Positions 1 to 64,000 of a stretch of DNA of 64,000 bases are shown piece by piece. Each line of letters begins with the position of its first letter. Within the stretch, counting starts at the first letter, position 1. A program made the position numbers and the translations under genes. Origin of the DNA: Paenibacillus massiliensis subsp. panacisoli DSM 21345 (GTDB taxonomy: Bacteria > Bacillota > Bacilli > Paenibacillales > Paenibacillaceae); the NCBI RefSeq assembly GCF_000426545.1, contig NZ_AUFO01000011.1, positions 1-64,000 on the forward strand, in the 5' to 3' direction. The notes under the pieces were generated by a model. The model was not told the origin of the DNA and searched no databases. It was given only the letters and a program-made list of their open reading frames with translations.

Positions 1-13
1 ACTCTCTTAATGA

Positions 14-89
14 GAGCCATTAGCTCAGTTGGTAGAGCACCTGACTTTTAATCAGGGTGTCGAAGGTTCGAGTCCTTCATGGCTCACCA
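14..89 (+). tRNA. tRNA-Lys (anticodon TTT)
   Basis: A complete cloverleaf can be folded: acceptor GAGCCAT pairs with ATGGCTC, the T loop is GGTTCGAGTCC, and the anticodon loop in CTGACTTTTAATCAG gives TTT. CCA is encoded at 87-89. First of six tRNA genes in a row. Confidence 0.97.
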
Positions 90-102
90 TAATGTATCAT
101 AT

Positions 103-183
103 GCGCGTGTGGCGGAATTGGCAGACGCACTAGACTTAGGATCTAGCGTCTTTGACGTGGGGGTTCAAGTCCCTCCACGCGCA
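103..183 (+). tRNA. tRNA-Leu (anticodon TAG)
   Basis: Acceptor GCGCGTG pairs with CACGCGC, and a long class II variable arm (around TCTTTGACGT) marks leucine. The anticodon stem CTAGA/TCTAG encloses CTTAGGA, so the anticodon is TAG. No CCA is encoded. Confidence 0.96.
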
Positions 184-191
184 TAGGTTTT

Positions 192-266
192 GCGGACGTG
201 GCTCAGCGGTAGAGCATCGCCTTGCCAAGGCGAGGGTCGCGGGTTCGATTCCCGTCGTCCGCTCCA
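192..266 (+). tRNA. tRNA-Gly (anticodon GCC)
   Basis: Acceptor GCGGACG pairs with CGTCCGC. The anticodon loop TTGCCAA sits between CGCC and GGCG. CCA is encoded at 264-266. Confidence 0.96.
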
Positions 267-271
267 AATAA

Positions 272-348
272 GTCCCCTTAGCTCAGCTGGATAGAGCGTT
301 TGACTACGAATCAAAAGGTCGGGAGTTCGAATCTCTCAGGGGACGCCA
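272..348 (+). tRNA. tRNA-Arg (anticodon ACG)
   Basis: Acceptor GTCCCCT pairs with AGGGGAC. The anticodon loop CTACGAA between TTTGA and TCAAA gives ACG. CCA is encoded at 346-348. Its last 18 bases plus two downstream bases recur at 458-477. Confidence 0.96.
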
Positions 349-477
349 TAAGCTACTTACAGTAGCTGCAAAGTTCACTGAGCTGAATTCGAACGAATGA
401 GTTCGTCGGAGCTAAGCCTCGTTAGCTTAACTTCGCAGTCCGACGCATGTTGTCGGTATCTCTCAGGGGACGCCATA
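349..477 (+). repeat. spacer with duplicated tRNA-Arg 3' end
   Basis: Twenty bases at 331-350 (tRNA-Arg 3' end through CCA) recur exactly at 458-477, 127 bp apart. The DNA between is highly self-complementary: CGAAC/GTTCG around 390, then GGAGCTAA pairing with TTAGCTT and an outer GTCGG/TCCGAC. It could be a decayed second tRNA-Arg, a processing element, or the scar of a small insertion. It cannot fold as an intact tRNA. Confidence 0.7.
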
Positions 478-489
478 TTTATTCAATAT

Positions 490-563
490 CGGGACGTAGC
501 TCAGCTTGGTAGAGCACCTGGTTTGGGACCAGGGGGTCGCATGTTCAAATCGTGTCGTCCCGA
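490..563 (+). tRNA. tRNA-Pro (anticodon TGG)
   Basis: Acceptor CGGGACG pairs with CGTCCCG. The anticodon stem CCTGG/CCAGG encloses TTTGGGA, giving TGG. No CCA is encoded. Confidence 0.96.
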
Positions 564-573
564 TCTTATATGT

Positions 574-644
574 GCGGGTGTAGTTCAATGGTAGAACTCC
601 AGCCTTCCAAGCTGGTAGCGTGGGTTCGATTCCCATCACCCGCT
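574..644 (+). tRNA. tRNA-Gly (anticodon TCC)
   Basis: Acceptor GCGGGTG pairs with CACCCGC. The anticodon stem CCAGC/GCTGG encloses CTTCCAA, giving TCC. No CCA is encoded. Last tRNA of the cluster. Confidence 0.96.
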
Positions 645-660
645 TTTATGATGTAACAGT

Positions 661-683
661 TGAGCCTAAAGGCTCTTTTTTTA
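661..683 (+). terminator. terminator of the tRNA cluster
   Basis: Stem GAGCC (662-666), loop TAAA, stem GGCTC (671-675), then seven T. A classic Rho-independent terminator 17 bp after the last tRNA. Confidence 0.9.
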
Positions 684-1197
684 TTATCTATTTCTAATAT
701 TCATAATGACGTGGAATCACGAGTAACATGTGCAAGCCAACTTTATTATGATATGTTGGGTGGAATTGAAGCTTCTCGTGAATTTAATCTGTACATATGA
801 CTCATCCTACCCATGTCTGTTCCTGTTGTTGTTACTAACTGATGTGACCATCACTTCGCCCCTTGCCCTTGCAACTATTCATTGAATCCTTCCTCTACTA
901 GGGAATATTTGCTTGTATTTCAGTCACACTGATCTTAACAAATAGATGCCCCAACCCATATTTCACACTATTACTGTAATAAGGTATTGATTTATTGTGC
1001 TAAAGAGTGCTACACTCAGTGTCATACTTTGGACAAATTCGAGGAGATGTAGAAAAATCACATTTTTACAAAAAAAGTAAGGCTGATTTATGAATTTTTC
1101 TAGCTTAAAATTGAAGCTTTTCAGGTGCTTTTATTGTATGATGTTAAGAAAGTGTCAATTTCGTACTTATGGAAGCGGATGAGATGGGAGGAAAAGC
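684..1197. other. intergenic region upstream of ppc
   Basis: About 510 bp with no credible reading frame, RNA or repeat. It must hold the ppc promoter and leader, but I see no convincing -35/-10 pair. The only clear signal is the SD sequence GGGAGGAAAAGC just before the ppc ATG. Confidence 0.6.
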
Positions 1198-3990
1198 ATG
1201 ACTGAGCTTACGTTAACCGCAAACAAAAATCAATCGAACAATTCATTGCGGCGAGACGTTCGTTTTTTAGGAAACATTCTCGGAGAGGTACTAGTACACC
1301 AAGGCGGCAATGAGCTGCTGGAGACCGTAGAGAAGATCAGAGAAACGAGCAAATCCTTGCGTGCGGAATTTCTACCTGAGTTATTCCAGGATTTTAAAGC
1401 CATGATCAGTAATCTGGAGCCTGATACTCGGCATCAGATCATTCGTGCGTTTGCTATTTATTTTCAATTGGTGAATATTGCAGAACAAAACCATCGCATC
1501 CGTAGAAAAAGGGACTATGAGCGCTCTGTTGGTGAAGAGCCGCAGCCAGGCTCTATCGAGAGCTCTGTGCGAGAGCTTCAAGAGAATGGCTTCACTGCCC
1601 AGGATGTGCGTGACATGCTGGAGGAGCTTTCCCTAGAGCTGGTAATGACCGCTCATCCGACAGAAGCCATGCGGAGAGCAATTCTGGATATTCATAAGCG
1701 AATATCCGAGGATGTCATGCTGCTCGATAATCCTACATTGACATTCAGAGAACGCGAGCAGACACGGGAAAACCTATTAAATGAGGTTAGTACACTTTGG
1801 CAGACGGATGAGCTTCGAGATCGCAAGCCAACTGTACTGGATGAAGTGCGTAATGGAATGTACTTTTTCCATGAGACTCTGTTCCATGTTCTACCTGATG
1901 TATATCAGGAGCTGGAGCGGTGTCTTAAGAAATACTATCCAGAATCGCAATGGCACATTCCAACTTATCTTCGTTTTGGTTCATGGATTGGTGGAGACCG
2001 GGATGGCAATCCATCCGTAACGGCTGACGTTACCTGGAATACCCTGCGTATGCACCGTAAGCTGGCAGTTCGGGAATACCAGCGGATCTTGGTTGACCTA
2101 ATGGGCTATCTTAGCTTCAGTACCAGCATTGTAACTGTCTCCGATGAGCTTATCACCTCCATCGAGGAGGATCGCAATAATGTTACGCTCAAACGTTTGG
2201 AAATTTGGCACAATGAGAAAGAGCCTTATCGCATTAAGCTGGCGTATATGATTGCCAAAGTTAACAACGTAATGGACGAAAGCAAGCGGGGAACATCCGA
2301 GGCATACAACAGTGCTGAGGAGCTTATTGCTGATCTGAAGATTATTGACTCCAGTCTGCGTCACCATTTTGCCGACTATGTAGCCGATACTTATGTACAG
2401 AAGATGATCAGACAAGTGGAGCTGTTCGGCTTCCACACGGCAACCCTGGATATCCGGCAGCATAGCCAAGAGCATGAGAATGCCATGACGGAGATTTTGG
2501 CCAAGATGAACATCGCTCCAAATTACGGCAAGCTGACAGAGGACGAGAAGATTGATCTGCTGGAACGACTCATGAACGATCCTCGCCCAATCACTTCTCC
2601 GTACTTGAATTATAGTGATGCAACAGAAGAGTGTCTCAATGTATATAGAACGATTAATAAGGCTCAGAAGGAATATGGTCAGCAATGCATTACCAGTTAT
2701 CTGATCAGTATGAGCCAAGGGGCAAGTGATATCCTGGAGGTTATGGTACTGGCGAAGGAAGCGGGACTTTTCCGTAAGGAAAAGGATGGTTCCGTCGTGT
2801 GTACACTGCAATCGGTACCTTTGTTCGAGACGATTGAAGATCTACATGCAGCGCCAGCGATTATGCGTAAAGTACTTGGGCTACCGGTATATCGTGAGTC
2901 CGTAGCTGCGATGCATGATCTCCAGGAAATCATGCTCGGCTACTCTGACAGTAATAAGGATGGCGGAGCAGTAACTGCCAACTATGAGCTACGTGTAGCG
3001 ATGAATGAGATTACCAACGTAGGGAATGAATTCGGTGTGAGGCTCAAATTCTTCCATGGACGTGGAGGGGCGCTAGGTCGTGGAGGCATGCCTCTGAACC
3101 GCAGTATTCTGGCCCAGCCACCACACACAATCGGTGGAGGTATCAAGATTACAGAACAGGGTGAGGTGTTATCCTCCCGTTACTCCTTGAAAGGTATTGC
3201 ATATCGGAGCCTGGAGCAGGCGACATCAGCATTGCTGACAGCTTCGATGTATCGCCGTACTGGCAAAGAGGAGCATTTGGAGGAGCGATGGGAGGAAATC
3301 GTTAAGCATATTTCGGAAGTGTCCTTACACAAATATCAAGACTTGATCTTCCGTGACCCTGACTTCTTCACCTTCTTCAAAGAGTCTACACCGTTGCCTG
3401 AGGTCGGTGAGCTGAACATTGGTTCTCGCCCTTCCAAGCGTAAGAACAGTGACCGCTTTGAGGACTTGCGAGCAATCCCGTGGGTATTCGCTTGGACCCA
3501 AAGCCGCTACTTGCTGCCAGCCTGGTATGCTGCTGGAACAGGATTGCAGAGCTTCTATCAGGATAAGGAAGAAAATATGGCTGTCCTGCAGCAGATGTAT
3601 CAGGACTTCCCATTCTTCCGTACATTGATTGATACGCTGCAAATGGCAATTGCCAAAGCAGATCTGATCATTGCAAAGGAATATGCTGGAATGGCGCAGA
3701 ATGAGGAAGCCAGCCAGCGCATATACGGCTTGATTGAGGAGGAGTTCAAGCTCACCTCATCTCTGATTCTTAAGATCACAGGCCAACGGGAAATTCTGGA
3801 CAATGTACCTGTGATACAGGAGTCCATTCGTTTACGTAATCCGTATGTTGATCCACTAAGCTATCTGCAGGTACAGCTTCTCAGCGAGCTGCGTAGCCTT
3901 CGTGATCAGAATGAAGACGATGCAGAATTGCTGCGCGAGGTGCTGCTTACCATCAACGGAATTGCTGCTGGATTAAGAAATACAGGCTGA
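1198..3990 (+). CDS. ppc: phosphoenolpyruvate carboxylase
   Basis: Carboxylates phosphoenolpyruvate with bicarbonate to oxaloacetate, refilling the TCA cycle; cytosolic. The 930 residues match the family's usual 880-960. Family landmarks are visible: VMTAHPTEA with the catalytic His near residue 153, GSWIGGDRDGNPSV around 262-275, GYSDSNKDGG, the glycine loop FHGRGGALGRGG, and a C-terminus ending RNTG where the family usually has QNTG. The ATG is preceded by GGGAGG at ideal spacing. It stands alone, with terminators before (tRNA operon) and after it. Assignment is secure. Confidence 0.97.
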   Translation: MTELTLTANKNQSNNSLRRDVRFLGNILGEVLVHQGGNELLETVEKIRETSKSLRAEFLPELFQDFKAMISNLEPDTRHQIIRAFAIYFQLVNIAEQNHRIRRKRDYERSVGEEPQPGSIESSVRELQENGFTAQDVRDMLEELSLELVMTAHPTEAMRRAILDIHKRISEDVMLLDNPTLTFREREQTRENLLNEVSTLWQTDELRDRKPTVLDEVRNGMYFFHETLFHVLPDVYQELERCLKKYYPESQWHIPTYLRFGSWIGGDRDGNPSVTADVTWNTLRMHRKLAVREYQRILVDLMGYLSFSTSIVTVSDELITSIEEDRNNVTLKRLEIWHNEKEPYRIKLAYMIAKVNNVMDESKRGTSEAYNSAEELIADLKIIDSSLRHHFADYVADTYVQKMIRQVELFGFHTATLDIRQHSQEHENAMTEILAKMNIAPNYGKLTEDEKIDLLERLMNDPRPITSPYLNYSDATEECLNVYRTINKAQKEYGQQCITSYLISMSQGASDILEVMVLAKEAGLFRKEKDGSVVCTLQSVPLFETIEDLHAAPAIMRKVLGLPVYRESVAAMHDLQEIMLGYSDSNKDGGAVTANYELRVAMNEITNVGNEFGVRLKFFHGRGGALGRGGMPLNRSILAQPPHTIGGGIKITEQGEVLSSRYSLKGIAYRSLEQATSALLTASMYRRTGKEEHLEERWEEIVKHISEVSLHKYQDLIFRDPDFFTFFKESTPLPEVGELNIGSRPSKRKNSDRFEDLRAIPWVFAWTQSRYLLPAWYAAGTGLQSFYQDKEENMAVLQQMYQDFPFFRTLIDTLQMAIAKADLIIAKEYAGMAQNEEASQRIYGLIEEEFKLTSSLILKITGQREILDNVPVIQESIRLRNPYVDPLSYLQVQLLSELRSLRDQNEDDAELLREVLLTINGIAAGLRNTG

Positions 3991-4008
3991 TGCCAAGAAC
4001 TATTCAAA

Positions 4009-4038
4009 TCGGGCGCCGCAAGGCTCCCGGTTTTGTTT
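4009..4038 (+). terminator. probable ppc terminator
   Basis: CGGGCGCC, loop GCAA, GGCTCCCG with one bulge, followed by TTTTGTTTTG, 20 bp after the ppc stop. Confidence 0.65.
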
Positions 4039-4157
4039 TGTGCATACTGCATTTTTTTGAGCTTTTGAAGAGGAAAATCCTTGCTTTTTCACTTCAGATA
4101 ACATATCTTTAATAGTTGTAGAAATTCGAGAACCCATCAGCAAGTCTGGGGGAATAT

Positions 4158-4727
4158 ATGGTGGATTATTTGGAGAGCCGCTTAGTCAACCTGGTCCTTA
4201 AAGGAGATCAGAGGGCCTTTGCTGAGCTTGTAGAACTGTATAAGGATAAAATATTTCATTTGACGTACCGGATGCTGAATAATCGGCATGAGGCAGAGGA
4301 TATGGTTCAGGAGACTTTTCTGCGAGTATACAGGAATCTGGAGAAATATGATCATAATCAGAAGTTCTCTACCTGGATTTACCGGATCGCTACCAATCTA
4401 TGTATAGATCGGCTGCGAAGAAGAAAGCCTACATATTCACTGGATGCTGAGCTGAATGATCAAGAGGGGTCAGATGGCTATGCTATGCTGCCCAGCGATG
4501 ATCGTACACCTGAGGGTGAGACACTATTGCTGGAGACACAGACCATTATTCGTGACGCGATAGCTACGCTACCACCTAAATACAAGACAGTGATGGTGCT
4601 TCGCTATCTTCAGGACATGTCATTGCAAGAAATCAGTGAGGTCGTGGACCTTCCGGTGACAACCATCAAGACAAGGGTACATCGCGGACGTGAGTATTTG
4701 CGTAAAAAACTGGAACATAAGCTGTAA
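4158..4727 (+). CDS. sigW: ECF RNA polymerase sigma factor SigW
   Basis: Extracytoplasmic-function sigma factor of 189 residues that directs RNA polymerase to envelope-stress promoters. Region 2 is seen near residues 25-95 (YRMLNNRHEAEDMVQETF, then FSTWIYRIATNLCIDRLRRR). Region 4 is at about 135-185 (ALPPKYKTVMVLRY and the helix-turn-helix with TTIKTRVHRGREYLRKKL). SD GGGGGAA precedes the ATG. The next gene encodes its zinc-finger anti-sigma factor, the Bacillus sigW-rsiW arrangement, and cdaA-cdaR-glmM follow as in related genomes. Naming as SigW rests on that context and overall similarity. Confidence 0.92.
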   Translation: MVDYLESRLVNLVLKGDQRAFAELVELYKDKIFHLTYRMLNNRHEAEDMVQETFLRVYRNLEKYDHNQKFSTWIYRIATNLCIDRLRRRKPTYSLDAELNDQEGSDGYAMLPSDDRTPEGETLLLETQTIIRDAIATLPPKYKTVMVLRYLQDMSLQEISEVVDLPVTTIKTRVHRGREYLRKKLEHKL

Positions 4728-4758
4728 ATTTATAGCCATACAATAGCTCGGATTTTTT

Positions 4759-4784
4759 TGAAACATATCCGTCTGCCAAGCGTA
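4759..4784 (+). promoter_or_regulatory. SigW-type promoter between sigW and rsiW
   Basis: TGAAAC at 4759-4764, a spacer of exactly 16 bases, then CGTA at 4781-4784. This is the ECF SigW consensus TGAAAC-N16-CGTA. It lies inside the 179-bp gap between sigW and rsiW, so the anti-sigma factor may have its own SigW-driven start. Confidence 0.75.
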
Positions 4785-4906
4785 TGGTATGTTGAGTAGC
4801 TGTGTTTTCGTGCTGAGATGTTGCAGATTAAGCTTAGGTTGAATAGAGGCAGCATGCTGACATCACAGTACCGCAGGAGTTAATTGAAAGGAAAGGACTG
4901 GCTCAT

Positions 4907-5527
4907 ATGGAATGCAAACAGGCCATTTCTTGGATGCATGATTACTTGGATCATGAGCTGCCGAAGCAAGAAGGACTAGAATTGCAAGAGCATTTGCGCT
5001 CGTGTGAGGATTGTCGTATACGTTTTGGAGAGCTGGAGCGGACTGAAATGCTGCTGTTTGGAACTCGTGATTCCCTGCCTCCCGTATCGGATGCATTGAC
5101 AGAGCAGATTTTGAAGGTCATGCCACAGCAGAAGCAGCAACGGACTTGGGTCCGATGGATCAAGAGGCATCCGGCACTAACTGCGGCTGCTTTGTTTCTG
5201 GTTGTCATTGTATCCAGCGGCTTGAATTCATGGGGACAAGGAGATCAATTAATTGTCCGGGTCAAGGGAGATAACCCCGAGAACGTGATCATTCAGGGCC
5301 ATAAGGTCATTGTGCCCGAGGGCACCTCCATAGCTGGGAACCTTACGGTGGAGAATGGCGAGGCAGAAGTATACGGAGAAGTTCAAGGGAATTTGACAGT
5401 TATTGACGGTTCGTATTTCAAGGCTTCTACGGCCCACATCTCAGGTGAGATCAAAAGTATAGATCAAGCGCTGGATTGGGTATGGTACAAGGTATCTGAT
5501 ATCTTCACAGAAGTAGCATATCGTTAA
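4907..5527 (+). CDS. rsiW: anti-sigma-W factor RsiW
   Basis: Membrane anti-sigma factor that holds SigW inactive until regulated proteolysis. The N-terminal cytosolic zinc-binding anti-sigma domain has Cys3 and the HxxxCxxC motif His29-Cys33-Cys36. A single membrane segment lies near residues 88-108 (PALTAAALFLVVIVSSGL), followed by an extracytoplasmic tail of about 95 residues. Length 206, against 208 in B. subtilis. SD GGAAAGGA precedes the ATG. The long gap from sigW carries a SigW-type promoter. Confidence 0.92.
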   Translation: MECKQAISWMHDYLDHELPKQEGLELQEHLRSCEDCRIRFGELERTEMLLFGTRDSLPPVSDALTEQILKVMPQQKQQRTWVRWIKRHPALTAAALFLVVIVSSGLNSWGQGDQLIVRVKGDNPENVIIQGHKVIVPEGTSIAGNLTVENGEAEVYGEVQGNLTVIDGSYFKASTAHISGEIKSIDQALDWVWYKVSDIFTEVAYR

Positions 5528-5546
5528 GAAGTTATAGTATAATTGA

Positions 5547-5584
5547 GGGAAGCGCCTGTTCTGGTGGACGGGCGCTTCTTTTCG
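5547..5584 (+). terminator. terminator after rsiW
   Basis: Stem GAAGCGCC pairs with GGGCGCTTC, then TTTT. It separates sigW-rsiW from the cdaA operon. Confidence 0.85.
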
Positions 5585-5749
5585 CAAAAAAAGGTACCAA
5601 ATATTCTCAGAAAAGACGTATTCGGCTATGAAGCAGAGACATGACTTGCAACATGGCTTGTAACGTTATAACCTAGATACACAATCCACAATATATACAT
5701 ATGTGAATTGGGGATAACCCACTATTTATAGAAATGCGGGGGCATGCGC

Positions 5750-6583
5750 ATGCTGGATTACTTTGCGAATATGACGTGGCAGGAATCCATTAAGGATTTA
5801 ATCGATATTTTGATTGTAACCTATATTATTTATCAGATTATCTTGCTAGTCCGTGGTACACGGGCGGTGCAATTGCTCAAGGGGATATTGGTGCTGGTCG
5901 TGATCTGGGCGCTAAGTACCTGGTTCGATCTGTTCACGCTAAAATGGCTGATGAATCAGATGTTCACCTTTGGTGTACTGGCCATCTTTATCATCTTCCA
6001 GCCTGAGCTTCGTAGGGGTCTTGAGCAGCTTGGTCGTGGCAAGCTGTTTGGCCGGAGTCCGATGGAGGATGAGGAGCTTAACAAGTTTATAGGCGAAATT
6101 ATTAAAGCCGTAAATTATTTATCACGTCGAAAAATTGGTGCTCTGCTCGTGTTCGAGCGGCAGACAGGGCTAAATGAATACACCGAATCAGGGATTAAGA
6201 TGCAATCCTTGATTAGCTCCGAGCTGCTCATTAATATTTTTATTCCGAATACACCTCTTCATGATGGGGCGGTCATCGTACAGAATAATCAGATTGCAGC
6301 CGCCGCCTGCTATTTGCCGTTATCTGAGAATCCTTTTATCAGCAAGGAGCTAGGTACTCGGCATCGGGCAGCTATTGGTGTCAGTGAGGTTGCTGATGCG
6401 GTAGCCATCGTGGTATCTGAAGAGACTGGACATATTTCACTTGCCATGAATGGACAGGTTGTCCGTGATATAAAAGAAGAATCCTTAATCTCTAAATTAT
6501 ATGAAGAGCTGCGTCCGGCTGCAGTTCTAAAAGAAAAGCGTGGCTCTTTCTGGAAGCGGGGAGGAGGCGGCAATCAGGCATGA
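5750..6583 (+). CDS. cdaA: diadenylate cyclase CdaA
   Basis: Membrane-bound enzyme making cyclic di-AMP from two ATP; c-di-AMP controls potassium uptake and cell-wall homeostasis. Three membrane segments occupy about residues 15-85, followed by the DAC domain with its DGA motif (HDGAVIV) and RHR motif (GTRHRAAIGVSE). Two ATGs lie close together. The one at 5744 is only 1-2 bases from the GGGGG SD, so 5750 with 7-base spacing is preferred (277 residues). First gene of cdaA-cdaR-glmM, as in Bacillus and Staphylococcus. Confidence 0.93.
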   Translation: MLDYFANMTWQESIKDLIDILIVTYIIYQIILLVRGTRAVQLLKGILVLVVIWALSTWFDLFTLKWLMNQMFTFGVLAIFIIFQPELRRGLEQLGRGKLFGRSPMEDEELNKFIGEIIKAVNYLSRRKIGALLVFERQTGLNEYTESGIKMQSLISSELLINIFIPNTPLHDGAVIVQNNQIAAAACYLPLSENPFISKELGTRHRAAIGVSEVADAVAIVVSEETGHISLAMNGQVVRDIKEESLISKLYEELRPAAVLKEKRGSFWKRGGGGNQA

Positions 6584-8025
6584 TGGAGAAATGGTTCAAC
6601 AATAATACAGTAGCCAAAATTCTGGCACTTGCAGTAAGTATACTGCTATGGGCGATGGTTCATCTGGATAGCGGTACGACAGCACCTTCTCTGACGACAT
6701 CTTACGGGACGCGAACTATTGATAATGTGAAGATTCAGACGATTGGTCTTGATGATTCACGTTATGAGTTGACCGGGATGAATACGGATCGTGTTCGTAT
6801 CCAGGTGAGAGGACAGCGTTCTGCCCTGACCTCATTTTTCGGTGATGATTATAACGTAAGTGTAGATCTCAGCCACATGCAGGAAGGCACAGAGACTCTG
6901 CCTCTAATGAAGCCAGACGTTCCATTCGGCGTGGAAGTTGTATCTATGGAGCCTTCTATGATTACTGTAACGGTCGAGCAGAAGCAGACAAAGGCATTCA
7001 ACGTCAAGATAACTCCTACCGGAGAGGCAGCAGAAGGGATGCATGTTGGAGCAGGGGTGGCAGATCCGACTACCGTCAATGTGACCTTGCCTACTAGCAG
7101 GATGGAGACCGTGGCAAGTGTGCAGGGATTTGTGGATGTGAGCAAAGCGTCAAGCAATATAGAGAACCGAAAGGTGAAGCTCAAGGCATATGACAAGAAT
7201 GGTAAAGAGATCGAGGGTGCAGTCCTTGAGCCAGACACTGCTTCTGTTGTTGTACCGATCAGTCAGGGCTACAAGTCCTTACCTATCAAAGTGAGCTACA
7301 CTGGCGAATTGCCAGAGGGTCTTGTGCTCTCCGATGTAAATCCCAGTGTGACTGAGGCTGCTGTCTATGGTACGCCGGATTATCTCAGCAAGGTTCAAGG
7401 GAGCATTCATGCTACACTTGACTTGAGCAAGCTTGAGGCACAGGGGACGACAGGGGTGCAGGTTGCATTGACGAAGCCTGAGGGTGCAGAGCGTATTACT
7501 CCAGAATCGGTGGAGCTACAAGTTACCGTAGCACCTTTTGGAGAAGTCCAGGATATCAGGCGGACTATGACAGACATACCCGTGACCCTTCAGGGAGCAG
7601 CTAGTGCAGAAGCCGCTTCGATTACTGAACCCCAGAGCCGAAGCCTGAATATCGAGGTAAGTGGTCCTGAGAATTTGGTGAATAATCTTACGAATGATGA
7701 TATCATGCTAGTGGCGGATGTTACCGGGCTTCAGGCTGGTGATCATTCAATTCCTGTACAGATTACACTTCCAAGGTACATTACAAGACCTGAAGGCAGT
7801 CAGCCGCTGATGGTCACAGTTAATGTTCAGGAGGCTTCTGTGCCGGCAAATACGCCAGAACAGACAGCACCAGAAGCTTCGCCTGATGCAGAGAATAATC
7901 AGCCTGTACAAGGAAATAGTGAAGCTACACCTTCTACTACAGACCAAGCTGGAAATACAGGGGAGTCTAGTCCAGAGACATCCAATGATGATAGTTCCCA
8001 AGATAATAACAATAGCCAGCCTTAG
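6580..8025 (+). CDS. cdaR: CdaA regulator CdaR (YbbR-domain protein)
   Basis: Extracytoplasmic modulator of CdaA. An N-terminal membrane anchor (residues about 9-27, VAKILALAVSILLWAMVHLD) is followed by four YbbR-like beta repeats, roughly residues 50-140, 145-220, 230-315 and 325-410. The last 65 residues are low-complexity, rich in P, E, N, Q, S and T, and look like a flexible wall-facing tail. Its ATG overlaps the cdaA stop (ATGA), implying coupled translation. 481 residues is typical. Confidence 0.9.
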   Translation: MMEKWFNNNTVAKILALAVSILLWAMVHLDSGTTAPSLTTSYGTRTIDNVKIQTIGLDDSRYELTGMNTDRVRIQVRGQRSALTSFFGDDYNVSVDLSHMQEGTETLPLMKPDVPFGVEVVSMEPSMITVTVEQKQTKAFNVKITPTGEAAEGMHVGAGVADPTTVNVTLPTSRMETVASVQGFVDVSKASSNIENRKVKLKAYDKNGKEIEGAVLEPDTASVVVPISQGYKSLPIKVSYTGELPEGLVLSDVNPSVTEAAVYGTPDYLSKVQGSIHATLDLSKLEAQGTTGVQVALTKPEGAERITPESVELQVTVAPFGEVQDIRRTMTDIPVTLQGAASAEAASITEPQSRSLNIEVSGPENLVNNLTNDDIMLVADVTGLQAGDHSIPVQITLPRYITRPEGSQPLMVTVNVQEASVPANTPEQTAPEASPDAENNQPVQGNSEATPSTTDQAGNTGESSPETSNDDSSQDNNNSQP

Positions 8026-8079
8026 GGCGACTACAGAGAACATACAACAAAGACTATATGATAGGGGAGTCATGAAGTA

Positions 8080-9420
8080 ATGGGGAAATATTTTGGTACA
8101 GACGGTGTCCGTGGAGTTGCCAATAAAGAATTAACCGCAGAGATGGCATATAGCATCGGTCGGTGTGGAGGATGTGTCCTTGCAGGTAATGTAGAGAAGC
8201 CTACCGTAGTTATCGGTATGGATACACGGATCTCCGGCCTGATGTTGGAGTCTGCGCTCGTTGCTGGGCTTTTGTCCATCGGAGCTAATGTTGTTCGACT
8301 AGGCATCGTATCGACACCAGGAGTAGCTTATCTTACGCGATTGCTCCAGGCTGATGCGGGGGTCATGATCTCGGCTTCTCATAATCCCGTTGAGGATAAT
8401 GGCATTAAGTTTTTCGGGGGAGACGGCTTCAAGCTGACAGATGAGACCGAACTGAAGATCGAGGAGCTGATGGATGCGGAAGAGGATACGCTTCCTCGCC
8501 CGATTGGTGGTGCACTTGGTGCCCTGCGTGTTGATAATGAAGCACGTTACAAATATCTGGACTATCTGAAGACAACAATTAGCCAGTCTTTTGAAGGACT
8601 TAAGGTTGTTCTTGATTGTGCTAATGGAGCGGCTTATGAGCTTGCACCTAAGCTATTCGAGGAGCTTGGAGCGGAGGTAATTGCGATTGGCGCGGAGCCT
8701 AACGGTCTGAATATCAATGATCATTGCGGTTCTACCCATCCAGAACAATTGAAGGAAGCTGTGCTCCAGCACAAGGCAGATATTGGTCTTGCCTTTGACG
8801 GAGATGCGGACCGTCTGATTGCAATCGATGAGAATGGGGCAGAGGTAGATGGTGACTTCATCCTTTGTATTTGCGGAGATGCCATGAACCGTGCTGGCAA
8901 GCTGAAGGATTCTACCATCGTAACGACGGTCATGAGTAACATTGGTTTCTATAAAGCTACCGAGCAGCTCGGCATTCAGACGGCTAAGACTGCGGTGGGG
9001 GACAGATATGTGATGGAGGAAATGCGCCGTGGCGGGTATAATCTGGGCGGTGAGCAATCAGGTCATGTCATTTTCCTCGACTATAACACGACTGGTGACG
9101 GGATCCTGACAGGAATTCAACTGATTGATACGATGAAGGCTACTGGCAAAAAGCTGAGTGAGCTGAAGTCGCTGATGACGCAGTATCCACAGGTGCTCGT
9201 AAATGTGCGTGTACAGGACAAGAGCAATTATCCAGGTAATGTTGCCATTGCAGCTGCGATTGAGAAAGTTGAGCAGGAGCTTGGTAGCAATGGTCGTGTG
9301 CTTGTAAGACCATCGGGAACAGAATCGCTGATTCGCGTTATGGCTGAAGGACCCGACAAGGCAGAGCTGGAGAAATATGTCGATGAGATTGCTGAGGTCG
9401 TGAAAAATGAACTGGTTTAG
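8080..9420 (+). CDS. glmM: phosphoglucosamine mutase
   Basis: Converts glucosamine-6-phosphate to glucosamine-1-phosphate for UDP-GlcNAc and peptidoglycan synthesis. The active-site phosphoserine is Ser100 in [11 protein letters not shown]. The Mg-binding loop DGDADR, the sugar-specificity loop GGEQSGH and the C-terminal phosphate-binding RPSGTE are all present. 446 residues, as usual. GGGGAG lies just upstream of the ATG. Next comes glmS, which supplies its substrate. Confidence 0.97.
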
Positions 9421-9530
9421 AAAAAATCGGTGACCTTTGGTGACTAGCTAACATATGCTGTAATGTGGGCTGTTGAACGGTTCAAGCCGTTTCGACAGTT
9501 CATGTTACGGGTATTCGTTACAGAAGCTCA

Positions 9531-9559
9531 TTGCAAAATTGTAGCTGAGTGCATATAAT
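9531..9559 (+). promoter_or_regulatory. sigma-A promoter of glmS
   Basis: TTGCAA (9531-9536), 17-base spacer, TATAAT (9554-9559). The start would lie near 9566, about 50 bases before the ribozyme cleavage site. Confidence 0.75.
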
Positions 9560-9616
9560 GATTGAGTGCATTTTACTTTGAGGAAGAAAGTGAGGATCGT
9601 AAGGTATAACCACTTA

Positions 9617-9832
9617 AGCGCCAGAGCTTGCTCATGCGCGGGGAACATGTTGATACAGCTTCTAGGGAGCTTATTTGCATGGACGGCTGCTGCAAGCTGA
9701 CGAGGTGGGGGTGTTCGAAATATTCGGCGGGGACCTCCCGGTTGTATCACCAGACCGTGAACCGATGCTTGGAAAATGGATGGGTGACTGTCCACACAAC
9801 AAGCCGGTTGGTGAACCATAATATACTTGAAC
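9617..9832 (+). ncRNA. glmS ribozyme (GlcN6P-activated)
   Basis: Self-cleaving leader that shuts down glmS when glucosamine-6-phosphate is abundant. The cleavage-site strand AAGCGCCAGAGC starts here; cleavage is expected between 9617 and 9618. The conserved core is clear: GCTGACGAGG, GTTCGAAATATTCGGCGGG, CCTCCCGG, CAGACCGTGAACCG, and the P4 region ending GGATGGGTGACTGTCC. Compared with the B. subtilis RNA as I remember it, the segment before GCTGACGAGG is longer. The exact 3' end is uncertain. Confidence 0.93.
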
Positions 9833-10035
9833 AGTTCATTTCATGGATGTACAGCATCAGAAGAAGGTATGCGGTACAGTAGAAATGCGTAGCATTCGTG
9901 AAGCCTGTTGTTTTAGTGATGCGTAATTGTATGTCTCATATAGGATAACTTCATAATTGTACACATTTCGGCATGTACCGCATGCGTTTCCTTCTGTTGT
10001 CCTGTCAGATGAAATGACGAACGGAGGAAACGAAC

Positions 10036-11868
10036 ATGTGTGGTATTGTTGGATATATTGGTAATCAGAATACGCAGGATGTCCTGATTGATGGTCTTAA
10101 GAAGCTGGAGTACCGTGGATACGATTCTGCTGGTATTGCTGTTTTTACAGATAAAGGTTTGCAAGTATCAAAGGCTAAGGGTCGTCTGGCCAACCTGGAA
10201 GCGAAGCTGGAGGATGCTCCATTGGTTGGTTATGCAGGTATCGGCCATACACGCTGGGCTACTCACGGTAAGCCTTCTGATGTGAACTCCCATCCGCATA
10301 CGGATGAGAGCCAGAAATTCTCAGTCGTCCACAACGGGATTATCGAGAACTATCTGGAGCTGAAGGAAGAACTGATGGCTGAAGGTCATGTGTTCGTATC
10401 GGAGACGGATACAGAGATCGTATCGCATCTGATTGCACGTGAGTATGAGGGCGATATTGTTAAAGCTGTGCAAAAGGCGATCACTTATATGCGTGGTGCA
10501 TTTGCATTGGGTGTATTGACTGAGCATGAGCCGGATAAATTGGTAGCAGTTCGTCAAGCGAGCCCACTGGTTATCGGTGTTGGTGAAGGGGAGAACTTCA
10601 TCGGGTCTGACATTCCAGCGATTCTGAAATATACTCGCAATGTATTTATTTTGGAAGATGGAGAGATGGCTGTTCTGACTAAGGATGCTGTCGAACTGCT
10701 GACGATTGAAGGGAACTTTATTTCTCGGGAAATGATTCGTGTCGATTGGGATGCAGTCACTGCAGAAAAAGGCGGCTTTGAGCATTTCATGCTGAAGGAA
10801 ATCCACGAGCAGCCGAAGGCTTATCGTGATACGATGCTGGGACGGATTGATCACAAGAATCATCAAGTAGTGCTTCCAGAATTGAAGCTTACGGATGAGC
10901 AGATCAAGAACATTCGCAACATTCACATCGTAGCTTGTGGTACAGCATACAATGCTGGCCTGATCGGACGTACAGTGATTGAGAAATTTGCACGTATTCC
11001 AGCGGAAAATGATGTGGCTTCCGAGTATCGCTATCGCTCGCCAATCATTACACCAGAGACGCTCGTGATTGTAGTCAGCCAATCTGGCGAAACTGCTGAT
11101 ACGCTGGCTGCCTTGAGAGAAGCACAGGCTAATGGTGCTCATGTATTGGCTGTTACCAACGTCGTAGGTAGCTCCATTGCTCGTGATGCAGATGATGTAT
11201 TGGTGACACTCGCAGGACCAGAGATCGCTGTAGCCTCCACCAAAGCGTACTCCTCACAGCTGATTGCGTTCTATCTGCTGGGCCTGTACCTAGGTCAAGT
11301 TCGTGGTACAGTAACCAAGGAAGAGGCTAGTGAAGTGCTGGCAGCAATGGAAGCTCTGCCTGAGCAAGTCGAGAGCATGCTGAAGCAAGCAGATGCAATC
11401 AAAGCCTACGCGGAGCAAATCTCCAAGCATGAGCACCTGTTCTTCATCGGACGTGGTCAAGACTATGCTGTAGTACAGGAAGGTTCCCTGAAGCTCAAGG
11501 AGATCTCCTACATTCACTCCGAAGCCTATGCGGCAGGTGAGCTGAAGCACGGAACGCTGGCACTGATCGAGGATGGAATCCCAGTCATTGCACTGGTAAC
11601 CCAAGAATCCGTAATGGAGAAGACGGTCAGCAATATTAAGGAAGTTAAAGCTCGTGGTGGTGACGTACTTGCGATTACTTACGAAGAGCATGCAGCTGAG
11701 CTAATGAAATCGGTAGACCAAGTGTTCGCGATTCCGCAGACATTGCCAATTCTGTCTGCTGCCGTCTCTGTCGTGTCCTTGCAGTTGCTGGCATACTATG
11801 CAGCTCTTGCTCTGGGTCATGACGTGGATAAACCACGTAACCTTGCGAAGAGTGTAACAGTGGAATAA
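10036..11868 (+). CDS. glmS: glutamine-fructose-6-phosphate aminotransferase
   Basis: First committed step of amino-sugar synthesis: fructose-6-phosphate plus glutamine to glucosamine-6-phosphate. The N-terminal glutaminase domain begins MCGIVGYIG, with Cys2 as nucleophile after Met removal. Two SIS isomerase domains follow (about residues 290-425 and 460-600; VVSQSGETADTLAA and the C-terminal PRNLAKSVTVE). 610 residues. SD CGGAGGAAACG precedes the ATG. It is controlled by the ribozyme about 200 bases upstream. Confidence 0.98.
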   Translation: MCGIVGYIGNQNTQDVLIDGLKKLEYRGYDSAGIAVFTDKGLQVSKAKGRLANLEAKLEDAPLVGYAGIGHTRWATHGKPSDVNSHPHTDESQKFSVVHNGIIENYLELKEELMAEGHVFVSETDTEIVSHLIAREYEGDIVKAVQKAITYMRGAFALGVLTEHEPDKLVAVRQASPLVIGVGEGENFIGSDIPAILKYTRNVFILEDGEMAVLTKDAVELLTIEGNFISREMIRVDWDAVTAEKGGFEHFMLKEIHEQPKAYRDTMLGRIDHKNHQVVLPELKLTDEQIKNIRNIHIVACGTAYNAGLIGRTVIEKFARIPAENDVASEYRYRSPIITPETLVIVVSQSGETADTLAALREAQANGAHVLAVTNVVGSSIARDADDVLVTLAGPEIAVASTKAYSSQLIAFYLLGLYLGQVRGTVTKEEASEVLAAMEALPEQVESMLKQADAIKAYAEQISKHEHLFFIGRGQDYAVVQEGSLKLKEISYIHSEAYAAGELKHGTLALIEDGIPVIALVTQESVMEKTVSNIKEVKARGGDVLAITYEEHAAELMKSVDQVFAIPQTLPILSAAVSVVSLQLLAYYAALALGHDVDKPRNLAKSVTVE

Positions 11869-11925
11869 GGGACGTTTCAAGCTGACATTGGTTGTGTTGT
11901 CCAGTTACAAATTGCACAATAATAC

Positions 11926-11954
11926 GCCCCGAATTTGTTTTTCGGGGCTTTTTT
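11926..11954 (+). terminator. terminator after glmS
   Basis: GCCCCGAA, loop TTTGTTT, TTCGGGGC, then six T. Confidence 0.93.
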
Positions 11955-12094
11955 GAGTTTCAAAACGACCAAAGGAATTACTCATAAATCAAACAATATC
12001 AATTGAGTGTTTGAAGAAGATAGGGCTAGACTCGGAAAATAAAGTTGTAGACTGATAAAATGGAGTATAAGACTGATAAATTTTTGCTGCAATA

Positions 12095-12814
12095 TTATGG
12101 AATATCAATACCGAAGCTTATTGCCATATTGCTAATAAATTCATCTTCGTTGAGTTCCTCACGTGCCTTCATTAAGTCTTCGCCAGTGTGGTATCTCAAT
12201 TGGCTAGATGGATCGGTTGCCGCCTTGTAAATCAATTCGGCAACAAGATTCGGGGAATCGACTTGTTGAGGGTCAAACAAGCTTTGGTACACTGATCCGA
12301 TTTTTTGCTCGATTTCACTATAATTCGTCAATTCGGTACCCTGCAGCAGATCCATAGACCTACCTGCAAAATCGGTATTAGTGCATCCCGGCTCTACGAT
12401 CTTTACCCGAATATTGAGTGGTGCTAACTCGTACATTAGAGCTTCCGTAAGTCCATTTAGGGCAAATTTGGAAGCATTATAAAGAGAAAACAACAGAAGT
12501 GCGAGTCTTCCTCCCCCGGAGCTAATGTTGATAATAAGTCCCTGATGATTCTTTCTGAAGTGAGGCAGGATCGATTTTATTACCTGCATCGAGCCAAAAA
12601 CATTGACTTTAAACTGTCTTTGGATTTGTTCTTCTGTTGCAGCTTCAAAGATTCCAAATGAACCGTAACCTGCATTATTTACAATCACATCAATATTCCC
12701 GAATTTCGTGATCCCTTGTTCAATCGCATTATGGATGGATTCTTTGATTTCAACGTCGAGATGGGTGACAAAAATATTCTTGACCTTGGTAAATTCCGTT
12801 TCTTTTTCAGGAGA
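12095..12814 (-). pseudogene. N-terminally truncated short-chain dehydrogenase
   Basis: The minus-strand frame is open from 12814 to the stop at 12095. It encodes SDR sequence starting with SPEKETEFTKVKN, then FGNIDVIVNNAGYGSFG, the catalytic Ser region (INISSGG) and YNASK. The Rossmann dinucleotide loop TGxxxGxG, about the first 35-40 residues of any SDR, is missing. An in-frame TAG lies at 12815-12817 and the sequence beyond it shows no SDR similarity. The longest start-codon ORF (GTG at 12688) is even shorter. A 5' deletion remnant is the simplest reading; without the cofactor loop it should not work as a dehydrogenase. Confidence 0.8.
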
Positions 12815-12908
12815 CTAGGAATTATTGCACCTAATTTCATTTAACTTTGTATTGATGCAATTTAATTCAATTGAAGCGAATAATTCGTACAAGGCTTGAT
12901 AGCCCAAT

Positions 12909-12956
12909 AAAGATCGGTTTAGGCTCATTCGTACTTGATCCCAAACCGATCTTTTT
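12909..12956. terminator. terminator-like inverted repeat
   Basis: AAAGATCGGTTT (12909-12920) pairs with AAACCGATCTTT, with TTTTT on the plus side. It lies 54 bp beyond the stop of the minus-strand GH43 gene and may end that transcript. Confidence 0.6.
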
Positions 12957-13009
12957 CAATGCTTTTAAATCCACTATTTAAGCCTTATTGCATGAACCCA
13001 ACAATGGGG

Positions 13010-15061
13010 CTATTGGATATGAAAATAATCAAAGTCAACGAATCCACCAGTCTGGCGTGTGGCGTAATGGAATAAGGCGAACCGGTAGCCCATAAAATGA
13101 GGCAACGTGTACGACATTTGCAATGTGTTTCCAATTGGGGTCCATTGGGTTCCGTCAAGACTGTAATAAAAATAGGCCTTGTCTGTCTGATTGGTAAAGT
13201 CACATAACACCTTGAAGTATACACGATTCTGGGTAACGGGAATATTGGCCACTTCCGTCATGGCTCCTGAGCTTGCATTGACCATGACAATGGATGTGGA
13301 GGAACCTGTCTTCTTCACACCCACAAACCCATATTTGTCTTGAAAGGCTGCCAGCCCGGCATAATCTCCATCTTTCATTCCCTCTGTCTCCATCGCGATG
13401 ATTCCGGTGCTTCGAGGTCCAAATGTTCTTTGTGTGAGCGTATTTCTGGCATTGAGAATACTTGTACTAAGCGATCCTGTCGTAAGTCGCAGGAAGCCAG
13501 GGCGCTGCGTAAGCGACCAGTTGGCCGGATCCGGATTATGATTCCACTGCCAGAATTTCGCCAGGCCGGAGGAGGCTTCTGCAGTAGCAGTACTTGTGAG
13601 TGAGACATCGTCGAGATAGAAGTCCATTAAATCATTCGCGGAATCAGGTGATGCTTGATAGGGAGTCTCCACGAAAATAAAGCTTTGCGAAAGGTCAGCC
13701 TGAGCAGGAAGGGTATAGGTTCCTTGAATGGTTCCCCATTGTCCCTTGGTTAACGTAGCACTGCCCATAATGGAAATGCCAGTATAGCTGGGGCCGTGCT
13801 GGATACTCAGTTGAAAGGGCTTGGTAACCGGTCCTGTCAGATATTTGACCTTCGCTGAGAACTGATAGACCTCACCTGGTTGCAGCTTGCCAGTCAATTC
13901 CTGCTTTGGACCGGCAGCAGTCTGCCGCCTACCACTGATGAACAGGCTCTGATTCCCACTGAATTTCTCGGCTTGAGTCTTGTCGATGATCGCTGTGTTA
14001 TTACGTTCCCAGGGGCTTGTGTCATTATTCTCAAATCCTCCATTGACAATCAGCTGCTCTGCTGTGGTTGCAGCGGAGAAATCGTCAGATCCATAGATTT
14101 TCTTCAGTGGATGACCTTGTGCAGGAAGCTCCATCGTCAGCGGTACCTTACCATTCACACCAAATACTGGCCATTGATCGGTCCAGGTGACTGGGACGAG
14201 GTAAGGAATACGTCCTATGGCACCACTGTCCCTGAAGAGCATGCCGTACCAGGAGCCTGATACGGTGTCGACAATCCCGCCCTGTGCGATTCCTGAATCC
14301 TTAAGGACAACTTTTCCCGTATAAGGGCCAGTCAGGCTATCAGCACGATAGCATATTTGAACTCTTCCCTCGCCAGTGGGCCAAGCAATCAGGAAAATAT
14401 AGTATTTGCCGTTGATTTTTTGTATATGAGCTCCTTCTGCCTTCAAGATCAGGTTAGAGCCCGCGACCTGGCTGGCATTGGGTATGATGACCTGCTTCAG
14501 GCCGCCAGATTTAATAGCTGTAGCATCCGGGGTCAGCTCTACGATACTGATCTGGTCACTACCATAGACAAGATATACGTGTCCATTATCAAATAGCAAT
14601 GAAGCATCATGGTAATAGCTGCTCAGCACGTTCGAGGTCCAGGGACCCTCTTCAATGTTACGTGTCTGGTAAACATAGGTCTTGCCAGTAGAAAGAGAAC
14701 CAAAAGCAACGTAGTATATTCCATCATGGTACCGAAGGCTACTTGCCCATGAACCTCTCCCATATTCATTCTGACCATTTTGCAGATTGTGAGAAGCTTG
14801 ATCGGCGTAAGTATCATACACGTAATTGACAATCTCCCAGTTGACGAGATCATATGATTTCATGATCGGAACACCAGGGTTCATGTGCATGGTTGTGCTG
14901 GTCATATAATAGGTGTCCCCTACCCGAATGACATCATTATCTGGAACATCTGCATAAATTACTGGATTGTTGAAGGATGCAGCTGACGATAGATTACCCA
15001 TTGGAAACATGACCATGAGGAGTGGAAGGATCATGAACAGCAGCCCTGCTTTCTTTAACAT
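13010..15061 (-). CDS. secreted GH43 family glycoside hydrolase with CBM
   Basis: Exported hydrolase, probably attacking arabinoxylan or arabino-oligosaccharide side chains. A signal peptide occupies residues 1-28 (LLFMILPLLMVMFPM, then SSA). The GH43 five-bladed propeller covers about 30-320 (YADVPDNDVIRVGDTYYM, with the general-base Asp in this stretch). A CBM4/9-like jelly roll lies around 335-490 (NGGFENNDTSPWERN), followed by a concanavalin-like GH43 C-terminal domain (WQWNHNPDPANWSL). SD AGGAGG precedes the ATG. The gene lies 43 bp downstream of xynD on the same strand, so they are likely co-transcribed. The exact substrate is not certain. Confidence 0.87.
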   Translation of the reverse strand: MLKKAGLLFMILPLLMVMFPMGNLSSAASFNNPVIYADVPDNDVIRVGDTYYMTSTTMHMNPGVPIMKSYDLVNWEIVNYVYDTYADQASHNLQNGQNEYGRGSWASSLRYHDGIYYVAFGSLSTGKTYVYQTRNIEEGPWTSNVLSSYYHDASLLFDNGHVYLVYGSDQISIVELTPDATAIKSGGLKQVIIPNASQVAGSNLILKAEGAHIQKINGKYYIFLIAWPTGEGRVQICYRADSLTGPYTGKVVLKDSGIAQGGIVDTVSGSWYGMLFRDSGAIGRIPYLVPVTWTDQWPVFGVNGKVPLTMELPAQGHPLKKIYGSDDFSAATTAEQLIVNGGFENNDTSPWERNNTAIIDKTQAEKFSGNQSLFISGRRQTAAGPKQELTGKLQPGEVYQFSAKVKYLTGPVTKPFQLSIQHGPSYTGISIMGSATLTKGQWGTIQGTYTLPAQADLSQSFIFVETPYQASPDSANDLMDFYLDDVSLTSTATAEASSGLAKFWQWNHNPDPANWSLTQRPGFLRLTTGSLSTSILNARNTLTQRTFGPRSTGIIAMETEGMKDGDYAGLAAFQDKYGFVGVKKTGSSTSIVMVNASSGAMTEVANIPVTQNRVYFKVLCDFTNQTDKAYFYYSLDGTQWTPIGNTLQMSYTLPHFMGYRFALFHYATRQTGGFVDFDYFHIQ

Positions 15062-15104
15062 ATTAGTGCCTCCTGACCAATTCTAGAGCTTCTATGAGAA
15101 TGAC

Positions 15105-17015
15105 CTATAGCGAAAACTCAATATAGTCAACGTAGGCGTCCCAGGTCCCGTCATCGGATGTCAGGGTAAGCTTGACCTCCTGGTCTCCTGTGAGGTGAGT
15201 AATATTGGATAGGGTCTGAATGGTCGGCGTTGTGCCTGTAAAATAGAACGAACCTACAGTAGCTCCACCAATGATCAGGTCCACTTTGGCCGTAGCTGCA
15301 TTACTTGAAGCTCCACGTACCGATATCTGATGGGTAGAGTTAGCAAAGAATTGGGTATATGACGCATAATCTTGGTTGGCATATAAGGCAACACCTTCAA
15401 AAGGACTACTAATCTTGCCTGCATAAGTCCCGCCGATATTCATATTTTCCGCCTCAACCCGCGTTGCGGTATTGCTGCCGCCCGAATTAGACGTGAATTG
15501 CCAGGCGTCCAGATTGAAGAGTGGATTGCTGCCGGCGCCGGTGAACACGAGATAGACATTACGAACCCCAGTTGCATTGTTAACGGTAGTCTCTAACTCT
15601 TTCCAGGCTTGCATGCCTCCGGTGGAAGGAACATTCAGTGTACCGACCAAAGGTCCAGACTCACTGTCGAGTCGTATTTCAATGTTACCGCCGACATTCG
15701 CGGCGACATTGGCCTTGAAGGACTTTGCCCCCGTCGAGCCAAAATCAGCCTTGCCGACGGCAATCCAGTCCCCATTGTGTATGTTGGTCACATTCAGATT
15801 ACTGATTGGACCACCACTGGCATGTGTTGGCTCCGTCGTCACACCTGCCTGCCACGCAATGGTCTCGGCTTCGACGCGGGTGTAAGGATTCAGATTGGAG
15901 AGCTGAGCAATTCCTGTCAAATTGCCCTGAACTTCGGCAATACTCCCATCTGAATTGTGGACCAGCTTGTTGATGTGCGGAGAGCGGTAGCCCATTCCAG
16001 CCCCGATTTGCGCCTTGCTAACGGTCTGGGCATGGTACACGACATACCACTCATTTTTAAAATTGAATACAGCATGGTGATTGTTGCCACCCACACCGAA
16101 GAAGGTATATGGATTTTTCAGAAAATGTCCCTTATAGGTGAAGGGCCCCATGGGACTGTCGCTGACCATATAGCCAATCTCGCCTGCAGGATATTGGGGC
16201 GGGTGCGTGCCAGCAAAATTAATGCAGTACGAATAATAGTACTTCCCATTATATTTATGCATACCAGAATCCTCGAATAGATAAGGGGCATCAATAGTGG
16301 CAGCGCTTCCAATAACGCTTATCATGTCTGCCCCCAATTTGATAACTCTGGCGGTCTTTGGATTCGCAATGGAAGCCGGGTCGGATGTGTTCGGAATTCC
16401 GCCGCCACTGTATAAATATCCTGTGCCATCATCGTCCACCAGCACGGCGGGGTCAAACAGCCAGGTAACACCAGCCATTCCAGGCGTACTATGTGTCAGA
16501 AGAGCTCGACCAAGGGGATCTGTCCAAGGTCCGATCGGGGTGTCTGCTGTCAGAACACCAATACCAGCTCCACCATTAGCGAAGTACAGGAAGAACTTGT
16601 CCTTCCCGTTAACCTTTTTATGAGCTATGGCTGGCGCCCAAGAGTTGGCTGCCCATTTGGCGATACCTTTGCCATTATTTTTGTTGTTGGCACCAGCGAC
16701 AGGGATGGCACCATGATCTGTCCAGTTCACCATGTCTGCGGAGGAGATGACCTGAATACGGTCCAATGCACTGAAGTCGTTATCTTTAATGGAGCCGTTA
16801 TTGTTATACACATACGTATCACTGGACATGTAAATATAGACTCTTCCGTCGTGCACGAGGGCGTAGGGGTCAGCCCCCAGCTTATGGTCCATAAGCGGAT
16901 TGGAGTTGCCAGGGAGCTTGGCTAATGGCTGATTAGCAGCATCGGCATACAGTGTGGGGAAGACAGCGAACAATAAAGCCAATGTTAGAAATGAAGCCAG
17001 ACATCTTTTGATCAT
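15105..17015 (-). CDS. xynD: secreted arabinoxylan arabinofuranohydrolase XynD (GH43 + 2 CBM6)
   Basis: Removes arabinose substituents from xylan outside the cell. The start is set at 17015: GGAGG lies eight bases before ATG ATC AAA, and a signal peptide follows at once (MIKRCLASFLTLALLFAVF). The frame is open 67 codons further upstream, but that stretch has no SD and no export signal. The GH43 catalytic domain spans about residues 35-365 (NPLMDHKLGADPYALVHDGRVYIY; WAANSWAPAIAHK). Two CBM6 modules follow, each starting RVEAE (about 380-505 and 515-636). 636 residues, close to P. polymyxa XynD from memory. Promoter, cre and tandem repeats lie upstream. Confidence 0.9.
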   Translation of the reverse strand: MIKRCLASFLTLALLFAVFPTLYADAANQPLAKLPGNSNPLMDHKLGADPYALVHDGRVYIYMSSDTYVYNNNGSIKDNDFSALDRIQVISSADMVNWTDHGAIPVAGANNKNNGKGIAKWAANSWAPAIAHKKVNGKDKFFLYFANGGAGIGVLTADTPIGPWTDPLGRALLTHSTPGMAGVTWLFDPAVLVDDDGTGYLYSGGGIPNTSDPASIANPKTARVIKLGADMISVIGSAATIDAPYLFEDSGMHKYNGKYYYSYCINFAGTHPPQYPAGEIGYMVSDSPMGPFTYKGHFLKNPYTFFGVGGNNHHAVFNFKNEWYVVYHAQTVSKAQIGAGMGYRSPHINKLVHNSDGSIAEVQGNLTGIAQLSNLNPYTRVEAETIAWQAGVTTEPTHASGGPISNLNVTNIHNGDWIAVGKADFGSTGAKSFKANVAANVGGNIEIRLDSESGPLVGTLNVPSTGGMQAWKELETTVNNATGVRNVYLVFTGAGSNPLFNLDAWQFTSNSGGSNTATRVEAENMNIGGTYAGKISSPFEGVALYANQDYASYTQFFANSTHQISVRGASSNAATAKVDLIIGGATVGSFYFTGTTPTIQTLSNITHLTGDQEVKLTLTSDDGTWDAYVDYIEFSL

Positions 17016-17034
17016 CTTAATAACCTCCATGTTT

Positions 17035-17063
17035 TTTATATGGTTATATGCCAGGCAGCCCAA
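17035..17063 (-). promoter_or_regulatory. probable xynD promoter
   Basis: Read on the minus strand: TTGGGC (17063-17058), 17-base spacer, TATAAA (17040-17035). The start would fall just before the xynD SD, giving a very short leader. Confidence 0.5.
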
Positions 17064-17154
17064 CATGATTTCATTGCTGTTAGGTAGCACTGGACCTGAA
17101 CCCAGGATAAAAAATGACATGTAAATCCTCATGCATGTATTTAACAAAATAGAA

Positions 17155-17170
17155 ATGGAATCGCTTTCAT
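17155..17170 (-). promoter_or_regulatory. cre-like CcpA site upstream of xynD
   Basis: ATGAAAGCGATTCCAT on the minus strand matches the catabolite-responsive consensus WTGNNARCGNWWWCAW at all but one position. It fits carbon-catabolite control of a hemicellulase operon. It lies about 90 bp upstream of the predicted -35, so another promoter may sit nearer to it. Confidence 0.7.
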
Positions 17171-17194
17171 GAATCTGCAAGCATCGTATAGCCC

Positions 17195-17254
17195 AAGGCG
17201 TTCTATGAAGTCTCATGGCTTTCTGTGAAGTCTCATGGCGTTCTATGAAGTCTG
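17195..17254. repeat. three 20-bp tandem repeats
   Basis: Copies at 17195-17214, 17215-17234 and 17235-17254 of a unit close to ATGGCGTTCTATGAAGTCTC, differing at one to three positions. They lie directly upstream of the cre-like site and xynD. The period of about two helical turns suits phased protein binding. Confidence 0.85.
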
Positions 17255-17664
17255 TGCGTGAGCGTTGAAACTATGTAGTGAGTCATGCCACGAGCAGAAA
17301 TGTACAGCAGTGGAGAGGAGTTGAACAGCTGATTGTAAAAGAAAAATGAGTGTGTTCTAAGAGAATGAAGCGCAATCAGAGTTAAATGAATAGCGGAAAA
17401 AATGAAATAATATGTAATTGTTTGGGTGTAAATGGGTTTTATTGGCGTAATAATACCATTTTGTATCATGAATTACAATATATTCATTTGTGAATTGAGG
17501 CCATTTACGGGTAAACCAGAGCTATGTTTTCATGTTTTGACACGAAATCGTATCAGCTTGCATTCGGATATGGCACTACATATATTCCTTTTTTCGTGAA
17601 AAAAACATACAAAAGCAGGCTCTACATCCGCGATGGGAATAGATCCTGCTGTGTGGGAGTCTGC
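17255..17664. other. intergenic region between xynD and SnoaL remnant
   Basis: AT-rich stretch of about 410 bp. I see no reading frame with an SD, no RNA and no strong repeat. Confidence 0.5.
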
Positions 17665-17930
17665 TCACTTGGACAGCATGGAAGCTTGGACCAAATGACT
17701 ATCGACGTACTGCTTGAAGCGTACAATTTTTCCGTTCTCGACCCGCCAAATATGCACAAAGTCTGCCTCGAAAAATTTGCCTGTCAGCTTATAGGTGCCG
17801 GAGTAGACACCGACGACGATGATGGTATTTTCGTCCTCGTAGAATTCCTTTGGCTTCGCCATATAATTATCCCATTCACTGCCTAGCCGCGAAAAAACGT
17901 TATGGAAAATGAGTGCTTTTGACCATTTCC
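17665..17930 (-). pseudogene. N-terminally truncated SnoaL-like (NTF2-fold) protein
   Basis: The minus-strand frame reads SRLGSEWDNYMAKP, then FYEDENTIIVVGVYSGTY, FEADFVHIWRVENGKI and QYVDSHLV, which is the C-terminal half of a SnoaL/ketosteroid-isomerase-like protein. The family is about 120-135 residues long. Similarity stops near the LGSEW block and an in-frame TGA lies at about 17931. The first internal ATG would give only 65 residues. No SD precedes it. Best read as a 5'-deleted remnant. Confidence 0.75.
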
Positions 17931-17977
17931 AGATTGCTCAGCATAATTCACCTCATAAATAAGGGTATGTTCGTTCA

Positions 17978-18688
17978 TTATTGGATAGAGCATCCATCGT
18001 CACTGCAAGTAGCATCGGAATCCGAACCGCGCACATCGCCCAGAATCTGTAGAGGCTGCGATTCGCCCCAGGACGTATTCAGCGCTTGCAGGAAGGTGTC
18101 GCTCGCTTGCGCACCAGAAATAGCATATTTACGGTCAATGACAAAAAAAGGAACACTGGTAACACCTAATTGCTGTGCTTCCTCTTCATCCTGTCGAACC
18201 TTGTCTGCAAATTCCGAGCTTGCGAGGAGGCGACGTAGAGAGCTCTCATCTAACCCAGCTTCAAGGGCTAATTGAATCAACGTCTCGTGATCTCCCAGAT
18301 GACGACCGTCTGTAAAGTAGGCTTTGAATAAGTCCTGAAATATAGCTGTTTTTCCTTGTTGGTCTGCATACTTCGCTAGGCGGTGGGCATCGAAGGTATT
18401 GGTCAGCTGGATAGCGTCGAATTGGAAGTCGAGCCCCGACTGGGCTGCTTGCACTCCAATGTTATGATTCATCGTAATGGCTTCCTCACGCTTCATACCA
18501 TACTTGCCAACCAGCATGTCATGCACGTCATGCTCTTCACGCACAGGTGCATTTGGATCAAGCTCAAAGCTTTTGAATACGATCTTCACGTCCTCCTTAT
18601 GTGAAAATTGCTCCAGTGCTTGCTCAAATCTCTGCTTGCCAATATAGCAAAACGGACAGGCAAAATCAGACCAAATTTCAACATTCAT
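17978..18688 (-). CDS. DsbA family oxidoreductase (FrnE-like)
   Basis: Cytosolic thioredoxin-fold protein of the DsbA/FrnE (2-hydroxychromene-2-carboxylate isomerase-like) group, 236 residues. The redox motif Cys11-Pro-Phe-Cys14 follows the first strand (MNVEIWSDFACPFCYIGK), an all-helical insert spans about 45-165, and the cis-proline loop is TSVPFF near 185. No signal peptide. The C-terminus carries CSDDGC, a possible extra thiol or metal pair. SD GAGAGG precedes the ATG. It lies downstream of the STAND regulator's terminator, so it probably has its own promoter. The native substrate is unknown. Confidence 0.88.
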   Translation of the reverse strand: MNVEIWSDFACPFCYIGKQRFEQALEQFSHKEDVKIVFKSFELDPNAPVREEHDVHDMLVGKYGMKREEAITMNHNIGVQAAQSGLDFQFDAIQLTNTFDAHRLAKYADQQGKTAIFQDLFKAYFTDGRHLGDHETLIQLALEAGLDESSLRRLLASSEFADKVRQDEEEAQQLGVTSVPFFVIDRKYAISGAQASDTFLQALNTSWGESQPLQILGDVRGSDSDATCSDDGCSIQ

Positions 18689-18816
18689 GATAAAGCTCCT
18701 CTCAGATGAAAACCATATTGTAGTCCTTGCATCGGTAAAATGAATGTTGTATCGTTCGTCTTAATGTAATCATAATAGTTACAACAATATTTTCTGTCAA
18801 GTAAATTTATTAAATC

Positions 18817-18854
18817 AAAAAGGCCTTCATTCCCATTAAGGGAAGAAAGCCTTT
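18817..18854 (-). terminator. terminator of the STAND regulator gene
   Basis: On the minus strand AAAGGCTTTCTTCCC pairs imperfectly with GGGAATGAAGGCCTTT, followed by T residues, 22 bp after the stop at 18876. Confidence 0.75.
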
Positions 18855-18875
18855 AGGATGAATCACTAGTTGGAA

Positions 18876-21473
18876 CTATGTCTCCAGTGCAAAAGCAATG
18901 ATCTGATCCTTGGTCAGGGACTTGCCCTTGTTCCATATGTCCTGCCACTCCTGCTCTTCAAGAGCATTCTGTGCCATATGAAATGCGTGTCGGTATTCCA
19001 CTGGATAATTTGGAGACGTAGACCCACCAGAGGCTTCGCGGTATTTCTCGGCAGCACTCAGAAGAACAACGGTGTCAGGGTAGGCTTGCTGGGTACACAA
19101 GGCAATCGCCAGCCCTTCTATACTTCGCGATAGTACCCAGGTTCCTTTATAGATATGGCTGATCGCCACACTTTTCTTGAAATATTCTACGGCCTGCTCC
19201 ACTTGTCCAAGCTTCAATGCGGAGTAGCCAAAGCCTTCGTAAGGACCCGACAATTCCCATTTATCCTGTATCTGTTCGAAGCATTGGATGCTTTCTTGAA
19301 ATAACAGGACAGCTTTACTGTATTGATTTTGTAGAAGCTCAAGCTTACCCCACGCATGCAATGAGCCTCCCAGATTCCAGAGATCGTGGGCTTGTCTGGA
19401 GATATTTACGCTTTCTTGGACGAAATCCCGGGCTTCCTTCAACTGTTCGAGACTCATATGGATGAATCCCATCAGTCGCAGCGAGGAGGCAAGTAGTCCC
19501 GAATGATTCAGGCTGCGCGCGAATGCCACACTGGTGCCTGCCGAAGCTCTCGCCTGTTCCAGTCGACCAGAGACGAAGAGAATAACCCCTTGTCCGTGTA
19601 GTGCTTTGGTGGTATCAGCATGGATCTGTTTTTCGTCGATAGGCTCCTCCATATGGATATCGTCCAGAAATCGTCCCAGCCACAGCAACCCTTGATTCCA
19701 GGTGCCCTCGTGGAGCCAGAACCAGTATAATGCGGATGCCATCTGAATGCCGATGGGCCGGGCTACCTGATGATGATAAGCCCACTGTAGCACATTACTT
19801 ACATTTGCATATTCGCGTCGGACATTCTGTAGACAGGCATCTCGTTCATGAGTACGGAATTTAGCCTCGGCACTCATCAAATAGCAGCTGTAATACCGGG
19901 CATATCGCTCCGACAGGAGATGTCTGCCCTGGTCAGCCGATGCCTCAAGCAGTCGCTCTGCGGCATATTCCTTAATGGATTCCAGCAGGGAATAGCGCAT
20001 GGAATTATGGTCATGGCTTGGATCGATACCTACCAGTGATTTATTCACGAGACTGGATAATAGATCTAGCAGTTCTAGCTCTGTAATATTGTCCGGGCGA
20101 TTAACGGCTCCTGGTTCACAGCTGCACACCGACTCAGCGGCATCCAAAGTAAAGCCTCCCGAGAAGATGCTTAGCCGCTGTAAGAGAAGCTGCTCCTTGG
20201 CTGTGAGCAAAGTATAGCTCCAGTCGATCGTCGATTTTAGCGTTTGTTGGCGGTGGATTGCCGTTCTCCTTCCAGCAGTCAATAACGTGAGCAGACTGGA
20301 AAGACGCTCAACGATTTGTTCCAGGGTCAATACATTCATTCGCGCTACAGCAAGCTCAATGGCTAGAGGAATGCCTTCCAATCGTTTGCAAATTTCGCAA
20401 ATGAGCCGCAAGGATTGCATAGTTGGTTGAAAATGGGGAGTAACGGTTCGAGCCTTTGCCAAAAACAGCTGCACCGCTTCATATTGTTGAATGTCCTCCG
20501 CAGGCAACTCCTCCACAGCATCCGCCAGATGTGGCGTTGTTAGGGGTTGAACCCGGTACATATATTCACCTTGGATGTTCAGAGCTTCTCGGCTCGTGAC
20601 GAGAATGCTTAAGGATGGTGCAGCGGATAGAAGAGCTTCCGCCAAGGCGCTGCTTGCATTAATGAGGTGCTCACAATTATCAAATATGAACAATTGCTTT
20701 TGGCTAGATACAAAGCTCACGAGTGATCCTATGTCACTTTGCGCTGGCTGATTTTGCAAGCCCAAGGTCGACAACAGGAACTGACTTACAAGATCAGGGT
20801 CACCTACGGAGCCCAGCTCGAACAGCCAAATACCGTCTGGATACAGCTCGGTAAGCTGTGCAGCCACCTGTATGGCAAGCGATGTCTTGCCAATACCTCC
20901 AGGACCCAGGAGGGAGACGAGGGAGTGCTCTCGCAGCAATTCCTTAATCTCGGTCGTTGCTTCACGTCGTCCAATGAAGAGAGGAAGAGAGCCAGGCATA
21001 TTGCCTTGTGATTTGAAGGAGTAGGCTACTTGATCCTGCTGTCCACGCTCTGGATGATGACCTGCCTGACCAGAATCTGACGCTGTCGCGTCCGTGCTGG
21101 AAACAGCCACGTTGGCGGGACTCATGATCGTGTCGAACCAATCCTCATCAAAGTCGGGAAATTCTCGGTGTGTGGCGGAACGGGCCTCCGACAATCGTTT
21201 GACTGCAAGCCATAGCTCGCTAGCTTCCTTCTGCTGGGCTCCTTCCAGCAAATGTCCTTCCTCCAGAAACACTTGAATCAATCGCTTCAGACTACCGATG
21301 CTGGGTATGCGATCACCATTTTCCCATTGCTGAACGGTTCGGGGGTCAACGCCGACCTGAGCTGCCAAGTCCACTTGGCGCATTTTTTTTCGTGCGTCCT
21401 CTCGGACGGGTCTGGATCGGAATTTTTTGATCAGTTCATGAGGCCACTCTTTGGTGAATTTCCGGTCATCCAT
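18876..21473 (-). CDS. HTH-STAND (NB-ARC/TPR) transcriptional regulator
   Basis: Large regulator of 865 residues. An XRE-type helix-turn-helix lies near residues 28-70 (MRQVDLAAQVGVDPRTVQQWENGDRIP). An NB-ARC NTPase follows: Walker A GPGGIGKTS near 190, Walker B LFIFDNCEH, sensor LVTSREAL. The helical C-terminal half shows TPR-like repeats (for example QAHDLWNLGGSLHAWGKLELLQNQYSKA). Such proteins are ATP-gated switches, as in the AfsR/MalT group. The divergent tautomerase-azoreductase operon starts 178 bp away and is the natural candidate target. The inducer cannot be told from sequence. Confidence 0.88.
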   Translation of the reverse strand: MDDRKFTKEWPHELIKKFRSRPVREDARKKMRQVDLAAQVGVDPRTVQQWENGDRIPSIGSLKRLIQVFLEEGHLLEGAQQKEASELWLAVKRLSEARSATHREFPDFDEDWFDTIMSPANVAVSSTDATASDSGQAGHHPERGQQDQVAYSFKSQGNMPGSLPLFIGRREATTEIKELLREHSLVSLLGPGGIGKTSLAIQVAAQLTELYPDGIWLFELGSVGDPDLVSQFLLSTLGLQNQPAQSDIGSLVSFVSSQKQLFIFDNCEHLINASSALAEALLSAAPSLSILVTSREALNIQGEYMYRVQPLTTPHLADAVEELPAEDIQQYEAVQLFLAKARTVTPHFQPTMQSLRLICEICKRLEGIPLAIELAVARMNVLTLEQIVERLSSLLTLLTAGRRTAIHRQQTLKSTIDWSYTLLTAKEQLLLQRLSIFSGGFTLDAAESVCSCEPGAVNRPDNITELELLDLLSSLVNKSLVGIDPSHDHNSMRYSLLESIKEYAAERLLEASADQGRHLLSERYARYYSCYLMSAEAKFRTHERDACLQNVRREYANVSNVLQWAYHHQVARPIGIQMASALYWFWLHEGTWNQGLLWLGRFLDDIHMEEPIDEKQIHADTTKALHGQGVILFVSGRLEQARASAGTSVAFARSLNHSGLLASSLRLMGFIHMSLEQLKEARDFVQESVNISRQAHDLWNLGGSLHAWGKLELLQNQYSKAVLLFQESIQCFEQIQDKWELSGPYEGFGYSALKLGQVEQAVEYFKKSVAISHIYKGTWVLSRSIEGLAIALCTQQAYPDTVVLLSAAEKYREASGGSTSPNYPVEYRHAFHMAQNALEEQEWQDIWNKGKSLTKDQIIAFALET

Positions 21474-21551
21474 TGTATCACCTGAAATCTATTAGTTATG
21501 GTCACAGCTTTTCAATGTCCGGCAGCTAGGTTGCATACCCTATGCTGTGCC

Positions 21552-21580
21552 TTGCACGAACAAATACGAACTCATATACA
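21552..21580 (+). promoter_or_regulatory. promoter of tautomerase-azoreductase operon
   Basis: TTGCAC (21552-21557), 17-base spacer, TATACA (21575-21580). ACGAAC and TTCGTGTTC half-sites surround the -10 region and could be an operator for the divergent regulator. Confidence 0.5.
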
Positions 21581-21650
21581 TTCGTGTTCAGGATTCTATC
21601 AGATAAGCTATACCATATCAACACACAAATCCAACAAGGAGGTGCACGAC

Positions 21651-22034
21651 ATGCCTTTGACACGTATTTCCATGCTTGCAGGTCGTTCGAGTGAGGCAAA
21701 AGCACAGATTAAGGAAGTGGTATCTCAGACAGTCGTCGATAAGCTGCATGTACCGGCGAGTGACCGTTTTGTACTTATAGAGGAATTTGACCGGGAGAAT
21801 TTCAGTTATGATCCCAACTGCCTGGATATCGAGAGAAGCGATGGATTCCTCATTGTCCAGATTGTCCTGAATGCAGGAAGAACGTCCGATGTGAAAAAAG
21901 AATTTTATGAAGCCTTGGCGGAGCAGCTCCATCAGCAATGCCAAATTCGTACCGAAGATGTGTTCATCAATTTAGTTGAAGTTACCAAGGATAACTGGTC
22001 TTACGGTAATGGAGCTGCGCCATTCATTCTGTAA
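21651..22034 (+). CDS. tautomerase family protein
   Basis: 127-residue protein of the 4-oxalocrotonate-tautomerase superfamily, long form (Tautomerase_2). Pro2 follows the initiator (MPLTRISMLAGRS) and would be the catalytic base after Met removal. FDRENFSYDPNCLDIERSDG and the repeat-like second half (NLVEVTKDNWSYGNG) are typical. The start at 21651 is fixed by AAGGAGGTG eight bases upstream and by Pro2; the frame is open earlier but without these. It precedes the azoreductase by 31 bp, so both probably belong to one operon answering to a reactive aromatic or quinone. The substrate is not predictable. Confidence 0.87.
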   Translation: MPLTRISMLAGRSSEAKAQIKEVVSQTVVDKLHVPASDRFVLIEEFDRENFSYDPNCLDIERSDGFLIVQIVLNAGRTSDVKKEFYEALAEQLHQQCQIRTEDVFINLVEVTKDNWSYGNGAAPFIL

Positions 22035-22065
22035 AAAATTCAAAATAAGAGAGGAAGTTACGACC

Positions 22066-22701
22066 ATGTCAAAAGTTCTGTATATTACTGCCCATCCGGG
22101 AAATCCCACTCAATCCTATAGCCTTGCTGTAGGGGAGCAATTTGTACAAGCCTACAAAGAAAATCATCCAGGGGACACGGTGGAACACGTAGACCTGTAC
22201 CAATTGACGATTCCGCAGATTGATGCAGACGTATGGGGAGCATGGGGACAGCTTCAAGCTGGAGCTCCATTCGATCAACTGACTGCTGCCCAGCAAGAAA
22301 AGATAACTCAACTGAACCAATTGCTTGAGCAGTTCATGACGGCCGATAAGTATGTCTTTGTTAACCCAATGTGGAATTTCTCCTACCCTCCAGTGATGAA
22401 GGCCTATATCGACTCCTTCTGTGTTCGTGCCAAGACCTTCAAATATACGGAGAATGGACCAGTGGGTCTGCTGAGCAACAAAAAGGCGTTCCATATTCAA
22501 GCAACTGGAGGTGTGTACTCCGAAGGTCCAGTGCAGGATCGCGAGCATGGAAGCAGCCATCTGAAGACAGTTCTGAACTTTGTCGGTGTCACCGAGTTCG
22601 AAAGCTTGTTCATAGAAGGAATATCCACCGCAGGAGATCGCGCTCCACAAATCAAAGCTGAAGCGATTGAAAAAGCGCGTGAGGCAGCCAAAGCTTTTTA
22701 A
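22066..22701 (+). CDS. azoR: FMN-dependent NADH-azoreductase
   Basis: Flavodoxin-fold quinone/azo reductase of 211 residues. The N-terminal FMN phosphate loop is ITAHPGNPTQSYS, followed by the dimer/active-site stretch NPMWNFSYPPVMKAYID and the flavin-contacting ATGGVYSEGP. The start at 22066 follows GAGGAAG at good spacing; the earlier in-frame ATG lies inside the tautomerase gene. It is co-oriented with the tautomerase gene and would deal with quinones or azo compounds in the cytosol. Confidence 0.88.
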   Translation: MSKVLYITAHPGNPTQSYSLAVGEQFVQAYKENHPGDTVEHVDLYQLTIPQIDADVWGAWGQLQAGAPFDQLTAAQQEKITQLNQLLEQFMTADKYVFVNPMWNFSYPPVMKAYIDSFCVRAKTFKYTENGPVGLLSNKKAFHIQATGGVYSEGPVQDREHGSSHLKTVLNFVGVTEFESLFIEGISTAGDRAPQIKAEAIEKAREAAKAF

Positions 22702-22773
22702 TAAACACGTGTACTGAATTGCCATAAAATCATTCTCCTAACCGTTACAAGTAAGCTTCTGCATAACCGTAGT

Positions 22774-22814
22774 ACCTATAAAACTCTCAGTATATCCTGA
22801 GAGTTTTTATAGGT
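22774..22814 (+). terminator. terminator after azoR
   Basis: A long hairpin: ACCTATAAAACTCTCAG, loop TATATC, CTGAGAGTTTTTATAGGT, with one bulged T. Nearly symmetric, so it could act in both directions. Confidence 0.85.
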
Positions 22815-22875
22815 ATACACGGGGGCGATGAATGGAGCGCTAAATAGGAGAGATCTATAAGAGAGGATAGCGGAA

Positions 22876-24093
22876 ATGAAAGAAAGCCTTTTGGGAGCTA
22901 CGCTGACCGCTAAGCAGCGTCTGGGCATTGCAGTAGTACTGGGAGCCTTGGCTGCAATTGCTCCATTTTCTTTGGATATGTATCTACCAGCCTTGCCGGA
23001 GCTAACGAGAGATATGCATACCTCAGCGTCCATGGCTCAGCTTAGCTTGACAGCTTGTATGCTGGGACTTTCGTTGGGACAATTGTTTGCGGGTCCTCTG
23101 AGCGACATTTATGGCCGGCGCAAGCCTTTGATGTTTGGTTTGCTCTTGTATGTGATTGCTTCTATATGCTGTGCTTTTAGCAGTTCCATTTGGACGTTTA
23201 TTCTACTGCGATTCATTCAGGGCTTAGCTGGAAGTGTAGGAGTTGTCGTGTCCCGAGCGATGACCAGGGATCTTTTTTCTGGCTCTGAATTAACGAGGTT
23301 CTTCTCCCTGCTAATGCTGATAAACGGGGCTGGTCCTATTTTTGCTCCTATTGCTGGAGGACAGCTATTGCGTATGTCCTCATGGCAAGGAGTCTTCTTT
23401 GCATTGTGTATAGCTGGTTTAGTCTTGTTTTGTGCGGTTGTCTATAAGCTGCAGGAGACCTTGCCCGTGGAGAGAAGAACGGAAGGCAATCTGAAAGCTA
23501 CGCTCCTTACCTTTGGTAATTTGTTAAAGGACAAAATGTTTATAGGATATGCTCTAGCTCAGGGGTTTGTCCTTGCTGCAATGTTTGCCTATATATCGGG
23601 ATCAACGTTTGTTATTCAGGATATTTTTGGGGCATCCCCTCAGGCATTTAGCTTCATTTTTGCCGTCAACGGGATTGGTCTAATTGTGGCTGGGCAAATT
23701 ACAGGCAGATTATCCAGCAGAGTTAGCGAGCGACGATTGTTCATAAGCGGAATTATGCTGGCCTGCCCTAGCGGTGTTCTGCTGTTCGTCATCCTGATTA
23801 GTGGTGGAGGACTTTATGCCGTTCTAATCCCCTTATTCTTTGTAGTAGCGAGCGTAGGAATCGTTTCAACAACGGGATTCTCGCTAGCCGTGCAAAATTA
23901 TGGTGCCGCGGCAGGGAGCGCCTCAGCGCTGTTAGGCTTGATTTCCTTTATTCTGGGCGGTCTTGCTGCTCCGTTAACTGGCATTGGGGGAGGGCACTCT
24001 GCCATCCGATGGGGATTGTCATTGCTGCAGCTAATCTGGCCGCGTTCGTATGCTATATCGTATTTGTACGAGAATTCGAAGCAAAGCGCTTAA
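22876..24093 (+). CDS. Bcr/CflA family drug efflux MFS transporter, likely frameshifted near the C-terminus
   Basis: Major facilitator of the Bcr/CflA drug:H+ antiporter family; 405 residues as read. Motifs: FSLDMYLPALPEL in TM1, the loop GPLSDIYGRRKP, and RFIQGLAGSVGVVVSRAMTRDLF in TM4-5. The protein is normal up to LGGLAAPLTGIGG (about residue 375), then reads RWGLSLLQLIWPRSYAISYLYENSKQSA, which is atypical. The neighbouring frame across 24010-24100 gives MGIVIAAANLAAFVCYIVF, a perfect TM12 for this family. A single missing base near 24006 (ATCCGATG for ATCCCGATG) explains it. Either a real lesion in the last helix or a sequencing error. Confidence 0.85.
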   Translation: MKESLLGATLTAKQRLGIAVVLGALAAIAPFSLDMYLPALPELTRDMHTSASMAQLSLTACMLGLSLGQLFAGPLSDIYGRRKPLMFGLLLYVIASICCAFSSSIWTFILLRFIQGLAGSVGVVVSRAMTRDLFSGSELTRFFSLLMLINGAGPIFAPIAGGQLLRMSSWQGVFFALCIAGLVLFCAVVYKLQETLPVERRTEGNLKATLLTFGNLLKDKMFIGYALAQGFVLAAMFAYISGSTFVIQDIFGASPQAFSFIFAVNGIGLIVAGQITGRLSSRVSERRLFISGIMLACPSGVLLFVILISGGGLYAVLIPLFFVVASVGIVSTTGFSLAVQNYGAAAGSASALLGLISFILGGLAAPLTGIGGGHSAIRWGLSLLQLIWPRSYAISYLYENSKQSA

Positions 24094-24144
24094 GAAAAAA
24101 AATTCATCATTCTTTGAAAGACAATGAGTACAGGAGGATTTAAA

Positions 24145-24828
24145 ATGAATATTTCATATCATGGGCATTCCGTTGTTCGCATCCAGACGAACGGAAAAAC
24201 CATACTTATTGACCCTTTCTTGAGGGGCAATTCTGCTACAGATCTGGATGCAGCCACTGTGGAGGCGGATGTTATTATTTTGACTCATGGGCACGGAGAT
24301 CATGTAGGAGACACAGTAGAAATAGCAAAGAGAAATAATTCACTGGTCATTGCCTCGGCAGAGCTTGCGGATGTGCTCAGTTGGGAAGGGGTGAGAACCC
24401 ATGCCATGAGCATCGGGGGCGCTTATACGTTTGCTTTTGGAAAAGTGAAGCTGACTCAAGCCTTTCATAGCTCCAGCTATGTTAACCAGAAGACGAAAAC
24501 GATCGTCTACACCGGCATGCCTACGGGGATTCTGTTCACAGCGGAGAATAAGAGCATTTACCACGCAGGAGATACAGGGTTGTTCTACGACATGAATGTG
24601 ATTGGAGCACGTCAGAGCATTGATGTGGCCTTTCTTCCGATTGGGGACAACCATACGATGGGACCAGAGGATGCTGCACTGGCGGCTGAATGGCTCCAAG
24701 CCAAGCAGGTAGTGCCGATCCACTACAATACGTTCCCTTTTATTGAACAGGACCCCAACAAGTTTGTTTCGCTTTTGCCGGAAGGCGTCGGAGTTGCTTT
24801 GAAACCAGGGGAACAAATATCAATCTAA
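24145..24828 (+). CDS. UPF0173 metal-dependent hydrolase
   Basis: Metallo-beta-lactamase-fold protein of 227 residues, UPF0173/YtkL type. The metal ligands are in [10 protein letters not shown] (HxHxDH), then His in [16 protein letters not shown] (Asp) and the terminal PIHYNTFP (His). The start at 24145 is set by AGGAGGATTTAAA; an earlier in-frame ATG at 24124 overlaps the region where the efflux gene's corrected frame would end. Its substrate is unknown. It may be co-transcribed with the efflux gene, 51 bp upstream. Confidence 0.88.
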
Positions 24829-24869
24829 AGATAAGGAGCCGTCTCAATGGAGATGGCTCTTTATCTTTA
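24826..24869 (+). terminator. terminator after UPF0173 gene
   Basis: A long palindrome overlapping the stop codon: TAAAGATAAGGAGCCGTCTC, loop AATG, GAGATGGCTCTTTATCTTTA. One mismatch in the stem. Probably works in both directions. Confidence 0.8.
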
Positions 24870-25011
24870 GATTGAAAGGTAGCAGATCATCTGGTATTAA
24901 GGTTTTAATAAGTTGGATAATTTTGTCTTAGGGGTAAAGTGAGTTATAATATATCATGTTGTCTAACAAATTAGTTATTTATATAATGGTATTATTAACG
25001 TTGATGGCTTT

Positions 25012-25755
25012 GTGATATTGAGGAAACGAGAAAATAAGGAGGTGAGTTCCATTCAGTTCAATCGTGTATCCAGTAACAAGCTCTATATACAGATATATGA
25101 TCAGATTCTGTCACAGATCCAAAGTGGAGCGTTTCAGATTGGTGACAGACTACCAACCGAACGGGAGCTGTGTGCGCAGTTCGGAGTTAGCAGAGCACCG
25201 ATCCGGCAGGCCCTTAGTGCTCTTGAAATGAAAGGATATATCTACTCTCGTCAAGGAGAGGGCGTATATGTCAAGAATACGAGCACGTCTGCGGAATCGT
25301 TGACGGAGGATGCCTCCTTCATTGATTCCATAACCCCGGAGGATATTGTGGAAGCTAGAATGAGCATAGAGCCACTTATCGCCAAATTTGCAGCTCAAAG
25401 AGCAACGGAGGAAGACGTCGAGCTTCTGCGCAATACGATCGACCAGATGGAAGCCGAGACCCGAACAGGCAGCTATGTGCCTGAGACGGATGAGAAGCTG
25501 CACATGGGGATTGCCAAGGCTTCCCATAATGATGTGTTCATTCAGTTCATGACTGTCATCACGCAAGCGATGAAGCAGCAGGAAATGTGGAAATTCATTC
25601 GCGATCGAACCGTGACCCGGCCTGATTATAGAGACACGAACTTCAGTGAGCACAAGGGCATTATTCATGCGATAGAGAACAAGCAGGCAGACAAGGCGTC
25701 CAAGCTTATGTCTGAGCATATGCAACATCTATATAATCGCTATTGGAAAGATTAA
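25012..25755 (+). CDS. GntR/FadR family transcriptional regulator
   Basis: Winged-helix regulator with an FCD ligand domain, about 235-247 residues. HTH near 30-75 (YDQILSQIQSGAFQIGDRLPTERELCAQFGVSRAPIRQALSALEMKGYI); FCD domain from about 105 on, with metal-binding-type His residues (KLHMGIAKASHN; SEHKGIIHAI). The start is ambiguous. GTG at 25012 gives the longest form but has no SD. A perfect AAGGAGGTGAG at 25036-25046 sits eight bases before an in-frame ATT at 25051, where family proteins would begin (then QFNRVSSNKLY). Likely controls the MFS-transketolase-SDR operon just downstream. Confidence 0.88.
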   Translation: MILRKRENKEVSSIQFNRVSSNKLYIQIYDQILSQIQSGAFQIGDRLPTERELCAQFGVSRAPIRQALSALEMKGYIYSRQGEGVYVKNTSTSAESLTEDASFIDSITPEDIVEARMSIEPLIAKFAAQRATEEDVELLRNTIDQMEAETRTGSYVPETDEKLHMGIAKASHNDVFIQFMTVITQAMKQQEMWKFIRDRTVTRPDYRDTNFSEHKGIIHAIENKQADKASKLMSEHMQHLYNRYWKD

Positions 25756-25764
25756 TTTATACCA

Positions 25765-25805
25765 GGAATCCTCTGCCCGTTGATAGGTGCAGGGGGTTCT
25801 TATTT
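25765..25805 (+). terminator. terminator after GntR gene
   Basis: GAATCCTCTGC pairs with GCAGGGGGTTC through two G-U pairs, followed by TTATTTTA. Confidence 0.75.
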
Positions 25806-25834
25806 TATGTGACAATTATTATAGCAAACAACAG

Positions 25835-25863
25835 TTGACATTTAAAAAGTATGCTATTATACT
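25835..25863 (+). promoter_or_regulatory. sigma-A promoter of the transporter-transketolase operon
   Basis: TTGACA (25835-25840), 17-base spacer, TATACT (25858-25863). Close to consensus. The operator-like palindrome starts just after the predicted transcript start. Confidence 0.8.
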
Positions 25864-25871
25864 CAAGTCAC

Positions 25872-25903
25872 AAGTTCACTTGGTATACAAGTTATCAAGT
25901 GAA
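25872..25903. promoter_or_regulatory. probable GntR operator
   Basis: AGTTCACTTG and CAAGTGAAC form an inverted repeat around TTGGTATACAA (25880-25890), itself a near-palindrome of the kind bound by FadR-type GntR proteins. The right half ATACAAGTTATCAAG recurs nearly unchanged upstream of the transketolase gene. Its place just after the start of transcription would block elongation or initiation. Confidence 0.65.
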
Positions 25904-25998
25904 CCAATTTTTCAGGAGGTGTTGGAAGCGCTTAATTACATGATTGAATATGTCCATTCAGGAAATACTTTCATGAGTAGCTATTTTTGTTTATCGTG

Positions 25999-26014
25999 TT
26001 GAAAGCGTTTTAAG
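25999..26014 (+). promoter_or_regulatory. weak cre-like site in the transporter leader
   Basis: TTGAAAGCGTTTTAAG fits the cre consensus except the CA near its end. A second partial match (TTGGAAGCGCTTAATT) lies at about 25922. Suggests catabolite repression; unproven. Confidence 0.4.
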
Positions 26015-26057
26015 ATCTTGGCGTGAAGCAGTGCATCATCTTTTGGGAGGATTTCAT

Positions 26058-27398
26058 ATGGATCTGCAGCAACTGGAGAAATCTACAGTCCGTAAAGTTA
26101 CCTTACGGCTTATTCCTTTCTTGTTCCTTTGTTTTACAATATCCATTCTGGATCGTGTTAATATTGGGTTTGCCGCTCTTAGTATGAATGAGCATCTGGG
26201 CTTTTCCGAAGCGGTATACGGATTTGGTGCAGGAGTGTTCTTCCTCGGCTATTTCCTGCTGGAGGTACCTGGCAGTGCTATGATGGCGAAGATTGGCGCA
26301 AGACGGTGGATCAGTCGTATTATGATTTCATGGGGAATTATAGCGATTATTATGGCATTCATTCAGACTCCAATCCAGTTCTACATTGTTCGCTTCTTAC
26401 TGGGTGTAGCCGAAGCAAGCTTCTATCCTTGTATGGTGCATTATTTGAGCGGTTTCTATCAGACTAAGCACCATGCCAAGGCGATTGCAGGGTTCATGAT
26501 TGCAATTCCGGCAGCGAACGCTATCGGTTCTCCGATCTCGACCTTCCTGCTGCAGATTGATTGGATGGGACTTGCGGGGTGGCAGTGGTTATTCATTTTG
26601 GAAGCGATTCCAGCATTGATTCTTGGGGTTGTGTGCTACTTTTATCTTACAGACCGGATTGAGGAGGCAACATGGCTGACGAGCAGTGAGAAGAACTGGC
26701 TGCTTGAGGTTACTAAAAAGGAAGCTCTGGAAAAGCAAAAAGTAAAGAAGCCCACGTTCATGGAAGTATTGCGTGATCGGGATGTACTGATTCTGGCTGT
26801 TGGGTATTTCTTCTGGATGTTCGGTTACTATGGAATTAATATGTTTCTGCCTACCATTTCAAGAGGTCTGACGCAGACGACCGGGCTGACGTTGCAGAGC
26901 ATCGGCTGGCTGCTGGGATTAATGTACTTGTGTGCCATGGTGGTTATGTATCTGGTGGGTAAGAACTCGGACAGAACGAATGAGAGAAAATACCATGTGG
27001 CGTGTTGCTTGACTGTAAGTGCTGTAGCCATGATTGTCAGTGTCTTTGTAGCAGAATTCAGTCTGGTCGGAGCCTTCGTATTATTGACCATCAGTCTTTG
27101 TGGAGCTTTTGGTGCTTACTCGCCATTCTGGGCCATCCCGCCATCATTTCTGACAGGTGTCGCCGCTGGGGGAGCCATCGCATTGATTAATAGTATTGGT
27201 AATCTTGGTGGATTTTTCGGCCCATATTTCGTAGGCTTCATGAATGACATGACGGGCTCGCATAATCTGGGTATGGTAACCTTGGGGATTAGTATGCTGA
27301 TTAGTGTCACCATTATCGTGTTGCTTGTAAAGCAATCTGGAAAAAGCAAGACGATGACCGTGGATAGCAACCCTCCGTTGGAGCCGATTGGCAAATGA
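26058..27398 (+). CDS. MFS transporter, anion:cation symporter (sugar-acid) family
   Basis: Twelve-helix major facilitator of 446 residues, ACS/phthalate-type, a group that imports hexonates, tartrate, galactarate and similar organic anions by proton symport. Seen: LDRVNIGFAALSM in TM1, the typical family signature, and GVAEASFYPCMVHYLSGFY in TM4. The start at 26058 follows GGGAGG by seven bases; the frame upstream is only leader. First gene of the GntR-controlled operon, so it probably brings in the substrate for the SDR and transketolase. Substrate not identified. Confidence 0.87.
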   Translation: MDLQQLEKSTVRKVTLRLIPFLFLCFTISILDRVNIGFAALSMNEHLGFSEAVYGFGAGVFFLGYFLLEVPGSAMMAKIGARRWISRIMISWGIIAIIMAFIQTPIQFYIVRFLLGVAEASFYPCMVHYLSGFYQTKHHAKAIAGFMIAIPAANAIGSPISTFLLQIDWMGLAGWQWLFILEAIPALILGVVCYFYLTDRIEEATWLTSSEKNWLLEVTKKEALEKQKVKKPTFMEVLRDRDVLILAVGYFFWMFGYYGINMFLPTISRGLTQTTGLTLQSIGWLLGLMYLCAMVVMYLVGKNSDRTNERKYHVACCLTVSAVAMIVSVFVAEFSLVGAFVLLTISLCGAFGAYSPFWAIPPSFLTGVAAGGAIALINSIGNLGGFFGPYFVGFMNDMTGSHNLGMVTLGISMLISVTIIVLLVKQSGKSKTMTVDSNPPLEPIGK

Positions 27399-27481
27399 CA
27401 GAGTTGCTGCGCAACGAAGACTATTAACAAAACGGGTATATACGCCATTCACAAATACTCGTTTTTTATTTACAATAACTT

Positions 27482-27499
27482 AGGATACAAGTTAACAAG
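27482..27499. promoter_or_regulatory. second GntR-operator-like half site
   Basis: AGGATACAAGTTAACAAG, 14 of 16 bases shared with ATACAAGTTATCAAG at 25885-25899 and its flank. It sits 56 bp before the transketolase start, in a 156-bp gap, so this part of the operon may have its own regulated promoter. Confidence 0.5.
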
Positions 27500-27554
27500 A
27501 TCATAAGATAACAAAAGGCTATGGAGATTAAAAATTCATATTGAGGTGAGCCAA

Positions 27555-28388
27555 ATGACAAACATCAGCGTCCATGAGCTTGAACAGAAAGCCGCTGAGC
27601 TTAGACAGACAGCTCTAACAATGATTTATGAAGCACAATCAGGACATCCTGGCGGGTCGCTGTCTGCTGCTGATTTTGTAACAGCCCTTTATTTCAGAGA
27701 AATGAATATCGATCCGGAGAATCCGAAATGGGAAGATCGTGACCGTTTTGTACTCTCCAAAGGACATGTTTGTCCAATTCAATACGCTGCACTGGCACAT
27801 CGAGGATACGTTCCCATGGAGACCATTCATACACTCCGGCAATACGGATCTCCATTTCAAGGCCATCCTGATATGAAAAAGTGCCCTGGCATTGACATTT
27901 CAACAGGCTCGCTCGGTCAAGGTCTGTCCTGTGCTGTAGGCATGGCTTTAGCAGGCAAACGGGACAACAAGGACTATCGGGTATTTGCCATCCTGGGCGA
28001 TGGAGAATGTCAGGAAGGACAAATATGGGAGGCCGCTCAAACCGCGAATAAGTATCAGCTGGATAATCTGATCGTCTTTGTCGACGACAACAATCTGCAG
28101 ATTGACGGTACATGTGATGAAATTATGCCAAATCTGGATCTGGAGCTTAAGTTCAAGGCCTTCGGCTTTGAAACGAGACGCATCGACGGTCATGACATGC
28201 AGCAGATTGTGGATACGTTGGATGAGGTGCGTGAGCTGAAGAACAAGCCTATCTGCATCGTGTGCAATACGATTAAGGGCAAGGGTGTATCGTTCATGGA
28301 AGATGTGTGTGGCTGGCACGGAGTTGCGCCCAAGGAAGCAGAGTATTTGCAGGCACTAGAAGAAATTGCGGGAGGTCTGAAAAAATGA
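27555..28388 (+). CDS. transketolase, N-terminal (TPP-binding) subunit
   Basis: Half of a split transketolase, 277 residues, carrying the pyrophosphate and Mg part of the thiamine diphosphate site: SGHPGGSLSAADF, the catalytic SKGHVCP, and the TPP motif ILGDGECQEGQIWEA ending in DDNNLQIDG. ATG at 27555 follows GAGGTGA; the GTG at 27546 lies within the SD. It overlaps its partner's start by four bases (ATGA), typical of subunits made one-to-one. Split transketolases of this kind often serve special sugar pathways (apulose-4-phosphate or sulfofructose cleavage are described cases) rather than the core pentose pathway. Confidence 0.9.
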   Translation: MTNISVHELEQKAAELRQTALTMIYEAQSGHPGGSLSAADFVTALYFREMNIDPENPKWEDRDRFVLSKGHVCPIQYAALAHRGYVPMETIHTLRQYGSPFQGHPDMKKCPGIDISTGSLGQGLSCAVGMALAGKRDNKDYRVFAILGDGECQEGQIWEAAQTANKYQLDNLIVFVDDNNLQIDGTCDEIMPNLDLELKFKAFGFETRRIDGHDMQQIVDTLDEVRELKNKPICIVCNTIKGKGVSFMEDVCGWHGVAPKEAEYLQALEEIAGGLKK

Positions 28389-29344
28389 GTGTACAAGAGA
28401 ATACAGCAGTAGTGAAGAAAATTGCAACTCGTGAAGCCTTCGGTCATGAAATTGTGGAGCTGGGTAAGAGCAATAAAAATATATACGTCGTGGATATTGA
28501 TATCGGCAAGTCCTGTAAGACTACGGAGTTCGCCAAGCAGCTCCCGGACCAACATGTTAATGTGGGCATCGCCGAGCAGAATGCGGCTGGCCTGTCCGCA
28601 GGTCTCGCCACTACCGGCAAAATTCCCTTCATTAGTACCTATGCGGTGTTTGGCTCGCTTCGTATGGCAGAACAGATTCGCCAAGAAGTCTGCTATCCTA
28701 ACCTGAATGTGAAAATTGCATGCTCGCATGGAGGGCTGACACCTGCGAATGATGGAGGCAGTCATCAGGCTATTGAGGATATGGGCGTGCTGCGTACTAT
28801 TCCTAATATGACGGTTATTATGGGCTCCGATTATTACTCTACCCGTAAGCTGGTGGCTCAAGCAGCAGAGCATTACGGCCCAGTCTATCTTCGTTTCACT
28901 CGCGATGCAATTCCTGTAATCTACGACGAGAATGAGGAATTCCAGATCGGTAAGGCCAAGAAGCTGAAGCAAGGCAAGGATCTGGCCATCATCGCCAATG
29001 GGGACACCGTCTATCTGGCCATACAAGCAGCCGAGCAATTGGAGCAGGAGGGCATCTTCGTTACCTTGCTCGATATGCATACGTTGAAGCCGCTGGATCG
29101 GGAAGCTGTCGTGGAGTGTCTGAGCACCGGACACATCATTACCGTTGAGGATCATAACATTCTCAATGGCCTCGGGAGTGCTGTCAGCGAGGTAGTAGCC
29201 GAGGAAGGTGGAGCAGTTCTTCGCAGAATCGGAATCCAGGATAAATTTGGTGAGTCGGCACCTTACGAACAACTGCTGAAGCTTAATGGAATTACAATTG
29301 AAAACATCGTTAATACAGCACGTACCATGCTCAAACGCAACTAA
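28385..29344 (+). CDS. transketolase, C-terminal subunit
   Basis: Partner of the preceding subunit, 319 residues. The pyrimidine-binding domain (NVGIAEQNAAGLSAGLATTGKIPFI, with the conserved Glu that activates TPP) is followed by the transketolase C-terminal domain (about residues 185-310, GKDLAIIANGDTVYLAIQA). Translationally coupled to the N-subunit. The complex would move a two-carbon unit from a ketose donor; which ketose is unknown. There is no kinase in the operon, so the phosphorylated partner must come from central metabolism or the donor is unphosphorylated. Confidence 0.9.
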   Translation: MSVQENTAVVKKIATREAFGHEIVELGKSNKNIYVVDIDIGKSCKTTEFAKQLPDQHVNVGIAEQNAAGLSAGLATTGKIPFISTYAVFGSLRMAEQIRQEVCYPNLNVKIACSHGGLTPANDGGSHQAIEDMGVLRTIPNMTVIMGSDYYSTRKLVAQAAEHYGPVYLRFTRDAIPVIYDENEEFQIGKAKKLKQGKDLAIIANGDTVYLAIQAAEQLEQEGIFVTLLDMHTLKPLDREAVVECLSTGHIITVEDHNILNGLGSAVSEVVAEEGGAVLRRIGIQDKFGESAPYEQLLKLNGITIENIVNTARTMLKRN

Positions 29345-29378
29345 CTATATATAAATCAATCAAAGGAGTGTTTAAACC

Positions 29379-30137
29379 ATGTTTGAACTAACCAATCGCG
29401 TAGCCATTGTAACGGGAAGTGGCTCCAAAAGAGGAATCGGACGCACGATTGCACTGACTTTAGCCAAGCAAGGAGCGAAGGTATGCATCGCTGATATCAA
29501 TCAGGAAGGTATTCAGGAGACGGTGGATGCTATTAAGGCAGCAGGTGGAGAAGCAATCGGGGTCGAACTGAATGTGACGAGCGAAGAGTCTACAAAGGCT
29601 ATGGTGGCACAGGTCCTTGAGGCGTATGGAAGCATAGACATCCTGGTCAACAATGCTGGCATATCTCAAAAGGCAACCGTTGCAGAGATGACGCTTGAGG
29701 ATGTGACACGGGTATTTAACGTCAACATGTTCGGACTGTTCCTGTGCACGCAGGCTGTACTTGAGCCTATGAAGAAGCAGGGATATGGTCGAATCGTCAA
29801 TCTCTCTTCAGTCTCTGCGAAGCGTGGTGGGGGCGTATTCGGAGGTGCACATTATTCTGCATCCAAGGCGGCTGTATTGGGCTTCTCCAAGAATCTGGCG
29901 CGTGAAGTGGCAGCGGACGGGATCACCGTTAACTCCGTTGCGCCTGGTCTGGTGAATACGGATATCTGGAAGTCGCTCGATAAAGAGGTGGCTGATGGTG
30001 TTATTGCAGGCATCCCGATGGGACGTCCTGGTGAGACGGAGGAGATTGCCGCAGCTATCGCATTTCTGGCCTCTGAGGAATCCTCGTATATTACTGGCGA
30101 AGAGATTGACATCAATGGTGGTTCGCACATGGATTAA
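29379..30137 (+). CDS. SDR family NAD(P)-dependent oxidoreductase
   Basis: Complete classical short-chain dehydrogenase of 252 residues: cofactor loop TGSGSKRGIGR (residues 12-22), NNAG near 90, catalytic Ser in VNLSSVSAKRGG and the YxxxK pair in HYSASKAAV. C-terminal motif GEEIDINGGSHMD. SD AAAGGAG precedes the ATG. Last gene of the operon; it probably oxidises a polyol or sugar acid to the ketose used by the split transketolase. Confidence 0.9.
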   Translation: MFELTNRVAIVTGSGSKRGIGRTIALTLAKQGAKVCIADINQEGIQETVDAIKAAGGEAIGVELNVTSEESTKAMVAQVLEAYGSIDILVNNAGISQKATVAEMTLEDVTRVFNVNMFGLFLCTQAVLEPMKKQGYGRIVNLSSVSAKRGGGVFGGAHYSASKAAVLGFSKNLAREVAADGITVNSVAPGLVNTDIWKSLDKEVADGVIAGIPMGRPGETEEIAAAIAFLASEESSYITGEEIDINGGSHMD

Positions 30138-30233
30138 TAGTAGATTGCAAGTAGGAACAGGCATCCTGCCATACAAGCATACAGGTGCACGGAGGGATGT
30201 CTGGAGTACAGGCTCAGCTATAAATATAATCGA

Positions 30234-30263
30234 AAGGAGCTCCTGATCGGGGAGCTCCTTTTT
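30234..30263 (+). terminator. terminator after SDR operon
   Basis: AGGAGCTCC, loop TGATCGG, GGAGCTCCT and TTTT. Confidence 0.9.
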
Positions 30264-30374
30264 GGCATATGATCTTTGTACAGAATCCATTTGTCATTCA
30301 TGTATAACATTTTCGCTCCATATGTATTCCATAAGACTCCATAAGAACTACGTGTGACTTATGTTCCGTCCTCA

Positions 30375-31010
30375 TTATTGAATATAGGGTAGAAGTGCGA
30401 TTACGAACTCGTATACAAAATAGAGCGCAAATCCCAGCAGAAGAATGCCTGCAATAATAGAAACGATCTGAATCATTTTGCGGCTCATGACTTTTCTTGT
30501 GATCGACACGATGGTCAGCAAGCCGATGTCATGAATGAGAATGCCGCTCAGCACACCGCTGGCAGCGATGGCAAAGCTTCCTTTATTGCCTGCGCTATAG
30601 GAATCGGTCAGGACAGCACCGAACACGGACACCCAAAAAATCAGATTACCTGGGGAAACGGCCACCAGCAGTCCATTCCGGTATGTACTCCAAAATGATT
30701 TATTCGTTCGTTCATCTGCCGGGGTGATGTCTTTATCAGCATTCTTGATAGAGTCGTAGCCCAAGTAGGCAAGAAAGCCTGCGCCAGCAATCCATAACGG
30801 GATCTGGACAAAGGGAAGAGCGAGTATAGAAGCAAAACCGAAGACCATGGCCAGAATTAGTGCTACATCAATCGTCATTCCACCCAGTCCTACAGCCCAG
30901 CCGTGAATAAAGCCGTTCTTCAAGCCTTGCTTGGTCATTTCAACCGTTATGGCTCCTACAGGCATGGCGATTGCCAGGCCAATCAGAAAATATTTCAAAT
31001 ATATATCCAT
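30375..31010 (-). CDS. LysE family transporter
   Basis: Inner-membrane exporter of the LysE/RhtB superfamily, 211 residues with about six hydrophobic helices. The N-terminal family signature is AIAMPVGAITVEMTKQGLKNGFIHGWAVGLGG (residues 13-44), and the second conserved block is NGLLVAVSPGNLIFWVSVFG. SD AAAGGAC precedes the ATG. Single gene, divergent from the acetyltransferase gene. Substrate probably an amino acid or a related small molecule. Confidence 0.88.
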   Translation of the reverse strand: MDIYLKYFLIGLAIAMPVGAITVEMTKQGLKNGFIHGWAVGLGGMTIDVALILAMVFGFASILALPFVQIPLWIAGAGFLAYLGYDSIKNADKDITPADERTNKSFWSTYRNGLLVAVSPGNLIFWVSVFGAVLTDSYSAGNKGSFAIAASGVLSGILIHDIGLLTIVSITRKVMSRKMIQIVSIIAGILLLGFALYFVYEFVIALLPYIQ

Positions 31011-31221
31011 CGTACTGTCCTTTCATTACCAATAAATTCACACCTCAAGGAGACATATGACATTCAGTGTAATATAACCCAATTCATAATTCAATATTTT
31101 TATAACTAGCTAGCGGGTAGGGCTTGTTACTGTATCCACAACCACTCCAAACAGGGAGCGAGGTGGAGTATAATTACAACAACAAGAATGGATGTTTCAT
31201 GAAGGAAAGGAGATAACTGCT

Positions 31222-32154
31222 ATGATGAAAAAAGCTTACTACCTCCGTCGTCCTGTCATATCTGACGCCCAGGCTGTCTGTGATCTTGTAGCCGCCTGTG
31301 ATACGGAGGATCTGGGGGCACCTGATATCGTGCTAGATGATGTTCTGGACATGTGGTCTGGCTTCGATCTCAACAATAATGTGTGGGTCGTGGCGGATGC
31401 AGACTCCTCATTAATCGGTTACGCATTTTTGGAGGAGGACAGTGAAGAGAAGCTGTTCAGCTACGGGTGCGTGCTTCCCTCGGCACGGGGCTACGGCGTT
31501 GGCTCTGCATTAATCTCTGCGCTGGAAGCACGTGCTCATGAGCTTCGTGAAGCTTCTGGAGTATCGAAACGGCTACAAAGCATGATTCCCACCTTATGTG
31601 AGGATGCCAACCATTTACTGAAGTCTAAGGGCTTCGTTCCGGTCCGCTATTTCAAGCGAATGGCAATACGTTGGAACGAGGCACCCACTCCAGCCATTCC
31701 ACTGGAAGGCTTCACGATCAAGCCTTTTGTGAAAGGACAGGATGAGCAGTCTGTCTATGAGGCCTATATCCAATCGTTTGCCGATCATTGGGACTTCACC
31801 GTGCCTGCCTTCGAGAAATGGAAAGAGAAGACGCAGCTTCCTACATTCGACGAGCAATGGTGGATGGTAGCTTGGGATTCGACAAATAACGTGGCTGGCT
31901 TTGCGCTATGCCGAATGCGCGAGGATATGCTCTTCATTGAGCAGATTGGTGTGCGGCGACAGTATCGTGGACGCGGTCTAGCGCAACTGTTGCTGCATTC
32001 TGTATTCGAGAGTTCCTATCGGACAGGGCAGCCACATATTTCGCTTGGCGTCGATGCCGCCAATCCTTCAGGTGCATATCGCCTCTATGAGAAGGTGGGC
32101 ATGAGACCAGACCACGAGATCAGCATTTATGAGAAGCTATTTCCGCATTCCTAA
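31222..32154 (+). CDS. tandem GNAT-domain acetyltransferase
   Basis: 310-residue cytosolic protein with two GNAT domains, as in mycothiol-synthase-like enzymes. Domain 1 (about 1-150) has a poor acetyl-CoA loop (SARGYGVGSALI). Domain 2 (about 165-310) has the canonical RRQYRGRGLAQLLLHSVFE and NPSGAYRLYEKVGM, so catalysis is probably there. The start at 31222 follows AAAGGAGATAACTGCT. Firmicutes do not make mycothiol, so the substrate is unknown. Confidence 0.85.
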   Translation: MMKKAYYLRRPVISDAQAVCDLVAACDTEDLGAPDIVLDDVLDMWSGFDLNNNVWVVADADSSLIGYAFLEEDSEEKLFSYGCVLPSARGYGVGSALISALEARAHELREASGVSKRLQSMIPTLCEDANHLLKSKGFVPVRYFKRMAIRWNEAPTPAIPLEGFTIKPFVKGQDEQSVYEAYIQSFADHWDFTVPAFEKWKEKTQLPTFDEQWWMVAWDSTNNVAGFALCRMREDMLFIEQIGVRRQYRGRGLAQLLLHSVFESSYRTGQPHISLGVDAANPSGAYRLYEKVGMRPDHEISIYEKLFPHS

Positions 32155-32270
32155 GTTCTACATGGATCATTGAAGACGGCGCCCATCCTTCGTTATCCTA
32201 TCGATAACGGCAAGTAACTAGTAGAATGTGGGGAAAGATCAACAATATAAAAGACGGAGGGATTAGGGAG

Positions 32271-32798
32271 ATGTCTATATTGCTGTCTATTGGTCTGCTA
32301 TGCATGATTCTGCTTATCTTGTTCAGAAGATCCATCACAGGAGCTCTACGAATTGAAAATCATGTCATAGTGCAGCAATTAAGCACGGCTAAGTGGTATC
32401 GGAACCATTGGCTAGGAGGTCTATTCTTATTCATGCTCAATACGGTGTTATTTGGCGGCACGTTGCTTGCACTCTATATAACTACATTTTTCCTAATCCC
32501 CTACGTACATATAGTAATCATGCTATTGGCGGTACTCCTTAGTGTCTACTTGTGGTCTATTCTAGGCAAAGCGTGGCAGGGTGATCGGAGTGACCGTCTT
32601 AAGATGGGGATGGTTGGGGGAAGTTTTTATTTGTTGCTGGCCTTGCTGTGTATGTATGGGCTCGTTACGCTGACGCCTGCTTATCCCGGTGAAGATACAT
32701 TTATGAGCGCTTTGGGCTTCATATTTGGTATAGTAGTTACTACCGTAGCCTTTGTAGTCTGTCTGATGTTTACGGGCTTATCGCGCGTCAGGGATTAA
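32271..32798 (+). CDS. hypothetical membrane protein
   Basis: Not a family I recognise. From ATG 32271 (SD GGAGGGATTAGGGAG) it reads 175 residues with about five hydrophobic segments near 1-18, 48-70, 75-97, 115-137 and 150-172. No catalytic motif is visible. It is followed after 54 bp by an MFS gene on the same strand. Confidence 0.75.
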   Translation: MSILLSIGLLCMILLILFRRSITGALRIENHVIVQQLSTAKWYRNHWLGGLFLFMLNTVLFGGTLLALYITTFFLIPYVHIVIMLLAVLLSVYLWSILGKAWQGDRSDRLKMGMVGGSFYLLLALLCMYGLVTLTPAYPGEDTFMSALGFIFGIVVTTVAFVVCLMFTGLSRVRD

Positions 32799-32852
32799 GA
32801 CTGATCAGTGAGGCGAACGGGATAAATGTATTGGAAAGTAGGGAAGTAGGCT

Positions 32853-34061
32853 TTGGCACAATCCGAAGGTAACACTGTAAAATTAAATCCATTATCCTTC
32901 TCGTTCATTCGTTTCTATATACTAGCCTTTCTATTCTTTGCCGCGAATTCCGCATTAACCATCATTCTTCCGCTACGCAGTGAAGCTGCCGGCCTCAGTG
33001 AGGCCGAGATTGGCTTGATGATGGGCTCGTATATGTTCACCTGTATGCTGCTGCGGCCCTTTGCGGGACAGCTGCTAGGGAGATACGGTCCGCTTCGTGT
33101 CATGAAGGGACTATTGCTGTTGCACGCCATTACGTTGCTGCTGTTCATGATCGCTGTGGCCGAGAGCTATCTCTGGCTTCGGGCGCTACAGGGTGTAGCT
33201 ACAGCGTTTTTCTCCATGACCATGCAGGCAGGCATGATGGAGAAGCTGCAGGACAAGGATCGTGCTCAGGGTCTGTCGATGTACACCCTGTTCACGATGG
33301 TTCCTTCGCTTATCGTTCCTGTACTCGCTATTCAGATTTGGGAGCAGGCCCACCACATGTGGTATGTACTCTTGTTATGTGGACTGGCTGTGCTACCACT
33401 GCTGTTCGGGTATAATCTGGATTTGCCGCGAAGCACAGTACAGAATGCAGCGTATACGCTAAAGGATATGCTTCGTTCCCTGAGTGGGCTCTGGCGCAGC
33501 ATCCCCTTATTGGTGAGCACACTCATTATGCTCTGTGCTTCATGTGTCTTTGGAGCGACAGCTACATTTTTACCCCTATATATGGTATCTTCGGGCACGG
33601 GAAGTGTCGGTCTGTTCTTGGCCATTCAAGGACTGGTGGTCATCCTGTGCAGGTTCATGCTGCGCAAAAAAATCCCGTCAGACGGTAGCTGGAGCCCTTG
33701 GCTAATGGGCGGGCTGTTGCTCTCTGCTGCGATGGGAACCCAACTGCTGGTGCTGCTGGAGTGGCTTGGACCGTTCGTATACGTGTCCGCTATATTCAGT
33801 GGATTCGCTCTTGCGCTGCTGTATCCGACATTAACAACGTATCTGTCCTTTGTGCTGCCGGCAGAGTCGAGATATGTCATGATGGGAATCTTCATGTCCT
33901 CGTACGATCTGGGCTTTGCGCTTGGCGGGTTCGCGATGGGGATGATTGTGCAGTTCAGCTCATATTCGACAATGTTCATGGTCTGTACGTTGCTGTCTCT
34001 ACTCGCTGTAATTCCGATCGTGGGCTACAGGAAGCGGATGGGGGAAGGGGCCAGGGTATAG
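32853..34061 (+). CDS. MFS transporter (possible metallophore/drug exporter)
   Basis: Twelve-helix MFS protein of 402 residues starting with TTG (SD GGGAAG upstream). The N-terminus, FIRFYILAFLFFAANSALTIILPL, and the loop GQLLGRYGPLRVMKG resemble the CntE/opine-metallophore exporter branch and YwoG-like efflux proteins. No opine-synthase gene is near, so I do not assign that role. A strong terminator separates it from the biosynthetic cluster that follows; it could still export that product, but this is inference. Confidence 0.8.
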   Translation: MAQSEGNTVKLNPLSFSFIRFYILAFLFFAANSALTIILPLRSEAAGLSEAEIGLMMGSYMFTCMLLRPFAGQLLGRYGPLRVMKGLLLLHAITLLLFMIAVAESYLWLRALQGVATAFFSMTMQAGMMEKLQDKDRAQGLSMYTLFTMVPSLIVPVLAIQIWEQAHHMWYVLLLCGLAVLPLLFGYNLDLPRSTVQNAAYTLKDMLRSLSGLWRSIPLLVSTLIMLCASCVFGATATFLPLYMVSSGTGSVGLFLAIQGLVVILCRFMLRKKIPSDGSWSPWLMGGLLLSAAMGTQLLVLLEWLGPFVYVSAIFSGFALALLYPTLTTYLSFVLPAESRYVMMGIFMSSYDLGFALGGFAMGMIVQFSSYSTMFMVCTLLSLLAVIPIVGYRKRMGEGARV

Positions 34062-34097
34062 GTCGGTAGCTTTTGAAATCCAAGTATTGTATGCGAT

Positions 34098-34134
34098 AAC
34101 CGTTTCCCGGAATTCCAACGGAAACGGTTTTTTT
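34098..34134 (+). terminator. terminator before the biosynthetic cluster
   Basis: AACCGTTTCC (34098-34107) pairs with GGAAACGGTT (34120-34129), then TTTTT. Confidence 0.92.
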
Positions 34135-34184
34135 GATTTTTATAATGTAAAGATTATGAAAGTAAATTATTACAATTTACACTA

Positions 34185-34215
34185 TTGACGAATGCCCTTT
34201 GGAAGGGTTTATAAT
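34185..34215 (+). promoter_or_regulatory. probable promoter of the biosynthetic cluster
   Basis: TTGACG (34185-34190), 19-base spacer, TATAAT (34210-34215). The long spacer suggests activator dependence. A second TATAAT lies at 34220-34225. The inverted repeat CCCTTTGGAAGGG sits in the spacer and could be an operator. The leader to the first gene is about 125 bp and very GC-rich. Confidence 0.5.
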
Positions 34216-34346
34216 TGTATATAATTCCATGTATGGGATTAGAAGGGTTATACAACTTGCCGGGTGGATCATCCAGAGAAGCTCGCCTGCGCCCGCCCCT
34301 CGCTTTCCGGCCGTCTGGCCGCCCAAGAAAAGGAGGAGGAATTGAA

Positions 34347-34625
34347 ATGCAGAGCCAAGTAATCCGCATGATTAGTGAAGTGAAGGAAGACCACGAACTC
34401 CCCGGGAAGCTGGATGGCACCTCGGATATTATTCATGACGCAGGTCTGGACTCCCTGCAGCTGGTGCATTTTATGCTGAAGATTGAAGATGAATTTGACG
34501 TGGAAGTCGATTTTGACAATTTTGAACTGGAATACTTAAGCTCCATTGATGCTTTCTGCGATTATATCCGGCAAATGAAGGAACACTCTGGATTGACGGA
34601 GACAACGGAAATCGGGACAATATGA
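34347..34625 (+). CDS. acyl/peptidyl carrier protein 1 (biosynthetic cluster)
   Basis: Stand-alone 92-residue carrier protein. The phosphopantetheine attachment motif is GLDSLQL with Ser36, in the expected position at the start of helix 2. Strongly acidic helix 2/3 (KIEDEFDVEVDFDNFELEYL). The start at 34347 is set by AAGGAGGAGGAATTGAA; the longer open frame (from 34215) covers the promoter. First gene of the cluster, followed directly by the radical SAM gene. In the butirosin pathway a similar free carrier (BtrI) holds the growing side chain. No phosphopantetheinyl transferase is in the cluster, so a host enzyme must activate it. Confidence 0.88.
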   Translation: MQSQVIRMISEVKEDHELPGKLDGTSDIIHDAGLDSLQLVHFMLKIEDEFDVEVDFDNFELEYLSSIDAFCDYIRQMKEHSGLTETTEIGTI

Positions 34626-34674
34626 CGTCATGACGCGCTAAAGCTCTATCAAATCGATAGCGAGGTGCATAACG

Positions 34675-35868
34675 ATGCAGCCGAAAAGCCATGTATTGAT
34701 TGACGAAAAGGCGTTCAAGCTGATTAAAAGAAATTTAAAAAATGCTTCGGTTTCCTACCGTAACTCCGTCAAGGACCCAGCCTTCAGAACGGACATGCCC
34801 CATACTATTGGCATCAAGCTGACCAACCGCTGTAATCTCCGCTGTACTCACTGCTTTGAATGGAACGAGGAAGGCTACCACCATCAGATGGACAAGGAAG
34901 AACAGAATATGGATTTGGACCCTGCGTTGCTCAGACAAATTTTACAGGAGACACAGGAGGTCAAATCCCGTTTGTATATGTGGGGTGGGGAACCGATGTT
35001 CCACCGCCGTTTTGATGAAATTTTGGACGTGCTGGCCGAGGACCGACGGGAGATGACGTTCTGCACAAATGGTCTGCTAATCGACAAGCATCTCGACCGA
35101 ATCCTGGAATTGTCCGACAATCTGGAGCTGCTGATCGCCGTTGAAGGCTTCGAGCGCGAGCATGATCTGATCCGCGGCAAAGGCACCTTCAAAAAAACGA
35201 TGGCACAGATGCAGCGGCTGATCGAGCTTCGTGATCAAGGCTTGTATAAAGGTAGAGTAACCGTGCATGCAGTCATTAATGACAACATGATCGGACGTAT
35301 GTTCGAATTCCTCGAAATGTTCGAGACCATGAAGCTGGATCTCGTTCTGCTTACATTCCCATGGTATATCTCCAAAGAAACCTCACTCAAAATGGACGAC
35401 TATTTTTCCCGCAACTTCTCCTGGCTACGCGAGCTTGAAGAAAACAATATCAGCAGTTGGCATGCCTTTAAGTACAAAATCAATCCGGACCATATCGATC
35501 CCCTCATGCAGGAGCTCCGTCGTATCAATGAGCGCGTATGGAATATCCGGGTTCGTTATCAGCCAGGTCTCGACTTCGAGGAGATCGACAAATTCATTCA
35601 TGGCGAGGAATTGGTCAGTCGCTGCTCCTCGCGCTGTCTTGCCCTGAATTCACGCACAGACATTTTGCCTGATGGAAAAGTCATGCCCTGCAAGTTTTTC
35701 AGCGAGTTCACAATCGGAAGCCTACAGGAGAACACGCTGAAGGAAATCTGGGAATCCGACAAATATGAAATGACCCGCTCTATCATCAACGAAAAGGGGC
35801 TGACTCCTGTATGCTCCAAATGCAGCGTGCTTTATCTTCATGGGGCCGGTTCACTGAAATATATTTGA
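34675..35868 (+). CDS. radical SAM/SPASM domain enzyme (biosynthetic cluster)
   Basis: 397-residue radical S-adenosylmethionine enzyme. The [4Fe-4S] motif CNLRCTHC places ligands at Cys53, Cys57 and Cys60. The SAM-binding GGEP-type motif is MWGGEPMFH near 100-110. The C-terminal SPASM-like region supplies further cysteines (CSSRC, DGKVMPCKFF, then CSKC near 386). SPASM enzymes oxidise or cross-link peptides or carrier-bound amino acids. No peptide precursor is visible, so a carrier-bound or free small substrate is likelier. It lies 49 bp after carrier protein 1. The exact reaction cannot be read from sequence. Confidence 0.88.
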   Translation: MQPKSHVLIDEKAFKLIKRNLKNASVSYRNSVKDPAFRTDMPHTIGIKLTNRCNLRCTHCFEWNEEGYHHQMDKEEQNMDLDPALLRQILQETQEVKSRLYMWGGEPMFHRRFDEILDVLAEDRREMTFCTNGLLIDKHLDRILELSDNLELLIAVEGFEREHDLIRGKGTFKKTMAQMQRLIELRDQGLYKGRVTVHAVINDNMIGRMFEFLEMFETMKLDLVLLTFPWYISKETSLKMDDYFSRNFSWLRELEENNISSWHAFKYKINPDHIDPLMQELRRINERVWNIRVRYQPGLDFEEIDKFIHGEELVSRCSSRCLALNSRTDILPDGKVMPCKFFSEFTIGSLQENTLKEIWESDKYEMTRSIINEKGLTPVCSKCSVLYLHGAGSLKYI

Positions 35869-35914
35869 GCAGCAGCCGAACAAGTAGAGCAGCTTTTAAA
35901 AGGAGATGCACAAG

Positions 35915-37285
35915 ATGGATCTTGCTTTGGATGTGAATTGGCTGACGGCGCTCTCCACAGACCGCGATCAGCATGTGTTCGTGTGGCTGTTCAATATTGG
36001 CGCTGAGGAAGTATGGCATCCCGGCTCACGGGCCGTTGCTGACCCGGCAGAGCAGATTGTCGTGAACCGGATGGAGGAAATGAATCTGCTGCTTTGTCGC
36101 AGCCAGGATATTATCGTGCTGAGAGAGCAGCCACAGCCTCATTTTCTGGAAATGCTGCAGCACATAGGATTCAACATTCCCCGGATCGAGGTGCCGAGGC
36201 CTTCTGACCCGCTGACGCCCATTACCGAGCTGGTGCTTGCTGATGAGGAGCTGCTGCAGCGGCTGCGAATCATATCAGAAGAAGCGGGTGGCGCTTATCT
36301 CGTGCCATATGCTGTTACGTGGAAGGAGGAGGAGGTTGCAGAACGCAGCTCCCTGACCTTGCTCGGAGCGGATGCGGAGCTGTGTGCTCGTGTGAATGAT
36401 AAGATTTTCAGCCGCCGTCTGGCCGAGCATCTCGGCTTTCCGGTGACTGAAGGGGCCGTGTGCAGGAATGAAACGGAGGTCCAGGAAGCGTGCGACCGCA
36501 TTGCGGCAGCAGCGACAGGTCCCGTCCGTTTTATTATCAAGCAGCCGCACGGAGCCTCCGGCAAAGGCATGTTTCTTGTTGAGGATCTGTCCCGGCTGAA
36601 TACCATTCTTAATGTAATGAAGCGCTTTGCCGGTCGCAATTCCCTTGCAGGTGGCTGGCTGGTGGAACGGTGGTATGGGAAACAGCTGGATTTTAATTAT
36701 CAGATTTATATTAGCCCTGGAGGCGAAGTGACCATGTTCTCGCTAAAAGTGCAGCAGCTTGCCGGAACCGTATATACCGGCTCCCGTATGCCTGCGGAGC
36801 TGGGGAAGGGGCTGGAGGAGCAGGTCCTCAGCTATGCTGAACAGCTCGGTTCCTCCTTGTGTGCTGCCGGTTATTTCGGGATAGCATCCATTGACGGTTT
36901 TGTGGATGAGGACGGCCTGCTCTTTCCGGTCATCGAAATTAACGGCAGGTTTACACTATCGACCTATATTTCGTTTGTATCCGCTGTGCTTGGAGAACGT
37001 AAGTTTTTGTCCCGCTATTACCGGGTTGTCTCTGACGAGCCGCTAACGTATGAATCTTTGTGCGCACTGCTTCTGAAGAATCGGCTGCTGTACGGGCCTG
37101 AGCACCGGGAAGGGGTAATGGTGTATACCGCCGGCACCCTTTCTCCAGCCCGTCTGAAACAGGGATTCATCAACCGTATTTTTGCTCTGATCGTCACGGA
37201 CAGCTGGGAGGGGGCTGAGGACTACGCACGCCGGCTGGAGCAGTTGTTCGCCGCTGGGCAGCAAGTTCAAGCCATTAACTCATGA
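35915..37285 (+). CDS. ATP-grasp ligase 1 (PGM1-like; biosynthetic cluster)
   Basis: 456-residue ATP-grasp enzyme with an N-terminal pre-ATP-grasp domain. ATP-binding lysine and glycine loop FIIKQPHGASGKGMFLV are near 205-222, the second basic/acidic stretch is WLVERWYGKQLDFNYQIY, and the Mg-binding block is VIEINGRFTLSTY near 345. This is the PGM1/butirosin-BtrJ kind of layout, which forms acyl-phosphates and then amides or thioesters with a carrier. ATG 35915 is nine bases from AGGAG; the ATG at 35906 lies on the SD. Likely job: loading an amino acid on a carrier protein, or forming a peptide bond. Confidence 0.83.
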   Translation: MDLALDVNWLTALSTDRDQHVFVWLFNIGAEEVWHPGSRAVADPAEQIVVNRMEEMNLLLCRSQDIIVLREQPQPHFLEMLQHIGFNIPRIEVPRPSDPLTPITELVLADEELLQRLRIISEEAGGAYLVPYAVTWKEEEVAERSSLTLLGADAELCARVNDKIFSRRLAEHLGFPVTEGAVCRNETEVQEACDRIAAAATGPVRFIIKQPHGASGKGMFLVEDLSRLNTILNVMKRFAGRNSLAGGWLVERWYGKQLDFNYQIYISPGGEVTMFSLKVQQLAGTVYTGSRMPAELGKGLEEQVLSYAEQLGSSLCAAGYFGIASIDGFVDEDGLLFPVIEINGRFTLSTYISFVSAVLGERKFLSRYYRVVSDEPLTYESLCALLLKNRLLYGPEHREGVMVYTAGTLSPARLKQGFINRIFALIVTDSWEGAEDYARRLEQLFAAGQQVQAINS

Positions 37286-37368
37286 AAGGCATGGAATAGA
37301 TAGTCTAGCTTGGACGGTCTAGCTTAGATATGAAGGTCTGAACATACCAAATGAATGGAGGAGTCTGA

Positions 37369-37614
37369 ATGGAGACAGGTGTAAGTATCGTGCTGCCTTT
37401 GCTGGAAAGAGTGCTGAAGCTGTCTGAGGGCGAGCTGGCGGGAATGGAAGCGGATCGGGATTTACGGAGCTTGGGATTGAATTCACTGTCCGCCATTGAA
37501 TTGATTGTGGAGCTGGAGAACGAGCTCAACATTGTAATCGATGACGATGATCTGCTGTTGGACAAACTGTCCACGCTAAGCGAGATTGAAGAGCTGCTGG
37601 GCAAATATGTATAA
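37369..37614 (+). CDS. acyl/peptidyl carrier protein 2 (biosynthetic cluster)
   Basis: 81-residue carrier protein. Ser39 in LGLNSLSAIEL is the attachment site; Asn replaces the usual Asp before it. Acidic C-terminal half (DDDDLLLDKLSTLSEIEELL). SD GGAGGAG precedes the ATG. Its last codons overlap the start of the BtrH-like gene, which suggests that this carrier is the donor for that acyltransferase. Confidence 0.88.
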   Translation: METGVSIVLPLLERVLKLSEGELAGMEADRDLRSLGLNSLSAIELIVELENELNIVIDDDDLLLDKLSTLSEIEELLGKYV

Positions 37615-38629
37615 AGCCGGGATAGGTTCACATAGGCAATCCGTGTCTGGAACAGACCGGGTAGGCAAGCATTGCCTGTATTCTTCCCTGTGCGGGTTGC
37701 TACTGCGCCGAGGTATTGCAGCTGCCGAGGCTGATTTGTTCCTGCTAGCGGGTAGCATGAACGCGGAATATGAGGGGGAGCTGCGTCCATTTGGTCCGGG
37801 AACCTTCGGGAACCAGCTGCGCAGAATCACGGCTTCCGGAGGTCCTGACCTCCGGGTTGAAGCCTGGGACCCGCAGGACCGCGATCCGCACAAGCTGTTG
37901 AAGGCTCTACCTGATGGGTACAGCGCGATGCTGCACGTATCCAGCGCAGCCCTGACGTATCACCAGATTTATGTTATCAACCGTGCACGCGGACATGTGA
38001 TCGAGCTGCATAGCCTGGATGAAGAATCACGGACTGCCCATGTATCGGACAGCTTTCTGCTGGACTCATCAGGCCAAGCATTCCAATACACGGGCGAAGC
38101 CCGTCTGGACGATCTGCTGGGTGGAGTGCTGGATTATGCGTGGCTGGCGGGGGCGCCAGTCGAGCCTTCACCGGCAAGGATATACCAAGCGTGCGCCCTG
38201 CATATTCGGGATTATCTATCAAGTTGGAGCGACGTGCCTCAGTTCCGAAAAGGGGATGCAGCCTATCGCGCCTTTATAGCAGATTTTCAGCTGCTGTCCG
38301 ATCTGAACGATCAGGAGTTTCGGTACCAATGTGCAGAGATTTATTATCAGCTGCGAATCGGCACCGCGCTCACTCTGGCGGATTATCTCCACGATTTTGC
38401 CATGCTCCATCAGGATACGCTGGGGGCTGGGGCGGGTTTCATTGCCGACGGGGCCACAGAGCTCTACGCCGGCTGGCACCGCCTGAATTTGCAAATTTAC
38501 AAGACAGGCCTGCAGCTTGGCAGGCATCGTGTACAGACACTGATCAGCCGTGCGAATGAGCTAGTTGACCAGCAATACAGGCTGCTTGAACAGCTCCTGC
38601 CACTTGTGGAAGAGGCTAGACAACAGTAG
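37607..38629 (+). CDS. BtrH-like acyltransferase (biosynthetic cluster)
   Basis: 340 residues from ATG 37607, overlapping the carrier gene by eight bases. The N-terminal ~150 residues match the BtrH_N type: GKHCLYSSLCGLLLRRG, with candidate nucleophile Cys23, then EADLFLLAGSM, and the later His/Asp-containing VSSAALTYHQIYVINR and ELHSLDEES. In butirosin synthesis BtrH takes the gamma-glutamyl-AHBA chain from its carrier and attaches it to ribostamycin. By analogy this enzyme should move an acyl group from carrier 2 to an amine or hydroxyl. The C-terminal helical half is of unknown role. Confidence 0.78.
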   Translation: MYKAGIGSHRQSVSGTDRVGKHCLYSSLCGLLLRRGIAAAEADLFLLAGSMNAEYEGELRPFGPGTFGNQLRRITASGGPDLRVEAWDPQDRDPHKLLKALPDGYSAMLHVSSAALTYHQIYVINRARGHVIELHSLDEESRTAHVSDSFLLDSSGQAFQYTGEARLDDLLGGVLDYAWLAGAPVEPSPARIYQACALHIRDYLSSWSDVPQFRKGDAAYRAFIADFQLLSDLNDQEFRYQCAEIYYQLRIGTALTLADYLHDFAMLHQDTLGAGAGFIADGATELYAGWHRLNLQIYKTGLQLGRHRVQTLISRANELVDQQYRLLEQLLPLVEEARQQ

Positions 38630-38642
38630 GGAGGGAATCGTT

Positions 38643-39635
38643 TTGCCGGTTATTACACTGAATCGATTGTCGAAAACATTTACGTACTACAAAAAAGAAC
38701 CGGGTGTGCGGAAATCGCTGCAAAACCTGTTCCACAGGGAGAAGCTGGCCAAGGAAGCCGTTAAGGAGATCAGCTTTTCCGTCAGGGAAGGTGAAATGGT
38801 CGGTTTTCTCGGGCCGAACGGGGCGGGCAAAACGACAACTCTGAAAATGCTGTCAGGCATTCTGCATCCGAGCAGTGGTGAAGCTTCCGTACTGGGATTT
38901 ACGCCTTGGAAACGGCAGAAGGAATTCAAGCGACAGTTCTCCATCGTCATGGGCCAAAAAAACCAGCTGTGGTGGGATTTGCCTGCAAGCGAATCCTTTG
39001 CGCTGAATAAGTTGATTTACGAAATCGGCGACCATGAATTCCGCTCTTCATTGGACGAACTAGTCACGCTGCTTGGTGTGGAGGAGCAGTTGCATGTGCA
39101 GGTGCGGCGTCTGTCGCTTGGAGAGCGCATGAAAATGGAGCTGATTGCCGCGCTGCTGCATCGGCCGAAGGTGATTTTGCTGGATGAGCCGACCATCGGT
39201 CTGGATATGGTATCCCAGCGCAGGATTCGGGAATTCTTCAAGGCATATAACCGCCAGCACCGAACGACGGTGCTGCTGACCAGTCATTACATGAAGGACA
39301 TCGAGGATTTATGCTCACGGGTAATGATCATCAGTGGCGGGAGCCTTGTATATGACGGAGATCTGAAGAGCATCAACGAGCGGCTGGGGGCCCGTAAGCT
39401 GCTTAAAGTCAGACTGACCGAGCCCGTAGCCCCGAAGCAGCTCGCGGGACTGGGAAGTGTCCGATCAAGCAGCCAGCTGGAGGTTGTTTTTGAGGTCGAT
39501 GCGGAAGACACACTCGGATGGTCGAAAAAGGTGCTTGATGCGTTGCCTGTTACAGATTTTACGATTGAGGATGTCCCGCTGGAGGAAGGCATTGAAAATT
39601 TGTACAACGAAGGCAGATGGGCCGATGCGAAATAA
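38643..39635 (+). CDS. ABC exporter ATP-binding protein (biosynthetic cluster)
   Basis: ATPase of an ABC-2 type exporter, 330 residues. Walker A GPNGAGKTTT at residues 57-66, signature LSLGERMKMEL, Walker B VILLDEPTIGLD, H-loop LLTSHY. A TTG at 38643 with GGGAGGG eight bases upstream is the best start; the frame continues 26 codons upstream inside the BtrH-like gene. The next two genes encode its membrane halves with overlapping or abutting ends. Probably exports the cluster product. Confidence 0.92.
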   Translation: MPVITLNRLSKTFTYYKKEPGVRKSLQNLFHREKLAKEAVKEISFSVREGEMVGFLGPNGAGKTTTLKMLSGILHPSSGEASVLGFTPWKRQKEFKRQFSIVMGQKNQLWWDLPASESFALNKLIYEIGDHEFRSSLDELVTLLGVEEQLHVQVRRLSLGERMKMELIAALLHRPKVILLDEPTIGLDMVSQRRIREFFKAYNRQHRTTVLLTSHYMKDIEDLCSRVMIISGGSLVYDGDLKSINERLGARKLLKVRLTEPVAPKQLAGLGSVRSSSQLEVVFEVDAEDTLGWSKKVLDALPVTDFTIEDVPLEEGIENLYNEGRWADAK

Positions 39636-40446
39636 TCCGCTTGAACATAACAAGTATGTCAAAGTGTTTTTACTTGGCATGCAGAATGAGATGGAGTACA
39701 GGACGAACTATTGGCTGCAGCTATTTTCGTTCATTTTGCCGTTGATGACGCAAATTTTTCTCTGGCTTGCTGTCTTTGGCTCTTCGGGTGAACGGCAGCT
39801 GCTCGGCTACACCCTGGAGGAAATGCTCGTGTACGCCGTAATGGCAGCAGTTACCGGCAGGCTGATTGCAGCCGGTTTTGAATACGAGATTGCGGAGGAT
39901 ATCAAGGAGGGAGGGCTTGGCAAATTTCTTGTACAGCCCGTGCACTATTTTGCCTACCGTCTTTTTCGGTTTGTCGGGGCCAAGGCTGTGCAGAGCGCTG
40001 TTATCTGGACAGGTGCTGTCTGTATGCTGGTCGGGCTCAGTCTGTGGGGCGGCGGCAGCTTTTCAATCACTCATCTTTTGCTGTATATGCTGACCCTTCC
40101 CGGAGCGCTGCTGCTAAACTTCCTCATCTATTATACGCTTAGCGGCATGGCTTTCTGGATTACGGAATCCGTGGGATTGTTCTATACCTTGTCCCTCGTC
40201 ATCTACGTTGTGAGCGGAACCGTCTTCCCGTTGACGATTTTTGGGGAGGCGGTGGGAAAGCTACTGAGCATGCTGCCGTTTGCCTATACGGTGTTTTTTC
40301 CCGTCAATGCGGTAACAGGTAAACTGAGCGGCTCCCTCATAGCAGCAGGCATCGGCCTGCAGGCCTTCTGGATTGCCGTACTCCTGATTCTGTCGGGGAT
40401 TGTCTGGCGTGCGGGTGTCAGACGCTTCGTAGCGGTGGGAGGATAA
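39625..40446 (+). CDS. ABC-2 type permease, subunit A (biosynthetic cluster)
   Basis: 273-residue membrane protein with six predicted helices (for example LFSFILPLMTQIFLWLAVFG at about 32-51). Cytoplasmic motif DIKEGGLGKFLVQPVHYFAYRLFR, typical of the DUF990 permease family (VGTLDRLLTRPV-like loop). Its ATG at 39625 overlaps the ATPase stop. Confidence 0.88.
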   Translation: MRNNPLEHNKYVKVFLLGMQNEMEYRTNYWLQLFSFILPLMTQIFLWLAVFGSSGERQLLGYTLEEMLVYAVMAAVTGRLIAAGFEYEIAEDIKEGGLGKFLVQPVHYFAYRLFRFVGAKAVQSAVIWTGAVCMLVGLSLWGGGSFSITHLLLYMLTLPGALLLNFLIYYTLSGMAFWITESVGLFYTLSLVIYVVSGTVFPLTIFGEAVGKLLSMLPFAYTVFFPVNAVTGKLSGSLIAAGIGLQAFWIAVLLILSGIVWRAGVRRFVAVGG

Positions 40447-40447
40447 C

Positions 40448-41260
40448 ATGAAAAAACTGCTGCGGACGTGTGTCCGCTATGTCAGGTTGTACATGCGGTT
40501 CGTCAAATTTTCCGTCATATCGCAGATGGAGTATCGGATTAATTTTATTACTGCATTTCTGGTGGAGACGGCTTACCTGCTGATCAAGCTGCTCTATGCC
40601 TCGGTCCCTTACCGGACAGGCACGGACATCAACGGATGGTCCCCGGATGCAGTGCTCCTGTATATCGGAGTGTTCACGATTATGAGTGGCCTGTACAGCG
40701 GGCTTTTTTATAGCAATTTTACCGGGCTGCCGACCAAAATCCGCACAGGCTCGCTGGATATGCTGATGACCCAGCCGGTCTCCCTGCAGTTCATTGTCAC
40801 CCTGCGACAGTTCAATCTGGGCTATACCATCCCGAATGTTGTTGGAGGTGGCATTATGGCAGGCGTCGGCTGGCATCGTCTGCAACTGCCGTTCACCTGG
40901 GAGGCAATTAGCGGCTTTTCCCTGCTGCTGGCAGTCGGTGTGCTCACCGCTTATTCGGTCTTCCTGTTACCGCAAATGCTCGGTTTCTGGACCATCCGTA
41001 CGAACGGGGTGACGGAATTATCAAACAGCCTGTTCGACACGAATACCGTGCCGATGTCAGTATACAGCAAGCTCATTCAGAGAATCGGCATTTTTGTACT
41101 GCCCATATTCGTCATCTGCAATTTTCCGCCCATGTTTGTACTGGGCATGATGAATGGCAGCCTGCTGCTGTGGGCTGTATTGGTCCCGATTTGGCTCCTG
41201 CTGATTGTGCGGCTGGTCTGGCAGTTCGCGCTGCGCGGCTATACAAGCGCAAGTCAATGA
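40448..41260 (+). CDS. ABC-2 type permease, subunit B (biosynthetic cluster)
   Basis: 270 residues, paralogue of the preceding permease: same loop (KIRTGSLDMLMTQPVSLQF) and six hydrophobic helices. Starts one base after the previous stop. The pair would form a heterodimeric channel with two copies of the ATPase. Confidence 0.88.
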   Translation: MKKLLRTCVRYVRLYMRFVKFSVISQMEYRINFITAFLVETAYLLIKLLYASVPYRTGTDINGWSPDAVLLYIGVFTIMSGLYSGLFYSNFTGLPTKIRTGSLDMLMTQPVSLQFIVTLRQFNLGYTIPNVVGGGIMAGVGWHRLQLPFTWEAISGFSLLLAVGVLTAYSVFLLPQMLGFWTIRTNGVTELSNSLFDTNTVPMSVYSKLIQRIGIFVLPIFVICNFPPMFVLGMMNGSLLLWAVLVPIWLLLIVRLVWQFALRGYTSASQ

Positions 41261-41307
41261 CTGGAGCGGGAAGGAGTTACATTCTTATTTCTAGGGGGGA
41301 AGAGTGA

Positions 41308-42708
41308 ATGACACCGGATGTACCTGCACTGAAGCGCATATATATGGGAACGTTTGAGGCGGAAGCTTATTGGAAAGATCCAGATACAGCGTCCCTGCCC
41401 ACTCTGCCGGATCGGTCTGGTGCGGCGATTGTCGCCGCCATGGATGAGCTGCTGTTCTGCTTCTGTGGGCAGGAGGATGTGCTGCTTACCCGTTACGCCA
41501 TGTCCCCTGTACACTGGCAGTATATATCTGGATTTGGCTTCAGGCCTGCTGTCAATGCGCATGATCTGTCCTGTTTCCGTGATGAAACCGTTGTGCTAGG
41601 CTCATCTGCTTCCGTCTTCGAGCTGCTGTGCCAGCGCCGGGAAGACGGTATGCCGGGGTTGCCGGATGTACAGGGTGGCCTGCTCGCCCCGTTTGCCTAC
41701 CTTCCTTACACGGAGGAGGCGGCAAAAGCGTGGGGTATCCGCCTTCACCAGCCGCCTCTTGAGACGGTCCGCAAAGTAAACGCTAAGACTTACTCCTCCA
41801 GGTTGAAAGAGCGCTTTGGACTGAGCAATCCCGGCCAGATCGTCACGAGTGCCGATGAATTGGAGCAGGAAGGGCGAACGCTGTTAATGGAAGGCACTTT
41901 TCTGGTAAAGGATGATTTTGGCGTATCCGGCAAGGGCAATCTGCATATCACTTCACTACAAATGCTGGAACGGATCGTGGCGTATCTGAGGCAGCAGGAG
42001 CGGAAGGGGAAGAGAGTATGCTTCATATTGGAGCCTTTTCTGGAGAAGGAGCAGGATTTTTCCTGCCAATTTGTTGTGTCCGAAGCAGGTGAGGTGGAGA
42101 TTGTATCCGTGCAGCTGCTGGCCAATTCAAGCTTTTCCTACAGAGAGTCGCTGCTGCCTGATGCAGGATTTATGGAGATGCTGGAGGATAAGGGTTATTT
42201 TTCGTTCATGAAGGCGATTGGCAGACAGCTGTGGGCGGACGGTTACTTCGGGGATGTGTGTGTCGATTCCATGACGCTCAGAGACGGAAGCCTTGAAGAA
42301 ATTGTAGAGATTAATGCGCGGCGCTCCATGAGCCTGATCAAGCACCAACTTGATGTGTGCCTGACGGAGCGCTCGCTGCTTGGCAGCATGACCAATTATA
42401 CGCTGTCCCATCAGGGGGCGCTATCGTACGAGGCTCTGCTGGACAAGCTGGAGCAGGCGAAGCTGTTGTTCACGGACAGCCGTGAAGAGGGCGTGATGCC
42501 GCTGTCGGCCAATACGCTGTATGTGAATACAGGGGGGAGGGATACGCCCAATCCTGCCAAGGGTATGAATGGAAGCACAGACACGGGACGAAAAGGAAAA
42601 GGGCGGCTCTACCTGGCGATGATTGCCGAGAATCAGGACAGAAAGGCACAATTGACTCAGCGGCTGGAGCATTTTTTGGCTGATAATCAGTTTGCTGTAT
42701 TAAATTAG
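41308..42708 (+). CDS. ATP-grasp ligase 2 (biosynthetic cluster)
   Basis: 466-residue second ATP-grasp enzyme, only distantly like the first. Glycine loop FLVKDDFGVSGKGNLHI near 197-213, acidic block FILEPFLEKEQDFSCQF, and the Mg-binding EIVEINARRSMSLIK near 345. The C-terminus has a Gly/Lys-rich linker (PAKGMNGSTDTGRKGKG). SD GGGGGGAAGAG precedes the ATG. Two ligases and two carriers suggest two separate loading or condensing steps. Confidence 0.83.
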   Translation: MTPDVPALKRIYMGTFEAEAYWKDPDTASLPTLPDRSGAAIVAAMDELLFCFCGQEDVLLTRYAMSPVHWQYISGFGFRPAVNAHDLSCFRDETVVLGSSASVFELLCQRREDGMPGLPDVQGGLLAPFAYLPYTEEAAKAWGIRLHQPPLETVRKVNAKTYSSRLKERFGLSNPGQIVTSADELEQEGRTLLMEGTFLVKDDFGVSGKGNLHITSLQMLERIVAYLRQQERKGKRVCFILEPFLEKEQDFSCQFVVSEAGEVEIVSVQLLANSSFSYRESLLPDAGFMEMLEDKGYFSFMKAIGRQLWADGYFGDVCVDSMTLRDGSLEEIVEINARRSMSLIKHQLDVCLTERSLLGSMTNYTLSHQGALSYEALLDKLEQAKLLFTDSREEGVMPLSANTLYVNTGGRDTPNPAKGMNGSTDTGRKGKGRLYLAMIAENQDRKAQLTQRLEHFLADNQFAVLN

Positions 42709-42760
42709 CTGGCATGGGTGAACAGACATTCATATTTCGAAAAAGCTGGGAGGAAGGGAA

Positions 42761-43900
42761 ATGAAGGTTACGATATTATGCTCCGGTTTCGGGTTGGGAT
42801 TCTACACGCCCGGATTGCTGATTGAAGCAGGACTGAGCAGACTTGGCATGGGTACGGCCGTTCATGTATTCGAGAATGTGCTGCCAGAATCGGCGCGTAC
42901 CAAGGTGGACCAGAATCGTAAAGCCTATCATGACAACTTCAAGATCGCACTGATGTCACAAAAAATCCCGCAAGATATGAGCGAGTCCATTGATCCGGAA
43001 GCTTTGGAGCAGCTTCTGTCCTTATGGTGCGAGGAGGATCGACGCCATTTTATTTGCCTGTCAGGCCACTGGATGTACGTTCTGGAGGAATACCGGTCCC
43101 GGCGGGGCGAGGTTCCTATGCACATTGAGCTGCTGTACATGGATTCTACGCCATCCCCTTCCTGGAAAAATTTAATGCGCCACCGGCCGCAAATTGCTGA
43201 AGGCTGCGGTCAGCTTACTCTGTTTGACCATGCCACAGGCAGCATAAACTGCTATATCGATGTGTCTGTTCCCCTTGTACCCTACAGGGAACGGGAGCAT
43301 CGGCTGTTCATTCATGGCGGTGGCTGGGGTATGGGCACCTATCGCGACAAGCTGGACGAGCTGGAAGCGGCCGGCTATGGGCTTGATATGATGCTGTATA
43401 ACGATGACACTCCTGACGCACAGGCCGGTAGCCGCAAATATTACCGGATGGATCCGCAATGGCGGACATGGCAGACAGGAGCGGACGGTAGACATAGCTT
43501 CCCTCCGTTTGCCGAGGTCCACTCTGGCGAAGAAGTCCTGTACCGCAATGAGCAGGAATATCACCTGTTGTATGTGCGGCAGCGTCAGATGAAGGCCATT
43601 GTCAGCAAGCCAGGAGGGGGAACCATGACGGATTCCTTTGCATCCGCGACACCACTGATCATGCTGGAGCCTTTCGGTGCGCATGAGAAAGACAATGCAG
43701 ATCTGTGGGAGAAGCTTGGATTCGGCATCCGCTACGAGCGCTGGGTCTCAGAATACGGAGGCGGTGCGGATATTCTGGAGAAGATGCATACAGCCATACT
43801 GGAAACGAAAGAGCGGACCCCGGAATGCTCGCGGCTGCTGGCTCAGCGCCTTGGCCTGTACTCTGCGCAGACCGTTCCCGTCCTGGAGGAGGGGAGCTGA
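42761..43900 (+). CDS. putative GT-B fold glycosyltransferase (biosynthetic cluster)
   Basis: 379 residues, weak similarity only. The N-terminus ILCSGFGLGFYTPGLLIEAGLSRLG looks like the first strand-loop of GT-B enzymes. The stretch IVSKPGGGTMTDSFASATPLIML near 282-304, followed by EKDNADLWEKLGFG, matches the nucleotide-sugar binding part of MurG/UgtP-like transferases. Cytosolic, no membrane segment. SD GGGAGGAAGGG precedes the ATG, and it overlaps the next gene by one base. If correct, the product carries a sugar, or the BtrH-type acceptor is a sugar. Alternative: a catalytically altered GT-B relative. Confidence 0.6.
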   Translation: MKVTILCSGFGLGFYTPGLLIEAGLSRLGMGTAVHVFENVLPESARTKVDQNRKAYHDNFKIALMSQKIPQDMSESIDPEALEQLLSLWCEEDRRHFICLSGHWMYVLEEYRSRRGEVPMHIELLYMDSTPSPSWKNLMRHRPQIAEGCGQLTLFDHATGSINCYIDVSVPLVPYREREHRLFIHGGGWGMGTYRDKLDELEAAGYGLDMMLYNDDTPDAQAGSRKYYRMDPQWRTWQTGADGRHSFPPFAEVHSGEEVLYRNEQEYHLLYVRQRQMKAIVSKPGGGTMTDSFASATPLIMLEPFGAHEKDNADLWEKLGFGIRYERWVSEYGGGADILEKMHTAILETKERTPECSRLLAQRLGLYSAQTVPVLEEGS

Positions 43901-44934
43901 TGAATGCTGCCGCAGAAGCATGGGTGCCGCCTTCCCCGGCTGAAGAGCCCGTCCGGTTCGGCGTCATTGGCTGCTCGTCCATCGTGCCGCGTGCGTTGCT
44001 TGAGCCTGCCCGCTATGTGGAGCATTCGGCTATTGTGGCCGTTGCGAACCGGACTGCCGCAAAAGCCGAGTTGATGGCTGAACAGTACGGTATCCGCACG
44101 GTGCACCGGACCCCTGCAGAGTTATTAAACGACAGTGAGGTCGATGCCGTATATATTGCACTTAGTAACGATCTGCATGCGGAATGGATTGCAAGGGCGC
44201 TGAGCGCAGGCAAGCACGTACTGGTCGAAAAGCCGCTATGCCTGCACACAGATGAACTGGACCTGATCGAGTCGGCCCTGCGGGCAGGTGGGCCATACCT
44301 GCTAGAAGGGGTCATGGTCAGGCATCATCCCTGGCAGGACAAGCTCCGTACTATGGTAAGCGACCGTAGCTTCGGCAGGCTACGCTCGGTAGAGACCAGT
44401 CTGTGCATCCCGGCCAAAAACGGGCATAAAGACAACTACCGCAGCCGTCCGGAGCAGGGAGGGGGCTGTTTCAGAGATCTGGGTGTGTACTGGCTGCAGT
44501 TTTTGCAGACGCTGGTTGGATTGGAGGGGGCCAGCTTTCAAGGACAATCCTCCTTCGACGGGCCGGGCGGCTGTGACTGGAGCTTTCAGGCGCAGGCGGA
44601 GTACCCGGACGGCTTGAGGGCGACGGCCCTATGCTCATTCGAGCGACCTTACCGCTGCTCCCACACCCTGACCTTCGACGATGCGGTCGTTTCGCTGAAT
44701 GACTGCTTCCGTGCGAATCTTGGGTTTTATAAAATGACGCTGCGTATTCGCCGGTCCGGTGAGCTGTCCGCCAAAGCCGAATTCGGGCCCATGAATTATT
44801 ATGTGAATCAGCTCGATTACTTTTGCCGGATGGTCCATGGGACAGCTGTTCCTGTTCCTTTCGGGGAATCGGCAGAACGGATCAGGCTGCTGGATTCCAT
44901 TTACCAATCGGCCCGCCAGAGCAGGGTGAAGTGA
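43900..44934 (+). CDS. Gfo/Idh/MocA family oxidoreductase (biosynthetic cluster)
   Basis: 344-residue NAD(P)-dependent sugar or inositol-type dehydrogenase. N-terminal Rossmann domain: VRFGVIGCSSIVPRAL near 18-33, then AVANRTAAKAELMAEQYG; catalytic Lys in VLVEKPLCLH (EKP motif); C-terminal domain with GGCFRDLGVYWLQ. ATG 43900 overlaps the preceding stop and has GGAGGAGGGGAG in front; the frame open further upstream is only overlap. Family members oxidise or reduce sugar carbinols, so it may tailor the sugar or cyclitol part of the product. Confidence 0.87.
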   Translation: MNAAAEAWVPPSPAEEPVRFGVIGCSSIVPRALLEPARYVEHSAIVAVANRTAAKAELMAEQYGIRTVHRTPAELLNDSEVDAVYIALSNDLHAEWIARALSAGKHVLVEKPLCLHTDELDLIESALRAGGPYLLEGVMVRHHPWQDKLRTMVSDRSFGRLRSVETSLCIPAKNGHKDNYRSRPEQGGGCFRDLGVYWLQFLQTLVGLEGASFQGQSSFDGPGGCDWSFQAQAEYPDGLRATALCSFERPYRCSHTLTFDDAVVSLNDCFRANLGFYKMTLRIRRSGELSAKAEFGPMNYYVNQLDYFCRMVHGTAVPVPFGESAERIRLLDSIYQSARQSRVK

Positions 44935-44947
44935 AGGAGAGGATTTC

Positions 44948-46252
44948 GTGAATCTAGCCGATGATCAACTGTTGTCCGTAACACGGAGCCACAGGACCCC
45001 GTTTTTTCTATATGACGGAGATGCCTTGTACTCCCATGTACGGAGTATACTCGCCCGTCTGCATCCTTCAGTCAAACTGCATTATGCGCTGAAGGCAAAC
45101 GGAAATGTCAGCATCGCTGCTCTGCTCTGCTCCCTTGGCTGCGGGGCGGAGATTGCATCGTCAGGAGAGCTATATACAGCTCTTACAGCAGGCTATGAGC
45201 CGAAGGATATCATTTTTGCCGGACCGGGGAAAACGGAATCCGAGCTGAATGAAGCTGCTGAGACAGGAATCGGATGCGTCAATGTTGAATCGGTCCGCGA
45301 GCTGCGGCTGCTGGAAAAAGTGGCGGCACGAAGCGGTGTCCATGTGCGGGCAGCCGTCCGCATTAATCCTGACGCGGATGTATCCGGGGCGACGATAAAA
45401 ATGGGTGGGGCAGCCCGCCCGTTTGGTGTGGATGAATCCCAACTGGACGTTTTCTTTGCAGCTTTGCAGGAATGTAGTCATATTCAATTTCAGGGCATCC
45501 AGATCTACACAGGCACTCAGATGCTGAAAGCGGAGGAGATTATTGGATCGTTTGCGAATACCGTCAGACTTGCCGGGGAGATTGGTGGGAAATACGGTTT
45601 GCCTATTCATAGCATTAATCTGGGCGGCGGCTTTGGCATTCCTTATTTTCCTCATGAACAATCGCTTGATATGGATCAAGTGCTCCAGTATCTCAACGGA
45701 TTGGCGGCAGAGGCGGTGCAGCGTATGCCAGGCGTCCGTCTGATTATTGAGAGTGGCAGGTACCTGGTCGCCTGTTCCGGAATGTATGTGACAAAGGTAC
45801 TGTATACCAAAACATCCAAAGGAGAAAAGTTTGCCGTCACGGATGGAGGCATGAACCATTACGCTTCCGCAGCTTTCCGGGGACGCAGGCTGCGCGATAA
45901 TTTTCCGGTAAAGGTCTTCAGCGCAGACAAGCAGCAGCCGGACGTGGATAAAGCCGGAGAGGCCAGGCAGGAGGAGGAGGAAATCACCGTCGTTGGCCCC
46001 CTCTGTACTCCCGAGGATTGTCTTGTTCGGAAAGCGAAGCTGCCACTCATCAGGGAGGACGACTACATTGTGATGCCTAATGCGGGCGCGTACGGACTCA
46101 GCTATAGCCCTGTTGATTTTCTGGGTCATCCATCTCCAACAGAGCTACTTGCAGCCGGTGGGCAGGTATATGTGATCCGAGAACCTGGTAATGCGAAGGA
46201 TGCTATGCGTCATCAGCGTCTGATCGTGCCGAATACGCTCCAGCAGATCTAG
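44948..46252 (+). CDS. PLP-dependent decarboxylase, BtrK/LysA fold (biosynthetic cluster)
   Basis: 434-residue fold-type III decarboxylase with GTG start (SD GAAGGAGAGG). Lys49 in HYALKAN binds PLP. Glycine-rich phosphate loop NLGGGFGIPYF, the IESGRYLVA block, GPLCTPEDCL with the active-site Cys from the partner subunit, and NAGAYGLSYSP are all present. General family: diaminopimelate/ornithine decarboxylases. In this context it resembles BtrK, which decarboxylates glutamate while it is bound to the carrier BtrI. It is very unlikely to be the housekeeping lysA, given its place as last gene of the cluster. Substrate unknown. Confidence 0.85.
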   Translation: MNLADDQLLSVTRSHRTPFFLYDGDALYSHVRSILARLHPSVKLHYALKANGNVSIAALLCSLGCGAEIASSGELYTALTAGYEPKDIIFAGPGKTESELNEAAETGIGCVNVESVRELRLLEKVAARSGVHVRAAVRINPDADVSGATIKMGGAARPFGVDESQLDVFFAALQECSHIQFQGIQIYTGTQMLKAEEIIGSFANTVRLAGEIGGKYGLPIHSINLGGGFGIPYFPHEQSLDMDQVLQYLNGLAAEAVQRMPGVRLIIESGRYLVACSGMYVTKVLYTKTSKGEKFAVTDGGMNHYASAAFRGRRLRDNFPVKVFSADKQQPDVDKAGEARQEEEEITVVGPLCTPEDCLVRKAKLPLIREDDYIVMPNAGAYGLSYSPVDFLGHPSPTELLAAGGQVYVIREPGNAKDAMRHQRLIVPNTLQQI

Positions 46253-46340
46253 CAAGAATACACATTCTGTATTTAAAGCAATAATTCGTACGGTTCTTCC
46301 CTTACATTAAAAGATGAGATTCCTGTTGCTATTAGAGGAG

Positions 46341-46379
46341 AAGGTGATGAGGCTGCCCAAATGGCAGCCTCATCACCTT
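46341..46379. terminator. perfect 17-bp hairpin after the biosynthetic cluster
   Basis: AAGGTGATGAGGCTGCC, loop CAAAT, then its exact complement GGCAGCCTCATCACCTT. No T run follows, so it is unusual as an intrinsic terminator, but it is very stable. It lies 88 bp after the last cluster gene. Confidence 0.7.
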
Positions 46380-46536
46380 GAAGCTTACATGGACGGAGCT
46401 GGGTCATAAAATATGGGGCTACCTTAAAGCTCCACATCTGCCGATATATAACTAGTGAACCTAGTGCCTTCATTAGATTGAATACGAGTGTAGAGCCAAG
46501 GCATTAGGAATATATCAAGTAGTTAGGAAGTGTTGT

Positions 46537-47721
46537 ATGTTAAGGAAGCTTTGGAGTCTACTATTCTCTATTTCTCTAGCTGTAACGATGCCGGGAGTCG
46601 CAAAGGCTGCTGAGAAGCCCGTGCAGTTGTATGTTAATCACGACAAACTGGTCGGAGTGCACACAGTCATGAAGAAGGGGCTGCTGTATGTACAAGCACA
46701 GGAATTCTTCTCTAAGCTCGGCTATAAGGTGTCCTATGATCCAGAGCTTCAGGAACTCATAACGGAAGTTAATGGACATGAGCTCAGCTTCTGGGCTACC
46801 GATGATACGATTGAATTTAATGGTCGGATTTATTATATGGATACGCCCGTTTTTGTAATGGATGACCAACCATTCATTTATGTTCGGCTGCTCGGATACA
46901 TCATGGAGCATTCTGTGGAATATGACCCCGTCAAGCAGACTGTTAGTATGAATCCTTATGGTGATGGCCAGATGGAAGCTATTCGAGAGCTTGTCTGGAA
47001 ATATGACAAGACTTTTAGTGTAGATCTACTGACTTTCGATAATCTTGAGCGGGGATACTATTCATCGGATTACGATTATCAATCGTATGAGTTGTATAGA
47101 GAAGTGCCTCTTCGGGAGTACACTGCAACTGTAGATCACATTGAATTCACATCTGCTACGGAAGCAGCCTTGCACGTAACCTATGTTGAGAACACAGATG
47201 TGCTGAATCGACTACATAAATACAATTTGGAGATTCGATGGGAAGATGGAATGTGGAAGGTGGCTAGATCTGAGGTAACTTTGTTTCAATGGACACTTCC
47301 CAGCGATATTGATGCCAAGGCAGCGGCTATTAAGCAGAATTCCGACAAGAAGCAGGCGGAGGTTTTGTCTGATCTAGCTAGTTATTTTAAGGCTTATAAC
47401 GCAGAGGATTTAGAATTGACACGTCAATATACTTCCCCAGCCGAGATTCAGACTTGGGGTGAGGGTGTTTTCTCATGGGAGCACACCTTTAAATACGGCT
47501 TTAATAATACCGATACTACGTATCAGCTTTCAGACGAGCGAGTAGTTTTTCTCGGTGAAAGGGAAGCAGTAGTCCAAGCGACTATGGAATGGAGTCAGGT
47601 TAGAGAGGGTGAAGACAAGGAACAGTCGATATTTCCAGCTTTGATTTTTATGGATTATGCTAACGGTCGTTGGAGTTATAGTTATTATGTGCATCTGAAT
47701 GATGATGATGTTACTAATTAA
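46537..47721 (+). CDS. secreted copper amine oxidase-like stalk-domain protein
   Basis: 394 residues with a signal peptide (residues 1-24, WSLLFSISLAVTMPGVAKA). The next part, about 28-145, is a copper amine oxidase N-terminal stalk domain (VQLYVNHDKLVGVHTVMKKGLLYVQAQEF; DQPFIYVRLLGYIMEHSVEYDPVKQTV). These domains are common on Paenibacillus exported proteins and do not imply oxidase activity. The remaining ~240 residues contain two NTF2-like stretches (each ending near VRWEDG/ANGRWSYSYY-type strands). Role at the cell surface unknown. Confidence 0.82.
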   Translation: MLRKLWSLLFSISLAVTMPGVAKAAEKPVQLYVNHDKLVGVHTVMKKGLLYVQAQEFFSKLGYKVSYDPELQELITEVNGHELSFWATDDTIEFNGRIYYMDTPVFVMDDQPFIYVRLLGYIMEHSVEYDPVKQTVSMNPYGDGQMEAIRELVWKYDKTFSVDLLTFDNLERGYYSSDYDYQSYELYREVPLREYTATVDHIEFTSATEAALHVTYVENTDVLNRLHKYNLEIRWEDGMWKVARSEVTLFQWTLPSDIDAKAAAIKQNSDKKQAEVLSDLASYFKAYNAEDLELTRQYTSPAEIQTWGEGVFSWEHTFKYGFNNTDTTYQLSDERVVFLGEREAVVQATMEWSQVREGEDKEQSIFPALIFMDYANGRWSYSYYVHLNDDDVTN

Positions 47722-47796
47722 GGTGGTGCGAGTTCATAAAAGCATGTGGCCACCGACAGCGTCAGTGCGATTTCGGAATGTACAAGTAACATTCAT

Positions 47797-47833
47797 AAGC
47801 CGAGTTCCCCATAACAGGAATTCGGCTTTTTTT
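47797..47833 (+). terminator. terminator after stalk-domain gene
   Basis: AAGCCGAGTTCC, loop CCATAACA, GGAATTCGGCTT, then a T run. Confidence 0.9.
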
Positions 47834-47998
47834 CGCTATGTATTTGCTATGCAGACTACCTTCGTTCCTTACATATGTTTTGCCTGGAAAATCTCGATAT
47901 GTATGCATAACATGCAAGCTCTTCTCCTATTTTCATGATAGAATGAGCTAAATTTAATATAGACAGATAACAAGAGCTAGGGATTGGAGTGGGGAACA

Positions 47999-48628
47999 GT
48001 GATAGGTATTACACATTTTGGACTGTTTGTGATTACGGCTTTGCTTGTGAATTTCACCCATGGAGCTGATACGATGTATATCGTAAGTCGAAGCGTGTCT
48101 CAGGGGAAAAAGGCGGGCTTTTACTCTGTGCTGGGCATTTCTTCGGGCATCCTCGTACATACCTTTTTGGCTGCTGTCGGGTTATCGCTGCTACTGACCA
48201 CGTCGGTTATGCTATTCACAGCAGTGAAGCTGATCGGGGCTGGGTATCTGGTATATCTGGGCATTCGTATGCTGATGCAGCGCTCGTCCAGCTTTGAGCT
48301 GGCGCACAAAAAGGAAGCCTCCTACAAAAAGATTTATGTTCAGGGACTCATTACGAATGTGACCAATCCGAAGGTCGCGCTCTTCTTCATCTCGTTCATT
48401 CCGCAGTTCATTGCTCCGAACCAGATTTATGGTTCCTTGCCATTCATAATTCTGGGGCTTACCTTCGTCCTGACGGGCACGCTGTGGTGCTTACTTGTGG
48501 CATTCTTCTCAGCGCTACTTACGAACAAGCTGCGAGAGAATCCGAAGGTAGAGCTGATTCTAAACAAGATTACTGGCCTGATTTTTATCGTCATGGGCAT
48601 CAAGCTCTTCCAGACCAAAGCCGCCTAG
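47999..48628 (+). CDS. LysE family translocator
   Basis: Amino-acid exporter of the LysE/RhtB family, about 209 residues. The N-terminal GITHFGLFVITALLVNFTHGADTMYIVSRS and loop GISSGILVHTFLAAVGLSLLL are typical, followed by NVTNPKVALFFISFIPQF. The best start is GTG at 47999 with GGAGTGGGG in front; a TTG at 47984 lies before that SD. Second LysE protein in this window, in a different subgroup. Confidence 0.87.
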   Translation: MIGITHFGLFVITALLVNFTHGADTMYIVSRSVSQGKKAGFYSVLGISSGILVHTFLAAVGLSLLLTTSVMLFTAVKLIGAGYLVYLGIRMLMQRSSSFELAHKKEASYKKIYVQGLITNVTNPKVALFFISFIPQFIAPNQIYGSLPFIILGLTFVLTGTLWCLLVAFFSALLTNKLRENPKVELILNKITGLIFIVMGIKLFQTKAA

Positions 48629-48847
48629 GGAGACACGCTTATCGGAGCCCATTCATCCAATCTGCAAGTTGGGATGGGAAGTGAGCGGAATTCAATATAG
48701 AATCGATCATAACTATGCGGACTAAACTCCTTTTTGGAAACATCTTTCTGATTCCGATATAATAATAAGGCATGTCTTTCTAAAAAACTGTGTTAAATTA
48801 GGAAATTCACATGTGTTGAAGCTTATAATTAGAGGAGAGTGTAACAG

Positions 48848-49354
48848 ATGTATACGACTATTAATGGATTTTTGAACGATTGGAAGCAGGAAGCTGCGCT
48901 TACGCTGCAAGTGCTGGACAAGCTGACAGACACCTCGCTGAGCCAGGCGGTATCGAATGAGCAACTTCGTACGATTGGCGAAATTGCGTGGCATATCGTG
49001 CAGAGCGTACCTTTTTTTGTAAATCAGATCGGACTTCAACAGGAGGTTCCAGCTCCTCAGGAAGGCTCCGCATCAGCAATCGCACAAGCGTATCGCCGCG
49101 CCAGCGAGGCGGTAGTTGCAGAATTGAGCGCACATTGGGCGGATCAGGATGACAAGCTGCCTCAGCCGATCAAATTGTTCGGCGTCATTGACACGACTGT
49201 CGCTGGCGTGTTGAACACGCTTGTTCGCCATCAGATTCACCACCGTGCCCAACTCACAATCCTGATGCGTCAGGCAGGGCTGGTAGCACCGGGTATATAC
49301 GGGCCGAACGAGGAAGAGACGGCAGCCATGAAGGCGGCGCAAGCCAAATCGTAG
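48848..49354 (+). CDS. DinB family protein
   Basis: 168-residue four-helix-bundle protein of the DinB/YfiT type. The metal-binding His triad is visible: His49 in EIAWHIVQS and the HxxxH pair in VRHQIHHRAQLT near 126-131. Many relatives are bacillithiol-dependent S-transferases, but the function here is open. SD GAGGAGAG precedes the ATG. Confidence 0.87.
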   Translation: MYTTINGFLNDWKQEAALTLQVLDKLTDTSLSQAVSNEQLRTIGEIAWHIVQSVPFFVNQIGLQQEVPAPQEGSASAIAQAYRRASEAVVAELSAHWADQDDKLPQPIKLFGVIDTTVAGVLNTLVRHQIHHRAQLTILMRQAGLVAPGIYGPNEEETAAMKAAQAKS

Positions 49355-49372
49355 TGTTGATAATCAAGATTA

Positions 49373-49408
49373 AGCCTGCTGCTCTAAGTGAAGCGGCAGG
49401 CTTTTTTT
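49373..49408 (+). terminator. terminator after dinB-like gene
   Basis: AGCCTGCTGCT, loop CTAAGTGA, AGCGGCAGGCT with one G-U pair, then seven T. Confidence 0.9.
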
Positions 49409-49517
49409 AACGAGTGATCATTCGCTTGGTGAAGTAGTCCCTACCGTCATGAAAATTGAACGACGTTAATGATTAAGCTGCCAAGTTATTAAGGCGTTTA
49501 ATTGAAGGTACACCGCT

Positions 49518-49547
49518 AAAAGGACAGATGACAGTTCATCTGTCCTT
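49518..49547. repeat. perfect inverted repeat
   Basis: AAAGGACAGATGA, loop CAGT, TCATCTGTCCTTT. Terminator-like but with no further T run. The gap 49409-49735 otherwise holds no gene I can support. Confidence 0.65.
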
Positions 49548-49735
49548 TGCTGTTCGTTCATCAGTACATCTGATTTGCTCCGTTGTTCTATGGGAATTAT
49601 TATAGTACTGTTAGTGACACGACTAAGAGCATATGTTAAAAATTCAGAATTGCTAGGACCCGGAGCAGTAACTAATCCAGCATATTTATATTCAAAAATA
49701 CATTCAACGAAATTCCAGCAAAAGGGGGAGTGTAC

Positions 49736-50431
49736 ATGATCAAGGTGCTTGTCGTGGATGATGAAGCTAGTATCTCCAGTGCTATTGCTTATGCGCTAGG
49801 TCGGGAAGGCTTCACGGTCGAGACGGCTGCAGACGGGGAGGAGGCACTAAGGCAGGTTGCGGCCTTCCAGCCGGAGGTCATGGTACTGGATGTGATGATG
49901 CCCAAGCTGAACGGATATGAGGTATGCAAAAGGCTGGATGACAGCACTAGACCAGCCGTCATGCTGCTGACGGTCAAGAATGACATTGTTGACAAGGTGC
50001 TGGGACTTGAGCTGGGAGCGGATGATTATATGACCAAGCCGTTCGATATTCGTGAGCTGATCGCCAGAGTCAAAGCCTTGGCCAGACGCAGCCACCGTCA
50101 AGAGCCTCCTGCATCAGAGGCGACTGTTGAGGGACGGATTGAGCTGGGTGCGCTGTGGATTGATGTGCCGAGCCGCACAGTAAAGGTAGCCGGACAGGAG
50201 CTGGAGCTGACGCCGAAGGAGTTCGATCTGCTGACTCTGCTCGCGGGGCACCCCGAGCGGGTGTACACTCGGGAGGCATTACTGGAGCAGGTATGGGAGA
50301 TGGACTTCGCCGGAGGTACACGTACCGTAGACATCCATGTGCAGCGTCTGCGTAAAAAGCTAGGGGAGCAGCAAGAACTCATTCAGACAGTTTATGGCAT
50401 CGGCTATAAAAGCAAGAGGCTGCCTACATGA
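49736..50431 (+). CDS. OmpR/PhoB-family response regulator
   Basis: 231-residue DNA-binding regulator. Receiver domain 1-118 with acidic pocket Asp8-Asp9 and phosphoacceptor Asp52 in MVLDVMMPKLNGYEV, Lys in MTKPFD. Winged-helix domain about 132-228 (LELTPKEFDLLTLLAGHPERVYTREALLEQVW; TRTVDIHVQRLRKKLG). Start ATG 49736 is preceded by GGGGGAG. It overlaps the sensor gene (ATGA). Regulators of this type bind direct repeats with an 11-bp period; such a repeat occurs twice downstream (52032, 53789). Confidence 0.92.
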   Translation: MIKVLVVDDEASISSAIAYALGREGFTVETAADGEEALRQVAAFQPEVMVLDVMMPKLNGYEVCKRLDDSTRPAVMLLTVKNDIVDKVLGLELGADDYMTKPFDIRELIARVKALARRSHRQEPPASEATVEGRIELGALWIDVPSRTVKVAGQELELTPKEFDLLTLLAGHPERVYTREALLEQVWEMDFAGGTRTVDIHVQRLRKKLGEQQELIQTVYGIGYKSKRLPT

Positions 50432-51978
50432 GCCGCTCCGGCCATCCATCCGCATCCTCATCACGTTTGCAGCGTAGGAGATGGCTTCATATTGGCCTGA
50501 AAGGCAAGATTGCTCTGCTGCTGGCCCTGCTGCTAGCCTTCGTCATTCTACTACTCAGCATTCTGGTGCTAGCGGGCATCCGTGATGATCAACGGACCCG
50601 CATGGAGCAAAGTCTGGCCCACCAAGCGGATGCGGCCAACCTGCGCGTGCGTGAGGCCTATCTGACTGGCAGGCGCGTAACACCGAAGGCTTTCATGGAG
50701 CAAAGTGGTCAGCGTCTGGCTGTAGATCTGGGCGGGCAAAGTGGTATGGCGGTGACGTTATACGATCCGGACGGTAGCTTCGCAGGCACGTCCTTGCCGA
50801 TTCAGCCGCTAACGGATGTGAAGGCCGCACTCACGCATACAGCTCAAGGACAGTCAGCGTATATAACACAGGGTGAGCAGCTGCTATATCTGGCACCGTT
50901 ATACAATGTGGATGAGCTGCTCGGCACGGTACAGTTCCATTATTCGCTTAAGGAGCAGAATGATTTTTACAGCCAGATTAGGCGACTCTTCATGGCGATC
51001 GGTGCGGCAGTTCTGGTGGCAGGCTTTCTGATCGGGTATGGGTATGTCTGGCGGCAAGTGCATGTACTTGGCAAGCTGAACCAGGCTGCGCGAGATATTG
51101 GACAGGGCCGCTACCTGAGCGAGCCCCCAGCCCTGCGGAAGGACGAGCTAGGCGAGCTGGCGCAAGGCATCTATGATATGAGTGGCCGGATCTCCTCCTA
51201 TGTCAGCGAGTTGAATGAGGAGAAGCAGAAGCTGCTTGCTGCCATTATTCGCCTGCAGGAGCTTGAACAGCAGCAGAAGCAATTTATCGGGAATATCAGC
51301 CATGAATTGAAGACGCCATTGACGTCGATTCTTGCTTATTCGGATCTGCTGGACATGTATAGCGATGATCCGGCTCTGCTGGAGCACGCGCGTACACAGA
51401 TTGGCAAGGAGGCAGAACGGCTTTATGCGCTAGTCGAGAAGGCATTGCAGTTATCTGCAATGGATGTATACGAATTCGAGACGAATGCTTCCCGAGTGGA
51501 GATTCGGCCTTTGCTGGAGGAGGCATTGAATCGGTTGCATATGAAGGCAGAGCAGCGTGAAATCTTGCTGACTTCGGCGTTAAATGAGGATACGGCCTGG
51601 GTGGATCGTGATAATGTTATGCATATGGTGGTCAATCTGCTGGACAACGGAATCAAATATAATCGGCCTAGCGGGACGGTCAAGCTGTCCAACCGTTCAG
51701 TGATCTCTGACTCCGGCGAGCGAAGCGTGATCATCGAGGTCGAGGATACAGGAATCGGGATACCACAGGAGCTACAGGAGCGGATTTTTGAGCCATTTTA
51801 TACCGTGAGCGATGATCGTTCCCGCGATACAGGGGGGACAGGACTGGGTCTTCCTTTGGTGCGAAGTCTGGCGGCGAAGCAGCACGGATCAGTGAGGCTG
51901 GTTGCCTCCGGGCCTGACGGCTCACATTTCATGATTACTTTACCCGGTGATCCTCCGTCTGATCCAGAGGCCTATTAA
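50428..51978 (+). CDS. sensor histidine kinase
   Basis: 516-residue membrane kinase. TM1 at about 28-50, extracytoplasmic sensor 51-187, TM2 at 188-207, HAMP at about 208-265, HisKA with phosphoaccepting His292 in FIGNISHELKTPLTSILAYSD, and a HATPase domain with N box (NLLDNGIKYN), G1 (DTGIGIP), F box and G2 (GGTGLGLPLV). Partner of the preceding regulator, translationally coupled. Stimulus unknown; the downstream lipoprotein may be part of the system. Confidence 0.92.
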   Translation: MSRSGHPSASSSRLQRRRWLHIGLKGKIALLLALLLAFVILLLSILVLAGIRDDQRTRMEQSLAHQADAANLRVREAYLTGRRVTPKAFMEQSGQRLAVDLGGQSGMAVTLYDPDGSFAGTSLPIQPLTDVKAALTHTAQGQSAYITQGEQLLYLAPLYNVDELLGTVQFHYSLKEQNDFYSQIRRLFMAIGAAVLVAGFLIGYGYVWRQVHVLGKLNQAARDIGQGRYLSEPPALRKDELGELAQGIYDMSGRISSYVSELNEEKQKLLAAIIRLQELEQQQKQFIGNISHELKTPLTSILAYSDLLDMYSDDPALLEHARTQIGKEAERLYALVEKALQLSAMDVYEFETNASRVEIRPLLEEALNRLHMKAEQREILLTSALNEDTAWVDRDNVMHMVVNLLDNGIKYNRPSGTVKLSNRSVISDSGERSVIIEVEDTGIGIPQELQERIFEPFYTVSDDRSRDTGGTGLGLPLVRSLAAKQHGSVRLVASGPDGSHFMITLPGDPPSDPEAY

Positions 51979-52375
51979 TGTATCCCATTGCTGCGTCTTG
52001 TCGATGTATCCTGTTGCTGTATCGCCGCTTCTGTTACAAGTTCGATACAAGCTGGATATGCTTTGGAGACATCGCTCCATTATTATCGAAGCAAGCAGCA
52101 AGCTTAACAGAGGTCGACAGGTTCACCGATTGCAGCGGCTTCATATAGTTGATCTACTAGGGGGAAATGTTAACATACTGTGGAAGTTACCGGTCTATGG
52201 GAAGGCAGCATTGAAGGTAGCTTCATGCGAGAAGAATGCATTGGATTGGACACAATAAGCGTATTAGGTCAGGAGTACCTTTGGACATGATGAGGGATGC
52301 AAGTGAAGCGATGATAACTACGACCTAAGGAAGCATGAAATAGGAATGTGGAGGATGGAGAAAGGGGGAATCCAT
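51979..52375. other. intergenic region upstream of lipoprotein gene
   Basis: About 400 bp without a supported gene. It contains the first copy of the 33-bp sequence at 52032-52064 (see the separate entry). Confidence 0.55.
52032..52064. repeat. 33-bp dispersed repeat, copy 1 (possible regulator site)
   Basis: Identical over 33 bases to 53789-53821. Core: ACAAGTTCGAT directly followed by ACAAGCTGGAT, two 11-bp direct repeats, then ATATGCTTT. Fits the binding geometry of OmpR/PhoB regulators, one of which is encoded just upstream. Confidence 0.75.
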
Positions 52376-53506
52376 ATGAAATCCATACTTGTCATGCTCA
52401 AGCTGGGGGCGGCCCTAACGTTAACGACAGGGCTGATGGGATGTGCAGCTGCCCAGTCTCCATGGGGACAAGCAGATCAGGATGCCCCCGAGGGACAAGG
52501 GCAATTGACGGTTGTAGAGGGCTCTGGTCCGAAGCCGGAGCAGGGGATTGTGGTAAAAGCCATTCATCGGCTGGAGGGTGCCAATATTGAGCAGTGGTTA
52601 TCCGATGATGAGCTGCAGATTAGCCTGACCAAGCTGCTTAAGCCAGGTACAGCGACCGAAGAGCCAAAATATGAATATAGCTCCCAGAAGGTCAATCTGG
52701 ACAGCAATGAACAGACTGCGATTACAGACCAGGTCGATTCGAATATGGTTCGCAAGGAGCAGGTCTCTCCAGATGGTCAATATAGCTTCATCCAGCAATG
52801 GCAAGATAAATATACTGCACGTAATTTTATTGAGAACCGAGGCACGGGCCAAGTTACCGAACTCCATGAAAAGAACTATTTGGAGCAGGGTAGTTGGTTG
52901 AACGACGATACCTATGTGCTTGCAGCAGGCTCTATGCAGGGGCCCGGCCCAATTCTCTCCATTCATGTGGATGGTACGATTACGCCATTGCCATTTCAGG
53001 ACCCGGAGCTGGATAGCTTTACGACCTTTGGGGCAGGGCAGGACCGGATTTATTATACCGATAACAAGAGAGTCCTGAAGCAGATACAACCCGGTACTGC
53101 ACAACCTACTGAGCTGTTGAAGAATGTAGTGAATTTTGAATTGTCCCCGGATGGCAGGCATCTTGCTGTAGAGACGACTCCTGTACCGGGGCAAGTAGGT
53201 AGTGAGCTGCGCATGTTCGACGGCAATGGTAGTGCGGAGAGTATATTGATCGCCAAGGGGGATCTGATTCCTTACATCGCGTGGTCTCCAGACTCTACCA
53301 AGCTGGCTGCAGCTCTGTATACCGAGGATTCAAGGGGGATGAACGGGGTGTATATTCTGGATTCGGACTCTGGCAAGGTCTCGCCAATCGGGCTGAATTA
53401 TTTTCCACAGTTCCCGCTGAGCTGGAACCCGTCTGGTACGCGTCTTGGCGTGACCATTGATGGTCAGGATGGGCTACCAATGACGCAGATTATTGATTTC
53501 AAATGA
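52376..53506 (+). CDS. lipoprotein with beta-propeller-like domain
   Basis: 376 residues. A lipoprotein signal peptide ends in LMGC (Cys about 20), so it is anchored on the outer face of the membrane. Residues about 125-376 are built of TolB/WD40-like blades (SPDGQYSFIQQW, FELSPDGRHLAVETT, YIAWSPDSTKLAAALY, LSWNPSGTRLGVTID). The start at 52376 has AAAGGGGGAATCC in front. It follows the two-component system and the putative regulator site, so it may be a target or an accessory sensor. Confidence 0.85.
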   Translation: MKSILVMLKLGAALTLTTGLMGCAAAQSPWGQADQDAPEGQGQLTVVEGSGPKPEQGIVVKAIHRLEGANIEQWLSDDELQISLTKLLKPGTATEEPKYEYSSQKVNLDSNEQTAITDQVDSNMVRKEQVSPDGQYSFIQQWQDKYTARNFIENRGTGQVTELHEKNYLEQGSWLNDDTYVLAAGSMQGPGPILSIHVDGTITPLPFQDPELDSFTTFGAGQDRIYYTDNKRVLKQIQPGTAQPTELLKNVVNFELSPDGRHLAVETTPVPGQVGSELRMFDGNGSAESILIAKGDLIPYIAWSPDSTKLAAALYTEDSRGMNGVYILDSDSGKVSPIGLNYFPQFPLSWNPSGTRLGVTIDGQDGLPMTQIIDFK

Positions 53507-53512
53507 ACATTA

Positions 53513-53575
53513 GAAGCTGTTACGGCTGTAATGGAGTGCAGATGCATTCTTTTATGCCGAGCAGCTTCTTTTTTT
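53513..53575 (+). terminator. terminator after lipoprotein gene
   Basis: GAAGCTGTTACGGC pairs imperfectly with GCCGAGCAGCTTC, enclosing a smaller TGCA hairpin, followed by eight T. Confidence 0.75.
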
Positions 53576-53930
53576 AGATAATAGAATTTATGAATTTTCA
53601 GCGGAGCTGAGCAATTCGATTATCGCAAGAAAAACTTCAGCTAAAGGCGGTCTGTCTTCTGTGAAAGTACGACGATAGAAGTTTATCTTACCTTTTATAT
53701 ATTAATTCATTCATATCGTGAACAGGCGGGTACTAGATCATACCAGAGCAAGTCCAACCAAGAGCAAGTTCATGCAAGAGCGTATAAGTGTTACAAGTTC
53801 GATACAAGCTGGATATGCTTTCGAGATATGGGGGTTCTATACTGAGTTCATCAGGAAGGAACAACAAGCTACATCGTTACAATCACATTACTTCCGCCAT
53901 TTGGCGGTATAGACAAAGGAGCTAATTAAT
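53576..53930. other. intergenic region upstream of duplicated stalk-domain gene
   Basis: 355 bp without a supported gene. Contains copy 2 of the 33-bp repeat and, at its end, the SD AAGGAGCTAATTAAT. Confidence 0.55.
53789..53821. repeat. 33-bp dispersed repeat, copy 2 (possible regulator site)
   Basis: Identical to 52032-52064. TTACAA, 17 bases, TATGCT within it could also serve as a weak promoter, 110 bp before the next gene. Confidence 0.75.
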
Positions 53931-55061
53931 ATGAAGAGGAACAATGTAAAGAAATCCATCACAGCTATGATGGTTGTGGGCATGACTTTGACGGGGGCAG
54001 CAGGTGTCTACGCTGGAACCAACCTCCAGACTATTCAGGCGTACTTGAATAACAAGATCAGCTTCAACGTGAAAGGCTCTGTATTCGAACCAAAAGACGC
54101 TAACGGAAAACCATTAGCACCCATCCTGTACAATGACACCACATATCTGCCTGTTCGTGCATTATCGGAGGCATTGCAAGCGCCAGTATCCTACGACAGC
54201 AAGACAGGAGTTATTACGATTGGCGCACCGACGAACAATGTCCCCGGGAATGGCAATGGTCAGACAGACACATGGGTGAAGCCAAGCTATACAGCCGCCC
54301 AACTGGAAGCCATTCAAAAGGCTTTCGCAGACTTTGACGGATTCGAGACGGCCTATGCACCACAGTTGATCAAGAAAGGTGATGCGCTGCAAAAAATAGT
54401 CGCAACGGATGATGGAGTGAACTTCATCTTCGCACAAATGACGGTTAACGTATCTCCACGGGATTATTCCGCAGGCTACACAGGTACTGAAGTGACATTG
54501 TCGAACGGACATACAGGAAAATGGTACACCCCAAGCGATACAGCTATGCTGACCGTGAAGCAGGATGACCGTTATGTAACGCTTAGCTCCCCGAACGGCA
54601 AGCTGAGTAAAGCGGAGCTGGAGAAGGTAGCTGCGAATGTAACGAAGCTGAGTAGCTCTCAAGCAGGTGCAGAACAGATGAGTGAAGTAAAATATACCGA
54701 GGCTCAGCGTAAGGCCATTAAGGCGGAGTTTGCAAAATTTGACGGCTTCAAGACAGCATACGCACCTATGCAGATGGCAAAAGGCGACACGTTCCAAAAG
54801 GCAGCCGCCGGGGGAGACGGCGTGACCTTCCGCTTCCAGCACATGAACGTAAGTATTTCACCACGAGACTACTCCTACGAATACGACAGCAAGAATGTGA
54901 CGCTTTCCAATGGTGTAAAGGCTAAATGGTATACGCCAAGCGATACAGCCATGCTTACCTTCGAGTTGGATGATCGTTACGTTACGCTTAGCTCTCCGGA
55001 TCATAAGCTTAATCAGGCACAGCTGGAGCAGATCGCCGTAGGCGTGGCCAGATTGAAATAA
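53931..55061 (+). CDS. secreted stalk-domain protein with duplicated C-terminal domain
   Basis: 376 residues. Signal peptide 1-28 (ITAMMVVGMTLTGAAGVYA). Copper amine oxidase-like stalk domain about 32-98 (ISFNVKGSVFE; LYNDTTYLPVRALSEALQAPVSYDSKTGVITI). After a Gly/Asn linker come two copies of a ~125-residue domain (about 118-243 and 252-376). Both have KFDGF/DFDGFETAYAP, SPRDYS and KWYTPSDTAMLT, then DDRYVTLSSP. I do not know this repeated domain by name. It has a good SD. The 33-bp regulator-like site lies upstream. Confidence 0.85.
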   Translation: MKRNNVKKSITAMMVVGMTLTGAAGVYAGTNLQTIQAYLNNKISFNVKGSVFEPKDANGKPLAPILYNDTTYLPVRALSEALQAPVSYDSKTGVITIGAPTNNVPGNGNGQTDTWVKPSYTAAQLEAIQKAFADFDGFETAYAPQLIKKGDALQKIVATDDGVNFIFAQMTVNVSPRDYSAGYTGTEVTLSNGHTGKWYTPSDTAMLTVKQDDRYVTLSSPNGKLSKAELEKVAANVTKLSSSQAGAEQMSEVKYTEAQRKAIKAEFAKFDGFKTAYAPMQMAKGDTFQKAAAGGDGVTFRFQHMNVSISPRDYSYEYDSKNVTLSNGVKAKWYTPSDTAMLTFELDDRYVTLSSPDHKLNQAQLEQIAVGVARLK

Positions 55062-55205
55062 GATGGATGTTCGTTGGCGTTTGCATCCAGACAACTTCAT
55101 CCAGATAAAAAAAATGTGGGGATAGAACTTATCGGACATCCAGAAGATGAAAATGGGTTCGCTCTTGCTGTACAGCTAATAGCCCAACGTGTATTTAATG
55201 CAGGA
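55062..55205 (+). other. open in-frame extension beyond the stop codon
   Basis: The frame of the preceding gene stays open for 47 codons after its TAA and reads protein-like sequence (KNVGIELIGHPEDENGFALA, QLIAQRVFNAG) to a TAG. It has no ATG and no SD. It may be the tail of a deleted gene, or a former C-terminus. No family recognised. Confidence 0.3.
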
Positions 55206-55224
55206 TAGATAATACTAGTCAGAC

Positions 55225-55256
55225 AACCGCCAGCATGAAAAGCTGGCGGTTATTTA
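55225..55256 (+). terminator. terminator
   Basis: AACCGCCAGC, loop ATGAAAA, GCTGGCGGTT, then ATTT. Confidence 0.8.
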
Positions 55257-55403
55257 AAATGAAGATCATAAAATTAAAACTGTTCTTTCTTGTGTAATAG
55301 ATGTTAAATATTACGATGGGACAATTTTGGAGAACGAATATTATAATTACTGGCTTGACGAGTACAAAGAAAAACCTTTGAAGTCAAACATGGCACCTCA
55401 ATA
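55254..55403 (+). pseudogene. possible C-terminal gene fragment
   Basis: An open frame without start codon reads [36 protein letters not shown] up to a TAG. The composition looks like real protein, but I recognise no family. Probably a leftover of a deleted gene. Confidence 0.3.
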
Positions 55404-55509
55404 GTGAAACCCAACTGAAATGATAAATTCCATGTAATGAAGCTTGTGGGCGACGCCGTAGACCAGGTGCGGATTCAGGAGCAAAAACAAGCGCCGGGCA
55501 AGAGGTTAC

Positions 55510-55702
55510 CGAAACGTCGAGAACCTGACAGACCGGATGCTTCTCAGGCACGGCAACAGGCTCCAAGCCCATGCCCGACAATATTCGGGCAACCTCCACC
55601 GCTTTTTTTGCGCTCACCTGCGGCCATCCCCTCCGCCCTGGTTCTTTCCATGCGTGATCTTTCATCGCGAAGGTATTTCATTCGCGCCTCGTATTCCAAA
55701 CG
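55510..55702 (-). pseudogene. Rpn-type nuclease/transposase fragment, frameshifted
   Basis: On the minus strand RLEYEARMKYLRDERSRMER, RAEGMAAGERK (55702-55604) is followed, after a shift of frame near 55606, by KKAVEVARILSGMGLEPVAV. This is the C-terminal coiled region and last helix typical of Rpn family PD-(D/E)XK recombination-promoting nucleases. The catalytic N-terminal part is absent. DNA on both sides is also decayed. Confidence 0.55.
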
Positions 55703-55924
55703 TGTAGGCCGGCAAACTATATGGACGCTTCGAGCGAAGAAAACAATGAAGTGCTGGTCGCGATTCACGATGCTTCCGTGCCGATTGGACGGACGTGTTC
55801 GACGGGATGTGGAACGATACGGAGAATTTTACGGAGTGGGAAGAGGGGGCTCGAACAATATGTAAAATGCGGCGGCCTGGCCATAGTTCGGTCTGATCGC
55901 TTTCTTTCTACCTGTTTTGTCTTC

Positions 55925-56482
55925 CTATCTCAGAGAAGTCTTCCAAGCTTCAACAGTGATCACTTCTGCCTGCATAGGAAATACTTTTTGAATAAGCAGT
56001 TGCTTAACTTCAGGATCGGGATCTATACAGGCATCGGATAATACACTAATCATAAAGTCTTTGTCCGATGCTTCGCGCAGCGTCGAGAGAACAACGCCAC
56101 TTGTAGCAATTCCCGCAAGAATAAGAGTATTAATCCCTTTTGAACGAAGAATAATCTCCAGATCGTTTCCAGAAAACGCGCTGGTTCGCAGCTTGTTCAC
56201 GATCAATTCGTCATCTGTAGGTGCTACGGATTTGTGAATTTCCAAAGCGGTTTCCGAATTCGTTGCGTTCACCCAATTCGCAAAACTACTGAACATTTTG
56301 TTACGGGAATGAATCTCGGGATATCCCGGCCGAAAAGCTGCCCGCACATGAATAACAGGAATTTGATGACGGCGTGCTACTGCAAGGGCATTCTGAAAAG
56401 GTTGCAGCGCACTTTCGTCTTTTACGCAAGATGCCACCGTTATATTCTGTACGTCCATTATTAATAGAGCGCTATTATTCAT
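55925..56482 (-). CDS. isochorismatase-like hydrolase without the usual Cys
   Basis: 185-residue protein of the cysteine-hydrolase (isochorismatase) superfamily. Asp10 in ALLIMDVQN and the Lys of VNKLRTSAF are in place. The nucleophile position, normally Cys in a GCV-type loop, reads GIATSGVVLSTLR, with Val. Some family branches share this, so catalysis is doubtful or different. The start at 56482 follows AAAAGGAGGATAATC; the ATG seven codons earlier lies before the SD. Divergent from the TetR gene and probably its target, through two palindromes in between. Confidence 0.87.
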   Translation of the reverse strand: MNNSALLIMDVQNITVASCVKDESALQPFQNALAVARRHQIPVIHVRAAFRPGYPEIHSRNKMFSSFANWVNATNSETALEIHKSVAPTDDELIVNKLRTSAFSGNDLEIILRSKGINTLILAGIATSGVVLSTLREASDKDFMISVLSDACIDPDPEVKQLLIQKVFPMQAEVITVEAWKTSLR

Positions 56483-56502
56483 GATTATCCTCCTTTTCGT
56501 CA

Positions 56503-56554
56503 CAAACGGAGGATCATCTCCGTTTGCTTATATTATACGGAGGGGTTTCTCCGT
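56503..56554. promoter_or_regulatory. two palindromic operators between TetR and hydrolase genes
   Basis: CAAACGGAG-GATCAT-CTCCGTTTG at 56503-56526 and ACGGAG-GGGTTT-CTCCGT at 56537-56554. Same half site ACGGAG and same six-base spacing, 31 bp centre to centre (about three helical turns). Between the arms lies TATATTATA, a good -10 region. Expected to bind the TetR protein encoded next to it. Confidence 0.8.
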
Positions 56555-56633
56555 TTGTCAATATGAATTCTATACTGTACTATTTCATCTAGGCACAAGA
56601 AGAAATGAAACAGAGAACGAGGTGTGACTCAAC

Positions 56634-57251
56634 ATGTCGAAAAAAAATGCAACCTTGAATACTGGCAGTACGCTTGACCCCATTGCGAACCGGCTTTTCG
56701 AAAAAAGTATGCGTGCTGACGCTAAACAAAATCGGAATAAGCTGCTCAAAGCGGCTCATCATGTATTTATGAACGAGGGTATTTCGGCATCAATGGAAAA
56801 GATCGCCCGCCATGCTGGCGTAGGCGTAGGTACCATTTATCGGCATTTTCCTACAAAAGAAGAATTGATCGAATCGGTGATGGTGTATCACAAAAAGCGC
56901 CTAATCGAAGAAGCATTTCAAAAAATTAAAGATCGCGATCCAGGCGAAGCGTTTTTCACTTATTTTGCCAACGTCATAAAAGAAGGAATCGCCAACAAAG
57001 CTATTATCGACGCTATAGTCATCAGTAGCCCGAGTCAGAATCAGCCTTTGGAGATTGTCGAAGAATTTTGGCAGGGAGTCGAACTGCTTTTTACCCGTGC
57101 TCAACAAAACGGTGCCGTTCGATCCGATGCGAGTATTGAAGACATTCGAATTCTGTTTACTGGTATCTTGCAGGTTAGCGGAGATACCGGAGTATATCCA
57201 GAACAGGTTATAAAAATCCTCCGCGATGGTCTTCGCAGCACGCCGCAATAA
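56634..57251 (+). CDS. TetR/AcrR family transcriptional regulator
   Basis: 205 residues. The N-terminal HTH (about 35-80) reads NRNKLLKAAHHVFMNEGIS, MEKIARHAGVGVGTIYRHFPTKEELI, the standard TetR DNA-binding unit. The C-terminal ligand domain is of the SbtR-like type (QGVELLFTRAQQNGAVRSDASIEDIRIL). SD ACGAGGTGTG lies in front of ATG 56634. It probably represses itself and the divergent isochorismatase-like gene. Confidence 0.9.
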   Translation: MSKKNATLNTGSTLDPIANRLFEKSMRADAKQNRNKLLKAAHHVFMNEGISASMEKIARHAGVGVGTIYRHFPTKEELIESVMVYHKKRLIEEAFQKIKDRDPGEAFFTYFANVIKEGIANKAIIDAIVISSPSQNQPLEIVEEFWQGVELLFTRAQQNGAVRSDASIEDIRILFTGILQVSGDTGVYPEQVIKILRDGLRSTPQ

Positions 57252-57306
57252 CAGCTGAGCTACGTTGCCGATGTATCCCGGCTATTTGTGGTTTTGCCGA
57301 CTTGAT

Positions 57307-57831
57307 GCGTCATGTGTCGGTGAGTATCTGATGGAACTTCGTGCGCTCGGCATCCTGCCCTTGGTCTCGCTACGCAACCTGACACTGTAAGAAGAACCGG
57401 TCTAACCCCGTCAAACCAAGGATCCGGTCAAACAAGCCAAGCGGACAGCGAAGGTGAAGCAGATCCAAGTGAACAATGAAGCCAAACGCTTCCAACTTCA
57501 CGGCGGATACCGCCAGATTCAAAACATGCGATCCCGTTGCGAACATGCCTTTGCGGAGGCCAAGGGCATCCATGGCCTGGATCGCGCTCGAAACCGGGGG
57601 CTGGATCGCCTGCAAGAGCAGGCCACCTGGACGGCTATCGTTCAAAATCTCAAACGGCTCTGCCGGTTTAAGGCGCAACGCCCTCTGACCGGTAGTTCCG
57701 TATACGCAGTGTCGAGGGAAGGGCACAAGAACGTTCCTGTACACGCTTCTTTTCTGCGATTTCTCGCCTTATTGGGGGAGGTGTTCCACGGGTTCAATAT
57801 ACGGAAAGACACATTTTCACCGGACTTTTAG
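57307..57831 (+). pseudogene. IS1182/IS5-type transposase remnant
   Basis: Fragments in broken frames: EYLMELRALGILPLVSLRN (about 57315-57385, then a stop), and a longer 3' part with NMRSRCEHAFAEAKGIHGLD, RNRGLDRLQEQATWTAIVQNLKRL (to 57831). This is the C-terminal DDE region of IS1182-like transposases (the E in EHAFAEAKG). No N-terminus and no terminal inverted repeats found. Confidence 0.7.
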
Positions 57832-57870
57832 AAAAAAGCAACTACTCAATTAACGCTAGGGATAACAGCA

Positions 57871-57899
57871 GAAAACTCCTTGAATATCAAGGAGTTTTC
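57871..57899. terminator. bidirectional terminator-like hairpin
   Basis: GAAAACTCCTT, loop GAATATC, AAGGAGTTTTC; 11 bp perfect stem with T runs on both strands. It is placed to end the minus-strand tRNA-like gene five bases away. Confidence 0.8.
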
Positions 57900-57903
57900 T
57901 GTA

Positions 57904-57975
57904 TAGGACGGATGGGGTTCGAACCCATACCCCTACCCTGTTCAAAATAGTACTCTCCCGATGTACTACCGTCCT
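57904..57975 (-). tRNA. tRNA-like gene with irregular anticodon arm
   Basis: On the minus strand AGGACGG pairs with CCGTCCT (7 bp acceptor), D arm GTAC/GTAC with GGG in the loop, and a perfect T arm ATGGG-TTCGAAC-CCCAT. The anticodon arm is abnormal: TATTT pairs with GGGTA through three G-U pairs, leaving a six-base loop TGAACA; the most tRNA-like reading is GAA. The stretch between the D and T arms is 21 bases, about two short. No CCA encoded. Either a decayed tRNA or a special tRNA-like RNA. Confidence 0.6.
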
Positions 57976-57985
57976 GCAACGGGAT

Positions 57986-58015
57986 TTAATACCACAGAAG
58001 AGGACAGAAAGGCAA
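57986..58015 (-). promoter_or_regulatory. possible promoter of the tRNA-like gene
   Basis: Minus strand: TTGCCT (58015-58010), 18-base spacer, TATTAA (57991-57986). It would start transcription a few bases before the RNA. Confidence 0.4.
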
Positions 58016-58064
58016 TAAAAATTTGGGGATGAGATATGAATGAATGATCAATATTAGTTTAATA

Positions 58065-58290
58065 TTAATTATTTTCCAATAGTTTTACCTCTTCACCTTG
58101 CTGTTGCTGTATTTTAATATTATGTCTGCCCCAAGAACACATGACATCAATAATTTTATTAGCTGTGATTCCATATTCCGTTATATAATATTCAACTTTT
58201 GGAGGCATTTGATTATACACATGCCGACCTACAATACCATCTTTTTCGAGTTCACGAAGTTGTTGTATGAGAACCTCGGTCGGCTTAACT
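58065..58290 (-). pseudogene. HxlR-family regulator, C-terminal fragment
   Basis: The minus-strand frame ending at TAA 58065-58067 reads KPTEVLIQQLRELEKDGIVG, then PPKVEYYITEYGITANKIID, SWGRHNIKIQQQQ. This is the second half of an HxlR winged-helix regulator. At about 58290 it runs directly into transposase sequence; the N-terminal half is gone. Confidence 0.8.
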
Positions 58291-58777
58291 TGCGATCGGT
58301 CCAGTCCATCGCGCCCAGATAGACTGGCTTGCCCTCTCGTTCTTCACAACACATGCTATCTTGTTTCGCAATCATCAGCCACTCCTCCGGCGATTCCTTG
58401 CGCAAATTGCGCTTCACAATGAAGTCGACACCGTGCTCCAAACAGAGGTTCAGATTCGTCAAAGCGTCATTGCCGGCATCCATGCGCACCAGCAGCGGCT
58501 GGTCCGTCGCACGTCTGGCCAACTCCAGGCTGTGCAACAAAAAGGTGTCCGCCTCTTTTTGTACATGGGTGCTGCCTTCGCGCAAGTTGACGTTGATGCC
58601 ATATCCCTCCTGCCCCAGATAGGCAAAGGAGGGGGCGTAACCGTCGACTTTCTTATAGGTCAAGGAAACTCTAGTGATTGATCCAGTTGGAAACGTACAG
58701 GATTCATGGTGCACCTCCGGGGTGAAGTCGAGAAAACCAAGGAAATCGTTTTTTTCCTCTATCTTACTCCACCTCAT
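58290..58777 (-). pseudogene. IS1380-type transposase fragment
   Basis: Minus strand: TYKKVDGYAPSFAYLGQEGY, LLVRMDAGNDALTNLNLC (DDE Asp), GVDFIVKRNLRKESPEEW, and VYLGAMDWTDRKLSRP, all IS1380-like. The first third and the C-terminal third are missing and the 3' end is fused to the HxlR fragment. Not a working insertion sequence. Confidence 0.8.
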
Positions 58778-58900
58778 GGCTATTTTCTAATAGAATCATA
58801 TCAGTAGTTTCACGGATTCAGGAAAATGAAAGTAGCCCATACACTCACTTTAATGTAAAATATAGATAGAAATATAAGTCAATTTAATGAGGTGGGAATG

Positions 58901-59191
58901 ATGATGAAAAAACATCGTACCATGTATATAGCTTTAGGTACTTTGTTTCTTTCTATTATCTTGATTTATGGAAACTCAGTTACGACTAATCAACAGCCTG
59001 TTGGATCAATAGAAATAAATAATGGTTCCTCTGTAGCTTTAAATGATGGCTACATTCCAATTGAAAACAATCTTGATCAGGAAAATCCGCTGATAGTTCC
59101 TATCACCGATGAAGAAAAAGCTCCCGTTCAACTGCTCCCGAATTATAAGCAAGAAGATACTCCACGGATTAAACTTTTACCATCCGAATAG
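58901..59191 (+). CDS. small membrane-anchored or secreted hypothetical protein
   Basis: About 96 residues; several ATGs in a row follow GAGGTGGG, and 58901 has the best spacing. One hydrophobic segment near the N-terminus (MYIALGTLFLSIILIYG) acts as signal or anchor. The rest is polar and rich in Asn, Pro and acidic residues (EKAPVQLLPNYKQEDTPRIKLLPSE). No family recognised. Confidence 0.7.
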   Translation: MMKKHRTMYIALGTLFLSIILIYGNSVTTNQQPVGSIEINNGSSVALNDGYIPIENNLDQENPLIVPITDEEKAPVQLLPNYKQEDTPRIKLLPSE

Positions 59192-59198
59192 TTGTCAG

Positions 59199-59227
59199 AA
59201 CAGCCTTTTGCACAGGCTGTTTTTTTG
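59199..59227 (+). terminator. terminator
   Basis: AACAGCCT, loop TTTGCAC, AGGCTGTT, then a T run. Confidence 0.9.
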
Positions 59228-59387
59228 TCAGGAAGCGTGAGTTCTTATTTCCCAAAGTAGCTTCTCATACGATCCCACTTTATATAATTCTATACGCAAA
59301 GGCAATTTCCATGTGGAAATCGTTCTTGTAAAGTGGCATGGAAGCAACTAAATTTCGAAATATACAACTGTTTGAAAGAGGAAAGTT

Positions 59388-60626
59388 ATGAACATCCAAG
59401 CTCACAAATTATTCTATTCCATCAGCTTTTTGCAATTTTTTATGAGTGAAATTACAGGGACGACATTAATTCTATTTCTTCTTTTCAAGGGTTTGTCTTT
59501 GGAGATGGCTAATTACTTACTTGTGATTTTATTTCTAAGTGTGTTCTTGTTAGAGGTTCCTACAGGTGCGATATCGGATAAATACGGACGTAAGATATCT
59601 ATGCTGTTGGGGCTAGTGTGTTTTATGATCTACAGTGTATTGTTCGTAATGTCCGAGGATATGTGGCTACTGATGTTCGCGCAGGTTTTTGGAGGATTGG
59701 CTATTTGTTTACAGTCTGGCTCGTTGGAATCCTGGGTGGTTGAGCACAGTGATCGTCCGATAGAAACACTATTCACGAATGCTAATAGCATCCGATATAT
59801 CTCGGGTATCCTTTGCGGATTACTCGGTGCTGCATTAGCCAGTTACAGTTATGCACTTCCGTGGTTTATCAGCATGGTTTCAATCGTAGTAACTTTTATT
59901 CTGGTTGCGGGTTTTATGGTAGAGCATCATGTGGAGAAACGTCGGCAAAGCAGCCTTAAGCTTACGGATATCGTTAAAGAAAGCATCCACATAGGGATGA
60001 GTAATAAGGCTATTTGGATCGTCTTCCTCATTGGTGTGTTCATTAGCTTCTCTAATTCAGCAGGGAATACCTTTCAACAACCACGATTGGTTGGTCTGTC
60101 TGGAGAAGGGGTCTGGATTATGGGGATGATTAAAGCAGGCTATTCATTGTGTATGACGTCAGGCAGTCTTTGGGTCCAGCGCCTGTATCGGAAGTATCAG
60201 GATGTTACCATTCTTATTTTTTCGTGTCTGATGTTGGGCATATGGTTATTTGCAGCGGGAGTGTTTAATACATTTTACCCGGTATTAGTGACCTTTCTGA
60301 TTTACGAAGTAGGGCGGGGAATGTACCCGGCAGCTAAGCAAATCTTCTTGAATAAAAGAATCAGTAATGAGTACCGTTCTACGCTTCTATCTCTGGATTC
60401 GGCTATTTCCCAGTTGGGAATGTGTATTGGACTTGTTGTTACAGGAATCATCAGTCGCAATTTCTTAGACCTGTCATCCGATCAAGCACCTATTCGTTTG
60501 TCGTGGATTATTTGTGGCTTAATAGCGATTGTACCGGTTTTTTTCTTGTTGTATCATTCCAGATCAGCAAGAGAGAGCCATTCAGCGGAGTCTGCCACTA
60601 AGATACCCGGCAAAGAAACGTTCTAA
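59388..60626 (+). CDS. MFS transporter
   Basis: 412-residue major facilitator, twelve hydrophobic helices. Conserved loop between TM2 and TM3: EVPTGAISDKYGRKISMLLG; TM4 region FGGLAICLQSGSLESWVVEH. This resembles the branch of MFS proteins with SLESW after TM4, usually annotated as drug or unknown-substrate efflux. SD GAGGAAAG precedes the ATG. No partner genes. Confidence 0.85.
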   Translation: MNIQAHKLFYSISFLQFFMSEITGTTLILFLLFKGLSLEMANYLLVILFLSVFLLEVPTGAISDKYGRKISMLLGLVCFMIYSVLFVMSEDMWLLMFAQVFGGLAICLQSGSLESWVVEHSDRPIETLFTNANSIRYISGILCGLLGAALASYSYALPWFISMVSIVVTFILVAGFMVEHHVEKRRQSSLKLTDIVKESIHIGMSNKAIWIVFLIGVFISFSNSAGNTFQQPRLVGLSGEGVWIMGMIKAGYSLCMTSGSLWVQRLYRKYQDVTILIFSCLMLGIWLFAAGVFNTFYPVLVTFLIYEVGRGMYPAAKQIFLNKRISNEYRSTLLSLDSAISQLGMCIGLVVTGIISRNFLDLSSDQAPIRLSWIICGLIAIVPVFFLLYHSRSARESHSAESATKIPGKETF

Positions 60627-60687
60627 GAAAGCTTATTATACACAATGAGGCTCTATCATATTAAAAATAGGCTGTAGTACAACAACA

Positions 60688-60731
60688 AAAGTAGCCCGTT
60701 ATCGAGGAAATCCTCTTTAACGGGCTACTTA
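60688..60731. terminator. terminator between convergent MFS and alpha-galactosidase genes
   Basis: AAAGTAGCCCGTTA pairs with TAACGGGCTACTT around an inner GAGGA-AAT-CCTC hairpin. It lies between two convergent genes and has A/T flanks on both sides. Confidence 0.85.
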
Positions 60732-60841
60732 CTGTTTATATTGCTATTCAGATGCCAGCTAGCTACGTCTATGGTGACTTCGTTTGACTTGTCTCACTTC
60801 ATCTGACTTCATTTTTTGCCGATGCAATGTCTCGATTTCGA

Positions 60842-63109
60842 TTACTCTACAGCGCGCAGACGGAAGGTCAGACTGGCGAAGTCGCCTTGGAGATCGGAAG
60901 TGACCAGACCAATTCGCATCAGCTGATCACCGCCAAAGCTCTGTCCACCAAAGGCTTCAGTAAATGTAGCAGTCTCGCTGCCAGCATTAGTAGCGGAATC
61001 AGCAGGAATATGCGCTACACCGGATTCAAGACGATATTTCTTGTTCGGGTCCAGTCCCTTGAGCGTCAGGCGACGGATCGGCCCATTGGCCTCGGCCAGT
61101 ACACGGAAGAAGGCTACGAATGCCTCGGACTGGTCCTCATTCACGAACATCCACGCTGTACTGCCACGTCCCTCGAACGGGCTGAGAAGACGGTGCATGT
61201 CGCCTTGCTGTACGAGAGAACGAATCTCCTTGTACTGGGCAACCTGTCTTGCAGCCAGCGCCTGGTCCTCAGCAGACAGTGCGGTCAGATCAAGCTCATA
61301 GCCGAAGTTACCGCTCATGGCGACGTCGCCGCGCATCGTAAGGGAGGTGATACGGTGCACCTGATGATTCGGCACATTCGATACGTGCGCACCCATCGTA
61401 CTGGCTGGATATACGATGCTCGTGCCGTACTGGATTGCGAGACGCTCAATCGCATCGGTGTCATCGCTGGTCCAGGTCTGCGGCATATAATACAGCATGC
61501 CTGGGTCAAAGCGTCCACCACCACCAGAGCAGCTTTCGAACAGAATATGCGGGAAGCTGGTAGTCAGGCGCTCCAGAAGATCATACAGTCCAAGCATATA
61601 ACGGTGTGCCGTCTCCTGCTGATGCTCACGGGAGGCAGACGCCGAGGTGACCTCTGTCATGTTGCGGTTCATATCCCACTTCACATAGGTGATTGGGGCC
61701 GATGAGAAGACAGCGCTTAGCGTATTGTACAGATAGTCGATAACGTCCTTCCGCGACAGATCGAGCACGAGCTGGGAGCGACCTTCCGTACGACGACGGC
61801 CTTCAGCGTGCAGGCACCAGTCCGGATGCTGGCGGTACAGCTCACTTTCTGGAGAGACCATCTCAGGCTCTACCCATAGGCCGAACTGCATGCCCTTATC
61901 GTTGACACGCTTGGCAAGATCAGCAAGACCTCCCGGCAGCTTGCGCCGATCCTCGAACCAGTCTCCGAGGGAGCTGTCATCATTGTCGCGTTTGCCGAAC
62001 CATCCGTCGTCCAGAACGAAGAGCTCAATGCCAAGCGGGCTTGCTGCCTCAGCAATCGCTTCGATCTTGTTAGCATCAAAATTGAAGTAGGTCGCTTCCC
62101 AGTTGTTGATCAGAATCGGACGTACTTCGTCTCTATGGTTACCGCGGCACAGGCGAGTTCGATATAGGCGGTGATAGGTGCGGGACATGCCGCCCAGTCC
62201 TTGGTCAGAATAGACCATTACAACCTCAGGCGTCTGGAAGGACTCTCCAGAAGTAAGCTGCCATGAGAAATCAAATGGATTGATACCAATGCTCACCCGT
62301 GTCTGACCAAATTGCTCGACTTCGGCTTGGGCGACAAAGTTACCGCTGTACACGAGGCTGAACCCGTATACGTCACCGACATCTTCGGTGGCGTCTGGAC
62401 GGAGCAGGGCCAGGAAGGGGTTCATCTGATGGCTGCTGGAGCCGCGACGGCTCTCCAGACGCAGCGCACCAGGACCGAGCTCTCTCCGCTGAATATGACG
62501 CTCACGTACCCACGCACCTGGCAGATAGAGAGCCTCGTACTGGGAATCGCTGAAATCAATGGATGCGCTCATAGCCTCATCCAGTTGAATCGACCCTTTG
62601 CCCTCGTACTCGAAGAAAGTCGAGCGTGTAATCGCACTATGATTGGCAAAAACGGTGTATAGCAAGGTTGCCTTGAGGCCAGAATAATCATCCTTAAGCT
62701 CCAAATAGAGCGTTGTAGCTTCCTCATTCGCTTCCGTATAGACCGCAGGAAGTCCATTCAGCTTGGGCTTGCCCGCTTCTATCCGGTAGCCGCTGTATTT
62801 CAGCTCGGTAATTCTGCTGCCATCTGCAAGCTTCACTTGATAAGCAGGCTGGCGGAAGTCACTGGTGCCATATTGCGGATACTCCTGAGGAAGCGTGTCG
62901 AGCGAAATGTTGCGATTCGCAGGCACCGGATTCGGCGAGAAGGAGCAGCGCTCACGTAGCTCCACAATGTGGGCCAGACTGGTGTCATGATTCAACTGTG
63001 CACCCCAATACAGATGGGCAGGGTAGCCTTCAATGATCTGGAACAGATAGCTGCTGTCCTTAGATTGCAAATGGAATAAGCCTAGTGTCTCGTCTACATA
63101 AATATTCAT
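60842..63109 (-). CDS. alpha-galactosidase, GH36
   Basis: Hydrolyses alpha-1,6-galactosides such as melibiose and raffinose, in the cytosol (no signal peptide). The beta-sandwich N-terminal domain is about 1-320, the TIM barrel about 325-660 (INNWEATYFNFD, FVLDDGWFGKRDND). The nucleophile Asp is in YVKWDMNRNMTE and the acid/base Asp in WTSDDTDAIERL, with the sugar-binding CSGGGGRFDPGML between. From ATG 63109 it is 755 residues; this start has GGGAG eight bases away, while GTG 63118 lies on that SD. The LacI-type gene upstream probably controls it. Confidence 0.93.
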   Translation of the reverse strand: MNIYVDETLGLFHLQSKDSSYLFQIIEGYPAHLYWGAQLNHDTSLAHIVELRERCSFSPNPVPANRNISLDTLPQEYPQYGTSDFRQPAYQVKLADGSRITELKYSGYRIEAGKPKLNGLPAVYTEANEEATTLYLELKDDYSGLKATLLYTVFANHSAITRSTFFEYEGKGSIQLDEAMSASIDFSDSQYEALYLPGAWVRERHIQRRELGPGALRLESRRGSSSHQMNPFLALLRPDATEDVGDVYGFSLVYSGNFVAQAEVEQFGQTRVSIGINPFDFSWQLTSGESFQTPEVVMVYSDQGLGGMSRTYHRLYRTRLCRGNHRDEVRPILINNWEATYFNFDANKIEAIAEAASPLGIELFVLDDGWFGKRDNDDSSLGDWFEDRRKLPGGLADLAKRVNDKGMQFGLWVEPEMVSPESELYRQHPDWCLHAEGRRRTEGRSQLVLDLSRKDVIDYLYNTLSAVFSSAPITYVKWDMNRNMTEVTSASASREHQQETAHRYMLGLYDLLERLTTSFPHILFESCSGGGGRFDPGMLYYMPQTWTSDDTDAIERLAIQYGTSIVYPASTMGAHVSNVPNHQVHRITSLTMRGDVAMSGNFGYELDLTALSAEDQALAARQVAQYKEIRSLVQQGDMHRLLSPFEGRGSTAWMFVNEDQSEAFVAFFRVLAEANGPIRRLTLKGLDPNKKYRLESGVAHIPADSATNAGSETATFTEAFGGQSFGGDQLMRIGLVTSDLQGDFASLTFRLRAVE

Positions 63110-63154
63110 CAGATTCACTCCCGAATTTTATAGTCTGGTTGTGACGCCATCATT

Positions 63155-63190
63155 ACATTCGTAGCGTTACATTCGTACCGAACATTCGTA
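63155..63190. repeat. three direct repeats ACATTCGTA
   Basis: ACATTCGTA at 63155-63163, 63169-63177 and 63182-63190, spaced 14 and 13 bp, in the gap between the LacI-type gene and the alpha-galactosidase gene. Possible operator or activator site. Confidence 0.65.
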
Positions 63191-63245
63191 TCATTACAGT
63201 TGTTGAAGTTGAAAACGACATCCGTTTAATGAAGCTACACTTCAT

Positions 63246-64000
63246 TCATTTAGAATTTGCGTCTGACCCTAAACCAGTGCTAGTGCCTGAGCTTTCCCGA
63301 ACGATGAGCTTGGTCCCGATGACGCTATGTGCGGGGGCCTCCCGTCCTTCCAGTCGCTCGGAGAGTAGCTGGACAGCAGATCGACCCATTTGCTCGGGAT
63401 ACGCCCGAATGGTGGTGAGTGCAGGCTGCAGGTAAGCAGCCATCTCGATGTCATCGAAGCCGACGACAGCCATGTCCTGTGGCACCTGAAGTCCATGTCC
63501 GTGTAGGGCACGCAGTACACCGACGGCCAGTGGATCACTGGCGGCGAAGACCGCGGTAGGCCGCTCGGCTCCTGTCAGCAGGTCATTCATCATGCGGTAC
63601 CCGTCAGCGCTGCTCCAAGCACCCACACGAACGAAGTCAGGGTTATAGAGTCCTCGCTCCTGCAAAAGTTTCTTGAAGTAGTGAGCCCGTCGTTCTCCGT
63701 TACTCTCGCCACCTACGAAGGCGATGCTGCGATGTCCAAGCTCAACCAGATGGCCCAGAGCCTGATCGACAGCCTGGCGAAAGTGTACCCGCACGGTATC
63801 ATAATCCAATAGCTCCTGGTACTGATCGACCAGGACAATCGCTTCCTTGGTGACAGGCAGTGGGGTAATCTCTTCCGGATCGACACCACCGACGACGATC
63901 AGTCCGTCAGCAGGCTGTAATTGAGCAATAGAGTGGCGCCCCCGCAGGGTCTGACCCAGAGTCAGTCCAAGCTCCTCACAGCGGATCTCGATGCCGCGTC
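63246..64000 (-). CDS. LacI/GalR family regulator (partial, runs off the window)
   Basis: The C-terminal ~250 residues of a LacI-type repressor are visible; the frame is open to the window end, so the N-terminal HTH lies outside. Sugar-binding periplasmic-protein-like domain: ADGLIVVGG, VDQYQELLDYDTVRV, LVELGHRSIAFVGG, FAASDPLAVGVLRALHGHGLQVPQDMAVVGFDD. Placed 136 bp upstream of the GH36 gene on the same strand, so a galactoside-responsive regulator is likely. Confidence 0.9.
   Translation of the reverse strand, partial: RGIEIRCEELGLTLGQTLRGRHSIAQLQPADGLIVVGGVDPEEITPLPVTKEAIVLVDQYQELLDYDTVRVHFRQAVDQALGHLVELGHRSIAFVGGESNGERRAHYFKKLLQERGLYNPDFVRVGAWSSADGYRMMNDLLTGAERPTAVFAASDPLAVGVLRALHGHGLQVPQDMAVVGFDDIEMAAYLQPALTTIRAYPEQMGRSAVQLLSERLEGREAPAHSVIGTKLIVRESSGTSTGLGSDANSK

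Follow-up and report, generated by a model that had tools for sequence, protein, structure and literature searches.

A carrier protein gene and an overlapping BtrH-family gene in a conserved twelve-gene block of Paenibacillus: a putative acyl-transfer pair

Two overlapping genes of Paenibacillus massiliensis subsp. panacisoli DSM 21345, encoding the carrier protein ACP2 and a BtrH_N-family protein (hereafter BtrH), may together carry out an acyl-transfer step. We propose, with a probability of roughly 0.55, that the papain-family BtrH takes an aminoacyl group, decarboxylated on ACP2, and passes it to an acceptor that a core set of neighboring genes would make. The pair was found in a 64-kb stretch of DNA (the window) and lies in a block of 12 genes on one strand, separated by gaps of -11 to 83 bases, in the order ACP1, radical SAM/SPASM enzyme (rSAM), ATP-grasp1, ACP2, BtrH, three ABC transporter genes, ATP-grasp2, glycosyltransferase (GT), Gfo/Idh/MocA oxidoreductase (Gfo) and decarboxylase (Table 1). 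By sequence, this block appears to join a butirosin-like side-chain module to a glycosyltransferase/radical-SAM core. A literature search, with subscription journals, MIBiG and antiSMASH outside its scope, did not find a description of it.

Table 1. Genes of the twelve-gene block and the overlap within it (window positions)
Feature	Coordinates	Strand	Details
ACP1, second carrier protein	34347..34625	+	DSL; 92 aa
Radical SAM/SPASM enzyme (rSAM)	34675..35868	+	397 aa
ATP-grasp1	35906..37285	+	PreAtp-grasp, ATP-grasp, PGM1_C; 459 aa
ACP2, carrier protein	37369..37614	+	ATG to TAA; 81 aa; Ser39 in LNSLS; PP-binding E 4.4e-12
BtrH_N-family gene (BtrH)	37607..38629	+	ATG to TAG; 340 aa
ACP2/BtrH overlap	37607..37614	+	8 bases, ATG-TA-TAA; BtrH start inside ACP2 end; no Shine-Dalgarno sequence
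ABC transporter ATPase	38643..39635	+	330 aa; TTG start
ABC2_membrane_6 permease (ABC permease 1)	39625..40446	+	start position set manually using the translated sequence
ABC2_membrane_6 permease (ABC permease 2)	40448..41260	+	270 aa
ATP-grasp2	41308..42708	+	diverged ATP-grasp1 paralog, 24-27% identity; 466 aa; under Pfam cut-offs on its own
GT-B (GT28-like) glycosyltransferase (GT)	42761..43900	+	379 aa; matched in its C-terminal nucleotide-sugar region alone
Gfo/Idh/MocA oxidoreductase	43900..44934	+	344 aa
PLP decarboxylase	44948..46252	+	GTG start; 434 aa; nearest solved relative BtrK

An initial annotation of the window had noted that the two genes share eight bases and had taken them to be probably co-translated. 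The shared bases are where it placed them, as are Cys23 in GKHCLYSSL of BtrH and Ser39 and the NSL motif of ACP2; the PP-binding match with its attachment residue Ser39 places ACP2, by sequence, among the phosphopantetheine carriers. The overlap has the form ATG-NN-TAA in all 14 blocks of the genus (the window and 13 same-genus relatives) and the same form at 9481-9488 of a block from another genus (L045), and because it is kept throughout it exceeds what chance would give. NSL is likewise retained in 14/14 blocks and in L045. A mechanical list of open reading frames offered a TTG at 37586 as an alternative BtrH start, which would lengthen the overlap to 29 bases; all 14 loci retain the ATG at 37607 as a start, and further in-frame starts vary. 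This ATG holds a constant place in the end of ACP2 (14/14), the sequence of the N-terminal tail of BtrH differs, and the protein ranges from 340 to 376 aa across the window and its 13 same-genus relatives. The ABC ATPase gene and that of the first permease share bases too, 11 of them (39625-39635) if the permease starts at 39625.

To examine the starts themselves, we computed pairing with the 16S rRNA tail upstream of 7 of the 12 gene starts, dropping orthologs that lacked a match from residue 1 or a start codon there. The BtrH start pairs at a median of -2.7 kcal/mol (n=14, range -3.4 to -1.5), against a median of -3.5 kcal/mol for 300 random 19-mers of the block. The other six medians were -11.2 kcal/mol for ACP1 (n=13), -9.8 for rSAM (n=13), -11.3 for ACP2 (n=14), -13.1 for the ABC ATPase (n=12), -11.5 for ABC permease 2 (n=13) and -6.8 for GT (n=9, weakest -3.0). 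Among the seven starts, BtrH alone lacks a Shine-Dalgarno sequence throughout (14/14). Since the overlap is kept and the BtrH start has no Shine-Dalgarno sequence of its own, translational coupling is likely: BtrH is probably translated by ribosomes leaving ACP2, in line with the initial annotation.

We then asked how widely the block occurs. Of 99 genomes of relatives in which BtrH was sought, 15 gave a match: the window's own, 13 from the same genus (about 50-98% identical, among them P. massiliensis DSM 16942 [L019] at 98% and Paenibacillus sp. P96 [L020] at 72%) and G064 (24%). The 12-gene order is the same in 12 of the 13 same-genus relatives and in L045, from G398, which belongs to a different genus. 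When the window was compared with L020, in a set that leaves aside Gfo and the permeases, dN/dS was lowest for rSAM (0.04) and highest for BtrH (0.23). One relative, L023 (4985-12122), has ACP1, rSAM, ABC, ATP-grasp2, GT and Gfo genes that are shortened or fragmented and no match to ABC permease 2; its ATP-grasp1, ACP2, BtrH and decarboxylase genes seem whole, and the breakage may reflect decay or assembly. The ABC ATPase of L024 matches in two pieces, as do both permeases and ATP-grasp1 of L029, and these may be frame breaks. Upstream of the block, window positions 25012-30137 hold, as judged by eye, a GntR-type regulator, an MFS transporter, a split transketolase and an SDR gene, which look like a separate sugar pathway.

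The initial annotation had also assigned the protein to the BtrH family with Cys23 as candidate nucleophile, and this reading gained support. Pfam BtrH_N (PF14399) matches residues 22-148 of the window protein (E 1.2e-7; score 32.4 bits, cut-off 29.7), the sole BtrH_N match in its genome. The proteins of L045, L046, L047 and L032 also pass the cut-off, and the L021 ortholog falls below it (25.4 bits). In a profile alignment (hhalign) with three canonical BtrH_N-DUF4872 proteins, the N-terminal domain aligned with a probability of 94.6 (E 6.5e-8), and Cys23, His130 and Asp148 fell in register with their Cys16, His126 and Asp142, a correspondence of sequence only. These three residues are invariant in 9/9 aligned members and likely form the catalytic set. 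His119 was considered as a catalytic residue and set aside; it is kept in the 14 same-genus blocks but is Asn in L046 and L047. The C-terminal half of the window protein has no Pfam match, DUF4872 included (up to E 1), and DUF4872 was likewise absent from the proteins of L021, L032, L045, L046 and L047. Searches with the window protein gave no match in NCBIfam (E up to 0.1), among PDB sequences (E up to 10) or in a plasmid collection. A nine-member profile drew nine PDB matches, none credible (best E 0.27), and an AlphaFold model from three sequences was poor (mean pLDDT 41.2, pTM 0.35), as was that of GT (pLDDT 38.7), because the alignments held too few sequences (the window and two others). 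With neither a credible PDB relative nor a good model, it is family membership that argues for a papain fold in BtrH. BtrH is described as transferring acyl groups from ACP to aminoglycosides and as belonging, with its domain, to the papain-like superfamily (PMC10318531); its family is also listed with other candidate transacylases for the unloading of carriers (PMC2922099).

Across 398 genomes of the class, a ten-member BtrH profile matched in 10: the window's, G064, three g25 genomes (G398, G354 and G143) at E 8e-55 to 6e-68, and five others whose matches are weak, at E 4e-7 to 2e-4. A further weak match is present in G143. Those weak matches that we inspected (L048, L049 and L050) are standalone proteins, and the two that were scanned are BtrH_N-DUF4872 proteins. 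They have the BtrH_N domain and the Cys-His-Asp set in common with the block protein; L048 and L049 match BtrH_N at E 6e-41 and 3e-43 and DUF4872 at E 3e-46 and 1e-46, whereas in the block protein the BtrH_N match is weak and DUF4872 is absent. At L032 (3241-15217), in G064, a distant BtrH_N protein (24%) has as neighbors two genes each of the radical SAM and ABC exporter kinds, as well as two further proteins that are BtrH-like by eye. Proteins of 347-490 aa beside three blocks (L045:18319-19791, L075:1862-2917 and L077:5781-6824) have a motif like HEE..PW.Y..FIQL, with a weak BtrH_N match in L075 (E 0.0012); they are possibly inactive relatives, since no Cys stands at a constant place by eye.

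The decarboxylase relates the block to a known side-chain pathway. In butirosin biosynthesis BtrJ is the ATP-grasp ligase, BtrH acts on ribostamycin, BtrO is a flavin monooxygenase and BtrG, which we take to belong to the GGACT family (PF06094), is a gamma-glutamylcyclotransferase. Against solved structures, residues 1-423 of the 434 in the block decarboxylase match BtrK (PDB 2j66, 7ru7; 398 bits, E 7e-118), with the next match at 174 bits. According to PMC7857480, BtrK decarboxylates Glu-S-BtrI. The block thus has the BtrK-type decarboxylase with carrier and ATP-grasp that mark the butirosin side chain, and shares with BtrI/J/K/H a carrier, an ATP-grasp enzyme, a BtrK-like decarboxylase, a BtrH_N-family enzyme and, by extension, decarboxylation on the carrier; the likeness to BtrJ and BtrH is one of family rather than of direct sequence comparison. 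The butirosin BtrH and BtrJ sequences belong to record AB097196, which PMC11405602 names. A search for decarboxylase relatives (E up to 1e-75) gave 18 places in 17/398 genomes, 16 of them besides the window and G398. In each of the seven inspected loci of these 16, an ATP-grasp gene that matches ATP-grasp1 best lies within 5 kb, and an open reading frame resembling a carrier lies within 10 kb (two carriers confirmed by Pfam, the rest judged by sequence). ATP-grasp1, ACP2 and decarboxylase are all present in L045 and have no ortholog in the genomes of L046 and L047. We suggest that the three form a triad of the BtrI/BtrJ/BtrK kind, with a BtrI-like role for ACP2.

Beyond this triad the block departs from butirosin. 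It has two carriers and two ATP-grasp genes, a radical SAM/SPASM enzyme and a glycosyltransferase, and its BtrH has no DUF4872 match. No GGACT (PF06094) match was found in the window's own genome (a control search found the family in 9/14 genomes), and Pfam recognized no BtrO-type flavin monooxygenase among the 12 block proteins; therefore the block does not encode the whole butirosin side-chain route. Deprotection of the BtrG type by a GGACT-family protein is, as far as this search tells, absent from the genome. A scan of the same genome for the DHQ_synthase family did not find a 2-deoxy-scyllo-inosose synthase. The one gene above the cut-off is read as AroB (by inspection) because it directly follows an aroC-like gene, and a second, sub-threshold match reads by inspection as the glycerol-1-phosphate dehydrogenase type. 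With neither a 2-deoxy-scyllo-inosose synthase nor a BtrG-type gene, a home-made 2-deoxystreptamine (2-DOS) aminoglycoside acceptor is unlikely. The initial annotation had held that the acceptor would be new if not an aminoglycoside: a 2-DOS aminoglycoside is probably not the acceptor, which favors a new one.

What the acceptor may be is suggested by the other genes of the block. Relatives of rSAM (E up to 1e-60) occur in 11/398 genomes, four of which have the block or a reduced form; around six of the remaining seven we inspected 20 kb. The order is ACP1-ATP-grasp2-GT-rSAM-Gfo in G380 (L074) and ACP1-ATP-grasp2-GT-rSAM followed by three ABC genes in G038, G056 and G001. G022 and G026 have ATP-grasp2, GT, two rSAM and three ABC genes with methyltransferase genes (scanned in G022) and a different carrier farther off. 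A BtrH BLAST match to the window protein was absent from the 20 kb around all six loci; weak BtrH_N-like proteins lie near the one in G022. Because they occur together in loci without a BLAST-matching BtrH, ACP1, ATP-grasp2, GT and rSAM appear to be a separable core. Also in G064, L100 (7150-19847) brings together an ATP-grasp1 relative (48%), a BtrK-like decarboxylase and a GT relative (42%), along with a thymidylate-kinase-like gene, a gene with weak likeness to BtrH_N (E 0.017) and a carrier-like open reading frame, a third combination of the same parts.

Within the core, GT was not named by any Pfam model in a single-sequence scan. A profile of ten relatives matched a processive diacylglycerol beta-glucosyltransferase in the PDB (9wde) at E 2.6e-7, the alignment spanning profile positions 273-349 of 376, with the next glycosyltransferase matches at E 0.11-0.24; this match to a solved enzyme, in the C-terminal part, and motifs resembling KPGGGT and PFGxHExxN place the protein among the GT-B glycosyltransferases. 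The Gfo/Idh/MocA oxidoreductase probably acts on a sugar or cyclitol. A RiPP role for the radical SAM gene was considered and set aside: with gaps of at most 83 bases, the block leaves little room for a precursor gene. In kind, the parts of the core are those of early mitomycin biosynthesis (MitE ligase, MmcB carrier, MitB glycosyltransferase and MitD radical SAM enzyme), except that mitomycin uses a CoA ligase and the core an ATP-grasp; the likeness is one of parts and was drawn from descriptions, not sequence comparison. PMC8621148 has MitB glycosylating AHBA on MmcB and MitD proposed to form a C-C bond. By this precedent, the acceptor would be expected to be a glycosylated aminoacyl compound that is either built on ACP1 or released from it.

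The observed gene order, overlap, protein families, conserved residues and missing Shine-Dalgarno sequence frame the scheme that we favor, in which we infer the donor, amino acid, acceptor, product and every catalytic step. ATP-grasp1 would likely load an amino acid on ACP2, and the BtrK-like enzyme would decarboxylate it there, turning glutamate into a gamma-aminobutyryl group if it acts as BtrK does. In BtrH, Cys23 would accept the acyl group with activation by His130 and Asp148, and the enzyme would hand the group to an amine of the acceptor. The acceptor would be built by ACP1, ATP-grasp2, the GT-B glycosyltransferase, the radical SAM/SPASM enzyme and the Gfo/Idh/MocA oxidoreductase, and the product would leave through the ABC exporter.

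Two reduced blocks bear on the choice of donor. L046 (G354; 9358-10488) and L047 (G143; 9368-10522), from another genus, both read ACP1-rSAM-BtrH-ATP-grasp2-GT-Gfo, and the 20 kb around them contain neither ATP-grasp1 nor the decarboxylase, none of the three ABC genes and no full ACP2. Neither genome has a close copy of ATP-grasp1, ACP2 or decarboxylase elsewhere: the best ACP2 match scores 24.3 bits in G354 and 32.6 in G143, compared with 85.9 in G398, and the best decarboxylase matches are 26% and 34% identical. Both BtrH proteins are intact, with equivalents of Cys23, His130 and Asp148. They are 44-46% identical to each other with a dN/dS of about 0.24 (rough, at a dS near 2; dS for GT and ACP1 of this pair could not be computed), and are probably under constraint. 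A first reading of their open reading frames suggested a true ACP2-BtrH fusion, which we rejected after alignment; only the first part resembles ACP2, with no attachment Ser. When the L046 N-terminus was compared with ACP2, the score was reached by 0/2000 shuffles for the L045 protein, 40/2000 (marginal) for L021 and 533/2000 (no resemblance) for the window; the ACP1 controls gave 1477 and 1808/2000. For L047 the counts were 373/2000 (L045, not significant), 105/2000 (L021, marginal) and 1428/2000 (window, not significant), with controls of 364 and 233/2000. We suggest that the L046 N-terminus is likely, and that of L047 may be, an ACP2 remnant.

ACP2 and BtrH are thus joined in 15/17 blocks, with L046 and L047 as the exceptions; L032, the distant relative outside this block type, is likewise without ACP2. 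The dedicated donor-carrier/transferase pair seen in the initial annotation is therefore supported in part: it may hold in the 15, but the other two retain BtrH and no full ACP2. BtrH thus seems able to do without ACP2 in some blocks, and in L046 and L047, without ACP2, ATP-grasp1 and decarboxylase, it would need another donor. That donor could be ACP1, from which BtrH would release the glycosylated aminoacyl product of the core to a free amine, leaving ACP2 an accessory. Both reduced blocks fit this idea, as they keep ACP1, rSAM, BtrH, ATP-grasp2, GT and Gfo with no close ACP2 elsewhere in the genomes, and their BtrH has the Cys/His/Asp set and a dN/dS (about 0.24, rough) close to the 0.23 between the window and L020. 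We consider it rather unlikely, however: in the full blocks the overlap joins BtrH to ACP2, not ACP1, in 15/15, the core stands in G380 (L074) without a BLAST-detectable BtrH in the 20 kb around it, and the butirosin donor carrier accompanies the BtrK-type decarboxylase, which here is paired with ACP2.

The presence of two carriers and two ATP-grasp genes, with no NRPS domain recognized by Pfam among the 12 block proteins, would also suit a BtrH that joins two carrier-bound groups, moving the acyl group of ACP2 to the amine of an ACP1-bound aminoacyl group in place of an NRPS condensation domain. The blocks of L046 and L047 have one carrier only, and we regard such joining as improbable. We give still less weight to a role for BtrH in clearing carriers that were misloaded, as a hydrolase or a proofreading thioesterase using the same Cys-His-Asp set. 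The superfamily is described in PMC10318531 as papain-like cysteine peptidases, but the activity named there for BtrH is transfer, and the gene is kept with the pathway and probably co-translated with one carrier. Transfer from ACP2 remains the reading we prefer, with a glycosylated aminoacyl compound, built on ACP1 or released from it, as the presumed acceptor.

Together, these data set ACP2 and its putative acyltransferase BtrH within a conserved block of 12 genes whose acceptor is probably not a 2-DOS aminoglycoside. Gain and loss across blocks separates the butirosin-like side-chain module from the GT/radical-SAM core, which makes L046 and L047 a natural test of the donor carrier and renders donor, acceptor and carrier choice testable with few purified proteins. 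If BtrH did join two carrier-bound groups, the block would be an assembly line free of NRPS modules, with BtrH as a stand-alone condensation enzyme, one half supplied by ATP-grasp1, ACP2 and decarboxylase and the other by ATP-grasp2, ACP1, GT and rSAM, and what it makes would represent a new class of glycosylated aminoacyl compounds. An enzyme of the BtrH type that uses a new acceptor, if confirmed, would be useful for attaching aminoacyl side chains to other molecules.
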